From assembly GCF_008014645.1 (NCBI RefSeq), contig NZ_VOWY01000002.1:62001-126000 (forward strand): 64,000 nt of DNA, given 5' to 3'. The notes below the pieces were generated by a model. The model saw nothing but the letters and a program-made list of their open reading frames with translations. It did not search any database and was not told where the DNA came from. Both the position numbers and the translations under genes were made by a program. Every line of letters starts with the position of its first letter. The stretch's first letter is position 1. Shown in pieces: positions 1 to 64,000 of this stretch. This stretch comes from Collinsella sp. BA40 (GTDB lineage: Bacteria; Actinomycetota; Coriobacteriia; Coriobacteriales; Coriobacteriaceae).

Positions 1-2
1 TC

Positions 3-875
3 TTCACCGGCGGCGGCGTGCTGACCTACGGCATCCCCGAGTTCCGCCTGCCCAAGGCCATCGTCAAGCGCGAGATCGACGGCCTGGAGCAGCTGGGTGT
101 CCACTTCGAGTACAACTCCGTTGCCGGCCGCCTGTTCGACGCCGACGAGCTCTTCAACGAAGAGGGCTTCGACGCCCTGTACCTCGCCGTGGGCGCCGGT
201 CTCCCCCGCTTCCTCAAGGTCCCGGGCGAGAACCTCCCCGGCGTGTACTGCGCCAACGAGTACCTCACGCGTACCAACCTCATGCATGCCTACGACTTCC
301 CCGTCTACGACACCCCGATCCGCCAGGGCAAGAACGTCGTGGTGTTCGGCGGCGGCAACGTCGCCATGGACGCCGCCCGCACCGCCCTGCGCCTGGGCGC
401 CGACAGCGTGACGCTGGCATACCGCCGCACCGAGGCCGAGATGCCCGCGCGCCTGGCCGAGGTCCATCACGCCAAGGAAGAGGGCGTCAAGATCCTCGAG
501 CTGGTCAACCCGCTCGAGTTCATCAAGGGTGAGGACGGCTTCGTCTCCGCGGTCGAGCTTGAGCGCATGGAGCTCGGCGAGCCCGACGCCTCCGGCCGCC
601 GCCGCCCCGTTCCCATCCAGGACTCCGCGTATCAGATCCCCTGCGATGTTGCCATCACCGCCATCGGCACCATGGCAAACCCGTTTGCCAAGCTCTGCGC
701 CGATGTCGAGCTCAACCGCTGGGGCCTCATCGAGGCCGATGAGGACGGCCGTACGTCCAACCCCAAGGTGTGGGCCGGCGGTGACATCGTAACCGGTGCC
801 GCTACCGTCATCCTCGCCATGGGTGCCGGCAAGAAGGCCGCCGCTTCCATGAAGAAGGCGCTGCTGGGCGAGTAG
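3..875 (+). CDS. gltA: NADPH-dependent glutamate synthase-type oxidoreductase, 5' truncated
   Basis: This is the C-terminal part of a flavin/Fe-S oxidoreductase of the glutamate synthase small-subunit/GltA family. It feeds electrons from NAD(P)H into glutamate formation or a related reaction in the cytoplasm. The reading frame is open from base 3, so the true start lies left of the window. Near the start it reads GGGVLTYGIPEFRLP, the usual sequence after the first FAD-binding motif. A second dinucleotide fold follows with GGGNVAMDAARTALRLGA at about residues 115-132 of the visible part. The C-terminal flavin motif is AGGDIVTGAATVILAMGAGK. A strong terminator follows directly. It could also act as a sulfide dehydrogenase/NfnB-type subunit, since these share the same fold; the missing N-terminus and upstream gene would decide. 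Confidence 0.85.
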   Translation, partial: FTGGGVLTYGIPEFRLPKAIVKREIDGLEQLGVHFEYNSVAGRLFDADELFNEEGFDALYLAVGAGLPRFLKVPGENLPGVYCANEYLTRTNLMHAYDFPVYDTPIRQGKNVVVFGGGNVAMDAARTALRLGADSVTLAYRRTEAEMPARLAEVHHAKEEGVKILELVNPLEFIKGEDGFVSAVELERMELGEPDASGRRRPVPIQDSAYQIPCDVAITAIGTMANPFAKLCADVELNRWGLIEADEDGRTSNPKVWAGGDIVTGAATVILAMGAGKKAAASMKKALLGE

Positions 876-909
876 TCGCACATCGAGCCCTCTCGAGCCC
901 CTCATTTGA

Positions 910-945
910 GACGTCCGCTGGTTTTCCCAGCGGACGTCTTTTGTT
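910..945 (+). terminator. Rho-independent terminator after the glutamate synthase-type gene
   Basis: A perfect 12-bp stem, GACGTCCGCTGG at 910-921 with CCAGCGGACGTC at 927-938, closes a 5-base loop and is followed by TTTTGTTT. It lies 35 bases after the stop codon. Confidence 0.9.
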
Positions 946-999
946 TCCGCGGGCCGGCGCATCAATCCGGCGCGCATCCGGGCCCCTCCCCCCCCCGAT

Positions 1000-1122
1000 G
1001 TGAGTGGAAAATTACGAAACCCGCGTTACCAGGCCAAAATCGGCGTCTGGAGAGCACTAAAAGACCAGGTAAACAGCTGATGCAAAAACGTATATCGACC
1101 CCCTTCGCAAAAATCCACTCAC
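1000..1122. repeat. Imperfect inverted-repeat element, possible MITE-like or structured non-coding unit
   Basis: The ends are GTGAGTGGAAAATTACGAA at 1000-1018 and, on the other strand, GTGAGTGGATTTTTGCGAA ending at 1122. The first nine bases match exactly, and most of the next ten match. The 123-bp unit has no credible ORF. It lies in the 437-bp gap between two convergent genes; the rest of that gap holds only a run of Cs at 988-996 and the terminator at 1262-1297. Confidence 0.4.
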
Positions 1123-1261
1123 TTCGAGGGGGAGAGCCCTACGAAGCGCGATGAGCGTCCGTTTTTCAGGCCCCAACGAGCCTCGGCGCTGCGCGCCGAT
1201 ACCGTCTCGGCAAGGCACGCACGACCGCAAGCGGGATACACCCGCCCGTCCCCCGCTCGAC

Positions 1262-1297
1262 GCACAAAAAACGGGAGGTCGCCCGACCTCCCGTTTT
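1262..1297 (-). terminator. Terminator of the cytidylate-kinase-like gene and probably the importer operon
   Basis: A 14-bp stem, AAAACGGGAGGTCG at 1268-1281 with its complement at 1284-1297, is followed on the minus strand by a run of Ts (AAAAAA at 1265-1270 on the plus strand). It is the only strong terminator downstream of the minus-strand block from 5339 to 1382. Confidence 0.85.
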
Positions 1298-1381
1298 GCA
1301 CCATGAGCTTCACAGAGCTCCATATATTTTGAACGGAACGAACCACGCCTCGATGCGGCTAGCGCCGGGCGTTCGCGTGCC

Positions 1382-2050
1382 CTACTCTTCCAGACCAGCC
1401 TCATGGAGTTTGGCATTATAGGCGGCGGCGATCACGTCCACGCAGCCCTCGCGGCCGAGCTTGGCGCGGTTGACCACGATGTCCTTGCCGTCGCTCATCT
1501 TCCATTTGCCGGCAGAATAGCGCTTGTAGAACAGCTCGCGGGCGCGCTGCATCTCGCGCACCAGCTTGGCACCCTGCTTCTTATTGAGGCCGCGCTTGGC
1601 GCGTACGATCTCGACGCGGTCGTCGAACGGCGCGGTTACCAACACGGCGATGTGGTTGGGGTTATGGCGCAGCAGGTAATCCGACAGACGGCCCTCGATG
1701 ATGCAGCTCTGCGTGGCACCCAGGTCGAGAATGACCTGCGACATATTGCGGAACAGCCTATCCGAAAGCGTGCGCGAGTCCACGCGGTCGGGCAGAAACG
1801 CCATGAACTCCGCGGCCATCTGCTCGTCGTAAGCGGCCATCTTGTCCACCGAGTCGCCCGAGCGCGATGCTGAGCGCACCAGCAGCTCGTTGTCGTACAG
1901 CGGAATACCCAGGCGCGTCGACAGCATCTTGCCGATCTCGTGTCCCTCGGCGCCGAAATCGCGCGCGATGGTGATCACGACCGGCTGGCCGGCTCGCTCG
2001 GCCTCCTCGGCCGCAACGCGTGCCTCGATGGCATGCTTGATGAGTCCCAT
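1382..2050 (-). CDS. Cytidylate kinase-like family protein
   Basis: The 222-residue cytoplasmic protein resembles the cytidylate-kinase-like family (PF13189), a P-loop NMP-kinase-related group whose substrates are mostly unproven. The N-terminal strand PVVITIARDFGAEGHEIGKML (about residues 23-43) stands where the Walker A loop would be. It uses the family's R-D-F-G-A-x-G form rather than a classical GxxGxGK[ST]. The middle holds a conserved arginine-rich lid (RAKRGLNKKQGAKLVREM, about 154-171). GGAGG lies about 8 bases before the ATG. It starts 66 bases after the last permease gene and no terminator was seen between them, so read-through from the importer operon is likely. The actual phosphate acceptor cannot be told from sequence. 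Confidence 0.75.
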   Translation of the reverse strand: MGLIKHAIEARVAAEEAERAGQPVVITIARDFGAEGHEIGKMLSTRLGIPLYDNELLVRSASRSGDSVDKMAAYDEQMAAEFMAFLPDRVDSRTLSDRLFRNMSQVILDLGATQSCIIEGRLSDYLLRHNPNHIAVLVTAPFDDRVEIVRAKRGLNKKQGAKLVREMQRARELFYKRYSAGKWKMSDGKDIVVNRAKLGREGCVDVIAAAYNAKLHEAGLEE

Positions 2051-2116
2051 GTCAAACCCTCCTCTATCGAGGTCAACCGAATATGCAAACGCCCGGTTGT
2101 CCGCCGGGCGCGTCGT

Positions 2117-2764
2117 TTATGCTGCAACAACTCGACGCTGGTAGCGACGCACCAGCAGAGAGATGCTGAAGTTGAGGGCGAAGTACAGCGCGAACACGAA
2201 ACCGTACAGCATGAGCACCTGGCCCAGGTTGGTGGTCTGCGCCATAACGACCTTGGTGGTGTACATGAACTCGGCCACGTTGACGCCCGCCAGATACGAG
2301 CTGTCCTTGATCACCGTGGTGCACTGGCTGAACAGCGCCGGAATGATGGTCTTGAACGTCTGCGGCAAGATGATGTAGCGCATGGTGGCGAAGAAGCCGA
2401 AACCCTGGCTGCGCGCCGCCTCGAACTGGCTGGCGGGAATCGAGTTGAAGCCGCCGCGAACGATCTCGGCCATAACCGCCGAGGTGAAGATCGTGAACGC
2501 CAGCACCGAAATGAAGACGTCGGTACCCTTCACCGTGAAGTAGATGAACAGGATCCACAGCAGGTTGGGCGTGCAACGGAAGAGCTCGATATACGCGCTC
2601 ACCAGCCACGACAGCGGGCGCAGCTTGCCGGTGCAGTACTGCTTGACCATGGCCAGGATCGTACCCAGCACGAGCGAGAAGATGATCGCCAGGATGGAGA
2701 TCTCGATCGTCTTGAAGAAGCCGTTCATGATGAACGACAGGTTGTCTGCGTTGAAAAGCTCCAT
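2117..2764 (-). CDS. Amino acid ABC transporter permease, second subunit
   Basis: This 215-residue inner-membrane permease of the His/Glu/Gln family (HisM/GlnP type) has about five hydrophobic helices. The conserved EAA loop that docks on the ATPase is seen as EAARSQGFGFFATMRYIILPQTFKTIIPAL (about 136-165). It pairs with the permease encoded immediately upstream to form the pore for a polar amino acid. The gap to that gene is three bases, and its ribosome site GGAGG lies inside the end of the upstream gene, so the two are translationally coupled. The order ATPase, binding protein, permease, permease matches the actinobacterial gluABCD layout. Glutamate or glutamine is therefore the first guess for substrate, not a proven one. 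Confidence 0.88.
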   Translation of the reverse strand: MELFNADNLSFIMNGFFKTIEISILAIIFSLVLGTILAMVKQYCTGKLRPLSWLVSAYIELFRCTPNLLWILFIYFTVKGTDVFISVLAFTIFTSAVMAEIVRGGFNSIPASQFEAARSQGFGFFATMRYIILPQTFKTIIPALFSQCTTVIKDSSYLAGVNVAEFMYTTKVVMAQTTNLGQVLMLYGFVFALYFALNFSISLLVRRYQRRVVAA

Positions 2765-2767
2765 CGA

Positions 2768-3514
2768 TTACGCCTCCTTCGCGGGCTCGGGCGTAATGCC
2801 GGGAATCACCTTGGCGCGCGGACGCTGCTTGGAGCGGCGCTCCAGGTACTGGACGAGAATGGCCAGCGGGAAGCAGATGAGGAAGTACATGAAGCAGCAC
2901 AGCACGTAGCCCTGCAGATAGCCATACGTGGACACGAAGTTGTCCGCGTTGTACATAAGGTCGCCGCCGGCGATGAGCGCCAACACGGAGCTGTTCTTTA
3001 CCAGGTTGAGCGCCTGGTTGCACAGCGGAGGCAGGATGATCTTGAACGTCTGCGGCAAGATCACGTAGCGATACGCCTGCACGCGGGTAAAGCCCTGCGA
3101 AAGCGCCGCCTCCATCTGGCCGCGCGGAACCGCTTCGATGCCGGTGCGAATGACCTCGGCGATATAGGCCGCGTGATACAGACCCACACCCATGAAGCCC
3201 AGCACGAACGCGGGGATGCGCACGGGCATGGCGGCGCCGGTGATGGCCTGCAGGATCTGCGGGCCGGCCATGTACATGAAGAACACCTGCACCGGCAGCG
3301 GGGTGTTCTGATAGAACTCAACGTACACGCGGCTGATAGCGCGCAGGACGCGCGAGCGCGTGGTGGAGAACACGCCCAAGATGGTTCCCAGCACCAGGGA
3401 GAGCAGCAGGCCGGCGGCGACCACCTGCAGGGTGAAGCCGAAGCCCTCCCACAGCGGACCGCTCTCGGCCAGCGTGAGCTCCCATCGCGTGGGGTCGAGG
3501 AGTCCCTCTAGCAT
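2768..3514 (-). CDS. Amino acid ABC transporter permease, first subunit
   Basis: The 248-residue permease belongs to the same polar amino acid family as the gene that follows it. Hydrophobic helices span roughly residues 20-230. The EAA docking loop reads EAALSQGFTRVQAYRYVILPQTFK (about 136-159). A basic cytoplasmic tail (YLERRSKQRPRAK) ends the protein. GGAAGG lies six to seven bases before the ATG. The 121-base gap from the binding-protein gene contains a 9-bp hairpin that may lower expression of the permeases relative to the binding protein. The two permeases are distant paralogues, as expected for a heterodimeric pore. Confidence 0.88.
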   Translation of the reverse strand: MLEGLLDPTRWELTLAESGPLWEGFGFTLQVVAAGLLLSLVLGTILGVFSTTRSRVLRAISRVYVEFYQNTPLPVQVFFMYMAGPQILQAITGAAMPVRIPAFVLGFMGVGLYHAAYIAEVIRTGIEAVPRGQMEAALSQGFTRVQAYRYVILPQTFKIILPPLCNQALNLVKNSSVLALIAGGDLMYNADNFVSTYGYLQGYVLCCFMYFLICFPLAILVQYLERRSKQRPRAKVIPGITPEPAKEA

Positions 3515-3547
3515 ATAGATCCTTCCAACGTGCCATTATCGGACTGA

Positions 3548-3577
3548 GCGCCCGGGCAGATGGCTCCACCCGGGCGC
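3548..3577 (-). other. Intercistronic hairpin between binding-protein and permease genes
   Basis: GCGCCCGGG at 3548-3556 pairs perfectly with CCCGGGCGC at 3569-3577 around a 12-base loop. There is no U-run, so it is more likely an mRNA stability or partial-termination element than a full terminator. Confidence 0.6.
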
Positions 3578-3635
3578 ACCGTACCAGGAACGGGCGCCGC
3601 GCGCATCGCGGCGGGCACCCGCTCCCGCTATCAAC

Positions 3636-4496
3636 TTAGAGCAGGCCCCAGGCGGCGATATCCTCTTCGATCCAGCCGTTCTCGAGCAGGCCCTTCACGG
3701 TATCGTCGACGACCGGAGACAGGTCGCAATCCTTCTTGGTGGCGATGCCGTAGTCCTGGGCGCCGAACTCGATCTCGGGCTGGAGGAGCTCGCAGTCATC
3801 GGTGGTGTAGCCCTTGAGCGTGGAGCGATCCATGGCGAAGGCGTCGATGTTGCCGGCGTCGAGGGCGGACTTGATGGACGGGTAGTCGGGGAACTCCTGG
3901 AAGTCCGGCTTGGCATCGAAACCCTCGTCCTTGAGCATGCCCAGCACCATATCCTTGGTGTTGGAGCCCTGGGAGACGCCGATGATCTTGCCGTCGAGAT
4001 CGGCCATGGACTTCATGCCGGCGGCCTTCTTCACCAGGATGCCCACGTGGTCCGTGCGGTAGGGCGTGGAGAAGTCCCACTCGGCCTGGCGCTGCGGGTT
4101 GATGGTGTAGGTGGCGCAGATGATGTCGAGCTGGTCGTTGTCGATCAGCGGACCGCGGGTCTTGGGCGTGACGTCGGTGAACTCGACGAGCTTCTGCTCC
4201 TTCGCCTCGTCGTAGGAAACGCCCAGGACGGCGGCGGCGATCTGGTAGCACAGGTCGATCTCGAGGCCCTCATACTCCTTGGTGGCGGTGTTGAGGTAGC
4301 CGTAGCCGATAACGTCCTTCTTAACGCCGGCCTTCAGCTTGCCGCGGCTCTTGATGGCCTCGACCTTGGAGGAGCCGTTAGCGCTGGAGCCGGAGCCGGC
4401 GTTGCCGCCACCGCAACCGGCGAGCGTACCCGCACCCGCAAGACCGAGAGCGGCGAGGCCGAACGTCTGAACGAACTGACGACGATTCATTTCCAT
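3636..4496 (-). CDS. Amino acid ABC transporter substrate-binding lipoprotein
   Basis: This 286-residue periplasmic-type binding protein (SBP_bac_3 family) would capture a polar amino acid at the cell surface. The N-terminus has a twin-arginine-like RR followed by a hydrophobic stretch and a lipobox, LAGCGGG (MEMNRRQFVQTF..., cysteine near residue 29). This suggests a membrane-anchored lipoprotein with possible Tat export. The mature part holds the two-lobe signatures LEIDLCYQIAAAVLG and IDNDQLDIICATYTINPQR. The start at 4496 is chosen because AAGGGA lies seven bases before it; an in-frame ATG 27 bases upstream has no such site. The gene sits between the ATPase and permease genes of the same operon. 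Glutamate/glutamine is the likely ligand by operon order, but binding residues alone do not settle it. Confidence 0.88.
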   Translation of the reverse strand: MEMNRRQFVQTFGLAALGLAGAGTLAGCGGGNAGSGSSANGSSKVEAIKSRGKLKAGVKKDVIGYGYLNTATKEYEGLEIDLCYQIAAAVLGVSYDEAKEQKLVEFTDVTPKTRGPLIDNDQLDIICATYTINPQRQAEWDFSTPYRTDHVGILVKKAAGMKSMADLDGKIIGVSQGSNTKDMVLGMLKDEGFDAKPDFQEFPDYPSIKSALDAGNIDAFAMDRSTLKGYTTDDCELLQPEIEFGAQDYGIATKKDCDLSPVVDDTVKGLLENGWIEEDIAAWGLL

Positions 4497-4607
4497 GGTT
4501 GTTTCCCTTCGGGTTGTACTCAAGCGGCCGCTCGTGCGCAGGCCGCGCTGGTGACGAAAGTCAAAGCAGAGGCGCCGCGGGAATGCCGGCGGCGCCGCGC
4601 GCGAACG

Positions 4608-5339
4608 CTAGTGCAAGATCTTGGCAAGAAAGTCGCGGCAACGCGGGTTTTGCGGATTCTCGAAGAAATGCTCGGGCGTGCCCTCCTCCAGGATCTGGCC
4701 GTCGTCCATAAAGATGACGCGATCGGCCACCTGACGGGCGAAGCCCATCTCGTGCGTGACGCACATCATGGTGATGTTCTCCTGCGCGAGCTCGATCATG
4801 ACGTCGAGCACCTCCTGGACCATCTCGGGATCCAGCGCGGAGGTGGGCTCGTCGAACAAGATGATGGGCTGCTTGGTGCACAGGGCGCGGGCAATGGCCA
4901 CGCGCTGCTGCTGGCCGCCGGAAAGGTTCTGCGGATACTCGCCCGCCTTGTTGGCGAGGCCGACGCGCTCGAGCGCCGCCATGGCGACCTTGGTGGCCTC
5001 CTCCTTGCTCTTCTTCTGCAGCTTGATGGGAGCGAGCGTGAGGTTGCCCAGCACCGTCATGTTGGGATAGAGGTTGAACTGCTGGAACACCATGGAGCTG
5101 TACTTGCGCGCCATCTCCAGGTGGTTCTTCTTGGTGAGCGGGGTGCCGTCGATAACGACCTCGCCGGTGGTGGGCTCCTCCAGGTAGTCCACGCAGCGGA
5201 TGAGGGTCGACTTGCCCGAGCCGGACGGGCCGATGATCACGAGCTTCTCGCCCTCCTTGACGGTGAGGTTGATGTCCTTGAGGACATGAAGGTCGCCAAA
5301 GAACTTGTTGAGCCCTTTGATCTCAATCATATCGGCCAT
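4608..5339 (-). CDS. Amino acid ABC transporter ATP-binding protein
   Basis: The 243-residue ATPase of the polar amino acid importer (GlnQ/GluA family) powers uptake by the two permeases downstream. Walker A is GPSGSGKST (about 38-46), the Q-loop is [17 protein letters not shown], the signature is [15 protein letters not shown] and Walker B is [15 protein letters not shown]. The start [10 protein letters not shown] at 5339 fits the family length, and GGAAGG precedes it. A longer in-frame extension to 5486 has no family resemblance and was rejected. It is the first gene of the four-gene importer operon, so the promoter should lie between 5340 and about 5450, where the DNA is locally AT-rich. 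Confidence 0.92.
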
Positions 5340-5650
5340 GATGTTCGTTTCCTTCCCGTTATGCCGTTGCCACGCAGCGCGTTGTCGTGCCGCGAATCGG
5401 CTGCACTTTATTCTAGTAATGTATTTGCTGGAGCGATAGTACCAATGACCTGAGAAATGTGCAAATGCGCTGCGCATTCCAGGCATGCTTGGCCGCGCAG
5501 CTCATACGTGACGCGATAAACAGCAGACCGAAGTACCACAGAATGATTCGATTATTTTCCCATTTTACGGGGTCTTATCCGCATGTAACCAGCTGCCCAC
5601 GAAGAAACCGCAGGATTCCTGCGAGTGCTATACCCGCCCACGGCCGCACG
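5340..5650. other. Promoter-bearing gap upstream of the importer operon
   Basis: No credible gene was seen. Reading on the minus strand, the AT-rich stretch 5400-5460 contains a possible -10, TAGAAT at 5410-5415, but no -35 box at good spacing. Nothing else stands out up to the YqeY terminator at 5655. Confidence 0.35.
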
Positions 5651-5654
5651 GCGC

Positions 5655-5690
5655 ACAAAAAACGGGTGCGACGCCGTGGTCGCACCCGTG
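5655..5690 (-). terminator. Terminator of the foldase-yqeY unit
   Basis: A 10-bp stem, ACGGGTGCGA at 5662-5671 and its complement at 5680-5689, is followed on the minus strand by a run of Ts (AAAAAA at 5657-5662 of the plus strand). Confidence 0.88.
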
Positions 5691-5754
5691 TACATACTCG
5701 TTGGCTCGCCGGGGAGCATCGAACGCCCCCACGCTTGCAACGCCCGCGCGCTTC

Positions 5755-6198
5755 TTACGCGAGGCGCGCGCCAACCTCCTCGGCAGCCGCCGGCTTGTCG
5801 AAGTTACCGCCGGTAGCAGCCGTGAGGGCGCCCATCACGCGACCCATATCCTTGCGGGACGAAGCACCGGTCTCGGCGATAACCTGTTCGATCAGGGCTA
5901 CCAGGGCGTCGCCGCTCACCTGCTCGGGCAGCAGGCTCTCCAGGATGGACACCTGCTCGGTGAGGGTGTCGGTGCGCTCCTGGTTGTTACCGGCCTGGCG
6001 CGACATCTCCAACGTCTCGCTCGTCTGCTTGATGAGGCGCTTGATCATACCGTTGACGTCTTCTTCGGTGGCATCGCGGCGCTCGTTGACCTCGATGTTC
6101 TTCACCTCGCCCATGACCTGGCGGATGATGGACAGGCGCACCTTGTCCTTCGCCTTCATGGCGACGATCATCTGCTGCTGCAGCTCGTCCTTAGTCAT
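5755..6198 (-). CDS. yqeY: GatB/YqeY family protein
   Basis: This 147-residue cytoplasmic protein matches the YqeY family, which shares the tail domain of the GatB amidotransferase subunit. The family typically binds near tRNA-related machinery but its role is not firmly known. Family marks are the N-terminal helical repeat (MVAMKAKDKVRLSIIRQVMGEVKNIEVN), the central IKRLIKQTSETLEMSRQAG segment, and the end GRVMGALTAATGGNFDKPAAAEEVGARLA. The length fits the family. It lies nine bases after the foldase gene, so the two are co-transcribed, and a clear terminator follows. Confidence 0.88.
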   Translation of the reverse strand: MTKDELQQQMIVAMKAKDKVRLSIIRQVMGEVKNIEVNERRDATEEDVNGMIKRLIKQTSETLEMSRQAGNNQERTDTLTEQVSILESLLPEQVSGDALVALIEQVIAETGASSRKDMGRVMGALTAATGGNFDKPAAAEEVGARLA

Positions 6199-6207
6199 GG
6201 CCGTCCC

Positions 6208-7464
6208 CTACTCGCTCTTCTCGGCGGACTCGTCGGCGGTGGTAGCCGGGTTCTCCTGAGCCTTGTCCTCGTCCTTAGCCTCGGCGGCCTTGGAAAGGTC
6301 CACGTTGTACGGGACGTCGGAGGGCATCTCGTTGATCTTGATCTCGGCCTTGTCGGTGTAGTCGTTCAGCCAGGTGTTGTAGGCATCGGATTCGGCGTTG
6401 GACTCGATGATGTTGACGATGTAGTCGCGGATCTCTGCGGGCAGCTGGTCGATCGACGTGGCCTGGCCCTCGACCTTGAAGACGTCGGTGCACTTGATGA
6501 TGTGGTAGCCGTACGTGGTCTCGACGATACCGCTGATCTGGTCCTTCTGCAGGGCGCCCAGCGCATCCTGGTACTCGGTCACGAACGAGGTGAGCTTGTC
6601 GTAGCCCACGTCGCCGCCGTTCTTGGCGGAAGCGGTGTCGTCGGAATACTCCTTCACCGCATCCTCGAAGGAGACCTCGCCGGCGTTGATCTTATCCAGG
6701 ATCTCCTGCGTCTTATCCTTCGCCTTCTGCTTGTCCTCGTCGGAGGCATCGGAGGCAACCTTGATCAGCAGGTTCTCGGAACGGCGGGCGTCGTTGTACG
6801 TATCGATGTTCTGGTTGAAGTACTCCAGGACCTCGGCGTCGGAGGGCGCATCGACAGCGGCAACCTTCTCGCGCAGCTTGTTCTTCTGCATGCTGCTGCG
6901 CAGGGAGTCCTTGTACGCCTGCTCGGTGTAGCCGATCTGCTGGAGAATCTCCATCATCTTGTCGACGCCGCCATAGCTCTCGGCCGAGCGCTCGAACTCG
7001 GCGTCAACTTCCTCGTCCGACACGGTGATGTCGTACTCGCGGACGGCGCTATCGATCAGGAAGTTGCTCGCCACGGAGCGGATCATGTTCTCGCGGTAGG
7101 CCTCCGGCGTCGTACCCTGGTCGACCAGGAACTTGGCCCAATCGGCATCCTCGGTATAGCCCGCGGAATTACGGTAGCTCATGATCTGGTTGGTGATGGT
7201 GTCCTCGGTGATGTTGGTGCCATTCACCGTGGCGGCCACGCCGCCGGTCAGGTGGTAGGCCTCCTCCTTCTTCACCTCGTTGAGCACGCCGGAGCATGCC
7301 ATGGCGGACACGGAGAGCAGCATGGCTGCACAGCCCACGGCCACGAGCGCGATCTTGCCGCCGCGGGTGAGCTTCTCCTTGGTTTCCTTCTTGCGCTCGG
7401 CCTTCGTGGGCTCCTCGGCCTCCTTGGCCTCGCGCTTGATCTTCATCTTGTTGTTGATGGCCAT
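6208..7464 (-). CDS. Membrane-anchored parvulin-type peptidyl-prolyl isomerase (SurA/PrsA-like)
   Basis: The 418-residue extracytoplasmic foldase would help secreted proteins fold after export. An unusually long basic cytoplasmic head (about 45 residues rich in K and E) precedes a hydrophobic segment, GKIALVAVGCAAMLLSVSAM, which ends ACSG. That is only a weak lipobox, so it may be either a lipoprotein or a simple membrane anchor. A SurA-type N-domain (about 85-230) follows with DITVSDEEVDAEFERSAES. A parvulin rotamase domain (about 235-340) shows SENLLIKVAS, FEDAVKEYSDD, GGDVGYDKL and TTYGYHIIKCTDV. The tail is acidic and Ala-rich. The start at 7464 has AAGGGA seven bases upstream; an earlier in-frame ATG lacks this. 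The many large exported proteins in this genome are plausible clients. Confidence 0.85.
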   Translation of the reverse strand: MAINNKMKIKREAKEAEEPTKAERKKETKEKLTRGGKIALVAVGCAAMLLSVSAMACSGVLNEVKKEEAYHLTGGVAATVNGTNITEDTITNQIMSYRNSAGYTEDADWAKFLVDQGTTPEAYRENMIRSVASNFLIDSAVREYDITVSDEEVDAEFERSAESYGGVDKMMEILQQIGYTEQAYKDSLRSSMQKNKLREKVAAVDAPSDAEVLEYFNQNIDTYNDARRSENLLIKVASDASDEDKQKAKDKTQEILDKINAGEVSFEDAVKEYSDDTASAKNGGDVGYDKLTSFVTEYQDALGALQKDQISGIVETTYGYHIIKCTDVFKVEGQATSIDQLPAEIRDYIVNIIESNAESDAYNTWLNDYTDKAEIKINEMPSDVPYNVDLSKAAEAKDEDKAQENPATTADESAEKSE

Positions 7465-7696
7465 GAACAAATCCCTTTCCCCAAGGGCCTCGACATTTCG
7501 TTGCATGCTATCGAAGCAGCAATTTTGATATTCTCTCACACTCATTGCCGCGTTTTGCCGTCATCGGGCGTTTGACCCACCAACGGACAGGAATTCTTCC
7601 GTAAGCGTTAAGGATTACCAGGCGCGGCGTTCGACGCGTGCGAAAGCGCGGCGCACTCGAGGCGGCCGCGGCGGCCGAGGCCCTTCTGTATCGCAA

Positions 7697-7738
7697 GCGC
7701 GCCAGCCGAGAGGTGGTTTCACCTTCCGGCTGGCGCGC
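7697..7738 (-). terminator. Long hairpin after purN, probable terminator without a U-run
   Basis: GCGCGCCAGCCG at 7697-7708 pairs with CGGCTGGCGCGC at 7727-7738, with a further AGGTG/CACCT pairing inside. The minus-strand flank is not T-rich, so termination may be weak. The remaining part of the 294-base gap before purN shows no gene. Confidence 0.5.
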
Positions 7739-7758
7739 CCATGTAACCTATCGCATGC

Positions 7759-8454
7759 CTATGCAGGCAGAATATCGACCGTGTTGTTCGGCGTCACGCG
7801 CACGCGGCCCTCGGCCAGCACCTGGACGACGCTGGGGTACAGCACGTGCTCCACGGCATGGATGCCGCACTCGAGCTCCTCCAAGCTCATGCCCTCCTCG
7901 ATACGCACGGTCTCCTGCGCGATGATGGGGCCCTGGTCGTAGACCTCGTTAGCGAAATGCACGGTCACGCCCGTCACCTTCACGCCGCGGTTGTACGCAT
8001 CCTCGATGCCGTGAGCACCCTGGAAGCTCGGCAGCAGCGCCGGATGGATGTTTACCACGCGGTTGGGGAACGCCGCCAGCAGCGGGGCATGCACCATGCG
8101 CATGTAACCGGCCATCACGACGTACTCGACGCCGGCGCGGTAGAGCTCGGAGGCGATGATCTCGTCAGCCTGCAGGGGGTCGGCGTACATCTCCTTGGAA
8201 AGCGTGAGCGTCTGGATGCCCGCCGCTTCGGCGCGCTTCAACCCGTAGGCAGAGGGGCGGCTCGCCACGACGAGCTTGATCTGGGCATCGAGCTCGCCGG
8301 CTTCGATCGCGTCGATCAGCGCCTGGAGGTTGGTGCCGGAACCCGACAGCAGCACGCCGATGGCGAGTTTGCGGCCCTCGCCCGCTGCGCGCTGCGCGGC
8401 GATGTGCTCCTGCAGCGCGTTGTTATCCATGGGGACGGGAGCGTTACTGCTCAT
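7759..8454 (-). CDS. purN: Phosphoribosylglycinamide formyltransferase
   Basis: The 231-residue cytoplasmic enzyme transfers a formyl group from 10-formyl-tetrahydrofolate to GAR in purine synthesis. The N-terminal GVLLSGSGTNLQALID (about 33-48) is the phosphate-binding motif. The catalytic block reads AGYMRMVHAPLLAAFPNRVVNIHPALLPSFQGAHGIEDAYNRGVKVTGVTVHF, giving the Asn-His-Asp set (N, H in NIHP; the Asp is in the segment after VHF, VYDQGPI). About 30 extra N-terminal residues precede the family core. The start overlaps the end of purM by 11 bases, and GAGGTG inside purM is its ribosome site, so the two are coupled. Confidence 0.94.
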   Translation of the reverse strand: MSSNAPVPMDNNALQEHIAAQRAAGEGRKLAIGVLLSGSGTNLQALIDAIEAGELDAQIKLVVASRPSAYGLKRAEAAGIQTLTLSKEMYADPLQADEIIASELYRAGVEYVVMAGYMRMVHAPLLAAFPNRVVNIHPALLPSFQGAHGIEDAYNRGVKVTGVTVHFANEVYDQGPIIAQETVRIEEGMSLEELECGIHAVEHVLYPSVVQVLAEGRVRVTPNNTVDILPA

Positions 8455-9550
8455 CGGTGTACTTCACCTCGCCGGTACCCTCGACGCAGGTGCCCACGCG
8501 GAACGGGTGCTCGCCCATGTTCTCGAGGGCGGCCACGATGCCGGCCTCGTCGTCGGCAGAGCAGATGATGCACAGGCCCACGCCCATGTTGAAGGTCTTG
8601 CAGGCCTCGTTGGGGGCGAGCTCGGCGTGCTCGGACACATAGGTGATGACGGGCGGCACGGACCAGCCCATCTCGGAGCCGTTGCGCTCGACCAGCGCGT
8701 CGACGTCCTTGGGCAGCGCGCGGTTGAGGTTCTCGGTGATGCCGCCGCCGGTGATGTGGGCCAGGGCGTGCACCGGGGCGCCGCCGCGGAGCAGCTCGAG
8801 GACGGGCTTCACGTAGATGCGCGTGGGCGCGAGCAGCGCGTCGGCCAGCGATATGCCGCCGAGCTCCTCGAGCACCTGCTCGAGCTCGACGCGCTTGGCC
8901 TCGGCCTCGGGCGTGCCGGGGATGATGCCATCGACGCCGATGACCTTGCGGACCAGCGAGTAGCCGTTGGAGTGGACGCCCGTGGACGGCAGGCCGATGA
9001 TCACGTCGCCGGCCTTCACGTTCTCGGGGTTGATCATCTTAGGACGGTCGACGACGCCCACGGCGAAGCCGGCCATGTCGTAGTCGTCCGGGCGCATGAC
9101 GCCGGGGTGCTCGGCCATCTCGCCGCCCACCAGCGCGCAGCCAGCGAGCTTGCAGCCGTCGGCCACGCCCTTGACGATCTTTGCCATCTGCTCGGCCTCG
9201 ATGTGGCCGATGGCCACGTAGTCCAGGAAGAACAGGGGCTCGGCGCCGGAGGCGAGGATGTCGTTCACGCACATGGCGACGAGGTCCTGGCCCACCGTCT
9301 CGTGACGGTCGAGCAGCTGGGCGAGGACGAGCTTGGTGCCCACGCCATCGGTGCCCGAAATGAGGATCGGGTCCTCCATGTCCTTCATCGCAGCAGCGGA
9401 GAACAGACCGCCGAAGCCACCGATGCCACCGATGACCTCGGGGCGGTTGGTCTCGGCGACCATCTGCTTGATCGCATCGACGGCGCGGGCGCCCTCGGCG
9501 GTATCGACGCCGGCGTCCTCGTAGGTTACATGCTTGGAAGTTTCGGACAT
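8444..9550 (-). CDS. purM: Phosphoribosylformylglycinamidine cyclo-ligase (AIR synthase)
   Basis: The 368-residue cytoplasmic enzyme closes the imidazole ring of AIR using ATP. Family marks in order are YEDAGVDTAEGARAVDAIK (about 10-28), GGFGGLFS, ILISGTDGVGTKL (about 62-74), DLVAMCVNDILASGAEPLFFLDY, GCALVGGEMAEHPG, GLPSTGVHSNGYSL and AHITGGGITENLNRALP. The length is normal for the family. It is the first gene of a purM-purN pair, and purF lies upstream across a repeat-filled gap of 1165 bases, so the purine genes here are split by inserted repeats. The likely ribosome site is the GGAA run seven to ten bases before the ATG. Confidence 0.95.
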   Translation of the reverse strand: MSETSKHVTYEDAGVDTAEGARAVDAIKQMVAETNRPEVIGGIGGFGGLFSAAAMKDMEDPILISGTDGVGTKLVLAQLLDRHETVGQDLVAMCVNDILASGAEPLFFLDYVAIGHIEAEQMAKIVKGVADGCKLAGCALVGGEMAEHPGVMRPDDYDMAGFAVGVVDRPKMINPENVKAGDVIIGLPSTGVHSNGYSLVRKVIGVDGIIPGTPEAEAKRVELEQVLEELGGISLADALLAPTRIYVKPVLELLRGGAPVHALAHITGGGITENLNRALPKDVDALVERNGSEMGWSVPPVITYVSEHAELAPNEACKTFNMGVGLCIICSADDEAGIVAALENMGEHPFRVGTCVEGTGEVKYTDEQ

Positions 9551-9664
9551 GTGAGGTTCCTTTCGACCCAGGGAATTCCTAGTACCTCATGATACCAGCT
9601 GTAGGCCCATCCGTTCGAGTCCCTCCCCTCCTCCACCCCCGTTCATGTTGCATCCATTTGTGCG

Positions 9665-9744
9665 CCCATTTGTGCATCCGTTTGTGCGTCCTTTTGCGCG
9701 CCCATTTGTGCATCCGTTTGTGCGTCCTTTTGCGCGCCCATTTG
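9665..9744. repeat. 36-bp tandem repeat built from 12-bp subunits
   Basis: Two exact 36-bp copies lie at 9665-9700 and 9701-9736, with a partial third. Each is made of three diverged 12-mers of the type CATTTGTGCATC, CGTTTGTGCGTC, CTTTTGCGCGCC. In one plus-strand frame it would read as repeated P-F-[VA]-[HR], but no gene with normal features surrounds it. Confidence 0.85.
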
Positions 9745-9826
9745 GGACGGGGTTTTACGGCTCATCAACACGGGTCATGGCGGGACGGGGTTTTACGGCT
9801 CATCAACACGGGTCATGGCGGGACGG
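9744..9826. repeat. 38-bp direct repeat, 2.2 copies
   Basis: Identical copies lie at 9744-9781 and 9782-9819, each beginning GGGACGGGGTTTTACGGC, followed by GGGACGG of a third copy at 9820-9826. It directly abuts the 36-bp tandem repeat. Confidence 0.85.
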
Positions 9827-10049
9827 AGTTTTTCCCAGCAAAGCCACGCTGGGCCAGTTGAGTCGATTTGGCCGTTTGAGGCGGTCGTTTTATCGCTCGG
9901 CATGCAGGATGCACGTCTCACCACACATGCTGGCACATGCAGTGAGCCCCGGATCGGAACCAATCGACACGTTAAGTCTGTGCCACATTGAACAGGGGAT
10001 GAGCTGCGGCGGCCTTATCGGGAGAAAGGTGGCCGAAAGGCCGAGTCCA

Positions 10050-10341
10050 CCGCGGATTCCCGACGCCCGGGCGGGCGGCAGCCGCCCTGTCGGGAGAAGC
10101 GTGGCGGCAGGACGCACGTCGCCGCGGATTCCTGACGGCGGGGCCGCTGCCCCGCGGATTCCTGACGCTTACGGCACCGTCCGAGCCCTCCCCGCGGGAG
10201 AAAACCGCGCCTGGGGCCGTACGCGGGAGTTTCCGGACGTCAGGGCGCCTTTGCCCGCGGATTCCCGACGCCCGCGTGGGCGGCAGCCGCCCTGTCGGGA
10301 GAAACGCGGCGGCAGGACGCACGTCGCCGCGGATTCCTGAC
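10050..10341. repeat. Pair of 87-bp repeats with internal hairpins
   Basis: Copies at 10050-10136 and 10255-10341 differ at only about four positions. Each contains CCCGAC...GTCGGG pairing around GGGCGGCAGCCGCCC, and each ends in CCGCGGATTCCTGAC. The short CCGCGGATTCC[CT]GAC core recurs once more near 10152. The spacer also has hairpin-prone GCGGGAGAAAACCGCG. Confidence 0.8.
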
Positions 10342-10368
10342 ACCCGAACGAACGCCCTGCCGTCGCCC

Positions 10369-10464
10369 CACTGGAACACGAGGAGGTGCCAGATCAAGTC
10401 GAAGGGCCTGACCCCGGTGGAGTTCCGAGAGCAGGCCCTTCGGGAAGCCGCGTATCGACTATGA
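10369..10464 (+). pseudogene. C-terminal remnant of an IS3-family transposase
   Basis: The open frame ends in HWNTRRCQIKSKGLTPVEF followed by REQALREAA, which is the characteristic end of IS3-family OrfB transposases (integrase-core type, ending in a G-[LM]-[ST]-P-x-[EQ]-[FY]-R motif). Only about 31 residues survive; the catalytic DDE domain is absent upstream, where repeat DNA is found instead. A matching IS end lies just downstream at 10472-10496. Confidence 0.7.
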
Positions 10465-10471
10465 TTTTTCA

Positions 10472-10496
10472 CGTCCAAGTTTCGGGACGCAGTTCA
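10472..10496 (+). mobile_element. Probable terminal inverted-repeat end of the IS3-family remnant
   Basis: CGTCCAAGTTTCGGGACG followed by CAGTTCA lies eight bases after the transposase stop. It resembles the TGTCC...GGGGTCAGTTCA-type ends of IS3-family elements. The opposite end was not found, so the element is dead. Confidence 0.5.
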
Positions 10497-10579
10497 CAGG
10501 AAAACAGGGGTCGCGAAATCACGCGTTCAATAATCACGCGGCCACTGCGTCAACAGCATGATCGGCACCAAGCGAACGG

Positions 10580-10700
10580 GCCCGACAGCCGCCAGCACCG
10601 ACGCTGCTACGCGGGCCCGGCAGCAACCAGCACTGGCACCGCCACGCGGGCCCGACTGCAACCAACACCGACGCCGCCAGCACCGACGCCGCCACGGCGC
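10580..10700. repeat. GC-rich degenerate repeats next to the purF 3' end
   Basis: The units share GCGGGCCCG and GCAACCAGCAC/GCCAGCACCGACGC cores at about 35-bp spacing (around 10577, 10611 and 10646), ending 16 bases before the purF stop. It may include the purF terminator, though no clean hairpin with a U-run was seen. Confidence 0.5.
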
Positions 10701-10715
10701 CATGCTCACATGCGG

Positions 10716-12392
10716 CTACTCGCCGTGGGCCTCTTCCCAGGAGCGGTCCGCCTTCTTCTCCGCCACGCAACGGCCGGTGACGGGCTCGGGCTTGGTGAGG
10801 TTGCGCGGGACGTAGCCCTCGATGAACTTATCGCGGCCGAAGCTCTCGGGGATGGCCACGGGATACTCGCCCGTGAAGCACGCGGTGCAGTAGCCGGCGT
10901 CGGGCACGCACTCGAGCAGCGAGTCGACCGAGAGGAACGCCAGCGTGTCGGCACCGATGAACTCGCACACCTCGTCCACGTTCTTGGTGGCCGAGATGAG
11001 CTGGCTCTGCTCGCCCGTATCCACGCCGTAGAAGCACGGCCAGATGTCCTCGGGGCAGTTGATGCGGATGTGGATCTCCTTGGCGCCCGCCTGGCGCAGC
11101 ATGCGCACCAGCTGCACCATGGTGGTGCCGCGCACGATCGAATCGTCCACGACCACGATGCGCTTGCCCTCGATGACGTCCTTGAGCGGGTTGAGCTTCA
11201 GACGCACGCCCATGGCGCGCAGCTCCTGCGTGGGCTCGATGAACGTGCGGGCGACGTAGCGGTTCTTGATGAGGCCCGTGCCGTAGGGGATGCCGCTCTC
11301 AAACGCGTAGCCCTCGGCCGACGGCAGGCCGGAGTCGGGGGTGCCGATAACCATATCGGCCTCGACCGGGCACTCGAGCGCCAGCTTGCGGCCCATATCG
11401 TAACGGCAGGCATAGATGGACTTGCCGTCCACGATGGAGTCGGGGCGCGCGAAGTAGACCTGCTCGAAGATGCAGTGCGCGGTCTTCTCGGCAGCGGGAA
11501 CGCCCTGCTCGGACACGAGGCCCTCGGCGCTGATGCGCAGGATCTCGCCGGGGCGGATGTCGCGCACGTACTCGGCGCCGATGATGTCGAGCGCGCAGGT
11601 CTCGGACGTTACCACCCAGCCGGCGGCGGAGGCCACGACCTCGTCGCCCACCAGGTCATCGGCGGACGCGGCGTCGCTGGGCATGGCGGCCGCGGCGGCG
11701 TAGGCGTCGGCAGCGGCCACGCCCTCGTCGCTGGTAAGGCGGCCGAGCACGAGCGGACGGATGCCGTGCGGATCACGGAAGGCGTAGAGCGCCTCCTCGT
11801 TGATGAGCGTCATGGCATAGCCGCCGCGGATGAGCTCCATGGTCTTGCGGATGCCCTCGCGCAGGTGGTGCGACTGCTCGGTGAAGTAGCCGATGAGCTT
11901 CACGGCCACCTCGGAGTCGGAGCCGGAGTTGAAGTGGACGCCCAGCTCGATGAGCTGGCGGCGCAGCTCGTCGGTGTTCACCAGGGTGCCGTTGTGCGCC
12001 AGCGCCACGATGACGTCGCCGATGGTGGAGAGGTGCGGCTGGGACTCCTCCCAGCTCTTTGCGCCGGCGGTGCCGTAGCGCACATGGCCCACGGCGAGCT
12101 GGCCGGACAGCGCGTTGATGTCGGCGTTGGAGAAGACCTGGCTCACCAGGCCCAGGTCCTTGCGGACCATGACCGTGCCGCCGTCGCCCACGGCGATGCC
12201 GGCGGATTCCTGGCCGCGGTGCTGCAGGGCGCGCAGGCCGAAGAACGTGAGGCGCGCGACGTCGCGATCGGGAGCCCATACGCCAAAGATGCCGCACTCC
12301 TCGTTCAACGTATCGTGAGCGAGCTCGTCCTCGAGATTCGCGGTATCGGCAGATGCGAACTGCTGCGCGGCGCGCACGGTTTCTTGAGACAT
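10716..12392 (-). CDS. purF: Amidophosphoribosyltransferase
   Basis: The 558-residue cytoplasmic enzyme commits PRPP to purine synthesis using glutamine. The catalytic Cys is in NEECGIFGVWAPD at about residue 33, so a propeptide of about 32 residues must be removed, three times the length in Bacillus. The glutaminase domain continues with LRALQHRGQESAGIA. The PRPP motif is RIVVVDDSIVRGTTM. Cysteines in GYCTACFTGEYPV suggest the Fe-S form of the enzyme. An odd Ala-rich insert of about 35 residues (DAYAAAAAMPSDAASADD) lies inside the glutaminase domain between RPLVLGRL and GWVVTSETCALD. The start at 12392 has AAGGGA six bases upstream; the ATG two codons earlier overlaps that site. A TATAAT box lies 44 bases upstream. 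Confidence 0.94.
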   Translation of the reverse strand: MSQETVRAAQQFASADTANLEDELAHDTLNEECGIFGVWAPDRDVARLTFFGLRALQHRGQESAGIAVGDGGTVMVRKDLGLVSQVFSNADINALSGQLAVGHVRYGTAGAKSWEESQPHLSTIGDVIVALAHNGTLVNTDELRRQLIELGVHFNSGSDSEVAVKLIGYFTEQSHHLREGIRKTMELIRGGYAMTLINEEALYAFRDPHGIRPLVLGRLTSDEGVAAADAYAAAAAMPSDAASADDLVGDEVVASAAGWVVTSETCALDIIGAEYVRDIRPGEILRISAEGLVSEQGVPAAEKTAHCIFEQVYFARPDSIVDGKSIYACRYDMGRKLALECPVEADMVIGTPDSGLPSAEGYAFESGIPYGTGLIKNRYVARTFIEPTQELRAMGVRLKLNPLKDVIEGKRIVVVDDSIVRGTTMVQLVRMLRQAGAKEIHIRINCPEDIWPCFYGVDTGEQSQLISATKNVDEVCEFIGADTLAFLSVDSLLECVPDAGYCTACFTGEYPVAIPESFGRDKFIEGYVPRNLTKPEPVTGRCVAEKKADRSWEEAHGE

Positions 12393-12435
12393 GGACATCC
12401 CTTCGTTAAATGCCAGTTGGCTAATGTACCTTGCT

Positions 12436-12441
12436 ATTATA
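12436..12441 (-). promoter_or_regulatory. Candidate -10 box of purF
   Basis: A perfect TATAAT on the minus strand lies 44 bases before the chosen purF start. No good -35 hexamer is found 16-18 bases upstream, so this may be an activator-dependent promoter or a chance match. Confidence 0.45.
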
Positions 12442-12495
12442 CGCAGCTCGCCCGTGCATGGCGTTTTTGCCACGAAAGCGAAACATGATAACTAC

Positions 12496-12527
12496 GAAGC
12501 CGAGGCGCCACCATGCGCCTCGGCTTC
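12496..12527 (-). terminator. Hairpin after the CmpB-like gene, probable terminator
   Basis: GAAGCCGAGGCGC at 12496-12508 pairs perfectly with GCGCCTCGGCTTC at 12515-12527 around a 6-base loop, eight bases after the stop. The minus-strand flank lacks a true U-run. Confidence 0.6.
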
Positions 12528-12534
12528 AAGCGTG

Positions 12535-13851
12535 CTACCTCGAGCCGTTGGGGCGCTCGGGGCTGTCGATTCGACTCGTTGTGTCGGGGTGAATCGTCAT
12601 GGTTTGGAACCTATGCTCCATATACGCGTTGTCGAAATGCTCCGCGTAGAACTGCTCGACCGGAGAACTGGGCTCCAGACCACTCACGCGACAGAACCAG
12701 CAGTCCAGCGCCTGAAGGGTCATAACACCGTTCACCAGCATAAGGGCGGTTACCACGGCGGTGAGCGAATAGCGCATCTTCCACGGGATGAGGTTGATGA
12801 GCTTCAGCAGCCGCGGCAGGCACACCTTGATCCAGAACAAGCCGAGGGTGCCCCACATGAGCATGAACGGCGTGGAGGTGCGGCCGGCGAACAGGATGGC
12901 CATGGGATCGGGGATCCCGGGCAGCAGCTCGTAGGAGTACGCCCAGGCGATAGCGCCGAACGACGTCTGCATCCACCAACCCACGGCAGCCTCGAACACG
13001 CCGCCGATGATGGCGCTCACGATGAAGATCACCAGGAAGTTCTTCTTATAGAAACGGTTGAGCGCGACGGTGAGCAGCACCGCGCCAAAACCGTAGATGG
13101 GGCTGAACGGTCCGAACAGCAGGCCGGCGCGATCTTGATACACGCCCGGATCGACCCACACCATATGGAAGATGACCTCGATGATGAGACCGAGCACGCA
13201 GCAGACCATGAAGACCCAGAACAGGTTGAAGAAGTTGAGCTTGATATAGCCCTCGCCCGTAAGGTCGCGGCCAAGCATGCCCTCCTCGGCGGCAGCGCGA
13301 TCCTGCATGTCGCGCAGACGGCGCTGCAGCTCGCGCTCCTGACGCAACGTGGGATCGACCGTGGCGGACAGCGCGATGAGGATACCCAGCTGGATCATGG
13401 GGCGGATGAGGTGCACGCCGATGCCCTGCAGCATCACGTCGATGAGAAGCTGCCCGATCGTCATGACGATGAGCGCGGACGCCCAGCGCACCGCGTCGCG
13501 GCGGTAGCTCTTCATAAGCGTCCATCCAAAGAGGATGAGCGCGATCGACGAGACGAATGCCAGGATCGAGCCGATCACCGTCATGGTGACGGTAAGCGTG
13601 AGGTTGGAGCCAAGCAGCACGGATTCCTGACCCATAACCAGGCGATACACGATGATGCCGAAGTACGCACCCATGAGCGGAAGCGCCACCACGCCGTCGA
13701 GGGCGCACAGCGCTCCGTAGATACGGATGATCAACGGGATGGTCTTCAGCTGCTCCTTGGTTGGAACGCGCGGATCAAGGTCGTTGCCGGGTAGACCGAA
13801 GTCTTCATTCTGCGCCCCCTCGACCTTGCTCGGTACAGTTGCTTCGCTCAC
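12535..13851 (-). CDS. CmpB-like multi-pass membrane protein (putative ABC-transporter type IV family)
   Basis: The 438-residue integral membrane protein has its C-terminal half in the PF06541 family, whose members are called putative ABC-transporter type IV proteins but have no settled role. Marks are FFNLFWVFMVCCVLGLIIEVIFH (about 226-248), then LFGPFSPIYGFGAVLL, GGVFEAAVGWWMQTSFGAIAWAYSY and KMRYSLTAVVTALMLVNGVMTL. The N-terminal half (about 35-165) adds four or five more helices and is not typical of the family. A charged, likely cytoplasmic linker (REQRELQRRLRDMQDRAAAEEG type) lies between the two. The start codon lies one base before the end of the MoaE-like gene, so the two are coupled. 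Confidence 0.75.
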   Translation of the reverse strand: MSEATVPSKVEGAQNEDFGLPGNDLDPRVPTKEQLKTIPLIIRIYGALCALDGVVALPLMGAYFGIIVYRLVMGQESVLLGSNLTLTVTMTVIGSILAFVSSIALILFGWTLMKSYRRDAVRWASALIVMTIGQLLIDVMLQGIGVHLIRPMIQLGILIALSATVDPTLRQERELQRRLRDMQDRAAAEEGMLGRDLTGEGYIKLNFFNLFWVFMVCCVLGLIIEVIFHMVWVDPGVYQDRAGLLFGPFSPIYGFGAVLLTVALNRFYKKNFLVIFIVSAIIGGVFEAAVGWWMQTSFGAIAWAYSYELLPGIPDPMAILFAGRTSTPFMLMWGTLGLFWIKVCLPRLLKLINLIPWKMRYSLTAVVTALMLVNGVMTLQALDCWFCRVSGLEPSSPVEQFYAEHFDNAYMEHRFQTMTIHPDTTSRIDSPERPNGSR

Positions 13852-13852
13852 G

Positions 13853-14260
13853 TTACTCTCCCTGCTCGATTTCGCTTACACATTCATTTTTGATTGTTCC
13901 CACCAGCGACTGCAACGCATCGATGACGCGCGGACGGATATCGCCGCCGATGAGCACCAGCATGATATCGTCGCCCACCGCAAGCTCGCCGTCGTTGAGC
14001 CACACGCGCACGTAGCCGATACCGGGCAGCGCACGGGTCGCCTCCACGGCGGCCTCGACCTTCTGGGCATCGTAGTGAAACAGCATGCCCGTCACGCGGC
14101 CGCCGGGCTGCACGCCGTCCGTGTTCACACCGCGGGCCTCGGCCTTGGGCGTCTCGCGCACCGTTCCGTTGTGGACGAGGTACATGCCGCAGCCGCGAAA
14201 ACCGGGATCGGCCTTGGCCTCGGCGAGCCAAGCGTCGATCGAGGGCATGGGTCGTGCCAT
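13853..14260 (-). CDS. MoaE-like protein (molybdopterin synthase large-subunit family)
   Basis: The 135-residue cytoplasmic protein resembles MoaE through HNGTVRETPKAEARG (about 29-43), the sheet segment GRVTGMLFHYDAQKVEAAVE, and the LPGIGYVRVWLNDGELAVGDDIMLVLIGGDIRP block (about 87-118). True MoaE ends in a lysine-rich active-site loop (typically KxxxPFWKKE). Here the matching region reads LVGTIKNECVSE, so only one of the usual lysines is present. No other cofactor genes (moaA, moaC, moaD) are in the window. It may be a diverged paralogue doing something else, coupled to the CmpB-like membrane protein that follows it. GGAG lies about 9 bases before the ATG. Confidence 0.6.
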   Translation of the reverse strand: MARPMPSIDAWLAEAKADPGFRGCGMYLVHNGTVRETPKAEARGVNTDGVQPGGRVTGMLFHYDAQKVEAAVEATRALPGIGYVRVWLNDGELAVGDDIMLVLIGGDIRPRVIDALQSLVGTIKNECVSEIEQGE

Positions 14261-14276
14261 AGCGCTGCTCCTTTCT

Positions 14277-14312
14277 CAAAAAAAGCAACCGAGCCACACG
14301 GAGTGGCTCGGC
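14277..14312 (-). terminator. Terminator of the sortase gene
   Basis: CCGAGCCAC at 14289-14297 pairs with GTGGCTCGG at 14303-14311, followed on the minus strand by TTGCTTTTTTT. Confidence 0.9.
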
Positions 14313-14329
14313 AGCGATGGGTCGTTTGG

Positions 14330-16099
14330 TTACTGGCGCGGGATGGTCTCTTCCAGCGAGCACACCATAACGGCGCGCGTGGTACGCGGGATGATCTCGC
14401 CCGCGCAGGTGATGAGGGACAGCACCTTGTCCGTGGAGCCGATGCGCTCCTCGACATCGGGCGCTTGAGCTTTGGCCATGCCGAGCGTCTCCGTGAGGTA
14501 CTGCTGCAGTGTCTTATCGCCGGTGAAGTTGGTCACGCGGGCGTCGGTGAACGTGTCCATGACCTGCGCGGTGAACATGGGCTTGAAAACGTAGGTGTTC
14601 TCGCGCGTGATGTAATACACGTTGCCGAACTGGTTGAAGGCATCCTGCTTGAGCGTGTCGTCCACGATCTTGAACATCGTGTTGTCATACATGTGGTGAC
14701 CGTAGAGCGTGGTCTGCTCGTCCACCGCGCCGGGCGCGGTGCCATCCATGTCCATGAAGATGCTTCCCGAGCCGTTGCCCGACAGGTCGAAGAGGCGCGT
14801 GAGGTACGTGGTGTTGTTATCGGTTTGCACCACGGGATAGTTGATCACGGTGTTGGGCACGTAGATCCAGCCGATGACGTCGGGGTTGATGGCCTCGAGC
14901 TCATCGAAATCGACCTGCGGAATTCCGTCGCCCGCGCTATCCTGCACCGCGTACTGCTGGAGGTCGGCATAGGTGGCTTGCGCCTCCTTGTAACCCATCT
15001 GCGCGCGAACGAAGATGAAGCCCGCGGCGGCAAGCAACGCGATGCCCACGATGATAAGGATGACCGAGGCGATGCTGCGGCCCTTACCGCCCTTGCCCTT
15101 CCCGCCGTTACCGTTCGAGCCGCCGTTGCCGCCGTAGGGCGAGGCGCCGGACCGGTTGGCGCGGCGGACGTCGGTGGGAGGCGTAACGGACCTGGAAGCG
15201 CGCACCGGATACACGGGCTGCGGGCTGACGGCGGCCACCGGAGCCTGAGGAGAAACGGCATCGGCACCCGAAGGCTGCGTGCGAGGGCCGCGGGCGCTGG
15301 CAACAGCGAGGAACTCCGCGGTCGAGGACGGTTTAGCGGTCATATTGGCCGATCCATTCGTAAGCTTGCCGGTGGGGTCGGCGGGGTTGTTTACAGGCGT
15401 CGCGGCGGTTACCGCGGCATCGTCGGAAGCGGGGCCCCACAAGCTCGCCTCGGCCATGCGCGCATATGAATCGCTCGTCGACGGAAGGTTGAGGTCGGAT
15501 ACGCTTCGGCGAGGAGGCTGCGCCGCGGCCGCTACGGCTTCGGCGGAGGCACCCAAAGCGGCGGCGTCGGCAGCCAGCCTGCCCATGGCAACGGTTGCCC
15601 CGTTGGCTGACACGGGCATGGGAACCCGTTCGGGAGCAGGTACGCACGGCTGGGCGGGTGCCGGCGACGAGGAGGAAGGGGCCACCGGAGCCGGAGCAGC
15701 AGGCGCCACAGCGGCGGCGGGCGAGGGCTTCACCGAGGCGGCGATCTTCTCGATCTCATCGTCCGTATGGCCCGAGGCCTTCCAGGCAGACAGGAACTGC
15801 ATGGTGGTGGAAGGATCAACCTGGGCAGGAGCCATAAAGGGCTCCGCTACCTCGCCGGCGGGGACATATCGATTGCCCGCCGGGCGGTCGACATCGGCGT
15901 CCGCCGCACCCGCGGCATGGGGACGGCCGGCAGCAGCCCCGCCCATCGTGGCCTCGGGCCCCAAGGGATCAAACGACGGGGATGAGAAATGGCCACCGGC
16001 CGGAACGCGACGCGCGCGGGGCTCCGGAACGCTCGACTCGCCCGGTGCGACCCATAGGTTGTCCGCCCCCTCGAACGGGTTCTTCGTGGTATCGGCCAT
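14330..16099 (-). CDS. Class B sortase with a long cytoplasmic N-terminal tail
   Basis: The 589-residue membrane-bound transpeptidase should join surface proteins to the wall or to each other. Residues 1-342 are a low-complexity Ala/Pro/Ser/Gly-rich tail expected to stay in the cytoplasm, about ten times longer than usual for a sortase. One transmembrane helix (about 343-364, SIASVILIIVGIALLAAAGF) follows. The sortase B fold runs from about 400 to the end. It carries the marker NPDVIGWIYVPNTVINYPVVQ, catalytic His468 in YGHHM, Cys565 in LITCAGE and Arg575 in RTTRAVMV. The usual TLSTC is changed to SLITC. No LPxTG-type substrate is encoded nearby, so its targets lie elsewhere. GAGGCGG stands before the ATG and a good terminator follows. 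Confidence 0.88.
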   Translation of the reverse strand: MADTTKNPFEGADNLWVAPGESSVPEPRARRVPAGGHFSSPSFDPLGPEATMGGAAAGRPHAAGAADADVDRPAGNRYVPAGEVAEPFMAPAQVDPSTTMQFLSAWKASGHTDDEIEKIAASVKPSPAAAVAPAAPAPVAPSSSSPAPAQPCVPAPERVPMPVSANGATVAMGRLAADAAALGASAEAVAAAAQPPRRSVSDLNLPSTSDSYARMAEASLWGPASDDAAVTAATPVNNPADPTGKLTNGSANMTAKPSSTAEFLAVASARGPRTQPSGADAVSPQAPVAAVSPQPVYPVRASRSVTPPTDVRRANRSGASPYGGNGGSNGNGGKGKGGKGRSIASVILIIVGIALLAAAGFIFVRAQMGYKEAQATYADLQQYAVQDSAGDGIPQVDFDELEAINPDVIGWIYVPNTVINYPVVQTDNNTTYLTRLFDLSGNGSGSIFMDMDGTAPGAVDEQTTLYGHHMYDNTMFKIVDDTLKQDAFNQFGNVYYITRENTYVFKPMFTAQVMDTFTDARVTNFTGDKTLQQYLTETLGMAKAQAPDVEERIGSTDKVLSLITCAGEIIPRTTRAVMVCSLEETIPRQ

Positions 16100-16152
16100 A
16101 ATCCGCCTCGTGTCTCCTGTCTTCTACAAAAGGGTGGTACAGCACCAAGGCC

Positions 16153-16623
16153 CTAGGCCTCGGCCATCTCGTTCTTAAGGTTCACGATCGCCTCGCGGTA
16201 CTCGGGCATGGTAGCGCCGAGAATCTGCGTGGCATAGATGGCCGCGTTCTTGGCACCGTTGATGGCGACGCAGGCGACGGGCACGCCGGAAGGCATCTGC
16301 ACCATGGAGAGCAGGGAATCCATACCGCCCAGGTCGCTCGTCTTCATGGGCACGCCAACAACGGGCAGCGGCGTGAACGCGGCAACGACGCCGCCCAGGT
16401 GCGCAGCCTTGCCGGCCGCGGCAACGATGACCTTGATACCGCGATCGGCAGCGGTCTCCGCCCACTCGTGGACCTTGTCGGGGGTACGGTGCGCACTGGC
16501 GATAACCAGCTCGTAGGGAACGCCGAGGCGCTCCAGCTCGGCGGTGCAGCCCTCCATAACGGGAAGGTCGGACTTCGAGCCCATGATGATGCCAACGAGC
16601 GGGGTCTGAGCGGTATCGGACAT
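16153..16623 (-). CDS. purE: N5-carboxyaminoimidazole ribonucleotide mutase
   Basis: The 156-residue cytoplasmic enzyme moves the carboxyl group of N5-CAIR to give CAIR in purine synthesis. Class I marks are GIIMGSKSDLPVMEG (about 11-25), VIASAHRTPDKV (about 41-52), IVAAAGKAAHLGGVVAAFTPLPVVGVP and DLGGMDSLLSMVQMPSGVPVACVAI. The start at 16623 has GGAGG five bases upstream; the in-frame ATG 12 bases earlier would swallow that site. No purK is adjacent, which is unusual for class I PurE. It is followed after 53 bases by the sortase gene on the same strand. Confidence 0.94.
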   Translation of the reverse strand: MSDTAQTPLVGIIMGSKSDLPVMEGCTAELERLGVPYELVIASAHRTPDKVHEWAETAADRGIKVIVAAAGKAAHLGGVVAAFTPLPVVGVPMKTSDLGGMDSLLSMVQMPSGVPVACVAINGAKNAAIYATQILGATMPEYREAIVNLKNEMAEA

Positions 16624-16732
16624 GAATACCTCCAAGCTGAAGAGTCAATAGTCGTTCCAGTATACGCTCCCGCGCCCATGGCGAATCGGCACGCCTGGTC
16701 GCCATCACTACGAAAGCACGGGAATTAGGCAA

Positions 16733-16766
16733 CAAAAAATGAGGGACCGGTCCGAGAACCGGTCCC
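16733..16766 (-). terminator. Terminator of the first GH31 gene
   Basis: GGGACCGGT at 16743-16751 pairs with ACCGGTCCC at 16758-16766, followed on the minus strand by a run of Ts (AAAAAA at 16734-16739). Confidence 0.9.
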
Positions 16767-16782
16767 CCAGGGGGTGGAGCTA

Positions 16783-17612
16783 TGTCCGTGAAGGCGTCCT
16801 AGGCGATACCTACTTCAGGTCCACCAGGTCCTTCTCCGCCATGCGCTGCAGGAACGCGGCCATGTCGCAGCGGACGATCTGCTCGTAGGGGCGGAACGTC
16901 TTGGTGCCGTCCTCGGCGGTCCAGCCGGTGGAGACGCCGGAGGCGGCCAGCCACAGCACGGCCTCGCGGTGCGGCGTGTCCTTCACGATATCCGAGAAGG
17001 CGTCCTTCGCCTCGAACTCGGGCTCGCCGGCCATGCGGTACAGGAACGCGGCCATGTCGCAGCGGGTGATCTCGGCGTAGGGGCGGAACTCGGCCTTGCC
17101 GTCGGCGCCCTCGTAGCCGGTGGAGATACCCTCCGCGGCGAGCCACAGGATGGCGTCGCGGTGCGGGGTCTTCTCGTCCACGTCGGCGAAGGCCGGGGTT
17201 TTATTGACGTCGAACTCCGGCTCGCCGGCCAGGCGGTAGAGGAACGCGGCCATGTCGGCGCGCTTCACCGTGGCGTAGGGGCGGAACTCGAAGGCGCCGT
17301 CGCCGTTATCCCAGCCCTTGCTGACGCCGTTGGCGGCCAGCCACTCGACCTCGGCCCTGTGCGACGTGTCCTCGTCCACGTCGACGAAGGCGACCTTCTC
17401 GACGGGCTTCAGGCCGGCGCGGGCGTCGGCCAGGGCCTTCGCGGCGGCGTCGACCGCCTTCTGGTCGGCCTTCTCGTCGGCCAGGACCTTCTCGGCGGAC
17501 TTCAGGGCGCCGGCGAACGGGTGCCAGGTCATGGTCTTGTAGTCCTCGGCCTTGAGGGCGCGGGCCTCCTTGACCGCGGCCTCGAGGGCTGCCTTGTTGA
17601 CCTGCGGGGCCT
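16783..17612. repeat. First copy of the ~830-bp SLH/FIVAR direct repeat
   Basis: This stretch is nearly identical to 23662-24491 at a constant offset of 6879 bases. It covers the last FIVAR unit, the three SLH units and the shared 3' untranslated end (TATGTCCGTGAAGGCGTCC). Changes inside are few and mostly in short patches. Identity falls sharply past about 17612. Confidence 0.9.
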
Positions 17613-20600
17613 CTTCCTTCTTCAGCGCGGCGTGGGCGTCGGTGAGCTGCTTCAGGGCAGCATCGACGTCGGCCTGGCCCGCCTTATCGCTGTCGAGGAC
17701 GCGCTTGGCCAGATCGCGGGCATCCGCGAAGGCCTTCCAGGAGTCGGCGGTGTAGCCGTCGGCCTTGATGTCCTTGACCTCGTTGTACTTGGCCAGCAGC
17801 GCGGCCTTGTTGACCTCGGGGGTTACAGGCTTATCGGCATCAGAGTAATGGAAGTTAATCTCGCGCAGGGTGAGCATGCGGTTCTTCGCAGCGTCGCCCG
17901 CATAGCCCTTGGCCTCGCCCTCGGAAGTGAGCGGGGTGATGTCGATGCTCTTGACGAGCTTGCCGGCCTCGGCCTTGAGCGTGTAGACAGCCTGCTTCTT
18001 CGCGAAATCGCCGCCCTTGAACTCGGACTTGGAGCCGTCGGTGTAGGTGATGACAGCCTGCATAGAGGTCACGGTGCCGTTGTAGGTGTCACGGTTCACA
18101 ACCTGGACATCGCGCATGACACGCGGAGACTTCAGCTCGAAATGCATCGTGGTGGGAAGCTTGACATACTCGGGCAGCTTGCCGTCCTGATAGTTCTGAT
18201 CAATATCCCACTTGAACTCGAAGTCGTTACTGGTCTCCTTGTTATCGAACAGGCCGTTGTAGTTGCCCTGCTGGATAAGCTTGGAGACGTTAGTGCCATC
18301 ATCGGACTTCAGGGAGTCGTTGGTCATCGTGATCTTGAAGTCGTCCTGGACCATCTCCTTGACCTCATCGACCGGCGGCTGCACCTCGCCCTCGACGTAG
18401 TGGAAGTTGATCTCGCGCAGGGTGAGCATGCGGTTCTTCGCAGCGTCGCCCTGATAACCGGTTGCGGTGCCGTCGGACGTCAGCGGGGTGATTTCGATGC
18501 TCTTGACGAGCTTGCCGGCCTCCGCCTTCAGGGTGTAGACATCCTGCTTCTTCGCGAAATCGCCGCCCTTGAACTCGGACTTGGAGCCGTCGGTGTAGGT
18601 GATGACGGCCTCCATCGAGTTGATGGAGCCATTGGAGCTCTTGCGATTCAGAATCTCAACGTCCTGCAGAGCACGGGGCTCCTTCAGCTCGAAGTGCATC
18701 GTGGTGGGCAGCATGACGTACTCGGGCAGCTTGCCGCTATCGTCGTGGTTGTAATCCAGATCCCACTTGAACTCGAAGTCGTTGCCGCTCTCCTTGTTAT
18801 CGAACAATCCGTCGTACTTCTTGGACTCCACCAGCTTGGCAACGTTCGTGCCATCGTCCTTGGGCAGCTTCGCGTTGGTCATCGTGATGTTGAACGCATC
18901 CTGACCGAGCTCCTTGATCTCGGGGCCGAGCTCGCCGCTCTTATCGGTGAGGAAGTCCTGCGCGGGACCGACGAGCCATGCCTGGCTGTCGAGCTTGACC
19001 TCGCAATCCTTCTTCGCCTTGAGCTGGAACGTAGCGATGGCCTCGGAACCCTTGTACAGCGCCTTATCGCCCTTGTTGGCCAATGCGATGTTCACGGAGT
19101 TGTTCTCGTCACCGAAGGTGTAGTGACCGGACTTATTCTCCATGCCCTTCGTGCTCTCGGCAACGGTGGGAGCGCTGCCAACGAACTCGAAGTCCGCAAC
19201 GGGGTAGCGCACGAGCGCACCCATAGCGTTAACGTTCTTGGCATTCTGAACCTTGACGGAAACCGTGATGGTCTCGCCCTTCTTCACCGAGGTCTTCTCG
19301 GGAACGACCGCGATCGCACCGGCAACCTTGCCCTTCTGCTTGGTACCGCCATCGAGCTTGGACATGGTGAAGGACATGTCGTAGACATCGTAGGCACCGT
19401 TGAGGTTGAAGTCAGCAGAGGACTGAGCGACATGAGAGTTCCAGTCGGTAACGCCGGAGCCGTGGTTCTCGCGACCGACGCAGTTACCGAGGTGCTGGTA
19501 ATCCTCGTCGCCAACGGTAACGGGCGCCTTCAGGGAGCCGGTTTCCATACCCTCGGTCTCGTCGACCTTATAAAGCGCGAGCTCGGTTGCCGAGAAGAAG
19601 CCGCCTGCAGACTTCTGAACGGTGAGACGCAGGTAGCGGGCGGTGGTGCCATCGAGCTCAACCGTCTTCTGAGCCATCTTGCCAGCGCCGGTGTTATCCC
19701 ACTTCTGAACGCCGTGGTCGGTCCAGTGGGCGCCATCCATGGAGGTCTCGACCTTCATCTCGGCCACGTTGCCGTTGCCACCGTTGTCCTGACGCGGCGT
19801 GTAGACAAACTTATCAAGCTGGAACGACTTACCGTAGTCGAGGGTCATCGGCATACCGATAGCACTGTCCGTAGAGTGGAACATGGACTCGGACTTGTCA
19901 TTGTGGTCGAATGCGTTGTCGAGCTTGCCCCAGCCGTCGCCGCCCTTCCAATCAATGTTGACCGGCTTGGGGGCGTTGCGCCACGGATCCTCGAGCGTAC
20001 GGGTCTTCATCTCGGCGCTCCACTCGGAAACACCCTCGGCGGTACGCGTGCGAATCTTGAACGTATGCTCGCTGTAATACTCGAGCCCGGTCACGTTGAA
20101 GGACGTGGACTCGCCGGACGGAATGCTGTTGAGCATACCGTCGATCATGATGTCGTAGCCGATAGCCTTATCGATCTTGTTCCAAGAGAGGTTCACGCTC
20201 GTGGGCGTCAGGTCGTCCTCACCGGGCTGATTGAGCTTCGGGGCGGCAATGTCCTTCTTCACTTCGTCGCTGGGCAGCTTGCCATCGTTCTTGAAGCCCT
20301 TGATCTCGAGCGTCTGCTCGTTGGCCTGAACATCGGTCTTTGCAAACTTCACGTACAGCTTCGGGGTCGTGGCGACCTCCTGCTTGCTGAAGCTCTCGTT
20401 ACGCACGGCCTCGCTCTCGGCGGTTGCATTGTAGTTGAGGTTCGGCTTCGTGTTGTAGAAGGTCACAACCTCGCCGACCGCAGGCACAGCCTTGTCGAAA
20501 GCGTCCTGGCTGTCGACCTTCTTCTCGGTAAGAACGGTGCCGCCGTTCTTAGCCACGATGGACTGGGGCTTCTCAGACACATTCACGATGAACGTGGTGG

Positions 20601-23133
20601 TACGATCCTTCTTGTAGCCATCGTAGGTACCCGTAGACTTGCCAGCGGTAAAAGTAGCGGCGCCACCCTTGGCCTCAGACTTGAAGGTGGTCTTCACGTT
20701 CGAGCCGTAGCTAATCGTGGACTCGCGACCATACGCCTTATCGGACTCGTTGACCGTATTCTCAACGAACTTGCCGGTGTCCTCGAACAGCGTGTACTCG
20801 TTCTTGCCCTCGGTGGCAAAGAACTCGACGTTGCGGATGGTGCGGTCGACGTCCTCGGGGCTGTTGTTCGGATTGTACATAGGAACAATCGCGTTGGCCT
20901 TCACGAAGACGGGAAGCTTCCACAGCGGAGCGTCGAAGTTGTTAAGCACCTGGCCGCCGCGATACTGCTTGCCAGAGAAGTAATCGATCCAGATGGTATC
21001 CTTGCCGCCAGGCAGGTAGATGCCGTTACGCACGTCGTTACCGTCGCCAAGGCCCTTGTTGGCAGCGTCACCATCGGTGTTCTGATAGATCGGAGCGATG
21101 AGGAAGTCCTCACCCATAGTGTACTCGTACTGCGTGGCGGTGCTGTTCGCATAGGCGGAATCCTCAGACAGGAGGATAGCGCGAACGAACGGCATGCCGG
21201 TGTCACCGTTGCCGGTATCGATGTTGGCAGCAGAGGCAGCGGTGGTGTAGATGTACGGCATAAGCTGAGACTTCAGCTTGAGGTACATACGGGAGATGCC
21301 GGTGTAGGGGTCGCCGTGCGTCTGCGGAGCCTTGGCATAGCTGCCCCAGCCGTCCATGTCGAGCATGAGCGGTGCGAAGGACTTCCACTGGTAATCGCGC
21401 GTAGCGATGATGGGCTGGCCACCGAAAATACCATCGTTGTCCGAACCAATGTTGGGATTGCCGGACAGCGACTGGCCGATGAAGGTGGGAACATGGAAGC
21501 GGATGTACTCCCAGTTGCCACCGGTCTGGTCGCCGGTCCAGATAGCACCAAAGCGCTGCGTACCCGCCCAGCCGTCGAGGGTAATGATATTGGGGCGGAA
21601 GTTGGCCTCTTCAGTCACGATATCGTACGCGGTCTTGGTGCCGTCGAGAGCCATGGAATAGCCAGGGCCGACCCAGGCAACGTCGGTCTTCAGGGTGGTC
21701 ACGCCACCGGTCTTGACCTCGGCACGGAAGTCGCGAAGAAGCTGCCACTGGGTTGCAGGATTAGCATCCGGAGTCAGATAAGACTGGGTCCACAGACCGG
21801 TTGCAACGCCCTTGCCATTGGCATACTTCGTAAACTCCTGGAGGTTCTTTACGTTCGCGGCAACGGCAGCAAGGCGCTCCTCGGAGCTCTTACCCGTAGC
21901 GGCATCCACGCCGCCCGTCTTGCCGAAACCATTCTGGCCATAGCCGGCACCATAGCCGTCGTTGGGCAGGAAGTATCCGAACGGCATGTCGTTGTCCTGG
22001 TAGTTATCCAGGCGGGCGCGAGCGGAGAAATCCTCAGAGAACTGAACGCCCTCGGGGATGTTCTCGGCCTGCTCGGTCGGGCCAGTGCCGTTAAGGGTCT
22101 CGACGATGGTACCAGGCTGCATCGTGGTGCCGGTGCCGCCCTTCTCATACTGAACCTTGCCACCGTTTTCAGAGGCGGGCGTGCTGCCCTTGATCTGCCA
22201 CTTGTTGTAGCCGCCCTTGGCATCCGCGGACCACATGTCGCGGTTCCATGCGTTCAGGTGGCCAACGTAGAACGCGTACTCGGGCAGCAGGACCGGGTTG
22301 CCAGTAACCTTGAAGTAGCCCTGGAGCAGGTCCTGAGCGATAGGAGCGGTCGAAGCGCCCTTCGCTGCATCAGCCACGAAGTAGTATGCGTCGAGCTCGT
22401 TCTCCTTATGCGTGGCAACGGTGGCATCGGCAGAAGACTTGCCAAAGTCATACGAACCGTCGGCGAAGGTGTTGCGGAGGACACCGTAGCCCTTGCTCGA
22501 CCAATAGAACGGGTTGGGCGAGGCCACGCCACCGTCTACCCAGTTGGACTCGTTAGCAATGTTGATGGTCTTGCCGGTGTGAATGAAGCGGCCGTTCTGG
22601 GTGCCGCCGCCGAAGAAGTTCTCGCCCTCGTGCTTCACGAGCTTCTGGACGGTGCCGCTCTTGTCGAGATCGAGCGCGGCGGATTCCTCCATGACCACGG
22701 TACCGTCGGTCTTGACGGTCATCTTAGCGGTTGCCTTATCGAACTCGATAGTGGTCTTGCCATTTGCAGCAGAGATTACGAACTTGCCGCCCTCCTCTTT
22801 CACGCTCGCCTGAGGACGCGAGTATTTGGAAGAGGTGTCAGGCTGAGCCTGAATCTTAGCCGTGTGAGCAGCGTTCTTCGGCGTTGCATACGCGCTGAAC
22901 TCGCCCTTGGGGTCAACGTTGTAGCGGAAGATACCATCTTCCAGCAGGGTGATCTTACCCTGAATACCATCATTGAAGGTGATGGTGACCACGTTGTCCT
23001 GAGCCGTAGCGGACTTCACGCTGGCGAGCGGCGCAGCGTATGCCGGGGCGGCAACGGCAAGGGAGAGCGCAGTAGCGGCTACGACCGCGCTGCCCTTCAC
23101 CCAACGGTGGCTGAACAAAGATTTCTTCTGCAT
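16810..23133 (-). CDS. Giant secreted GH31 glycosidase, probable alpha-N-acetylgalactosaminidase, SLH-anchored
   Basis: The 2107-residue surface enzyme has a signal peptide (cut near residue 33, AYA). The GH31 N-sandwich and barrel run over about 40-755, with nucleophile candidate D484 in LKTDVAWVG and acid/base candidate D535 in WTGDQ. FN3 is at about 970-1047 and a discoidin/CBM32-like domain at about 1050-1188. The dockerin-like segment is at about 1200-1263 (DFNLNGAYDVYDMSFTMSKLDG) and the cohesin-like domain at about 1268-1395. Two about 170-residue repeats follow (1408-1578, 1594-1764, both ending NRMLTLREINFHY), then two FIVAR units (1775-1838, 1844-1910) and three SLH units (1914-2104). 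The barrel sequence fits the GH31 branch acting on GalNAc of mucin O-glycans rather than alpha-glucosidases, which carry a W-x-D-M-N-E motif. GAGAGGAG precedes the ATG. A DasR/NagR-type operator lies 59 bases upstream. The downstream gene's paralogue is next door. Confidence 0.88.
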   Translation of the reverse strand: MQKKSLFSHRWVKGSAVVAATALSLAVAAPAYAAPLASVKSATAQDNVVTITFNDGIQGKITLLEDGIFRYNVDPKGEFSAYATPKNAAHTAKIQAQPDTSSKYSRPQASVKEEGGKFVISAANGKTTIEFDKATAKMTVKTDGTVVMEESAALDLDKSGTVQKLVKHEGENFFGGGTQNGRFIHTGKTINIANESNWVDGGVASPNPFYWSSKGYGVLRNTFADGSYDFGKSSADATVATHKENELDAYYFVADAAKGASTAPIAQDLLQGYFKVTGNPVLLPEYAFYVGHLNAWNRDMWSADAKGGYNKWQIKGSTPASENGGKVQYEKGGTGTTMQPGTIVETLNGTGPTEQAENIPEGVQFSEDFSARARLDNYQDNDMPFGYFLPNDGYGAGYGQNGFGKTGGVDAATGKSSEERLAAVAANVKNLQEFTKYANGKGVATGLWTQSYLTPDANPATQWQLLRDFRAEVKTGGVTTLKTDVAWVGPGYSMALDGTKTAYDIVTEEANFRPNIITLDGWAGTQRFGAIWTGDQTGGNWEYIRFHVPTFIGQSLSGNPNIGSDNDGIFGGQPIIATRDYQWKSFAPLMLDMDGWGSYAKAPQTHGDPYTGISRMYLKLKSQLMPYIYTTAASAANIDTGNGDTGMPFVRAILLSEDSAYANSTATQYEYTMGEDFLIAPIYQNTDGDAANKGLGDGNDVRNGIYLPGGKDTIWIDYFSGKQYRGGQVLNNFDAPLWKLPVFVKANAIVPMYNPNNSPEDVDRTIRNVEFFATEGKNEYTLFEDTGKFVENTVNESDKAYGRESTISYGSNVKTTFKSEAKGGAATFTAGKSTGTYDGYKKDRTTTFIVNVSEKPQSIVAKNGGTVLTEKKVDSQDAFDKAVPAVGEVVTFYNTKPNLNYNATAESEAVRNESFSKQEVATTPKLYVKFAKTDVQANEQTLEIKGFKNDGKLPSDEVKKDIAAPKLNQPGEDDLTPTSVNLSWNKIDKAIGYDIMIDGMLNSIPSGESTSFNVTGLEYYSEHTFKIRTRTAEGVSEWSAEMKTRTLEDPWRNAPKPVNIDWKGGDGWGKLDNAFDHNDKSESMFHSTDSAIGMPMTLDYGKSFQLDKFVYTPRQDNGGNGNVAEMKVETSMDGAHWTDHGVQKWDNTGAGKMAQKTVELDGTTARYLRLTVQKSAGGFFSATELALYKVDETEGMETGSLKAPVTVGDEDYQHLGNCVGRENHGSGVTDWNSHVAQSSADFNLNGAYDVYDMSFTMSKLDGGTKQKGKVAGAIAVVPEKTSVKKGETITVSVKVQNAKNVNAMGALVRYPVADFEFVGSAPTVAESTKGMENKSGHYTFGDENNSVNIALANKGDKALYKGSEAIATFQLKAKKDCEVKLDSQAWLVGPAQDFLTDKSGELGPEIKELGQDAFNITMTNAKLPKDDGTNVAKLVESKKYDGLFDNKESGNDFEFKWDLDYNHDDSGKLPEYVMLPTTMHFELKEPRALQDVEILNRKSSNGSINSMEAVITYTDGSKSEFKGGDFAKKQDVYTLKAEAGKLVKSIEITPLTSDGTATGYQGDAAKNRMLTLREINFHYVEGEVQPPVDEVKEMVQDDFKITMTNDSLKSDDGTNVSKLIQQGNYNGLFDNKETSNDFEFKWDIDQNYQDGKLPEYVKLPTTMHFELKSPRVMRDVQVVNRDTYNGTVTSMQAVITYTDGSKSEFKGGDFAKKQAVYTLKAEAGKLVKSIDITPLTSEGEAKGYAGDAAKNRMLTLREINFHYSDADKPVTPEVNKAALLAKYNEVKDIKADGYTADSWKAFADARDLAKRVLDSDKAGQADVDAALKQLTDAHAALKKEEAPQVNKAALEAAVKEARALKAEDYKTMTWHPFAGALKSAEKVLADEKADQKAVDAAAKALADARAGLKPVEKVAFVDVDEDTSHRAEVEWLAANGVSKGWDNGDGAFEFRPYATVKRADMAAFLYRLAGEPEFDVNKTPAFADVDEKTPHRDAILWLAAEGISTGYEGADGKAEFRPYAEITRCDMAAFLYRMAGEPEFEAKDAFSDIVKDTPHREAVLWLAASGVSTGWTAEDGTKTFRPYEQIVRCDMAAFLQRMAEKDLVDLK

Positions 23134-23190
23134 CCAAGCTCCTCTCGTCTTGTTCTTAGATGCGGCTGAAAGCCGGCCTATCCGGTTATG

Positions 23191-23213
23191 ACTGGTATCT
23201 ACCAGTTAACCAG
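23191..23213. promoter_or_regulatory. DasR/NagR-like operator of the first GH31 gene
   Basis: ACTGGTATCTACCAGT at 23191-23206 is a perfect palindrome of the form ACTGGT-N4-ACCAGT. A third half-site, ACCAG, lies three bases further at 23209-23213. The centre lies about 65 bases before the start codon. The same arrangement with the same spacing stands before the paralogous gene. The form equals the consensus of GntR/HutC-type amino-sugar regulators (DasR, NagR). Confidence 0.75.
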
Positions 23214-23573
23214 TTAGGTAGTCCACCCTACGCTATGTCTCTTGGGAGCATTTGTGTTGGCCCCATCGACAGACGGTCAAAATCACTTCGTAAGCGGCTA
23301 TTCACTCTTGTAGACTGCAGCGCATACTGCACAATCGACCTCTTTTCGTAGTCAGAAGTTGTTTATCGGCTAATACATAGCCGTAAGCTGGGATTATGAC
23401 CTTCCTTAAGCTACTGCTTCCCATATGTGGGTTTTTAACAACTGGTATTAGATTTTTAAACAGTTGCAGGTCATGTTTGAGATGTACTTGCGCAAGCTGC
23501 ACCGCATCGAAGCAAGAACGCGCAAAAAGGGGCTCCGATCAAAATACCAACCTCCAACGGTGCGGGCGCGTGC

Positions 23574-23602
23574 TCGGAAAAGTGCCTGTCCCCTTTCCGA
23601 GA
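23574..23602. repeat. REP-like hairpin, GTGCCTGTCCC family, copy 1
   Basis: CTCGGAAA and TTTCCGAG form an 8-bp stem around the core GTGCCTGTCCC (23582-23592). It lies just past the terminator of the second GH31 gene. Confidence 0.75.
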
Positions 23603-23609
23603 GGGGCGG

Positions 23610-23649
23610 CGAAAAAGAGGAGGGAGCCGGCCTGGAAGCCGGCTCCCTC
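23610..23649 (-). terminator. Terminator of the second GH31 gene
   Basis: AGGGAGCCGGC at 23621-23631 pairs perfectly with GCCGGCTCCCT at 23638-23648, followed on the minus strand by CCTCTTTTTC. Confidence 0.9.
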
Positions 23650-23661
23650 GCGTCGGGGATA

Positions 23662-24491
23662 TGTCCGTGAAGGCGTCCTAGGCGATGCCTACTTCAGGTC
23701 CACCAGGTCCTTCTCCGCCATGCGCTGCAGGAACGCGGCCATGTCGCAGCGGACGATCTGGTCGTAGGGGCGGAACGTCTTGGTGCCGTCCTCGGCGGTC
23801 CAGCCGGTGGAGACGCCGGAGGCGGCCAGCCACAGCACGGCCTCGCGGTGCGGCGTGTCCCTCGCGATGTCCGAGAAGGCGTCCTTAGCCTCGAACTCCG
23901 GCTCGCCGGCCATGCGGTACAGGAACGCGGCCATGTCGCAGCGGGTGATCTCGGCGTAGGGGCGGAACTCGGCGCGGCCGCCCTCGCCCTCGTAGCCGGT
24001 GGAGATGCCCTCGGATGCGAGCCACAGGATGGCGTCGCGGTGCGGGGTCTTCTCGTCCACGTCGGCGAAGGCGACGTCCTTGGCGTCGAAGGCGGGCTCG
24101 CCGGCCAGGCGGTACAGGAACGCGGCCATGTCGGCGCGCTTCACCGTGGCGTAGGGGCGGAACTCGAAGGCGCCGTCGGCGGTCGGCCAGCCCTTGCTGA
24201 CGCCGTTGGCGGCCAGCCACTCGACCTCGGCCCTGTGCGACGTGTCCTCATCGACGTCGACGAAGGCGACCTTCTCGACGGGCTTCAGGCCGGCGCGGGC
24301 GTCGGCCAGGGCCTTCGCGGCGGCGTCGACCGCCTTCTGGTCGGCCTTGGCGTCGGCCAGGACCTTCTCGGCGGACTTCAGCGCCGCGGCGAACGGGTGC
24401 CAGGTCATGGTCTTGTAGTCCTCGGCCTTGAGGGCGCGGGCCTCCTCGACCGCGGCCTCGAGGGCGGCCTTGTCGACCTGCGGGGCGGGCG
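23662..24491. repeat. Second copy of the ~830-bp SLH/FIVAR direct repeat
   Basis: This is the partner of 16783-17612, at a constant offset of 6879 bases. It holds the last FIVAR unit, three SLH units and the 3' flank of the second GH31 gene. The rest of the two genes is clearly more diverged. Confidence 0.9.
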
Positions 24492-27400
24492 CGGGCTTCT
24501 TGGCCAACGCGTCATGCTTCTCCGTAAGGTCTTTCACCAACGCGTCGACCACGGCTTGCTGGTCGGCCGCCGGCGGGTTGGCCAGCAGGGCCTTGGCATC
24601 CTTCATAGCCTGAGCATACGGGACCCACGTTGCCTCGGTGTACTGATCGGCCACCAGTCCCTCGGCCTCGTACTGCTTGACCAAGGCATCCAGCGCGGCA
24701 ACGTTCGCGGCGGCAGGCGTGCGCTTGTCGTAGAAGCGAACCTCGGCGACGGACGCGTACGCGTTCTTCTTCTCGCCGCCGGCCTTGGTCGCCTCGATCT
24801 TCACGAAGCGCGTGGCCGTGGGTGCGAAGCTCATCTGCTGCCACGCCTGGCGGTTGGTGAGCACCTCGCCGTTGTTATCGAACGTGAAGGTGCCCAGCAG
24901 CGTGCCCTTGCCATCGCCGTCGAGCGACGACACGGTGTTTCCCACGTACACCTTCGCCTCGAAGATATCGCCGTTGGTGCCGCCGTCCTGGCGGGTCTTG
25001 AACGCGATATCCGTGAGCGTGTGCTCCTTACCCAGGTTGAAGATGAGGTAATCGGGCAGCTCGTCGCGGTCGTTGTAGTTGGAGTGCCAGTACGTATCCT
25101 CGTTGTAGTCGAGGGCGTTGCGGAACGGCGACTCGGACGCGGAGCTGCTCGCCTTGATGATGAAGACGCCGGAGCTCGTGTCCTTGTTGAAGTGGCTGTC
25201 GAAGTCGATCGGGATGAGCTTGAGCGCGGCGATGGCCTCGTCGATCTTCACCGCGTACTCGTGCACCTGTTCCTCGGTGATCTCGTTAGAGTCCAGGAGC
25301 GCCTGAGCCTGGGCCACCACGTCCTGCAGGCGCTTATACGAATCGGGCGTGTACACGCTCTTGTCGTAGGCGCCGGCACGCTCGATGGCCTCGTCCAGCT
25401 CGGCGGTATTGAGGCCCTCGCGCACGGTAAGCTCGTACGTCGCGCTCTTGGTCTCGTCCAGCGCGGACGTCACGGTGATGGTAGCCTTGCCCACCTTGTT
25501 CGCGCGGATGTAGTTGACCACCTCGTCGCCCACGCGTACGCGCGTCACGCTGGCGACTTCGGGCTTGGAGCTCTCGGCCGTGTAATACGGATAAGCGTTA
25601 TCGGCAGGGAGCACCGTAGCCTTGATGGTGTCCACATCGCCCACGTACAACGTCTTGGCGTTGTCGCCCAGCTCGACCGCGTCGACAGACGCAGCGACGG
25701 CAGGCGTCTTGAAGTTGATCTCGCGCAGGGTGAGCATGCGGTTCTTGGCATCCTCGCCCTCGTAGCCCTGTGCAGGCACGCCCTCGCAACTCAGCGGCTT
25801 GATGGACACCGACGCCACCTTCTTGCCCGCATCGGCACGGAAGGTGTAGACGTCCTGGCGCTTGGCGAACTCGCCGCCCTTGAACTCCTTCGTGGTGCCG
25901 TCCTCGTATGCGATCACGGCCTCGATGTTGGTGACCGTGCCGTTGCCGCCCAGGCGGTTGAACACCTCGACCACGCCGAGCTCGGTGGGCTGCTTGAGCG
26001 TGAACGTAAGCGTGGAGGGAAGCTTCACGTACTCGGGCAGCTTGCCGTTGATGTGATTGTTCACGATATCCCACTTGAACTCGAAGTCGTTCGAGTTCTC
26101 GTTGCCGTTGAACAGACCGCTCCAACCAAGGAACTGGATCATCTTGTTCACGTTGGTGCCGTCGTCCTCGGTGAGGACGTCGTTGGTGATCGTCATCTTC
26201 GAGAAGGCATCCATACCGAGCTCCTGCACCGCGGGAGCGGGCTTCTCGGGCAGCTCGACGTTACCGGTGTCGACATTCTCTACGGCGTCGCACGCGGGAC
26301 CGATGAGCCAGGAGGTCGAAGGCAGCGCCACTTCGCCGTCCTTCAGAGCCTTGAGCTTGAAGGACGCCACGGGCGCGGATCCCGCAAACAGCTTCTTGTC
26401 GCCCTTGTTGGCGTAGGCGATGTTCACCGACTGCTGGCCATCCGCGAAGTCTGTGGTAACCGCGGACAGGTCGACCATCTCGGCGAGCTGCTGGCCCTGT
26501 GCAAGGCTATCGCCAACGTAGCTGAACATCTTGCCATCGAAATGCACCAGGGAGCCCACCGCGTTCACGTTGGCTGCGTCGTTCGCGTACACGCTCACAT
26601 CGATGGTCTCGCCAGCCTTCACCTTGTTCTTGCTGGGGATCACCACGATACCGCCCGACACCTTGCCGTCCTTGGTGGTGCCGCCGTCGAGCTTGGACAT
26701 GGTGAAGGACATGTCGTAAACGTCGTACGCTTCGTTGAAGTTGAAGTCGGCGTTCTGGCCGGCCACGTGGGTCCACTGCTCGACGTAGGGCGCACGGTTC
26801 TCGCGACCCTTGAAGTTGCCCGTGAGCTGAGAGAAGTCGGCATCGGTCACGGCTCCGTCGCCCGCGATCGAACCCACCTCGAAGGCCTCGGTATCGTCTT
26901 CCTTGCTGATCACGATCTCGGAAGCCGAGAAGAAGTTGCCCACGGCCTTCAGCGGCGTCATGCGGATATAGCGCGCAGAGGTGTTGAGCTCAACTTCCTT
27001 GGCTTCGGCGTTCTGCGCCCAGTCGAGCTCCTGGCTCTTCCAATGCACGCCGTCCATGCTGGTCTCGATGCGCATCTTGGTGACGGTGCCGTTGCCGGCA
27101 TCGCTGCGCGGATGATATACGAGCGTGGTGAACTTGTATGCCTGGCCGTAGTCGAGCGTGAGCTGCTTACCCATATCGTTGCCGCCGGAATGGAAGCCGC
27201 CGTCGCCGGACTGGAACTGCTTATCGAACGCGAGGTCCACAACATGGTTGCCGTAGATGGTGCCGGTCCAGGTGGTGTTCTTGGCCACCGGCACGTTGCG
27301 CCACGGGTCCTCGAGCGTGGTCACGCTCAGCTCCTCGCTCCAGTTGGATACGCCGGAGGCGGCGCGCTGGCGAATCTTCACCTTATGCGTGCTGTGGTAC

Positions 27401-30400
27401 TCCTGGTCGGCCACGGTGAACTGCATGAGGTCGGATGCGGGCACGCTGTGCAGCATGCCGTCGATCATGAATTCGTAGCTCGTTGCACCCTCGACCTTGT
27501 CCCAGCTCAGCGTATAGCTCGTGGGGGTCAGCAGGTCCTGCGGCGCGCGCACCGTGGGCACCGCGAGCTTTGCATCCACCTCGTTCGACGAGAGCCTGCC
27601 GTCGTTCTTGAAGCCGGTGAGCACAAGCGTCTGATCGTTCGCCTGCACATCGGTCGTGGCGAACTTCACGTACAACTTGGGCGTGGTGATGATCTGAGTC
27701 TGGGAGAATCCCTCGGCCTTCACGGCCTCGGGAGCATCGGTCGAAGCGCCGTAGTTGAGGTTGGGCTGCGCGTTGTAGAAAACGACGCACTCGCCGGCTG
27801 CGGGCTGGGCGGCATCGAATTCGGCCTGGGTGCCGACCTTCTTCTCCTTCAGAGCGGCATCGCCGTTCTTCGCCACGATCTTCGACGGCTGCTCGGACAC
27901 GTTCACCACGAACGTGGTGGTGCGGTCCTTCTTGTAGCCCGCATAGGTGCCCGTCGACTTCTTCGCGGTGAACGTGGCCGTATCGCCCGCGACCTTGGAC
28001 GTAAAGGTGGCCGACACATGGTCGCCATAGGAGATCTTGCCCTGCTTGCCATACTCCTTGTCGGAAGTATCGGTCTTGTTCTCCACGTAGGTGCCGGTGT
28101 CCTCGAACAACGTGTAGCTGTTCTCGCCGGAAGTGGCGAAGAATTCAACGTTGCGCACGGTGCGATCGATCTTCTGGGGGCTGTTATTCGGCTCGTACAT
28201 GGGCACGATAGCGTTGGCCTTCACGAACACGGGAAGCTTCCATAGCGGCGCGGCGAAATTATCGAGCACCTGGCCGCCGCGATACTGGGCGCCGGTGAAG
28301 TAATCGATCCAGATGGTGTCCTCGTCGCCCGGCAGGTAGATGTTGTTGCGCACGTCGTCGCCCTCGCCCACCTTGCCGCCGGTGCCGTCGGTGTTCTGGT
28401 AGATAGGCGCGATGAGGAAATCCTCGCCCAGCGTGTACTCGTACTGCGTCGCGGTGCTGTTGGCGTAGGCCGAGTTATCGGACAGCAGGATGGCACGAAC
28501 GATGGGCAGGCCCGCGTCGCCATTGCCCGTGTCGATGTTGGCTGCGGAGGCAGCGGTGGTGTAGATGTAAGGTAGAAGCTGGGACTTCAGTTTGAGGTAC
28601 ATGCGGGAGATGCCGGTATAGGGGTCGCCGTGCGTCTGCGGGGCCTTGGCATACGTACCCCAGCCATCCATGTCGAGCATGAGCGGAGCGAAGGACTTCC
28701 ACTGGTAATCGCGCGTGGCGATGACGGGGTCGCCGCCCCAGATGCCGTCCATGTCGGAACCGATGTTGGGATTGCCGGAGAGCGACTGGCCGATGAACGT
28801 GGGCACATGAAAGCGGATGTACTCCCAGTTGCCGCCCACCTGGTCACCGGTCCAGATGCCGGCGAAGCGCTGGGAGCCGGCCCAACCATCGAGCGTGATG
28901 ATGTTGGGGCGGAACTTCGCCTGCTCCGTCACGATATCGTACGCGGTCTTGGTGCCGTTGAGGCCGAAGGAGTAACCGTAGCCAACCCATGCGACGTCGG
29001 TCTTCAACGTGGTCACGCCGCCCTTGGAAACCTCGGAGCTGAAGTCGCGCAGCGTGTGCCACTTCGTTGTCGCGTTGGAATCGGGAGTCAGGTTGGACTG
29101 CGTCCACAGGCCGGTGGCCACGCCCTTGCTCTTGGCGTAGTCGCTAAACTCCTTCAGGTTCTGCACGTTCGCCTCGACGGCCGCCAAGCGCTCGGGCGAG
29201 CTCTTGCCGTTTGCCAAAACGCCGCCGGTCATGTTGTAGCCGTTCTGGCCGTAACCGCAGCCGTAGCCGTCGTTGGGCAGGAAGTAGCCGAGCGGCATGT
29301 CGTTATCGATATACTCGTCCATCTTGGCGCGGGCCGAGAAGCGCTCGTCGGTCTTTACGCCCTGTGGGATCTTGCTCGTCTGAACGGTCGCCGGGGTACC
29401 GTTCAAGCTCTCCACGGTGGAACCGGCCTGCATCTCAACACCGGTGCCGCCCTTCTCCCACTTCGTGGTGCCGGCACTGGGATCGGTTGCCGGGTCGCTA
29501 CCCTTGACCTGCCACGCCTTATAGCCGGAACGCGCGGTCTCCGACCACATATCGCGATTGTACGCGTTGAGATGGCCGACGTAGAAGGCGTACTCGGGAA
29601 GCAGCACCGGATTGCCCGTCACCTTGAAGTACTGCTGCAGGATCTGCTGGGCGACGGGAGCGGTCGAGACCCCCTTCGAGGCATCGGCTACGAAATAATA
29701 GGCATCGAACTCGTTCTCGTCGTGCGCGGCAACCACATCGTTGGTCGTCTTGCCGAAGTCATACGTGCCATCGAAGAACGTGTTGCGCAGAACGCCGTAG
29801 CCCTTATCGGACCAATAGAACGGGTTGGGCGACGCCACGCCGCCGTCCGTCCAGCTTGACTCGTTGGCAATATGGATCGAGTTACCCGTATGGATAAAAC
29901 GACCGTTCTGGGTACCGCCTCCGAAGAAGTTCTCGCCCTCATGCTTAACGAGCGTCTGGGTGGTGTTCCCACGGTTGAGATCGAGCGCCGACTGCTCTTC
30001 CAGAACCACCTTGTCGCCAGATTTCACCGTCATCTTGGCGGTCTTGCGATCGAGTGAGATCGTGGTGCTACCCGAGGTGATAACGAAGGCGCCGTCCCGT
30101 TCGGTAACGGACGCCTTGGGATGGGTATATGCATCCGAAGCATCCGGCTGGGCCTGGATGCGGGCCACATGGGCGGAGCTGCGAGGCTGGGCATAAGCCG
30201 AGAACTGCCCGCTCGGATCGACGTTGTAGCGGAAGATGCCGTCATCGAGGAAGGTGATTCTACCCTTGACGTTACCCTCGAACGTCACGTCGACCACGTA
30301 GTCATCGGTCTTGTTCACGGCAACATCCTTCACGCCGGCGAGGGGCGTGGCGAAGGCCGGAGCCGCGATGGCAAGCGATAACGCCGTGGCGGCTACGACC

Positions 30401-30447
30401 GCGCTTCCTCTAACCCAACGACGCTTGAGGACTGGCTGCTTATACAT
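23689..30447 (-). CDS. Second giant secreted GH31 glycosidase, paralogue of the first, SLH-anchored
   Basis: The 2252-residue surface enzyme is a tandem paralogue. Counting from the chosen start: signal peptide to about 33 (AFA); GH31 region about 40-757 with D484 in LKTDVAWVG and D535 in WTGDQ; FN3 about 972-1048; discoidin-like about 1052-1185; dockerin-like about 1195-1258 (a better first calcium loop, GDGAVTDADFSQL, than its sister); cohesin-like about 1264-1387; one copy of the 170-residue repeat (about 1410-1580). A Big2-like Ig domain (about 1588-1677) and a second discoidin domain (about 1752-1907) are absent from the sister. FIVAR units and three SLH units end the chain. The start at 30447 is chosen because AAGGAG lies five to six bases before it; the ATG 15 bases earlier overlaps that site. 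Regulation is likely shared through the operator at 30506. Confidence 0.88.
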   Translation of the reverse strand: MYKQPVLKRRWVRGSAVVAATALSLAIAAPAFATPLAGVKDVAVNKTDDYVVDVTFEGNVKGRITFLDDGIFRYNVDPSGQFSAYAQPRSSAHVARIQAQPDASDAYTHPKASVTERDGAFVITSGSTTISLDRKTAKMTVKSGDKVVLEEQSALDLNRGNTTQTLVKHEGENFFGGGTQNGRFIHTGNSIHIANESSWTDGGVASPNPFYWSDKGYGVLRNTFFDGTYDFGKTTNDVVAAHDENEFDAYYFVADASKGVSTAPVAQQILQQYFKVTGNPVLLPEYAFYVGHLNAYNRDMWSETARSGYKAWQVKGSDPATDPSAGTTKWEKGGTGVEMQAGSTVESLNGTPATVQTSKIPQGVKTDERFSARAKMDEYIDNDMPLGYFLPNDGYGCGYGQNGYNMTGGVLANGKSSPERLAAVEANVQNLKEFSDYAKSKGVATGLWTQSNLTPDSNATTKWHTLRDFSSEVSKGGVTTLKTDVAWVGYGYSFGLNGTKTAYDIVTEQAKFRPNIITLDGWAGSQRFAGIWTGDQVGGNWEYIRFHVPTFIGQSLSGNPNIGSDMDGIWGGDPVIATRDYQWKSFAPLMLDMDGWGTYAKAPQTHGDPYTGISRMYLKLKSQLLPYIYTTAASAANIDTGNGDAGLPIVRAILLSDNSAYANSTATQYEYTLGEDFLIAPIYQNTDGTGGKVGEGDDVRNNIYLPGDEDTIWIDYFTGAQYRGGQVLDNFAAPLWKLPVFVKANAIVPMYEPNNSPQKIDRTVRNVEFFATSGENSYTLFEDTGTYVENKTDTSDKEYGKQGKISYGDHVSATFTSKVAGDTATFTAKKSTGTYAGYKKDRTTTFVVNVSEQPSKIVAKNGDAALKEKKVGTQAEFDAAQPAAGECVVFYNAQPNLNYGASTDAPEAVKAEGFSQTQIITTPKLYVKFATTDVQANDQTLVLTGFKNDGRLSSNEVDAKLAVPTVRAPQDLLTPTSYTLSWDKVEGATSYEFMIDGMLHSVPASDLMQFTVADQEYHSTHKVKIRQRAASGVSNWSEELSVTTLEDPWRNVPVAKNTTWTGTIYGNHVVDLAFDKQFQSGDGGFHSGGNDMGKQLTLDYGQAYKFTTLVYHPRSDAGNGTVTKMRIETSMDGVHWKSQELDWAQNAEAKEVELNTSARYIRMTPLKAVGNFFSASEIVISKEDDTEAFEVGSIAGDGAVTDADFSQLTGNFKGRENRAPYVEQWTHVAGQNADFNFNEAYDVYDMSFTMSKLDGGTTKDGKVSGGIVVIPSKNKVKAGETIDVSVYANDAANVNAVGSLVHFDGKMFSYVGDSLAQGQQLAEMVDLSAVTTDFADGQQSVNIAYANKGDKKLFAGSAPVASFKLKALKDGEVALPSTSWLIGPACDAVENVDTGNVELPEKPAPAVQELGMDAFSKMTITNDVLTEDDGTNVNKMIQFLGWSGLFNGNENSNDFEFKWDIVNNHINGKLPEYVKLPSTLTFTLKQPTELGVVEVFNRLGGNGTVTNIEAVIAYEDGTTKEFKGGEFAKRQDVYTFRADAGKKVASVSIKPLSCEGVPAQGYEGEDAKNRMLTLREINFKTPAVAASVDAVELGDNAKTLYVGDVDTIKATVLPADNAYPYYTAESSKPEVASVTRVRVGDEVVNYIRANKVGKATITVTSALDETKSATYELTVREGLNTAELDEAIERAGAYDKSVYTPDSYKRLQDVVAQAQALLDSNEITEEQVHEYAVKIDEAIAALKLIPIDFDSHFNKDTSSGVFIIKASSSASESPFRNALDYNEDTYWHSNYNDRDELPDYLIFNLGKEHTLTDIAFKTRQDGGTNGDIFEAKVYVGNTVSSLDGDGKGTLLGTFTFDNNGEVLTNRQAWQQMSFAPTATRFVKIEATKAGGEKKNAYASVAEVRFYDKRTPAAANVAALDALVKQYEAEGLVADQYTEATWVPYAQAMKDAKALLANPPAADQQAVVDALVKDLTEKHDALAKKPAPAPQVDKAALEAAVEEARALKAEDYKTMTWHPFAAALKSAEKVLADAKADQKAVDAAAKALADARAGLKPVEKVAFVDVDEDTSHRAEVEWLAANGVSKGWPTADGAFEFRPYATVKRADMAAFLYRLAGEPAFDAKDVAFADVDEKTPHRDAILWLASEGISTGYEGEGGRAEFRPYAEITRCDMAAFLYRMAGEPEFEAKDAFSDIARDTPHREAVLWLAASGVSTGWTAEDGTKTFRPYDQIVRCDMAAFLQRMAEKDLVDLK

Positions 30448-30505
30448 CCATACTCCTTCCATAGGATCATCCTGGCGAGCCCAGCATGCGACTCGCCCCC
30501 GACCA

Positions 30506-30528
30506 GCTGGTTACAACCAGCCAACCAG
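30506..30528. promoter_or_regulatory. DasR/NagR-like operator of the second GH31 gene
   Basis: GCTGGTTACAACCAGC at 30506-30521 has the form CTGGT-N4-ACCAG, with a further ACCAG three bases on at 30524-30528, exactly as before the sister gene. It is also flanked by ACCAG at 30502-30506. The palindrome begins 59 bases from the start codon, while its surroundings differ from the sister's. Confidence 0.72.
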
Positions 30529-30747
30529 GTACACCTGGATTCATCCTATCCCTCGCGCCAAGCTCCCTCCATCCCTGTTCGACCAGCGTATGCTTTACCG
30601 CAGCAAGCGGGCCACTGCGGAAACGGTGCGACACATCCTACGATAGAGGAAGCACCTCCGTGGCACGAAACCCAACAGTGCCTCATCACGGGGTTGCATC
30701 TGATATGCATTTCATTTTGAGTGGGCGATCAAATGCACCGGCGGCAC

Positions 30748-30788
30748 GCCCCTCTCGGAAAAGGGACAGGCACTTTTCCGAGAGGGGC
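30748..30788. repeat. REP-like hairpin, GTGCCTGTCCC family, copy 2 (inverted)
   Basis: A perfect 16-bp stem, GCCCCTCTCGGAAAAG at 30748-30763 and its complement at 30773-30788, encloses a 9-base loop. The GGGACAGGCAC core spans 30763-30773. Confidence 0.85.
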
Positions 30789-30790
30789 GG

Positions 30791-30816
30791 AGAAAAAAGA
30801 GGGGGCCGGCCCCCTC
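30791..30816 (-). terminator. Probable terminator of carAB
   Basis: The palindrome GAGGGGGCCGGCCCCCTC at 30799-30816 is followed on the minus strand by TTTTTTC. It stands about 100 bases after the carB stop, beyond two REP-like copies. Confidence 0.75.
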
Positions 30817-30823
30817 GCGTCGG

Positions 30824-30904
30824 GTGCTCGGAAAAGTGCCTGTCCCTAATCTGAGCGTCGGGGATATGTCCGTGCTCGGAAAAGTGCCTGTCCCTAATCT
30901 GAGC
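30824..30904. repeat. Two exact 33-bp REP-like copies, GTGCCTGTCCC family, copies 3 and 4
   Basis: Copies at 30824-30856 and 30872-30904 are identical, beginning GTGCTCGGAAAAGTGCCTGT and ending CTAATCTGAGC. Between them lies GTCGGGGATATGTCCGTG, which also occurs next to the 3' end of the second GH31 gene at 23655-23672. Confidence 0.88.
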
Positions 30905-30911
30905 ATGCCGG

Positions 30912-33900
30912 CTACGCCAGGTCCTGCAGGGCGATCGGGCTCATGCCGTCCGTCGCGTCCTCGCACGTGTGGGAGGCGCGCTCGGCCTCGAGGGCGGCCA
31001 CGAAGGCGTTGGCAGCCGAGAGCGCCGTCACGCAGGTCACGCCGCGGCGCACGGCTTCGGTGCGGAGCTTGTAGCCGTCGCCGCGCGAGCCCGGGCCATA
31101 GGGGATGTTGATCATGAAGGCGATCTCGTCGCGCGCCACCAGGTCGAGCACGTTGGGATGCTCGCCGTTGCGCGGGCCGCTCACCTTCTCCACCACCTCG
31201 CAGGGAACGTTGCCGCCGCGCAGGACGCGTGCCGTTCCCTCGGTGGAGCAGATCTGGAATCCCAGGTAGCGCAGGATGCGCGCGACCGAGAGGATATGGC
31301 GCTTGTCGCGGTCGCACACCGAGATGAACACGCTGCCGTCGGCCGGCGTGGGCAGCGCGTAGTCGATCGCCAGCTGCGTCTTCGCATACGCCTCGGGATA
31401 GCTGCGCGCGATGCCCATGACCTCGCCCGTCGACTTCATCTCGGGGCCCAGCACCACCTCGGCGCCCGGGAAGCGGCCCCACGGCATCACGGCCTCCTTC
31501 ATGCAGAACCAGTCGAGGGCGCGCTCGTCGCTGGGAAGCCCCAGATCTGCGATGCGCTCGCCCGCCATGATACGCGCCGCCATCTTGGCCAGTGGCACAC
31601 CCGTCGCCTTGGAGATGAACGGCACCGTGCGGCTTGCACGCGGGTTCGCCTCGATCACGTAGATGGTCTCGCCCTTGATGGCGTACTGCACGTTCACCAG
31701 GCCGCGCACGCCCAGCGCCCGGGCGATGCGGCGCGTGGTCTCGCGCAGCTTCACCTGGAGCGACTCGGAAAACGAGAACGGCGGGATGCACGTCGCGGAG
31801 TCGCCGGAGTGGATGCCGGCTTCCTCGATGTGCTCGAGAATGCCGCCGATGTACACGTCCTCGCCGTCGCACAGGGCGTCCACGTCGGACTCGATGGCCC
31901 CCTCGAGGAACCGGTCGAGATACACGGGGTAATCGGGCGAGATACGGGCGGCCTCGGCCATGTACTCGCGCAGGTGCTCGGCATCGTAGGCGATCATCAT
32001 GCCGCGACCGCCCAGCACGTAGCTGGGACGCACGAGCAGCGGATACCCGATGCGGGCGGCCACGGCTTCGGCCTCTTCGAACGAGGTGGCCATGCCCGCC
32101 GGCGGATACATGATGCCCAGGCGGTCGAGCACCGCGCTGAAGCGCTCGCGATCCTCGGCGAGGTCGATGGCGGTGGGCTGCGTGCCCGTGATGCGCACGC
32201 CGGAATCCTGCAGCATGCGCGCGAGCTTGAGCGGGGTCTGGCCGCCCAGGGTCACCACCACGCCGTCGGGACACTCCACGTCGATCACGTCCATGACGTC
32301 CTCATAGGTGAGCGGTTCGAAGTACAGGCGATCGCTCGTGTCGTAGTCGGTGGACACGGTCTCGGGGTTGCAGTTCACCATGATGGTCTCGAAGCCCTGC
32401 GCGGCCAGCGCGTAGCTCGCGTGCACGCAGCAGTAATCGAACTCGATACCCTGGCCGATGCGGTTGGGGCCCGCGCCCAAGATCATGGCCTTGGGCTTGG
32501 AGCACGGCGCCACCTCGTCCGGCGACACGGCGCGGCGCGCATCCTCGCCCGCTCGCATGAGGTTCTCGTAGGTCTTGTAGTGATACTGAGTCTCGCTCGA
32601 GAACTCGGCGGCGCACGTATCAACCGTCTTCATGCTGGGCAGCACGCCCAGGCCCTTGCGGTAGGCGCGCACGAACCGCTCGTCGCTACCCGTAAGGAGC
32701 GCGATCTCCGCGTCGCTGGCACCGTACTGCTTAAGCAGGCGCATCGCATCGGCGTCGATATCCTCCACGCGCAGGCCGCGCACGGCCTCGCGGACGGCCA
32801 TCATGTCGGCGATGCGCGCCAGGTACCACGGATCGATGCGCGTGAGCTCGTGCACGCGGTCCACGCCCCAGCCGCGACGCAGCGCCTCGGCCACCGCGAA
32901 GATACGGTGCTCCGTGGGCACGCCCACCTGCTGCTCGACCTCGGCGTCGGAAAGCTGCGACAGGTCGTCGCGACCCGTGCCCAACAGGCCCGCGTGTCCG
33001 TCTTCCAGCGAGCGCATGGCCTTGCCAAACGCCTCCTCGAACGTGCGGCCGATCGCCATGACCTCGCCCACCGCCTTCATACGGGTGGACAGGGTGGTAT
33101 CGGTTCCCTTGAACTTCTCGAAGGCGAAGCGCGGCACCTTCACCACGCAGTAGTCGATCGAGGGCTCGAAGCACGCCGGCGTGGCGCGGGTGATGTCGTT
33201 GGTGATCTCGTCCAGCGTATAGCCAACGGCCAAGCGCGCCGCGGCCTTGGCGATGGGGAAACCCGTCGCTTTGGATGCGAGCGCCGAGCTGCGGCTCACG
33301 CGGGGGTTCATCTCGATCACGATAAGACGCCCGGTCTGGGGATTCACGGCGAACTGCACGTTGGAGCCGCCGGTCTCTACGCCCACCTTCTCGAGAATCG
33401 CCAGCGATGCCACGCGCATGCGCTGGTACTCCAGATCGGACAGCGTCTGGGCCGGCGCCACGGTGATGGAGTCGCCGGTGTGCACGCCCATGGGATCGAG
33501 GTTCTCGATGGAGCACACGATGATGCCGTTGCCCGCATGGTCGCGCATGACCTCCATCTCGTACTCTTTCCAGCCGATGATGGATTCCTCAACCAGCACC
33601 TCGCCGGCGGGCGACAGCTCCAAACCCTGGCTCACGATCTCTACCAGTTCATCGGCCGTGTGCGCGATGCCGCCGCCCGCGCCGCCCAGGGTGAAGCTCG
33701 GGCGCAGCACGCACGGATACCCCACGCGCTCGGCGATGGCCAGCGCATCCTCCACCGAATAGGCGTAGCCGGAGCGCGCCACTTCCAAACCGAGCTCCGC
33801 CATGGCCTCGTTGAAGAGCTTGCGGTCCTCGCCGCGCTCGATGGCCGCCAAGTCGCAGCCGATCATCTCGACGCCGCAGCGATCGAGGACACCGGCCTTC

Positions 33901-34208
33901 GCCAGGTCGACGGCGGCATTCAGGCCGGTCTGGCCGCCCAGCGTGGGCAGCAGCGCATCGGGGCGCTCGCGCTCGATGATGCGCTCGATGAACTCGGGCG
34001 TGATGGGCTCCACGTACGTGCGGTCTGCCAGGTCGGGGTCGGTCATGATGGTGGCCGGGTTGGAGTTGACCAGCACGACCTCGTATCCGTCTTCCTTCAG
34101 GACCTTGCAGGCCTGGGCGCCCGAGTAGTCGAACTCGCACGCCTGGCCGATCACGATGGGGCCGGAGCCGATGACCAGGATCTTCTTGATGTCGGTACGC
34201 TTAGGCAT
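30912..34208 (-). CDS. carB: Carbamoyl-phosphate synthase large chain
   Basis: The 1098-residue cytoplasmic enzyme makes carbamoyl phosphate for pyrimidines and arginine from bicarbonate, ATP and ammonia supplied by CarA. The N-terminal half begins [30 protein letters not shown] and holds the ATP-grasp segments [13 protein letters not shown] and [26 protein letters not shown]. The second half repeats them as [33 protein letters not shown] and [23 protein letters not shown]. The allosteric MGS-type domain ends the chain (from about 950). The start at 34208 has AGGAGG eight bases upstream and overlaps the carA stop by eight bases. A longer start at 34241 would run further into carA and lacks family support. 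Confidence 0.96.
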
Positions 34209-35595
34209 GCTGGGCCTCCTCGCCAAACGTCCAACCGGCAAGGCGGTCGGCCGCGCTATCGATGTTCAGGTAATCCGCGTCGCCATCCATGAGATGCGAG
34301 AACGCGGTAAAAAGATAGTGCGAGTCGGTTGGCCCCGGCGCCGCCTCGGGGTGGTACTGCACGCTGAACGCGGGGACGTCCAACAGCTGGATACCCTCGG
34401 CGGTACCGTCGTTGAGGTTCACATGCGTCAGGCGGATGCGCCCGAAGCGCTCGTTCTCCACCACGGGAGCCACGCCGCGCTCCACCCAGAAGCGCAGGTC
34501 GCCGTCGGCGGGATGCTCCGTCACGCCTCCCGAGAGCTCCGGCACGAGCGCGCCCAGGCTGGGAAACACCAATCCGAACCCGTGGTTTTGCGCGGTTATC
34601 TCCACGCGGCGCGTCAGCAGGTTCATAACGGGCTGGTTGCCGCCGCGATGGCCAAACTTGAGCTTCTCGATCTGGGCGCCGGCGGCAAGGCTGATCATCT
34701 GATGTCCCAGGCAGATGCCGAACACCGGCACCGCGCCCAGAAGCTTCTGCACCTGCGCGTACGTCCCCTCGACGGCATCCGGGTCGCCCGGGCCGTTGGA
34801 GAGGAACACGCCATCGGGATGCAGGGCCAGCACGTCCTCGGCAGGCGTATCCCATGGAACGACCGTGAGGCGGCAGCCCGCCAGCGCGAGGTTCTCCAGG
34901 ATGCCGCGCTTCACGCCGCAGTCGTACACCACCACGTGGTGGCATGCAGGCGCAGCGGGCGCCAGCGAGAATGCTCGCGAGGACGCCAGCGCCTCGGCAT
35001 CGAGGTCGAAGGAGGCCTGACAGCTCACGGTTTCGACCAGGTTCTGCCCCACCAGGTCGGGAGCGGCGTCGAGCGCGGCGCGCAGCTCCGCCGCGGCGGC
35101 GAACTCCGTGGATACCACGCCCTTCTGGGCGCCGGTCTCGCGCAGATGACGCACGAGCGCGCGGGTGTCCACGCCCTCGATGGCCACGATGCCGTGGCGC
35201 TCGAGGTAGGCGGGCACGCTGGTTACGGAGCGCCAGTTCGAGGGCGTGCGGCACATATCGCGCACCACCATCGCCCGCAGCGCAGGCGCTGCCGGGGCGT
35301 CCGGCGCGCACGAGAGCTGCGCGTCCGCCTCGTCGATACCGTAGTTGCCAATTTGAGGATAGGTCATCGTTACGATCTGACCTGCATAGGAGGGGTCGGT
35401 CAACACCTCGAAATACCCCTCGAGCGACGTGTTGAAGCACACCTCGCCCACCGCCGTTCCGCTCGCTCCGCAGCTCCTGCCGTAGAACATCGTACCGTCG
35501 CTCAACATGAGGACGGCGGGCTGCGTCGCACCCTTGGTGGTTGCACCGAGCATGGCGGATGCAAGGGCGCTGCCCCTGCGATGATTCGCCTTCAT
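34201..35595 (-). CDS. carA: Carbamoyl-phosphate synthase small chain
   Basis: The 464-residue glutaminase subunit supplies ammonia to CarB. The N-terminal domain shows [16 protein letters not shown] and [37 protein letters not shown]. The class I amidotransferase part has [41 protein letters not shown] with the catalytic Cys, and [18 protein letters not shown] with the His-Glu pair. It is longer than the usual 360-400 residues. The extra sits at the N-terminus (about 20 residues), in short loops and in a tail of about 30 residues after the last motif. The start at 35595 is preferred because AAGGAG lies about seven bases before it; the ATG two codons earlier sits directly on that site. Confidence 0.95.
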
Positions 35596-36005
35596 AAGCA
35601 TCTCCTTTTCGGTCTCTCCGTACCGGTTTAAAGGCCCTTTTTGGCTCGGGGTATTCTAGCCCATACTCCCTCTAATTGGTATGAGTATTCTTATTTATAC
35701 AGAAATCGATTCGTAGTGCTACGTTATATACAAATGATATGGTCATTCTCTGGTATTTTCTCTACATTTCAAAGCATCCCGGCATATGCATGCATCCCAT
35801 CGCATATCACGGGCCTCGTTGCTCGCATACAATGCATCATCAATCCCGCGCGCCGTCCCAGCTTGCGGGCGGACCAAGCGGGATATGACCAACCGATCGC
35901 CCCCAATCAGCTCGAACATCGAAATTCCCGTAGCGCCGGGCGCTAAAAGCACTATGCTTGAAAGCACGCTGGTCCATTAGTCCGCGAGAGAAAGAAGGCA
36001 TCACC
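35596..36005. other. Divergent, AT-rich regulatory region between carAB and the pyridoxamine kinase gene
   Basis: No gene was seen. The stretch 35650-35790 is markedly AT-rich for this genome. On the minus strand a TAGAAT lies around 35655, and GTATAAATAAGAATAC has GTAT/ATAC ends that could be an arginine- or pyrimidine-responsive site. None of these is proven. Confidence 0.4.
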
Positions 36006-36899
36006 ATGTCTACTCCTTCCAGCACCACCTCGACAGCCCTCTACGAGCGCACGGGCGCCTATATCCCCCGCGTCGCCGCCGTGCACGATATGTGCGGCTA
36101 CGGGAAATGCTCGCTCGGCGTTGCCATCCCCGTGCTGTCAGCCGCAGGAATCGACGTGTGCCCCGTGCCCACGGCCCTGTTTTCGGCACACACCAAGTTC
36201 CCCCTTTTCTACATGCATGACACCACCGATATACTGCAGGACTACCTCGATGCCTGGCAGCACATCGGCGTCGAGCTCGACGGCGTGTACTCCGGCTTCC
36301 TGGGATCCGCCGAACAGGTCCACGTGATCCAGCGCCTCTACTACGACTATCCCGATGCGCTGCGCATCGTCGACCCCGTCATGGGCGACGCCGGCGAGAT
36401 GTACCCCACGTACACCAAGGAGCTCTGCGACGCCATGGCGGACCTGGTCAACGGCGCCGACATTCTCACGCCCAACCTCACCGAGGCCTCTCTCCTCACC
36501 GGCATCCCCTACCGGGGACAGGATGTGGACCACGCATTCATCCAGCGCAACGTCGACGCCCTGCTCGAAATGGGCGCCAAGACCGTCGTCATCAAGGGCG
36601 TCGTCCATGAGGGCGAATCCGTCATCCGCAACTACTTCGCCGACGCCTCCATCGACGATGGCGCGATCCAGGAGGTCGAAAGCGAGCTGCTGCCCTATAT
36701 GCTGCACGGCACGGGTGACCTCTTCGCCAGCGCGCTCACCGCGGCCGTCTATGCAGGGCGCACGCTGCGCGAAGCGGTCGAATTCGCCGGCTCCCTGGTG
36801 TGCGACGCCATGCGCATCACGCGCGAGCAGCCCGACTTCGAGGAGCGCGGCGTGTCGTTCGAGCCCACGCTCGGCCAGGTGGCGGGGCTGCTGGCCTAG
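36006..36899 (+). CDS. Pyridoxamine/pyridoxal kinase-type protein (ribokinase fold)
   Basis: The 297-residue cytoplasmic kinase belongs to the PdxY/PdxK branch of the ribokinase-like fold, which phosphorylates B6 vitamers in salvage. Marks are VAAVHDMCGYGKCSLGVAIPVLSAAG (about 20-45), TALFSAHTKFP, GVYSGFLGSAEQV, IVDPVMGDAGEMYPTY (about 117-132) and PNLTEASLLTG. The anion-hole motif with the catalytic Asp appears as MLHGTGDLFASALTAAVYAG, where the Asp of GTGD is the base. The start at 36006 has GAAGG about eight bases upstream; an earlier in-frame ATG has no such site. It is one of the few plus-strand genes and has its own terminator. Confidence 0.87.
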   Translation: MSTPSSTTSTALYERTGAYIPRVAAVHDMCGYGKCSLGVAIPVLSAAGIDVCPVPTALFSAHTKFPLFYMHDTTDILQDYLDAWQHIGVELDGVYSGFLGSAEQVHVIQRLYYDYPDALRIVDPVMGDAGEMYPTYTKELCDAMADLVNGADILTPNLTEASLLTGIPYRGQDVDHAFIQRNVDALLEMGAKTVVIKGVVHEGESVIRNYFADASIDDGAIQEVESELLPYMLHGTGDLFASALTAAVYAGRTLREAVEFAGSLVCDAMRITREQPDFEERGVSFEPTLGQVAGLLA

Positions 36900-36947
36900 C
36901 GGACGTCGCCGACGCGCACGCGCTGTGAAACAGCGCATCCTCACGAC

Positions 36948-36986
36948 GAGAGCCCCTCGGCATATAGCCAAGGGGCTCTCGTTTTC
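36948..36986 (+). terminator. Terminator of the pyridoxamine kinase gene
   Basis: GAGAGCCCCT at 36948-36957 pairs with AGGGGCTCTC at 36971-36980, followed by GTTTTC. It lies between two convergent genes and may block both. Confidence 0.85.
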
Positions 36987-37012
36987 ATCTCCGTAGTACC
37001 AGGCAGGCGGTG

Positions 37013-37993
37013 CTAATTCCTACGCTCGGCTTCGGGAATCACATCCTGGATGTCCTTCTCGCGCGGGCCGCCGCGGAAGATCTCCGAGCCATGCAGCATG
37101 CGCTCGCGCTGCATCTCAAGACGCTCCTCCTGCACCTGATTCTGGGTGATACCGCCGCTCTCGATCAGGCTGCTCACCGAGTTGACCTGCTCCTGGATCT
37201 TGGAGGCCGTAGGCGCGTCCATGCCCACGATCTTGAGCTTCCAATCGATGTAGCTCGAATAGGGCGACGGCTCCTTGGTCCAGATGAACGTGAGGATGGT
37301 CTTTCGCGTGCCGGATGCCGGAATGAAGCCGAACATGCGGTCGTGTGCATAGCTTCCATCGCGGTTCACCAGCGCGCACACGTTGTATACCACGCGGTCG
37401 ATCTTATCGTTGAGCAGGGCGTTGGTGGCCAGGGCGGCCGCCTGGATCTGGGAATTGGACAGCAGCTCGAGCTCGTTGGCAGAATCGGTATCGACCACCG
37501 TGACCTCAACTGTTCCGCTGCGCTCATCGGCCTCGTCTACATTGAAGGTCGAGGGGAACTGCGTAAAGCCCTTGCCCCATTCCACGCCGCTCTCCATAGC
37601 GTGCTCGACCGTGTAGCGGTCGACGTTCTCCGAGAGGTTGGCCGTGTTGAGACGACGGTTCACGCCGTAGACGATCTGCATGCCCAGCACGAAGAAGAGC
37701 ACGCCGAAAATCACCAGCGCGCCGGTGCGCGAGATGGTCTTGCCAACGTTCGACCCCGAGGGGTCCTCTTCGGATAGCGGGTCGATGGCGGCTCGACGGG
37801 CACGTCGCGACCGCTTGTCGTTTTCCGCCAAGCCCGCCACGGCTTCGTCGCCGCCCCGCTTGCGGGCGCGGGCGAACAGGGAACGACGGCGCTCCCTGTT
37901 TTTCTTTCTATCGGGATCGAGCACGCCGGATTCGTCCAGCTCGGAAAAGAGCTCGACTACCTCTTCGTCGGTCATTTGATCCTTTTTCGCCAT
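37013..37993 (-). CDS. Hypothetical single-pass membrane protein
   Basis: The 326-residue protein is not recognised. The first 85 residues are charged and basic (DRKKNRERRRSLFARARKRGG) and likely cytoplasmic. One hydrophobic segment, TGALVIFGVLFFVLGMQIVYG (about 89-109), should cross the membrane. The outer part of about 215 residues is rich in mixed strands and has no signature I know. It includes TVEVTVVDTDSANELELLSNSQIQ and FGFIPASGTRKTILTFIWTKE. The C-terminus is a charged, probably coiled helix (NQVQEERLEMQRERM). It starts 24 bases after, and is likely co-transcribed with, the ABC exporter gene upstream? The order on the minus strand is this gene last-but-one: it is read before the exporter gene ends at 38018, so the exporter gene precedes it by 24 bases. 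Confidence 0.7.
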   Translation of the reverse strand: MAKKDQMTDEEVVELFSELDESGVLDPDRKKNRERRRSLFARARKRGGDEAVAGLAENDKRSRRARRAAIDPLSEEDPSGSNVGKTISRTGALVIFGVLFFVLGMQIVYGVNRRLNTANLSENVDRYTVEHAMESGVEWGKGFTQFPSTFNVDEADERSGTVEVTVVDTDSANELELLSNSQIQAAALATNALLNDKIDRVVYNVCALVNRDGSYAHDRMFGFIPASGTRKTILTFIWTKEPSPYSSYIDWKLKIVGMDAPTASKIQEQVNSVSSLIESGGITQNQVQEERLEMQRERMLHGSEIFRGGPREKDIQDVIPEAERRN

Positions 37994-38017
37994 ATTCTGC
38001 CTAACGTCTTGCTTGCG

Positions 38018-39787
38018 CTACGCCTCGTGCGCGCGCACGCCTTCAAACTGCATTCGATAGTAACGGGCGTACGTACCGCCGCGAGCGAGAAGCTCCTCGT
38101 GCGTGCCACGTTCCACGACCTTGCCATGTTCCACCGTCGCGATCTCGTCGGCGTTCTTAATGGTCGAAAGACGGTGCGCGATGATGATCGTGGTGCGGTC
38201 CGCCGCCAGGCGCTCGAGCGACTCCTGCACGGCGCCCTCGCTCTCGTTATCAAGCGCCGAGGTCGCCTCGTCCAGAATGAGGATCGCGGGATCCTTCAGG
38301 AAGACGCGGGCGATGGCAACGCGCTGCTTCTGTCCGCCCGACAGACGGCTGCCGCGCTCGCCCACCACCGTGTCGTACCCCTCGGGCAACCCGGCGATGA
38401 AATCGTGGATGTTCGCACGGCGGGCGGCCTCCTCGATCTCGGCGTCCGTTGCACCCGGTCGCCCGTAGGCGATGTTCTCGCGCAGCGTGCCGTCGAACAG
38501 GTACACATCCTGCTGCACCAGGCCGATCGCGCGGCGCAGGCTCTCCTGCGTGACCTCGCGGATATCCTGGCCGTCGATGCTGATGGAACCGGACGCCACA
38601 TCGTAGAAACGCGGAAGCAGCGAGCACGTCGTGGACTTGCCGCCGCCCGACGGGCCAACGAGCGCGATCGTCTCGCCCGGCTTGATGCTCAAGCTCATGT
38701 GATCGATCACGGGGCGCTCGGATGCACCCTGCTCGGCGAGGTCGGCCTGATCATAGGAGAAGCAGACGTCGCGGTACTCGATAGCGCCGCCCGAAACCTG
38801 CAACGGGCGCGCGTCGGGCACATCCACGATATCGGGCGCCGTAGCCAGCACCTCGTCCATACGACGAAAGCCCGCGATGGCCTTCTGGAACATCTCGGTC
38901 GAGTTGACGAGCGTCTCGATGGGTCCGGTGAACAGGCTGATGTACAGCGCGAACGTGGCCAGGTCGACGGCGGTCATCCGCTGCGTCGCCACCAGATAGC
39001 CGCCCAGCAGCACGATCGTGAGGTAGTGCACCGCCGTCATGCAGGCACTCGTTGCCTGATAGGCGCCCATCGCGTGGTACTGCTTGATCTTCGAATCCAG
39101 ATAACGGTCGTTCGCCACGCGGAACTTCGCGCGCTCGGTGTTCTCGTTGGCAAACGACTTCACCACGCGCATGCCGCCAAGCGAATCCTGCAGCTGCGAG
39201 TTGACCTCAGAGATCTTCGTCCGGTTCTCGGCAAACACCTCGCGCATGCGGAAGTTCTGCCGAATCATGATGACGACGAACACCACCGTCACCACGGTAA
39301 GCGCAGCCGCCAGCGGGCTCGAGATGGTAAACAGAATCGCCAGCGCGCCCACGATCTTGATACCGCAGATGATGATCCACTCGGGCAGGTGGTGCGCGCC
39401 CTCGCAGATATCGAACAGGTCGTTGACCACGCGGCTCATCATATCGCCCGAGCTATGTGCGTCGAAGTAGGCGAAGCTGAAGCACTCGTACTGGTCGAAC
39501 AGGTCCTCGCGCATGCGCGACTCCATACGGGCGCCCATGATATGGCCCTGCGCCGAGACGAAATACATGCACGCCGTTCGAATCACGTACATGATTCCCA
39601 GGCCGATACCCAGGTAGACGAGCCCATCCATGATGGCGGACCCGCTCTGCGTGAACAAACCGCCCGTAAGCGCGCGCAAAATGATAGGAAACGCCAGGTC
39701 GATACCCGCGTACGCAAGCGCACACAGCGTATCTGCTATAAACAGCCCCCTCTCGGGTCCATAGTACGACAAGAATCGCTTAAACAT
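38018..39787 (-). CDS. ABC exporter, fused membrane and ATPase domains (MsbA/MDR type)
   Basis: The 589-residue half-transporter works as a dimer to move lipid, drug or peptide out of the membrane or cell. Six helices fill about residues 15-320 (starting [25 protein letters not shown]). The ATPase has Walker [10 protein letters not shown] (about 382-390), the Q-loop at [23 protein letters not shown], the signature [15 protein letters not shown] and Walker [14 protein letters not shown], with the H-loop as [10 protein letters not shown]. The start at 39787 has AGGGAAGG about six bases upstream. Upstream in-frame codons run into the hairpin repeat cluster and were rejected. It precedes the hypothetical membrane protein by 24 bases on the same strand. 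The substrate cannot be told. Confidence 0.9.
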
Positions 39788-39810
39788 GTACACCTTCCCT
39801 CGTATCGTGC

Positions 39811-39892
39811 CGGAGGGCGGACGGGTGGGCCCTCCGGGCTGGTCCTCGCTACGCTGTGGGAAAGCCCGGCGGGCCCTCCCGTCCGACCCCCG
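39811..39892. repeat. Hairpin repeat unit 1 with GCGTAGC loop core (inverted)
   Basis: The arms 39819-39840 and 39863-39884 pair at 20 of 22 positions, with further pairing outward to 39811 and 39892. The 22-base loop 39841-39862, read on the minus strand, is TTCCCACAGCGTAGCGAGGA followed by CC. That loop differs at two positions from the loop of unit 4, while the arms are unrelated. Confidence 0.85.
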
Positions 39893-39931
39893 GCCCGCAA
39901 CTCGTCTCAATCAGAAATGACCCGCTCGTAC

Positions 39932-39958
39932 CCGCCCCGAGCGAAGCGAGGCTGGCGG
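39932..39958. repeat. Hairpin repeat unit 2 with GCGAAGC loop core
   Basis: CCGCC at 39932-39936 pairs with GGCGG at 39954-39958 around a 17-base loop containing GAGCGAAGCGAG. Confidence 0.65.
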
Positions 39959-39981
39959 TTCGACCAGAAAAACCCCACGAA

Positions 39982-40010
39982 GCCGTCCCGAGCGAAGCGA
40001 GCCGGACGGC
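39982..40010. repeat. Hairpin repeat unit 3 with GCGAAGC loop core
   Basis: GCCGTCC at 39982-39988 pairs with GGACGGC at 40004-40010 around a 15-base loop containing GAGCGAAGCGAG. Confidence 0.7.
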
Positions 40011-40066
40011 AGCATCCCTTGCAACAAGAATGAGTGAACGAGCATCTTCCGAAGGGAGGCCTCGGT

Positions 40067-40144
40067 GCGGGCGGGCGGCTGGTCCGTGGGGGCTTTCCCG
40101 CAGCGAAGCGAGGACCAGCCCCCACGGACCAGCCGCCCGCCCGC
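40067..40144. repeat. Hairpin repeat unit 4, perfect 28-bp stem, GCGAAGC loop core
   Basis: The arms 40067-40094 and 40117-40144 are perfectly complementary over 28 bases. The 22-base loop 40095-40116 is TTCCCGCAGCGAAGCGAGGA followed by CC. It begins 15 bases after the NUDIX gene stop and may also end its transcript. Confidence 0.92.
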
Positions 40145-40158
40145 GAGCGCAGATCTTC

Positions 40159-40797
40159 CTACAGTCGATGCGAGACTGCATCGAGGGCAAGGGCGCCCAC
40201 GACGGTCTTTGCATCTTCGATCTTGCCGTCGAGGACGGCGTCGATGAGCTCGGAGAGCGGCACCAGGTCAACGTTCACGAACTCGTCGTCATCCGGAGAG
40301 GCGCCATCGAACTCGAGCTGCGTCGCAAGGTAGATATGGATCAGCTCGTCGCTAAAGCCGCAGGACGACGCGATCGTCGTGAGATACCGAATGCGGCGCG
40401 GCGTGAAGCCGGTCTCCTCGCGCAGCTCTCGCTTGGCACATTCCAGCGGATCCTCGCCCGGATCGAGCTTGCCGGCGGGGATCTCCACCGTCACGCGGTC
40501 GAGCGCGGTGCGGTATTGGCGCACCAGCACGATCTTGCCGCTATCCGTAAGCGCCACCACCGCGGCGGCACCCGGATGGCGCACGATATCGCGCTTCGAG
40601 CGGCGGCCGTTCGGCAGCTCCACGTCCAGCGAGCGCACATCCAAGATCTTGCCCTGGTAGGCCATATCCTCGCCCAGGATCTTCTCATGCAGCTCGGCAT
40701 CGCGCGGATCCTCGTCGCCCAGCACCAGCATGGGCTCGCCACCCGCGAGCTCGTCATCCCCTTCGATGACCTTGGCCTCGCACTCCTCGTTGCTCAT
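40159..40797 (-). CDS. NUDIX hydrolase, ADP-ribose pyrophosphatase type
   Basis: The 212-residue cytoplasmic enzyme most likely cleaves ADP-ribose or a similar nucleoside diphosphate. The NUDIX box is GKLDPGEDPLECAKRELREETGF (about 109-131), preceded by VVALTDSGKIVLVRQYRTALDRVTVEIPAG, a form typical of ADP-ribose pyrophosphatases. An extra N-terminal stretch of about 35 acidic residues lies before the family core. The start at 40797 has AGGAG seven bases upstream; an in-frame ATG 72 bases earlier has weaker support. It is read after purD with a gap of about 93 bases. The 28-bp hairpin repeat follows its stop. Confidence 0.87.
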   Translation of the reverse strand: MSNEECEAKVIEGDDELAGGEPMLVLGDEDPRDAELHEKILGEDMAYQGKILDVRSLDVELPNGRRSKRDIVRHPGAAAVVALTDSGKIVLVRQYRTALDRVTVEIPAGKLDPGEDPLECAKRELREETGFTPRRIRYLTTIASSCGFSDELIHIYLATQLEFDGASPDDDEFVNVDLVPLSELIDAVLDGKIEDAKTVVGALALDAVSHRL

Positions 40798-40890
40798 CGC
40801 ATAGCTCCTCTCGCACGCAAAAGACGCGCTCCGCCCGGCCGTAGCCATGGGGATGCGCGTCTCGCTCATCTCATTCGTATGCCGGCGCGC

Positions 40891-42198
40891 TTAGGCGTCC
40901 CAGGCATCGCGGCCGCGCAGGGCGCGCAGGCCGATATCGCGGCGAAGCGTCTTGCCCTCGAACGCGATCTTGTCGCACGCGGCGTACGCCAGGTTGCGAG
41001 CATCCTCGAACGTCGCACCCAACGCGGTGACGTCGAGCACGCGGCCGCCGGAGGTCACCAGCTCGCCCTCGTCGTTCACAGCCGTACCGGCATGGTACAC
41101 CGTCACGTTCTCCATGGCCTCGGCATCATCGATACCGGTGATGACCTTGCCCTTCTCATACGAACCCGGGTAGCCCGCGCTCGTAAGAACCACGGAGACC
41201 GCCCACTCGTCGCGCCATTCAAGCTCGACATCGCCCAGGCGCTGCTCCGCACACGCGAGCATGACCTCGACCAGGTCGCTCTTCAGGCGGGGGATCAGCA
41301 CCTCCGTCTCGGGATCGCCGAAGCGTGCATTGTATTCGATGACCTTCGGGCCCGCCGGCGTGAGCATGAAGCCGCCATACAGGCAGCCGCGAAAATCGAT
41401 ACCCTCGCGCTGCGCCTCGGCGATGGTGTCATCCAGGATGCGGCACATCGCGGCATGCTCTTCATCGGTCACGATGGGCACGGGGCTGTACACGCCCATA
41501 CCGCCCGTGTTGGGACCCAGGTCGCCCTCGAGCGCGCGCTTGTGATCCTGCGAGGTCGCCATGGGGCGCACGACCGTACCGTCCGTGAAGGCCAGCAGCG
41601 TGCACTCGGGACCGGTGAGCATCTCCTCGATGACCACCGTGCTGCCGGCGTCGCCGAAGGCGCCGTTGAAGCACTCGTGCACCGCGTCCAGCGCCTCATC
41701 CAGCGTGAGGGCAACCACGACGCCCTTGCCAGCCGCCAGGCCGTCGGCCTTCACGACCACAGGAGCCCCCTGCTCGCGCACGTAGGCGAGCGCCGCCTCC
41801 TCGTCCGTAAAGGAACCGTACGCGGCCGTGGGGATACCGGCGCGGGCCATGAGCTGCTTCGAGAAGAGCTTGGAGCCCTCCAGCTGCGCGCCCTCGGCGC
41901 CCGGGCCGAAGCACGGGATGCCGGCGGCGCGCACGGCATCGGCCACGCCGGCAACCAAAGGCGCCTCGGGGCCGATGACAACCAGACCGCAGCCGGTCTC
42001 GCGGGCGAAATCGGCAACGGCCTCGGCGTCAGCCTCGTTCAGCGAGACGTTCTCGCCAACCTCGAGGGTACCGCCGTTGCCGGGAGCGATGTAGAGCTTG
42101 CCGCAGCGCGGGGACTCGGCAAGCTTCGCAGCCAGCGCGTGCTCACGGCCGCCGGCACCCAGCAGCAGGATATCGATCGTGTTCTCGGATGCGCCCAT
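40891..42198 (-). CDS. purD: Phosphoribosylamine-glycine ligase
   Basis: The 435-residue cytoplasmic ATP-grasp enzyme joins glycine to phosphoribosylamine in purine synthesis. Marks are [22 protein letters not shown] (about 9-30), [27 protein letters not shown] (about 73-99), [18 protein letters not shown] (about 148-165), [20 protein letters not shown] (about 289-308) and [22 protein letters not shown] lies about six bases before the ATG. It follows purA on the same strand with a gap of about 105 bases that holds a modest hairpin. Confidence 0.95.
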
Positions 42199-42215
42199 GC
42201 GTCCTCCTTATACAC

Positions 42216-42239
42216 GCGCAGGCCCCAAGGGGCCCGCGC
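42216..42239 (-). terminator. Hairpin between purA and purD, weak or partial terminator
   Basis: GCGC-A-GGCCCC at 42216-42226 pairs with GGGGCC-C-GCGC at 42229-42239 with one mismatch, and lacks a U-run. It may tune purD relative to purA. Confidence 0.45.
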
Positions 42240-42303
42240 ACTTACACCAATCGCTCGGCATCGCGATGCCCAGCGTCATGAACTTATACGTGCGCGCGTG
42301 GAC

Positions 42304-43587
<1,284 letters not shown>

Positions 43588-43708
43588 GACAACTCCTCAT
43601 AGAATCGAATGAACGGAGGCATACCCTCCAACGTTCCTATTATAGTTGGCGGCGCGCCCAACGCGGCGCTCACACCGTATTTGCGTTATTCGCCGGATAG
43701 CCATTCGG

Positions 43709-45115
43709 CTACTGCTCGTCCGCATGCTCGTTCAGTTCGTAGAACTTGGTCGAGGACGGCAGGAACACCAGGTCGACGTCGCCAATCGGGCCGGAACGGT
43801 TCTTCGCCAGCACGATACGCGTGATGCCCTCGGGCGGACGGTCGTCGCGCGTGGCCTCCTGCTCGGAGCTGGAACGGTCCAGGAACATAACGATGTCGGC
43901 GTCTTGCTCGATCGAGCCCGATTCACGCAGGTCGGAGAGCTGCGGGCGCTTACCGGTTCGGCTTTCCACCTGACGCGACAGCTGCGACAGCGAGATCAGC
44001 GGAATCTTGAGCTCCTTCGCCATGATCTTTAAGGCGCGGCTCATCTCGGACACCTCGACGGCGCGACTCTCGGCGCGGCGGCCGGCCGGAGGGCTCACGA
44101 GCTGCAGGTAGTCCAGGATTACGATAGCGCGCTCCTTGTTGTGCAGCATACGGCGCGCCTTCGCTCGAATCTCCGTCACCGTGGTGCCGGGTGTATCGTC
44201 GATCAGGATGTCGAGCTTCGACAGCTCCTGCGTCGCCTCGTTGATGTTCATCCACTCCTGCGGAGAGATGCGGCCCGTGCGGAAGTGAGACATATCCACC
44301 TGCGCGTGGGCGCAGATGAGGCGCTGCGCGATTTCCTTGCCGGACATCTCCAGGGAGAAGAAGCCGACGGTGTAACCGGCTGCAGCCGCGTTGAGGGCGA
44401 GATTCAACGCGAACGACGTCTTACCGACGGCAGGGCGGGCGCCGATGATGACGAGCTGGCCCTCGCGGAAACCCATGAGCATGCGGTCCAGGCTCGGATA
44501 ACCCGTCGGGACACCCTGGGAGACGCCGCCCGCGGCGCAAACCTCCTCGGCCTCCTTGTACGCTTCGACCATGAAGTCGGTCAGCGGCTTGTACGAGCTG
44601 CGGACTTCGCGCGCAGTCACCGACAGGAGCATGCTCTCGGCGCGCTCGATAACTTCCTTGGTGTCGGTGGGCGCGTTATACGCCAGGGCGTTGATCTGGT
44701 TGGTGGCGCCGATGATCTCGCGCAGCATGGAATCGCGGCGCACGATACCGGCGTGGTGCTGCCAGGTGGCGAGCGCCAGCGTCTGACCCATGAGCTCGAG
44801 GATATACGCCTCGCCGCCAACCGCCTCGAGCTTATCGATCGAGCTCAGGTAATCCGAAAGCGTGATCGCATCGATAGGGAGGTTGCGATCGTACATATCG
44901 TGCATCGCCATGAACAAGGTCTTATGCGCAGGGCGATAGAAGTCATCGGGCAGCAGCTCCACCAGCGCCTCTTCTACCACCTCGCCAGATAGCAGCATTG
45001 CAGATAGGACGCGCGCCTCGGCCTCTATGTTGTTCGGAGGGGTGAGCTGCGCCCCGCGCTCAGAGACCGACCCCGATCCCCACGCTCGGTCGCCCCGTTC
45101 ACTCATCAGCTCCAT
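43709..45115 (-). CDS. dnaB: Replicative DNA helicase
   Basis: The 468-residue hexameric helicase unwinds DNA at the fork. The N-terminal domain shows PPNNIEAEARVLSAMLLSG (about 26-44). The RecA-like domain has Walker A GARPAVGKTSFALNLALNAA (about 220-239), ICAHAQVDMSHFRTG, Walker B VILDYLQLVSPPAGRR and SQLSRQVESRTGKRPQLSDLRESGSIEQDADIVMFLDR. No intein is present. The start at 45115 is chosen because AAGGAG lies six bases before it; an ATG three codons later and an in-frame start at 45178 are the alternatives. Its upstream gap holds several DnaA-box-like sequences. Confidence 0.95.
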   Translation of the reverse strand: MELMSERGDRAWGSGSVSERGAQLTPPNNIEAEARVLSAMLLSGEVVEEALVELLPDDFYRPAHKTLFMAMHDMYDRNLPIDAITLSDYLSSIDKLEAVGGEAYILELMGQTLALATWQHHAGIVRRDSMLREIIGATNQINALAYNAPTDTKEVIERAESMLLSVTAREVRSSYKPLTDFMVEAYKEAEEVCAAGGVSQGVPTGYPSLDRMLMGFREGQLVIIGARPAVGKTSFALNLALNAAAAGYTVGFFSLEMSGKEIAQRLICAHAQVDMSHFRTGRISPQEWMNINEATQELSKLDILIDDTPGTTVTEIRAKARRMLHNKERAIVILDYLQLVSPPAGRRAESRAVEVSEMSRALKIMAKELKIPLISLSQLSRQVESRTGKRPQLSDLRESGSIEQDADIVMFLDRSSSEQEATRDDRPPEGITRIVLAKNRSGPIGDVDLVFLPSSTKFYELNEHADEQ

Positions 45116-45631
45116 GCGGTACTCCTTATCAGCTGTCGACCATACGTTTTGAAGGTCTTTCGTTAAGAGAACAGTCAACTGGCAAGCATGTCAAGTCCAT
45201 AGCCACCAGCTTCTACCTGCGGTTTTAGAACTCCACAGCAAGCTGTAGAAAACTCCAATACCGTTCTCCTGCGCAAATGCTAGTTTTCCACGTTTTCCAC
45301 AATTTTTTACCGAGTTCAAAATAGTTTTCCACAGGCTGATGGCGCATCGATAATTCGCAGCCGTTGCTCAACCATAACGCGGCGCTTACGAACGCCAGTC
45401 CAAAGGCGTGATTATTTTCACAGGTAGATTGCCTGATATACACAGAGGGGCGCTTGGTTGCCCAACTCCTGCAGCACTCCTCGCAACAAAACTCGTACAT
45501 GCACTTCATACGCCGTCGGCATTTCAACAGACGCCAACATGCGAACCTGTGGAAATCCACGCGCCCGCATACCTGCGTTCTTCACCGCCCAAAACGAGGT
45601 TGATAACCCGCGCCGAAAGCCCCGTGTCAAA
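45116..45631. other. Non-coding gap upstream of dnaB with DnaA-box-like sequences
   Basis: No supported gene was found; the open frames here are short and full of cysteine and tryptophan, unlike neighbours. TTTTCCAC occurs at 45284-45291, TTTTCCACA at 45293-45301 and 45325-45333, and the reverse form TGTGGAAAT at 45548-45556. The full 9-mers fit the relaxed DnaA-box consensus TTWTNCACA. The stretch 45230-45340 is AT-rich for this genome. Confidence 0.55.
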
Positions 45632-45667
45632 TAAAAAGAGCCCGACCCATCAGGGCCGGACTCTTTA
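45632..45667 (-). terminator. Terminator of the rpsF-ssb-rpsR-rplI cluster
   Basis: AAAGAG with CCCG and CCC at 45635-45647 pairs with GGG, CGG and CTCTTT at 45653-45666, followed on the minus strand by TTTTTATT. It lies 22 bases after the rplI stop. Confidence 0.88.
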
Positions 45668-45688
45668 TGCAGCACTGCTTGCAAGCAG

Positions 45689-46213
45689 TTACTCGGCAGC
45701 AACCTCAGCGTCAGCGGCGACCTCGGCGGCCTCGGCGGCCACCTCGGTCTCCTCCTCGACCTCTTCGGCGGTAACGCCGACGAGGACGGTGACGGTGGCG
45801 CGGATCTCGCGATACAGCGAAACAGCAACCTCGTGGGAGCCGGCGACCTTGATGGCCTTACCCAGCTCGACACGCTTGCGGTCAACCTCAACGCCAAGCT
45901 GATCCTTGATAGCATCAACGATCATAGCGGAGGTGACGGAACCAAAGAGGATACCCTCGTCGCCAACCTTGGCGTCGACGACAACGGACTTGCCCTCGAG
46001 GGTCTCCTTGAGCGAGTTGGCGTCGGCAATGCGGACGGCCTCACGCTTCTCAATGTTGTTGCGACGCTCCTCGAGCTGCTTCAGGTTGCCCTTGGTAGCC
46101 GCAACGGCGAGCTTCTTCGGGAAGAGGTAGTTCTCGGCATAACCCTGAGCGACGTCTACGACGTCACCCTCGCCACCCTTGCCCTTGATCTCACCCAGAA
46201 GAACGACTTTCAT
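45689..46213 (-). CDS. rplI: 50S ribosomal protein L9 with an acidic C-terminal tail
   Basis: The 174-residue ribosomal protein has the L9 start MKVVLLGEIKGKGGEGDVVDVAQGYAENYLFPKKLAVAAT, with the conserved G-x-G-E-x-V-x-V-x-x-G-Y-x-x-N-x-L-x-P motif, and a C-terminal domain to about residue 148. The last 26 residues (EEVEEETEVAAEAAEVAADA...) are an added acidic Ala/Glu/Val repeat not found in standard L9 of about 149 residues. GGAG lies about seven bases before the ATG. It is preceded by a DUF2232 membrane protein in the same order as Bacillus yybS-rplI, and a strong terminator follows. Confidence 0.95.
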   Translation of the reverse strand: MKVVLLGEIKGKGGEGDVVDVAQGYAENYLFPKKLAVAATKGNLKQLEERRNNIEKREAVRIADANSLKETLEGKSVVVDAKVGDEGILFGSVTSAMIVDAIKDQLGVEVDRKRVELGKAIKVAGSHEVAVSLYREIRATVTVLVGVTAEEVEEETEVAAEAAEVAADAEVAAE

Positions 46214-46253
46214 GAGATCTCCTTGTTACATGCACCGTGTAATCGGCGCTTTC

Positions 46254-47246
46254 TTACGAGTTTGCCTGAGCGTGTGAAGAACCCCGATCAAGTTTTCGGA
46301 AGTTCGCCCACACGTCGATCAGGCCAACGATGCTCACGAAGAAGAACATCGTTTCAAGCCAAATAGACAGAACGGTCAGCGCGGTGCGCCCAAAACATCC
46401 CAGGCGCCAGCGGCCCATAAGATGCAGGACAACGCCAAACCCCTGGAGTACAAAGATGATGCGAACGCTCAACAGAACGGTCGCGCTCACCGTAAGCACT
46501 GCCTGAGACCCCGGGAACCCGGCCGCGGATGCTCCCAGTCCAAGCACAGATAGCGCCAGGACGGCAACAGGCCACAAGGGCATGTCGAAACGAGCAATGA
46601 CCGGCATCCTCGCCACACCAGTGGTGCGCGCACCCATAAGGAACGAGCCGATGGCTGCAGCGAGAACATCAGATACAGAGGAGACAACGTACACGAAAGG
46701 CCAGATCGCCATAAACAGCGGCTCGAGCTGGCGAGCCATAAGCTCAGCCTGAACTCCGCCGCCGGCGGCCTCGACCACCCCGTCCGACATCGCACCAAAC
46801 ATGCTCTGATACACCTCGGAGACCGTGGTGCCCGCCATCATGGCAAAGCCCGCTTCGACCCCCAGGTTCATAAGGGTGAGCAGTACAACGAGCACGCTCA
46901 CGCCCGTAACGTTCGCACGATGGGTGCGCATGAGCCACACGGTGCCGGCGACGCTCGCAAACGTCATCGCCACCATCGCGGCGTATGCCGGTACGGCAAC
47001 AGCCGACCCGACCGCGATGATGGCGGCGACGGCAGCAGCAAGGAGAAATCCCTTGTTGCCCTGCGCCTCGACCATCTCTCGCATGCCGTACGCCGTCATC
47101 ACGACTCCGAAAAACGGAACCATGGTGCCGGCCACGAAGCCGAGTGCGAGCCACACCATACCCGAGAGCAGGCGTGGATCGCGGCCCCTCATCGGACTGG
47201 GAATCGACGTGCGGTCGATTCCCGTCCCGCTCTCCTCGTTCACCAT
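46254..47246 (-). CDS. DUF2232 (YybS-like) membrane protein
   Basis: The 330-residue protein has about eight hydrophobic helices, beginning LLSGMVWLALGFVAGTMVPFFGVVMTAYGMREM (about 26-58) and ending TALTVLSIWLETMFFFVSIVGLIDVWANFRKLDRG. The layout and the place between rpsR and rplI match the DUF2232/YybS family, whose function is not known. A conserved polar loop with an amphipathic stretch (GAMSDGVVEAAGGGVQAELMARQLEPLFMAIWPFVY) lies in the middle. The 25-residue head is hydrophilic. It probably shares the ribosomal operon transcript; gaps on both sides are 25-40 bases. Confidence 0.8.
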   Translation of the reverse strand: MVNEESGTGIDRTSIPSPMRGRDPRLLSGMVWLALGFVAGTMVPFFGVVMTAYGMREMVEAQGNKGFLLAAAVAAIIAVGSAVAVPAYAAMVAMTFASVAGTVWLMRTHRANVTGVSVLVVLLTLMNLGVEAGFAMMAGTTVSEVYQSMFGAMSDGVVEAAGGGVQAELMARQLEPLFMAIWPFVYVVSSVSDVLAAAIGSFLMGARTTGVARMPVIARFDMPLWPVAVLALSVLGLGASAAGFPGSQAVLTVSATVLLSVRIIFVLQGFGVVLHLMGRWRLGCFGRTALTVLSIWLETMFFFVSIVGLIDVWANFRKLDRGSSHAQANS

Positions 47247-47271
47247 CTATCTACTCAGGCCCGAGGAATTC

Positions 47272-47538
47272 CTAGCCGCGATCGCGGTTGCCGCGGGAGG
47301 AAACCACGGGAACGGTGTACGGCAGGAGAGCCATCTCGCGAGCGCGCTTGATGGCGTTCGCGATGTCGTGCTGATGCTGCGTGCAAGCGCCAGTGACGCG
47401 ACGGGGCTTGATCTTGCCACGATCGGTCATGTACTTACGGAGAAGCTGAGTATCCTTGTAGTCGATGAACTCGGTGTTCTCCTTGCAGAACTGGCAGTAC
47501 TTACGACGCGGCTGACGTGCAGAAAAATCATTAGCCAT
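47272..47538 (-). CDS. rpsR: 30S ribosomal protein S18
   Basis: The 88-residue small-subunit protein has the S18 core [51 protein letters not shown]. It pairs with S6 on the ribosome. The CxxC (YCQFCKEN) near residue 15 and C-x3-H (CTQHQ) indicate the zinc-binding form. The gene order rpsF-ssb-rpsR is intact. Confidence 0.97.
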
Positions 47539-47610
47539 GTCAAAATACCTTTCGCTTGGCGAGTTGCGTCAAACGCGCCCCGCCGCTCACTAAATCAGGT
47601 GAATATCCCG

Positions 47611-48078
47611 TTAGAACGGAATATCCTCATCGTAAACCTCGGCCACCGGAGCCACCGGGGCAGGCGCAGCGGGAGCACCCATCGGAGCGGGCTCATAGCC
47701 GCCCTGACCATATGCGGGCTGACCGTAGCCGCCCTGGCCTCCGCCTTGCTGGTTGCGAGAGAGGAACTCGATCTCATCGACGATGACCTCGAGCTTGCTC
47801 CGGCGCTGACCGTCACGCTCCCAGGAGCTGTAACGGAGCTTTCCCTCGATTGCAACCTTTGCGCCCTTAGAGAGATAGCGGCTCACAGCCTCTGCCCGGG
47901 TACCGAACATCGTGCAGTCGACGAAGTTGGGGTAATCCTCCCACTCGCCATTCTGGGGATTGCGACGGCGGTCGTTGACCGCCACGCCAAAAGACAGCAC
48001 CTGAGTGCCGCCCGCGGTGGCGCGCATCTCCGGATCGCGGGTGAGATTGCCAGAAATATTGACTCGGTTGATGCTCAT
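47611..48078 (-). CDS. ssb: Single-stranded DNA-binding protein
   Basis: The 155-residue protein coats single-stranded DNA in replication and repair. The OB fold runs from MSINRVNISGNLTRDPEMRATAGG to about residue 108 (LEVIVDEIEFLSR). A flexible Gly/Gln/Pro/Ala linker follows, and the tail YDEDIPF is the conserved acidic tip that binds partner proteins. The start at 48078 is set by the OB fold; in-frame codons further up are not conserved. It is the second gene of the rpsF-ssb-rpsR cluster. Confidence 0.96.
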   Translation of the reverse strand: MSINRVNISGNLTRDPEMRATAGGTQVLSFGVAVNDRRRNPQNGEWEDYPNFVDCTMFGTRAEAVSRYLSKGAKVAIEGKLRYSSWERDGQRRSKLEVIVDEIEFLSRNQQGGGQGGYGQPAYGQGGYEPAPMGAPAAPAPVAPVAEVYDEDIPF

Positions 48079-48144
48079 TCGTAACTCACTACCTCTCGCG
48101 CCCGCATAGCAATCAGCTTGCCATGCGGCGTCCAAAACAAATTC

Positions 48145-48438
48145 TTACTCCTGGTCGTCGCGACGAACGATCATGTGACGAACCACGGCATCGGTGATGC
48201 GCAGAACGCGGTCGAGCTCGGCGATCTGGGTAGGATCTGCATGGAAGTTGATGAGGGTGTAGTCACCTTCGGTGAGCTTGTTGATCTCGTAGGCGAGCTT
48301 GCGCTTGCCCCACTCGTCAACGTTGTCGACCTTGCCGTTACCCTCGGCGATCGTGGTATCGATGCGCTTCATCACAGCGAGACGAGTCTCGGGATCGAGA
48401 GCGGGGTCAACAAAAAACAGCAGTTCATAAGCCTTCAT
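48145..48438 (-). CDS. rpsF: 30S ribosomal protein S6
   Basis: The 97-residue small-subunit protein starts MKAYELLFFVDPALDPETRLAVMKRIDTTIAEGNGKVDNVDEWGKRKLAYEI, with the S6 motif W-G-[KR]-[RK]-x-L-A-Y-x-I. The start at 48438 has GGAGGAGGTG seven bases upstream. It is the first gene of the cluster, and a good promoter lies about 70 bases upstream. The leader can fold into a hairpin that may serve S6:S18 feedback. Confidence 0.96.
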   Translation of the reverse strand: MKAYELLFFVDPALDPETRLAVMKRIDTTIAEGNGKVDNVDEWGKRKLAYEINKLTEGDYTLINFHADPTQIAELDRVLRITDAVVRHMIVRRDDQE

Positions 48439-48500
48439 TTGGTCACCTCCTCCGGGCATAAGGCTCCGGGTCGTGAAGGTGCGCCCGAAGCAGGAAAGGA
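48439..48500 (-). promoter_or_regulatory. rpsF leader, candidate S6:S18-responsive structure
   Basis: On the minus strand the leader has TCAC ... GGTGA as a possible outer stem and CCGG...CCGG as an inner stem, just before the rpsF start, enclosing the ribosome site GGAGGAGG. S6:S18 leaders that bind the protein pair are known in many bacteria upstream of rpsF. Here only the position and a plausible fold support it. Confidence 0.4.
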
Positions 48501-48507
48501 CTGGATA

Positions 48508-48536
48508 ACTATAGCCGCTGCGTTGGATCCGCTCAA
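48508..48536 (-). promoter_or_regulatory. Promoter of the rpsF-ssb-rpsR cluster
   Basis: Read on the minus strand, TTGAGC (48531-48536) and TATAGT (48508-48513) are separated by exactly 17 bases. The start point would lie about 63 bases before rpsF. The rest of the gap to 48877 shows no gene. Confidence 0.75.
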
Positions 48537-48877
48537 GTTCGCGCAGCTCCGCACCGCAGTACCTCCATAATTACCAGCGCTCTCTCCACCGATGCCTATG
48601 GCCTGCCGCCATCCTCTCATGCGGCGCGACCACCTTGAAACGCGCTCGCTAACAAATATCCCCATTCGACCCTACATATCGATAACAACGCAGCTCGCTC
48701 TTGCAAGAACGCCATAGACTAGACACAACCCCGCGCGAAGCCCCCGCATTTCTCCATAAGCGGGCGACACACGAGGATGCAGCGCGCTGATCGTCCCCCT
48801 ATAGCACGGTGCCTCCCTCACCAGAAGAGCGTCGCTCGTTCCTGGGAAGGGAGGTACCATACGGTTATGCCTGCGTG

Positions 48878-50185
48878 CTATTCTTCCTCGGTTGGCTCGT
48901 CGGATCCATCTTCATCATCGGCATCCGCGGGCTCGCCAGCAAACAGCTCGCTCACCGGCGGCAGCAAGATCGGTCCGTGCGCGGAGTCGGCGGGAGCGAG
49001 AGCATCACCGGATTCGACAGGCGACTGCTCGACGGCCGGCCCCTCATCGGAAGCCTCCACGGCCTCGTCCACGATAGACGAGGTCGCGTCGGCGCAGCCC
49101 GCATCCTCGCGCGGCGCATCCTGGACATCCTGGCCGGACGCGCACGCGTCGCCGCTTCGCGCTGCCGACGCCTCTGAACCCGAGCCCTCGGCGTTCCGCT
49201 CGAGCTCGACAGGAACATCGGGGGCCGCAGCCTGCTGCGGCGACGGAGCGGATGAACCGTTCGCCGGATGCCGCGGAACGCTGAAACCCTTGGCAAGCGG
49301 CACGCCATCAGGAAGCGGTGCCGACGAGACACCCCAGCGCGGCAGATCGAAACGCACGAACCACTGCCCCGTCGCGTTGATCGTCACCAGCTGCATGGCG
49401 GTCGAGATCGCACCGCCCACGAACATGGCTACGACGGCAAGCACCACAACGAGCAGAAGGACGGCGGGCCCCATGCCCAGCAGGGCCTGGACGAGAGCGC
49501 GCTCCACACCGTGGCCCATCATGCCGGCGCCGTATCCATAAGCCATCACGCCAGCGGCACCGCCCATAAACACGATGGCCGCCAGGATGCTCAGCACCAT
49601 CGAATACAGCCAATTCACCAAACCGGCAAGCAGCGATATCACGTAGACGCGCATGAAGCCGCCCAGATCGCTCGAGATCATCTGGAAGATCCTGTCGAGT
49701 CGCCAGCCGGCAGAGAAATCGTCATACACCGTCGCGCGCAGCGACGCCACCATGATGAACGTGCCCATCAGCATGTTCACGACCTCGCATACCACCGCGA
49801 CGACGCCGGCGCCGCCCATGGCGCCAACAAGCGCGATGTTGCCCAACACGCTACCGGACGTCCCAAACAAGCCCAGCGTACCGGCTTCGATGCCAAAGAT
49901 GAGCGATTCGATGATGCTCAGCGCGATGTTGACGGCCAGCGAAATCACGAAGGCACGGCCGCCCGTCGTCAAGATCTTGCCGTAGTCAACACCCCGCTGC
50001 TTGGGAGCCGAATCGACGCCCCAGGCCGTAAGCCGCGCCCACTCGAAGGCGTAACCAAGCAGGACGATCTGCCCCAAAATGGGAATCCAGCCCACCAGCG
50101 TAAGAACCAAGATGGGTTTGATCCATCCCTTGTCCCGCGTCAGCATCTTCCACGATGCCTGAAAACTCAAATCATGTGCGAGCAT
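48878..50185 (-). CDS. DUF4013-type membrane protein with acidic tail
   Basis: The 435-residue protein has about six helices between residues 22 and 275 and resembles DUF4013 proteins, which have no known role. Marks are SFQASWKMLTRDKGWIKPILVLTLVGWIPILGQIVLLGYAFEWARLTAWG near the start and GWRLDRIFQMISSDLGGFMRVYVISLLAGLV in the middle. A Gly/Ala-rich segment (FMGGAAGVMAYGYGAGMMGHG) lies about residues 205-225. The last 150 residues are Pro/Ala/Ser/Asp/Glu-rich, disordered and strongly acidic, probably cytoplasmic. The following hypothetical gene ends 43 bases upstream of its start. GGAG lies about seven bases before the ATG. Confidence 0.72.
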   Translation of the reverse strand: MLAHDLSFQASWKMLTRDKGWIKPILVLTLVGWIPILGQIVLLGYAFEWARLTAWGVDSAPKQRGVDYGKILTTGGRAFVISLAVNIALSIIESLIFGIEAGTLGLFGTSGSVLGNIALVGAMGGAGVVAVVCEVVNMLMGTFIMVASLRATVYDDFSAGWRLDRIFQMISSDLGGFMRVYVISLLAGLVNWLYSMVLSILAAIVFMGGAAGVMAYGYGAGMMGHGVERALVQALLGMGPAVLLLVVVLAVVAMFVGGAISTAMQLVTINATGQWFVRFDLPRWGVSSAPLPDGVPLAKGFSVPRHPANGSSAPSPQQAAAPDVPVELERNAEGSGSEASAARSGDACASGQDVQDAPREDAGCADATSSIVDEAVEASDEGPAVEQSPVESGDALAPADSAHGPILLPPVSELFAGEPADADDEDGSDEPTEEE

Positions 50186-50227
50186 GATGCTCCTTCCCCG
50201 TATGCTGTCCCTCGTGGCCCTCGATCG

Positions 50228-50809
50228 CTATTCGGGGGTCGCGTCCGAATGCAGTTCCAAGCCCAAACCGTCCAAGCTGGCGCGCTCGCGCTCGGCCTCC
50301 AAGGCAACCAGACCGGACACGATCGGCTTGGTGCCCGACGGATACAGATGCGATGCCTGTCCCACCGAGTAAAACGTCGGCGCGAACGCGTACGCACCCT
50401 CCCCGCGCTCATACGGCTGCGCCAAAAGCGCAGCGGTAACCTCCCCGCGACGAGCCGTCTCGCATACGATTGCATCTTCCCGGCCCGTTGCCAGGTCGAC
50501 GTAGCCATCGTACGCCAGAACGTACGCCTCGGGTATCTCGCGGGCGAGCAAAGTCCGCACCGATTCGTACACGTCCCGGGGGTCCTCGCCCGGGTGGCCC
50601 GCGACCTCGAACCCGTCAGACGTGCACAGAATGGTAAACGGGACCATTGCGCCGTCATGCATAAGGCATGAACGCGAGTCCGCGAACGCATGCTCGAGCG
50701 CCGTGCGCTGATTATCCGTGAGCATCAGCTCGACTGCGGCGTCGGCAGCGGACGCGGTATCGGTAGCAGCGCCCGCGCAAACGGCGTCATCGATTCCCTG
50801 CTCGTCCAT
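50228..50809 (-). CDS. Hypothetical protein
   Basis: The 193-residue, probably cytoplasmic protein is not recognised. It is acidic and begins with an Ala-rich head (MDEQGIDDAVCAGAATDTASAADAAVE). It then reads MVPFTILCTSDGFEVAGHPGEDPRDVYESVRTLLAREIPEAYVLAYDGYVDLATGREDAIVCETARRG, followed by a GAYAFAPTFYSVGQASHLYPSG stretch. That pattern of alternating strands with YDGYVDL and DAIVCE looks like a small alpha/beta fold. No signal peptide or membrane helix is present. It lies 43 bases before the DUF4013-type gene on the same strand, so co-transcription is likely. Confidence 0.7.
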   Translation of the reverse strand: MDEQGIDDAVCAGAATDTASAADAAVELMLTDNQRTALEHAFADSRSCLMHDGAMVPFTILCTSDGFEVAGHPGEDPRDVYESVRTLLAREIPEAYVLAYDGYVDLATGREDAIVCETARRGEVTAALLAQPYERGEGAYAFAPTFYSVGQASHLYPSGTKPIVSGLVALEAERERASLDGLGLELHSDATPE

Positions 50810-50951
50810 ATGGCCTCCTCACCTCTTGCAACCTCATCCCGCACCATGCTGGCGCGTTGCCTTGAAGTGTAGCCGCTCCCACCCGGGCACAAACACGGGA
50901 CGCCGAGCATTTAAGCCGCAATTAAGTCGTCTTAAGCCATTACATATGAAT

Positions 50952-50968
50952 GGAGGAGGAGGGATTCG
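50952..50968 (-). repeat. 17-bp copy of the 3' part of tRNA-Ser(CGA), possible attachment-site scar
   Basis: GGAGGAGGAGGGATTCG here equals 51129-51145 inside tRNA-Ser(CGA), covering the 3' acceptor stem and T-arm. After this point the two sequences part. The stretch from here to 51085 is a GC-rich, heavily self-paired region and has no gene. Confidence 0.45.
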
Positions 50969-51013
50969 GGGCGGCTGCGCCGCCGACCGCTGCGGGCCTG
51001 GCGGCCCTTGCGC

Positions 51014-51053
51014 GCTTCGCTGGCAAATGCTCAGCGCATTTGCTCAGCTTCGC
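51014..51053. repeat. Self-complementary block with two GCTTCGC units
   Basis: GCAAATGC at 51023-51030 pairs with GCATTTGC at 51036-51043 around TCAGC. It is flanked by GCTTCGC at 51014-51020 and at 51047-51053; each is GCGAAGC on the other strand, the same core as in the loops of the 39.8-40.1 kb hairpins. Confidence 0.6.
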
Positions 51054-51086
51054 GCCCTTCCGGGTTCGAATCCATGCAGCGGCAAC

Positions 51087-51112
51087 AAAAAGCGAGCCGC
51101 GCGGGCTCGCTT
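51087..51112 (-). terminator. Terminator after tRNA-Ser(CGA)
   Basis: AAGCGAGCC at 51090-51098 pairs with GGCTCGCTT at 51104-51112, followed on the minus strand by a short run of Ts. Confidence 0.85.
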
Positions 51113-51124
51113 CTTAACCTCAAA

Positions 51125-51217
51125 TGGCGGAGGAGGAGGGATTCGAACCCTCGTACCCGGGAACACCGGGTAAACGGTTTTCGAGACCGCCGCATTCAAC
51201 CACTCTGCCACTCCTCC
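51125..51217 (-). tRNA. tRNA-Ser(CGA)
   Basis: The 93-nt gene includes an encoded CCA. The acceptor stem is GGAGGAG with CTCCTCC, the anticodon loop CTCGAAA gives anticodon CGA, and the long variable arm TACCCGGTGTTCCCGGGTA and the T-loop GGGTTCGAATCCC are present. It follows tRNA-Ser(GGA) by 50 bases. Confidence 0.95.
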
Positions 51218-51225
51218 GTTGGAGT

Positions 51226-51258
51226 AAAAACATGGCGCACCACAAAGGACGCGCCATG
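51226..51258 (-). terminator. Hairpin with U-run between the two tRNA-Ser genes
   Basis: CATGGCGC at 51231-51238 pairs with GCGCCATG at 51251-51258, followed on the minus strand by TTTTTAC. It looks like a terminator although the next tRNA lies nine bases further. Confidence 0.8.
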
Positions 51259-51267
51259 AGAGTTAAC

Positions 51268-51358
51268 TGGCGGAGAGTCAGGGATTTGAACCCTGGAGAC
51301 GCTTTTGGCGCCTACACGATTTCCAATCGTGCTCCTTCGGCCACTCGGACAACTCTCC
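51268..51358 (-). tRNA. tRNA-Ser(GGA)
   Basis: The 91-nt gene includes CCA. The acceptor stem is GGAGAGT/ACTCTCC, the anticodon loop TTGGAAA gives anticodon GGA, the long variable arm is TAGGCGCCAAAAGCGTCT, and the T-arm is CAGGGTTCAAATCCCTG. A promoter lies 17 bases upstream. Confidence 0.95.
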
Positions 51359-51374
51359 GTTAAATGCGAAAGTT

Positions 51375-51402
51375 ATTGTACCGTAAACGGAGCGGCGTGC
51401 AA
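51375..51402 (-). promoter_or_regulatory. Promoter of the tRNA-Ser pair
   Basis: On the minus strand TTGCAC (51397-51402) and TACAAT (51375-51380) are 16 bases apart, ending 17 bases before tRNA-Ser(GGA). Confidence 0.72.
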
Positions 51403-51524
51403 CGGAAAATTTCGAACTATCAAAAACTTTTTTTGGAGCGCGACCCGTCGCAGCACAACAGGCGAGTAAGATAATCCCGCGCGCGTACCATCCACCGAGC
51501 TGCGCGCGGGAAGGATCGCATGCC

Positions 51525-52325
51525 ATGACCCCATTCGCCCTGCCAGTCATCGCCGCCGTCACCGTTACCGCCGGCGCCGCGGGGGAACAGGTCGCCGTAC
51601 CCTTCTGGCTCGAGATGCTCGCCGTCGTCGTTGCCTCGATCTCGGGCAGCCTGGCAGCACGCGAGCACAAGCTCGACTATATGGGGGGCATCGCGCTGGC
51701 GGTGACCTGCGGCCTGGGGGGCGGTATCATCCGCGACGTCATCCTGCAGTGCGGAGACGTCTACATCCTCAACCAGCCGCTCGCGCTTCCCATCTCGATA
51801 GCAACCGCAACGTGCGCGTTCATCTTCCCCGATATCGTTGAGAAGCCCGACCGCCTCATCGCCGTGCTCGACATCTTCGCCGTCGGCCTCTATGCAGCCG
51901 TCGGCGCGGACAAAGCGATGATCTACAGCCTCACCCCCATCAACTGCGTCATGATGGGCTTTTTCACCGCGGTGGGTGGCGGCATGATGCGCGACGTTTT
52001 CCTGGGGCAGACGCCCGCGATCTTCCAGCGCGGAAACCTCTACGCCCTCGCTTCGATCGCGGGTGGAGCGACCTACGTCGCCCTGGTGCAGCCGCTGTGC
52101 ATCTCCAAGCCGGTCGCCCTCGTCGCGTGCGTCGCCGTGACCATGGGCCTGCGCTGGCTTTCCCTGCGGTTCAACATCCTATCTCCCACCGAGGTTAACC
52201 TCTCCAAGGTCAAGGAACCCATCAAGAAGGTCGCCAGCAGCACCAGATCGCTTGGCAGCAAGGTCATCAAGCAAGCAGCGCCGGGGCGTCGCAGCAGCAC
52301 CTCCCGGAAAACGCGCAAACACTAG
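51525..52325 (+). CDS. TRIC-type (UPF0126/YadS) membrane channel protein
   Basis: The 266-residue membrane protein has six to seven helices arranged as two repeats. The repeat signature G-G-G-x-[IM]-R-D-[VI] appears as GGGIIRDVILQ (about 65-75) and GGGMMRDVFLGQTPAIFQRGNLYA (about 151-174), which is the UPF0126 family related to animal TRIC potassium channels. A hydrophobic head (MTPFALPVIAAVTVTAGAAGEQV) and a basic Ser/Lys-rich tail of about 50 residues (KKVASSTRSLGSKVIKQAAPGRRSS) flank it. GGAAGG lies about 12 bases before the ATG. It is one of the few plus-strand genes and lies opposite to typA. Confidence 0.86.
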   Translation: MTPFALPVIAAVTVTAGAAGEQVAVPFWLEMLAVVVASISGSLAAREHKLDYMGGIALAVTCGLGGGIIRDVILQCGDVYILNQPLALPISIATATCAFIFPDIVEKPDRLIAVLDIFAVGLYAAVGADKAMIYSLTPINCVMMGFFTAVGGGMMRDVFLGQTPAIFQRGNLYALASIAGGATYVALVQPLCISKPVALVACVAVTMGLRWLSLRFNILSPTEVNLSKVKEPIKKVASSTRSLGSKVIKQAAPGRRSSTSRKTRKH

Positions 52326-52396
52326 CACGCGATCCAGCAATCGACTTGGGGACGCATCGCGCGTTCGCGCGGCATGGGCGCCCTGCAACCCCCGCA

Positions 52397-52441
52397 CAAA
52401 AAGACGGGTAACTCGGATGTATCTCCAAGTTACCCGTCTCT
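52397..52441. terminator. Bidirectional terminator between the TRIC-type gene and typA
   Basis: AGACGGGTAACT at 52402-52413 pairs with AGTTACCCGTCT at 52428-52439. A run of As before it gives a U-run for the minus strand, and TCTCTCTC follows on the plus strand. Confidence 0.85.
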
Positions 52442-52495
52442 CTCATCTAGATTCAGGACGCGCGGGAGGCGCATACCCAACCGCGGCGCGGGACC

Positions 52496-54325
<1,830 letters not shown>

Positions 54326-54415
54326 GTATTGGTCCTCGTTTCAGTTGTAACGATAACGTATGAGAATTAGGCGGGCGGTAGGTTTTCCGCCGTAACCGCT
54401 CAATTTTAACCACTC

Positions 54416-54883
54416 TTAGACGAGGAGGGGCTCTTCTCCTGCAGGTTCAGGCTCGCTCCACATGAAGTTCTCGCCCTGGCCGATACCCTTCACCAAGGTG
54501 AAGGCGGAATACGCGCTGGGCGCGCCCGACTCGCCGAAGATCGTGATCAGGGCGTCGTTGTACGCGCCGTCCATCCCCTGCACGCAGCCGAGATAGAGAA
54601 TCGCGTAACGCACGGCCCTGCCGACGCTATCCTCGGGCGAGCCGTTCTTCGCGGCATCGGACACGAACGTGCCAGCCGCTTCGAGGCACACCTCGTCGCC
54701 GTCCTCGGAAAACGCCACGGCCGCGCGATTGCCCTCGGCATCCTCGATGCACGCAACGACCCCGGGGTCTTCGCCTTCGGATAGCGAGAAGAGGAACTCG
54801 TCGATCATGTCGCACGACATGCGGTCCAATTCGGGCGAAACGAATCCCGGCTGTCCGGCCTGCTGCTGTTGTTCTGCGGCCAT
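54416..54883 (-). CDS. Hypothetical acidic protein
   Basis: The 155-residue, probably cytoplasmic protein is not recognised. It begins with a Gln-rich head (MAAEQQQQAGQPGF). The rest reads MIDEFLFSLSEGEDPGVVACIEDAEGNRAAVAFSEDGDEVCLEAAGTFVSDAAKNGS, followed by a helix AVRYAILYLGCVQGMDGAYNDALITIFGESG. This suggests a small alpha/beta fold. The start at 54883 has AAGGAG about six bases upstream; an in-frame start at 54955 lacks one. It lies 90 bases before typA on the same strand. Confidence 0.7.
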   Translation of the reverse strand: MAAEQQQQAGQPGFVSPELDRMSCDMIDEFLFSLSEGEDPGVVACIEDAEGNRAAVAFSEDGDEVCLEAAGTFVSDAAKNGSPEDSVGRAVRYAILYLGCVQGMDGAYNDALITIFGESGAPSAYSAFTLVKGIGQGENFMWSEPEPAGEEPLLV

Positions 54884-55044
54884 ATCTCTCCTTGCACGCT
54901 GCTCATGGCAATCGCCCGCGGCGGTCCGCCGAGGGCGAGCATTCTTTACAATCATCGAAAACTATAGTGCATTGCGGCCGCGATACACGTCGACTACGTG
55001 CGGTTTATCCAGAAAGCACAGCCATCTTGCCACCGCTCAATTTA

Positions 55045-55055
55045 GGGACAGGCAC
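55045..55055. repeat. REP-like core, GTGCCTGTCCC family, copy 5 (inverted)
   Basis: GGGACAGGCAC is flanked by CTCAATTTA on the left and CAATCTGAG on the right, the same CTC[AG]...TGAG frame as the copies near carB. It lies in the otherwise empty gap 54884-55095. Confidence 0.7.
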
Positions 55056-55101
55056 CAATCTGAGCGGCGCGGGCCCATGCGCCGGGACTATATAAAAGAA
55101 A

Positions 55102-55121
55102 AGGCACCCTTGCGGATGCCT
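55102..55121 (-). terminator. Weak terminator after tRNA-Ala
   Basis: AGGCA at 55102-55106 pairs with TGCCT at 55117-55121 with a partly paired middle, followed on the minus strand by TTTTCTTTTATATA. Confidence 0.6.
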
Positions 55122-55133
55122 CATCAGATTTAA

Positions 55134-55209
55134 TGGTGGAGGTTAGGGGGATCGAACCCCTGACCTCAGGCTTGCAAAGCCCGCGCTCTCCCAGCTGAGC
55201 TAAACCCCC
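55134..55209 (-). tRNA. tRNA-Ala(TGC)
   Basis: The 76-nt gene includes CCA. The acceptor stem is GGGGGTT/AACCTCC, with one G-U-type pair, the anticodon is TGC in CTTTGCAAG, and the T-arm is CAGGGGTTCGATCCCCCT. It follows tRNA-Ile. Confidence 0.95.
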
Positions 55210-55217
55210 AGTAATAA

Positions 55218-55252
55218 ACACCCCAGCGGCGACTCTGCTCTCGCTGGGGTGT
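55218..55252 (-). terminator. Strong hairpin between tRNA-Ile and tRNA-Ala
   Basis: ACACCCCAGCG at 55218-55228 pairs perfectly with CGCTGGGGTGT at 55242-55252, followed on the minus strand by TTTATTAC, just before tRNA-Ala. Confidence 0.75.
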
Positions 55253-55270
55253 CTATTGCGAAAGAAAATG

Positions 55271-55347
55271 TGGTGGACCTGACAAGATTCGAACTTGTGA
55301 CCTCCCGGTTATCAGCCGGACGCTCTAACCAACTGAGCTACAGGTCC
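55271..55347 (-). tRNA. tRNA-Ile(GAT)
   Basis: The 77-nt gene includes CCA. The acceptor stem is GGACCTG/CAGGTCC, the anticodon is GAT in CTGATAA, and the T-arm is CAAGTTCGAATCTTG. Its promoter is at 55362-55390. The Ile-Ala pair usually sits inside rRNA operons, but no rRNA is near here. Confidence 0.95.
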
Positions 55348-55361
55348 TTTGCACTTGTCCT

Positions 55362-55390
55362 ATAATACAGACGACCCCCTCCTCTTGCAA
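55362..55390 (-). promoter_or_regulatory. Promoter of the tRNA-Ile/tRNA-Ala pair
   Basis: On the minus strand TTGCAA (55385-55390) and TATTAT (55362-55367) are exactly 17 bases apart, ending 15 bases before tRNA-Ile. Confidence 0.78.
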
Positions 55391-55601
55391 GCATGAATTT
55401 GAAAAAAGTTTTGATTTCTTTTGATTTGTACTTCTACCTGGTCTTTTACCGATTTGCACGTCAAGACGCCGTGTCTCTTTTCTATTGCAACCGTAAAAGG
55501 GAACGTTCTCGGCCCCGCCTTGTAAGCGATTGAGTACTATTGCTATCCGTCTTGAGCGAGGGCTCGAGACAACGACCCGTAGTCACTTTGGAGGCGCCCG
55601 C

Positions 55602-56102
55602 ATGATTCGCGTCGATATCGAATCCATCATCATGGCCGCTGGACCCGTCCCGTCCATCATCGTCCTGCGCGAACGCAGCCACGACCAGATCGGCGAAGCC
55701 GACCGGCGCGCCCTTTCGATTCAAACGGGGTCATTCGAAGCGGCGGCCCTAGGACGCAGCATCGAGCATGTCGAGAGCCCGCGCCCCGTCACGCATGGAC
55801 TCATGAACGATATCGTCGACAAGCTCGACGCGACCGTCGCACGCGTCGAGATCAACGACGTCGACGCCCCCGTCTTCTATTCCACTATCATTCTGTCCCA
55901 AGGCGGCAGCGAGGAGATCAAGGTCGATGCGCGGCCCAGCGACGCCCTCGCCCTCGCCGTACGCTCGCGCGCACCCATCTTCGTTGAGGACGACGTGATG
56001 AACCGCGCGGGGAGCACCGCCGTCCGCAGTGCGGAAAGCAACGAAGCCGAATTCGAGCGCTTCGATGAGTTCGTGCAGACGCTCTCGCCCGAAGACTTCT
56101 AA
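55602..56102 (+). CDS. Bifunctional nuclease (BFN/DUF151) family protein
   Basis: The 166-residue cytoplasmic protein belongs to the DUF151 family, some members of which cut DNA and RNA. Marks are RALSIQTGSFEAAALGR (about 39-55), PVTHGLMNDIVDKLDATVARVEINDV (about 64-89), FYSTIIL, and IKVDARPSDALALAVRSRAPIFVEDDVM (about 108-135). The length is family-typical. The start at 55602 has GGAGG seven bases upstream; an earlier in-frame ATG at 55530 has none. It is transcribed alone on the plus strand with its own terminator. Confidence 0.9.
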   Translation: MIRVDIESIIMAAGPVPSIIVLRERSHDQIGEADRRALSIQTGSFEAAALGRSIEHVESPRPVTHGLMNDIVDKLDATVARVEINDVDAPVFYSTIILSQGGSEEIKVDARPSDALALAVRSRAPIFVEDDVMNRAGSTAVRSAESNEAEFERFDEFVQTLSPEDF

Positions 56103-56141
56103 AAAGAGCGAAGCAGCAGAGCCAACCCCATGCGTCACAGG

Positions 56142-56178
56142 CGCGCCGCGCCCCATCCCGGGCGCGGCGCGCTTTCAT
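56142..56178 (+). terminator. Terminator of the BFN-family gene
   Basis: GCGCGCCGCGCCC at 56142-56154 pairs perfectly with GGGCGCGGCGCGC at 56161-56173, followed by TTTCATT. It may also serve the convergent GH3 gene. Confidence 0.85.
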
Positions 56179-56236
56179 TATGCCCCGAGCCCCGCGCCGT
56201 CCCCGCCGCCCGTGAATGACCCTGGCACACGGCGCC

Positions 56237-58711
56237 TTATGACCGGAAGCGCTGTGCCGCCAGCTCGCGACGGGCCTTCAGCCAAAATGCAACGATGCGC
56301 CGCAGCCCCCGTAGATAGCAGCCATTCAGCATGAACACGAGCCCCTCGACCGTGCGCATCGACACGCCGCTCGATGTGAGCGAGCGCAGGGGCATATCCG
56401 CCACGATCTCGCTGATCATCTCGCGCGTCTGCCCTTCGACCTCGGCCATGGGCTTCCTCATAACACGGTCGATCAGGCGCAGCGCAAGCCTGCCAAACGG
56501 GCTCGCGTTCATATCCGCCACCGTCGAGTCGATGGTGAACGGAGTAACCTGTCGACGCGGGGGCAGAACAAGACCCGGCAGGCTTGCAAACGCCTCATCA
56601 TCGAACGCCCCGGGACGCAGGTGGATATAGGCGTCGTCAACGGGCGCGAGCATCTCGGCGGAAAGCTCGGCCGGCGCGACCACGTCCCCCGCGAGCGAAG
56701 GCCCTGCAACCAGGTCGAGCCGTATGCACGCGCGCACGTCACGAGACGACGATGCCACCCGGAGCTCATAGCGACCCGCCAGAACGCGCCAGGCGCCCGC
56801 GCCCGCATCCCACACGCGCAGGGCCTCGCGCTCGACAGGCAGACGCACCGTCGCGGCTTCCCCCGCGGCGAGCTCGACGCTTGCAAACGACGCCAGACGT
56901 TGGCGCTCGCGGTACACCGGACTATCCTGCGCGGCGACATACAGCTGCACCACGTCGCGGGCAGGGCAATCGCCCGTGTTCCGCACCCGGCACACCACCT
57001 GCCACGCACCGTCTGCCTCTACAAGCTCGGCATCCCCATATGCAAACGACGAATACGAAAGGCCGTGTCCGAATGGATACGCGGGCTCGACGCCGGCTGC
57101 ATCATAGAATCGATAGCCGCTCAGCACGCTCTCGCGGTAGCGCACCTCGTTATCGAAATCGGGGAATGCGGCCCCCAGCGGAGTGTCCTCCAAACGAGCG
57201 GGCCACGTCTCGGCCAGCTTTCCAGATGGCGACACCGCTCCCAGCAGCAGATCGGCCAAGGCGGCACCGCCGCGGCACCCCGCGAGATACGCCAACAGAA
57301 TGGCATCCACGCGATGCCGCCACGGCAGCTCCATGGGAGCCCCGCCCTGCAACACCACCACGCAGCGCGGCGCCGCGGCCGCCACGCGCTCTATGAGCTC
57401 GTTCATGCCGCGCGGCATCACCATGAGCTTGCGGTCGAATCCCTCCGATTCGAAACAGTCGGGGAGGCCTGCGACCACCACGGCCACATCGCTCGCGGCA
57501 GCCGTCTCCACCGCTTCCCGCACCAGCTCGGACGACGTCGCCCCCGATGCACGGTCGTATCCGCGCGCATACGAAACCGCGCAGCCACGGTCGTTGAGCT
57601 CGTTATATAGGTTATCGAGGGCAACAGGGTTGATCTTGGAAGAACCCGCGCCCTGATAGCGCGGCTCGACCGCGAACTCGCCGATCAACGCGATGCGAGC
57701 GGAAGGCGCCAGCGGCAGCGTCCCATCGTTTTCCAACAGCACCGCGCTACGAGCGGCGGCGCGCCGGGCGAGCTCGAGCCCGGATGCTACAGCGGGAAGG
57801 GCTTGTTCGGCAGCGGACGATCGGCCGTTCGCGGGGGACGCGGCATCGTGCACGCGCGCCGCCAGACGCACCACGCGCATCGCGGCCGCATCCACGGATT
57901 CCTGCGGCAACCGGCCTTCCGCCACCGCCTCTTCGAGCGTTGCCGCGTAGTCGTCGCGCGGGCCGGGCATACACAGATCGAGGCCGGCGGCGACAGACGC
58001 CGTCACGTCGCTCACCGCGCCCCAATCGCTGATGCATACGCCGTCGAAGCCCCATTCGCCACGCAGCACATCGTGGAGCAACCACGGATGCTCCGAACAG
58101 TACGTTCCGTTCAGGCGGTTATACGCGGTCATCACGCTCCACGGAGCCGAACGGCGCACGATGTGCTCGAACGGCGCCAGGTACACCTCGCGCAGGGCGC
58201 GCTCGTCCACCACCGAGTTGGAGACCTGGCGGGCATGCTCTTGATTATTGGCGGCGAAATGCTTTACGCACGCGGCGACGCCGGTGCCCTGGATTCCGCG
58301 AACCATGGCCGCACCCAGTTCGCCCGCAAGCAGCGGATCCTCGCTGAAGTACTCGAAATTCCTACCGCACAGGGGACTGCGCTTCATGTTGACGCCGGGA
58401 CCAAGCACCACGTGTACACCCTGATCGCGCGCTTCCTCGCCGATCGCACGGCCCACTTCCTCGACAAGCTCGACGTCGAACGAACAGGCCAGCGCGCTCG
58501 CTGTGGGATAGCACACGGCGGGATCGCTCGCGTTGATACCCAGGTGATCGGCCGCACCGGTTTGATGGCGCAGTCCATGGGGCCCATCCGACATCTCAAC
58601 GGCAGGCAACCCGTGTTCGGGAAAGGCGACCGTCGACCAATGGCTCGCACCCGCCAGCAGCGAGGCGCGCTCATGCGGCGTCATCGTCGCCACGATTCCG
58701 TCGACATCCAT
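56237..58711 (-). CDS. Family 3 glycoside hydrolase, cytoplasmic
   Basis: The 824-residue enzyme lacks a signal peptide and should cleave beta-glucosides or similar sugars inside the cell. Marks are MSDGPHGLRHQ (about 40-50), VVLGPGVNMKRSPLCGRNFEYFSEDPLLAG (about 101-130), KHFAANNQEHAR with the K-H pair, and the nucleophile Asp229 in GVCISDWGAV. The second domain has IALIGEFAVEPRYQGAGSSKINP and VAVVVAGLPDCFESEGFDR. An FN3-like domain (about 590-690) reads VRNTGDCPARDVVQLYVA. About 130 further residues (FTIDSTVADMNASPFGRLALRLIDRVMRKP) follow and are seen in some GH3 enzymes of gut bacteria. The start at 58711 is set by family length and because codons further up lie in the gyrA terminator and gyrA itself. 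Confidence 0.9.
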   Translation of the reverse strand: MDVDGIVATMTPHERASLLAGASHWSTVAFPEHGLPAVEMSDGPHGLRHQTGAADHLGINASDPAVCYPTASALACSFDVELVEEVGRAIGEEARDQGVHVVLGPGVNMKRSPLCGRNFEYFSEDPLLAGELGAAMVRGIQGTGVAACVKHFAANNQEHARQVSNSVVDERALREVYLAPFEHIVRRSAPWSVMTAYNRLNGTYCSEHPWLLHDVLRGEWGFDGVCISDWGAVSDVTASVAAGLDLCMPGPRDDYAATLEEAVAEGRLPQESVDAAAMRVVRLAARVHDAASPANGRSSAAEQALPAVASGLELARRAAARSAVLLENDGTLPLAPSARIALIGEFAVEPRYQGAGSSKINPVALDNLYNELNDRGCAVSYARGYDRASGATSSELVREAVETAAASDVAVVVAGLPDCFESEGFDRKLMVMPRGMNELIERVAAAAPRCVVVLQGGAPMELPWRHRVDAILLAYLAGCRGGAALADLLLGAVSPSGKLAETWPARLEDTPLGAAFPDFDNEVRYRESVLSGYRFYDAAGVEPAYPFGHGLSYSSFAYGDAELVEADGAWQVVCRVRNTGDCPARDVVQLYVAAQDSPVYRERQRLASFASVELAAGEAATVRLPVEREALRVWDAGAGAWRVLAGRYELRVASSSRDVRACIRLDLVAGPSLAGDVVAPAELSAEMLAPVDDAYIHLRPGAFDDEAFASLPGLVLPPRRQVTPFTIDSTVADMNASPFGRLALRLIDRVMRKPMAEVEGQTREMISEIVADMPLRSLTSSGVSMRTVEGLVFMLNGCYLRGLRRIVAFWLKARRELAAQRFRS

Positions 58712-58763
58712 GGCGTCTCCCGTCTCCTCGATCCTCACTCGCCTTGTTATACCCAGCGCCATG

Positions 58764-58797
58764 AAAAAGGCGGGGCGCATGTCATCTGCGCCCCGCC
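58764..58797 (-). terminator. Terminator of gyrBA
   Basis: GGCGGGGCGCA at 58769-58779 pairs perfectly with TGCGCCCCGCC at 58787-58797, followed on the minus strand by TTTTT. It separates gyrA from the GH3 gene. Confidence 0.9.
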
Positions 58798-58886
58798 CGG
58801 CTTGGGTGTATGTCTCAACCGCGCGCGATGGCTGGCAAGCCCATCCAGCCGGTATCCAGCCCCGCCTTACTTGGCAGCCCGACGCC

Positions 58887-61640
<2,754 letters not shown>

Positions 61641-61794
61641 GTGCTCTCCTTACTCGTGGTCGCAGAAACAAATGACCATCGCTGGTCCAAGCGGTTTTCC
61701 AGGTGCCGCAGATTGGGGCGAAAGAGAAGGGCGCGCGCCTTGCATGCGGCGCCCGACGATTGAGCCCCAAAACGCGGTGCTCGGGAAAGCGCGA

Positions 61795-63846
<2,052 letters not shown>

Positions 63847-63942
63847 TTACTTCAATCTTTACTATGATACACGCTGTTTCGGGGTGTCACTAAATAACCC
63901 GATTACCCCTACAGCGCGTTGAGAGGCCCGTGGCGGGGCTCT

Positions 63943-64000
63943 TTACTCGCCGCGCGTCTTGCTCCACTCAAAGCTCGCTTTCATTGCCGATTTGAGCGCG
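63943..64000 (-). CDS. C-terminal end of an unidentified gene, cut by the window edge
   Basis: An open frame enters from the right edge and ends TAA at 63943-63945. The visible end reads ALKSAMKASFEWSKTRGE. By position before gyrB it may be a DUF721/DciA-type protein, as in the common recF-DUF721-gyrB order, but 18 residues are too few to tell. The gap to gyrB (63817-63942) is AT-rich near 63845-63880 and should hold the gyrB promoter; a modest hairpin lies at about 63919-63942. Confidence 0.4.
   Translation of the reverse strand, partial: ALKSAMKASFEWSKTRGE

Follow-up and report, generated by a model that had tools for sequence, protein, structure and literature searches.

Two adjacent genes of the gut bacterium Collinsella sp. 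BA40, here called GH31a and GH31b, encode giant secreted GH31 enzymes whose C-termini carry SLH repeats. By their sequences, both proteins belong to the GH31 family that clips α-GalNAc, and enzyme and domain plan are of a known kind; the unexpected part is the SLH anchor, which is found in no other intact full-length homologue examined. It is highly probable that the two are SLH-held α-N-acetylgalactosaminidases of the GH31_18 type in which both LPXTG-type anchors have been replaced in place by a copied cassette. The enzyme family, the catalytic residues, the modules, an ancient duplication and near-identical anchor cassettes are all apparent from the comparisons described below. The genes and a neighbour are located in the window, the whole 64-kb stretch of DNA that was analysed, as follows:

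16810..23133, minus strand: GH31a (P0001), 2107 residues, secreted multi-modular GH31 with SLH at the C-terminus
23689..30462, minus strand: GH31b (P0002), 2257 residues (2252 from Met6), multi-modular secreted GH31 ending in SLH
14330..16099, minus strand: sortase gene, His, Cys and Arg kept, a syntenic neighbour of GH31 in Collinsella

Both proteins have a Sec-type signal peptide, and G+C at third codon positions is high in both reading frames, as is usual for coding sequence, bearing out a sequence-only reading of this DNA which had described two neighbouring secreted giants of 2107 and about 2252 residues. SLH as the odd part was absent from that reading. The proteins are 64% identical overall and 75% identical in the catalytic part; over the last ~240 residues identity is 84–97%, mostly above 94%. 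The genes are adjacent on the minus strand in the order carB-GH31b-GH31a-purE, and a GH31 barrel search found no further member in the genome (1.93 Mb in 30 contigs, 99.99% complete, 0.12% contamination). A scan of the intergenic stretch between them gave no promoter match, and one terminator-like hairpin is present 3' of GH31b, but shuffled sequences yield equally many. The neighbours within the window are housekeeping genes of purine and pyrimidine metabolism (carAB, pur) and the sortase gene. A local mucin gene cluster was rejected, since the window holds housekeeping genes, one sortase and one distant GH3, the last with an Fn3-like domain (56237–58996) and adjoining gyrA.

Several Collinsella relatives carry GH31 at the same carAB/purE site with a sortase gene nearby. 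In C. stercoris, purE and the sortase gene are found on both sides of GH31 (L005:7494-7952 and 16094-16558), a local duplication. In genomes G018 and G024 a large LPXTG-type CBM32 protein lies between carB and GH31 (L131:2164-7758 and L133:2789-8326); it appears GH36-like by eye, without a Pfam catalytic match, and its N-terminal enzyme-like part was not found in the BA40 genome. In G029 a 3221-residue LPXTG-type protein with 16 FctA isopeptide domains adjoins the GH31 pair (L130:1047-10712), and in G036 (L112, L011) a GH31_18-type gene is split into two ORFs.

The catalytic parts and their key residues were assigned as follows:

20270..23028, minus strand: GH31a catalytic part, residues 36-955 (N-domain, barrel, C-domain); 6m76 match at 690 bits, Pfam GH31 domains
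27595..30342, minus strand: GH31b catalytic part, residues 41-956; Pfam GH31 domains, 6m76 match
21682..21684, minus strand: GH31a predicted nucleophile codon, Asp484 (KTDVAWVG); 7f7r/7f7q alignment, D in 86/86
21529..21531, minus strand: GH31a predicted acid/base codon, Asp535 (WTGDQ); D in 86/86
28996..28998, minus strand: GH31b predicted nucleophile codon, Asp489; motif, alignment, D in 86/86
28843..28845, minus strand: GH31b predicted acid/base codon, Asp540; motif WTGDQ, D in 86/86

Residues 36-1052 of GH31a and 47-1055 of GH31b match the GH31 α-N-acetylgalactosaminidase of E. faecalis (6m76, 6m77, 7f7q, 7f7r) through N-domain, barrel, C-domain and FN3 (E ~1e-205, ~690 bits), with 49% identity in the catalytic part, whereas other solved GH31 structures score at most 82 bits. 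The motifs KTDVAWVG and WTGDQ, noticed in both barrels from the sequence alone, are indeed present and are common to the E. faecalis enzyme. The nucleophile aligns with the residue mutated to N in 7f7r and to A in 7f7q, and the acid/base role of Asp535 is presumably that known from the E. faecalis enzyme. The catalytic pair is invariant in all 86 GH31_18-type barrels. Its earlier numbering as D484/D535 in each protein is right for GH31a, and for GH31b only when counted from Met6. In a tree of 89 rows, with only three outgroup rows (E. coli YicI and YihQ and the Coriobacteriia GH31 L155), all on long branches, GH31a and GH31b fall among 86 sequences including the E. faecalis enzyme, apart from YicI, YihQ and L155 (support 100). 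This grouping and the gap in score uphold the proposed placement in the α-N-acetylgalactosaminidase branch. The 86 members would correspond to CAZy subfamily 18, an assignment made via the E. faecalis enzyme. Against the NCBIfam α-xylosidase and MalA models both proteins score 75–88 bits, where the cut-offs are 606 and 800; α-glucosidase or α-xylosidase identity was rejected by these scores, the structure matches and the tree.

Conservation extends beyond the catalytic pair. Each protein deviates at two of the 190 positions kept in at least 92% of the 86 barrels: GH31a has Trp296 in place of Tyr and Val548 in place of Ile, and GH31b has Val553 in place of Ile and Asp734 in place of Asn. The Trp at the equivalent of position 296 also occurs in three Collinsella relatives. 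The GH31_18 members characterised so far are all reported to act on α-GalNAc (PMC13096917). In that source, UGRO018_00696 of Hoskinsella mucinilytica, a GH31_18 enzyme with two CBM32, cleaved pNP-α-GalNAc but left uncut the more native substrates that were tried, so that mucin Tn is not assured as the natural substrate; no SLH is mentioned there for this protein, whose locus tag is consecutive with that of a GH36 (PMC13096917). α-GalNAc activity, the natural substrate and use of mucin are accordingly predictions for GH31a and GH31b.

The accessory modules between the catalytic part and the anchor are the following:

20002..20244, minus strand: GH31a FN3; Pfam fn3
19582..19986, minus strand: GH31a CBM32-1; Pfam, matches CpGH31 CBM32-1 (4lpl)
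17860..18906, minus strand: GH31a, two CBM32-2-type modules; first repeat matches 4uap, second resembles the first
26899..27306, minus strand: GH31b CBM32-1; Pfam, structure match
25693..26220, minus strand: GH31b, one CBM32-2-type module; alignment to GH31a
25420..25692, minus strand: GH31b Big_2; Pfam E 0.006, below cut-off
24724..25218, minus strand: GH31b CBM32-3-type module; best match 4lks/4lqr/4p5y, CpGH31 CBM32-3

Pfam domains above cut-off in both proteins are the GH31 N-terminal, barrel and C-terminal domains, F5/8-C (CBM32), FIVAR and SLH. The fn3 and cohesin domains also exceed it in GH31a (hmmscan); the cohesin of GH31b is barely at cut-off (24.1 bits), and its FN3 is recognised from alignment to GH31a and 6m76. 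Together with the alignments and the homologous segments, these matches confirm the common plan of GH31, FN3, discoidin, dockerin-like, cohesin-like, sugar-binding repeats, FIVAR and three SLH which had been proposed. The nearest solved relatives of the binding modules are CBM32-1, -2 and -3 of CpGH31 (CPF_1301) from Clostridium perfringens, which combines GH31 with FN3, three CBM32 types, cohesin and Big_2 (PMC5291390). Its order, GH31-FN3-CBM32-1-cohesin-CBM32-2-Big_2-CBM32-3, is followed by GH31b, with a weak Big_2 and a dockerin-like segment before the cohesin. GH31a, by contrast, has CBM32-2 doubled and is without Big_2 and CBM32-3, whilst GH31b alone has these two and an additional FIVAR; the SLH tails and FIVAR repeats set both proteins apart from CpGH31. 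All three CBM32 of CpGH31 bind GalNAc, CBM32-2 being GalNAc-specific (PMC5291390). Aligned with 4lks, with positions matched by hand, the CBM32-3 of GH31b retains the residues (His-x-x-Tyr, Arg, Asn and a final Tyr) whose pattern has been reported to go with binding of GalNAc/Gal.

From the different accessory domains the sequence-only reading had proposed two related but distinct O-glycan substrates. The binding modules do differ, but the active sites are nearly invariant, and the two-substrate reading is weak for this reason. As judged from the alignments, the docking modules have diverged far more than the conserved active-site positions, suggesting that the two enzymes dock in different contexts to cut one and the same bond; different substrates are not implied.

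A dockerin-like segment and a cohesin form one unit in each protein:

18952..19563, minus strand: GH31a dockerin-like + cohesin unit; family-level Pfam, AlphaFold, cohesin fold Z 9.4
26281..26898, minus strand: GH31b dockerin-like + cohesin unit; family-level Pfam

The dockerin-like segments of GH31a and GH31b lie below Pfam detection. Across the family, homologous segments match Dockerin_1 in 34/64 and Cohesin in 49/64, and the homologues compared for the unit come from Actinomycetota, Bacillota and Bacteroidota. AlphaFold modelled the 204-residue unit of GH31a with a mean pLDDT of 95.9 and a pTM of 0.91, the latter suggesting that the two parts hold a fixed mutual placement in the model. Fold searches with the unit matched mainly its cohesin part, residues 81-202 aligning with cohesin structures at Z values of up to 9.4 (115 residues, 2.3 Å).

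The unit invites a comparison with mucinolysomes, in which cohesin and dockerin-like modules would recruit further enzymes, and cohesin–dockerin pairs do link glycoside hydrolases in C. perfringens and Limousia (PMC12997984). Here such recruitment seems rather unlikely. The only cohesins in the genome are the two within GH31a and GH31b, and no dockerin was detected elsewhere in it by a model that also misses the dockerin-like segments of these two proteins. Of 83 homologue sequences, moreover, 79 have the unit in cis and the other four are short or truncated ORFs. The unit is predicted to fold as a single confident body; the cohesin of CpGH31 itself bound none of the dockerins tested (PMC12997984). 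A mucinolysome or cellulosome is not supported, there being no multi-cohesin scaffoldin and no dockerin match in other enzymes. We infer that the unit is a built-in part of the family and not a recruiting device. A specificity other than that proposed, be it for α-glucosides, α-galactosides or mainly blood group A, is in turn improbable: GH31 is a multi-specific family and blood group A also bears a terminal α-GalNAc, but the nearest solved relative is an α-N-acetylgalactosaminidase at 49% identity, the remaining solved GH31 structures score an order of magnitude lower, and a single activity is known in GH31_18 (PMC13096917).

If the enzymes conform to a known family, their anchors do not. The C-terminal cassettes are:

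16810..17613, minus strand: GH31a last FIVAR + 3 SLH cassette; Pfam, alignment, codon comparison
23689..24483, minus strand: GH31b last FIVAR + 3 SLH cassette; ~95% DNA identity to the GH31a cassette

Both proteins end in three SLH repeats, with the variant motifs VKRAD, ITRCD and IVRCD, and the C-terminal combination of LPXTG, hydrophobic stretch and basic tail is absent from both. Amongst the tails of 85 GH31_18-type sequences, SLH occurs in GH31a and GH31b only; 43 are LPXTG-like, nine run off the end of a contig and 31 fall outside the pattern, several of these (DTGD, QTGD and KTGD, for example) resembling variant sortase signals and others ending anchorless. A profile built from the two SLH tails found no match in any other GH31 sequence examined. 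The name under which the E. faecalis enzyme was deposited, LPXTG-motif cell wall anchor domain protein, marks it as sortase-anchored. The other Collinsella GH31_18 proteins (C. aerofaciens L007, C. stercoris L005, G024, G018, G029) share the core modules and, in most, the carAB/purE/sortase site, G029 having the same tandem order; unlike the BA40 pair they have LPXTG-type anchors without SLH, and most are single copies. Of 45 genomes in the genus, 7 have SLH matches and 44 have sortase-type anchors. The BA40 genome has 29 SLH matches; G040 has 36, yet its GH31 tail is LPXTG-type. In other bacteria SLH binding depends on a polysaccharide pyruvyl transferase, and a single PS_pyruv_trans match is found in the BA40 genome, among SLH genes on contig C27. 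This gene may act as CsaB, and GH31a and GH31b, with their signal peptides and SLH repeats, are predicted to bind the wall and remain at the surface.

The two genes are not recent copies of one another. In an N-terminal tree GH31a pairs with the only copy in G024 (100/99) and the purE-side copy of G029 pairs with C. stercoris (100/100), whilst GH31b joins the second G029 copy in a pairing that falls short of full resolution (91/94). A sister grouping of GH31a and GH31b is rejected (p-AU 8e-18), which places the origin of the pair before these species and excludes a simple recent tandem duplication. The orthologues of each paralogue have LPXTG-type tails. The SLH part of GH123, GH84 and transglutaminase-like genes is 92–97% identical in DNA to that of GH31a or GH31b; two GH20 and a second GH84 follow at 76–87%, and two more proteins have SLH tails at no more than 66–70%. 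FIVAR repeats also precede the LPXTG tails of relatives. These sequences would be most simply explained if a FIVAR-SLH cassette was copied and the crossovers fell within the FIVAR repeats. A dispersed palindrome accompanies the cassette:

23573..23601, minus strand: copy of a dispersed palindromic repeat, 3' of GH31b; other SLH-cassette genes are followed by it as well
30754..30894, strand not assigned: three more palindrome copies between carB and GH31b; sequence search

This palindrome, CTCGGAAA(A/G)GGGACAGGCACTTTTCCGAG, is 29 bp long and lies within ~230 bp 3' of five SLH-cassette genes. Copies elsewhere are at L122:7549, L123:5001-5083, L124:10594 and 10634, and L126:9622 and 9662; none was found in five stretches with LPXTG-type genes (L166-L170).

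Ordinary inheritance, in which the SLH tails would be old in both genes and alike through purifying selection, could appeal to functional constraint on SLH domains, but constraint on the protein sits poorly with the codons: at identical residues, third bases agree at 234/246 positions in the cassette (95%) and at 633/994 upstream (64%; Fisher p 4e-27). Other SLH tails of the genome agree with those of GH31a and GH31b at only 53–78%, the cassettes of GH123 and GH84 are as close to them as they are to each other, and the sister-species orthologues have LPXTG-type tails, leaving inheritance barely probable. An assembly artefact, by which repeats in a short-read assembly joined SLH tails to GH31 genes, is suggested by five or more near-identical cassette copies in an assembly of 30 contigs. 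It is nevertheless very unlikely, as both genes are continuous open frames whose SLH tails lie between the correct neighbours, the cassette copies are 3–8% apart in DNA, and the assembly is near-complete with little contamination. The direction, timing and mechanism of the preferred anchor swap are putative, and the swap is seen in this single 30-contig genome. The chances seem about even for a wider proposal, that the FIVAR-SLH cassette and its 3' palindromes are an interchangeable anchor spread by ectopic recombination, which re-anchored much of the N-acetylhexosaminidase set (GH31 x2, GH123, GH84 and others) from sortase to S-layer-type attachment while the sialidase, fucosidases and β-galactosidase kept sortase anchors.

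The enzyme set, drawn from targeted stretches of the genome and so a lower bound, comprises extracellular enzymes on SLH (GH31 x2, GH123, GH84 x2, GH20 x2) and on sortase-type anchors (GH33, GH29, GH95, GH2, GH20 x2, GH123). The two GH123 paralogues, 43% identical, have different anchors, SLH at L124:6540-10574 and LPXTG-type at L169:3477-6818. A search without positive control found no GH101 in the genome. The enzymes listed are plausibly an O-glycan trimming set in which removal of α-GalNAc is a late step. The proposal of a surface mucin-degrading system stands as to surface architecture and mucin-type setting, the latter genome-wide, and fails as to a local system. The sequence-only observations were confirmed, and their interpretation is partly supported.

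Alpha-linked GalNAc is the sugar which joins mucin glycans to protein. GH31a and GH31b would act as exo-acting, retaining α-N-acetylgalactosaminidases, Asp484/489 attacking the anomeric carbon of a terminal α-GalNAc with Asp535/540 as acid/base, whilst the CBM32 modules may keep the enzyme on glycans bearing GalNAc or galactose. After export, the three C-terminal SLH would bind a pyruvylated wall polymer non-covalently. Late in trimming, GalNAc would be taken off Ser/Thr, or terminal α-GalNAc removed, with a separately encoded sialidase, fucosidases, β-galactosidase and β-N-acetylhexosaminidases as partners. In this lineage the FIVAR-SLH cassette would have replaced in place both ancestral LPXTG-type anchors of an old paralogue pair, and would also have been copied among other N-acetylhexosaminidase genes, probably by recombination in the FIVAR repeats.

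The pair appears to be a case in which a class of surface enzymes changed its mode of attachment through the copying of one anchor module among genes that are otherwise unrelated. Whether an enzyme is retained or released depends on how it is attached to the wall, and this in turn affects who feeds on mucin-derived sugars. The occurrence of dockerin and cohesin together in cis across phyla may likewise mark a built-in unit, a proposal testable for the whole enzyme family.
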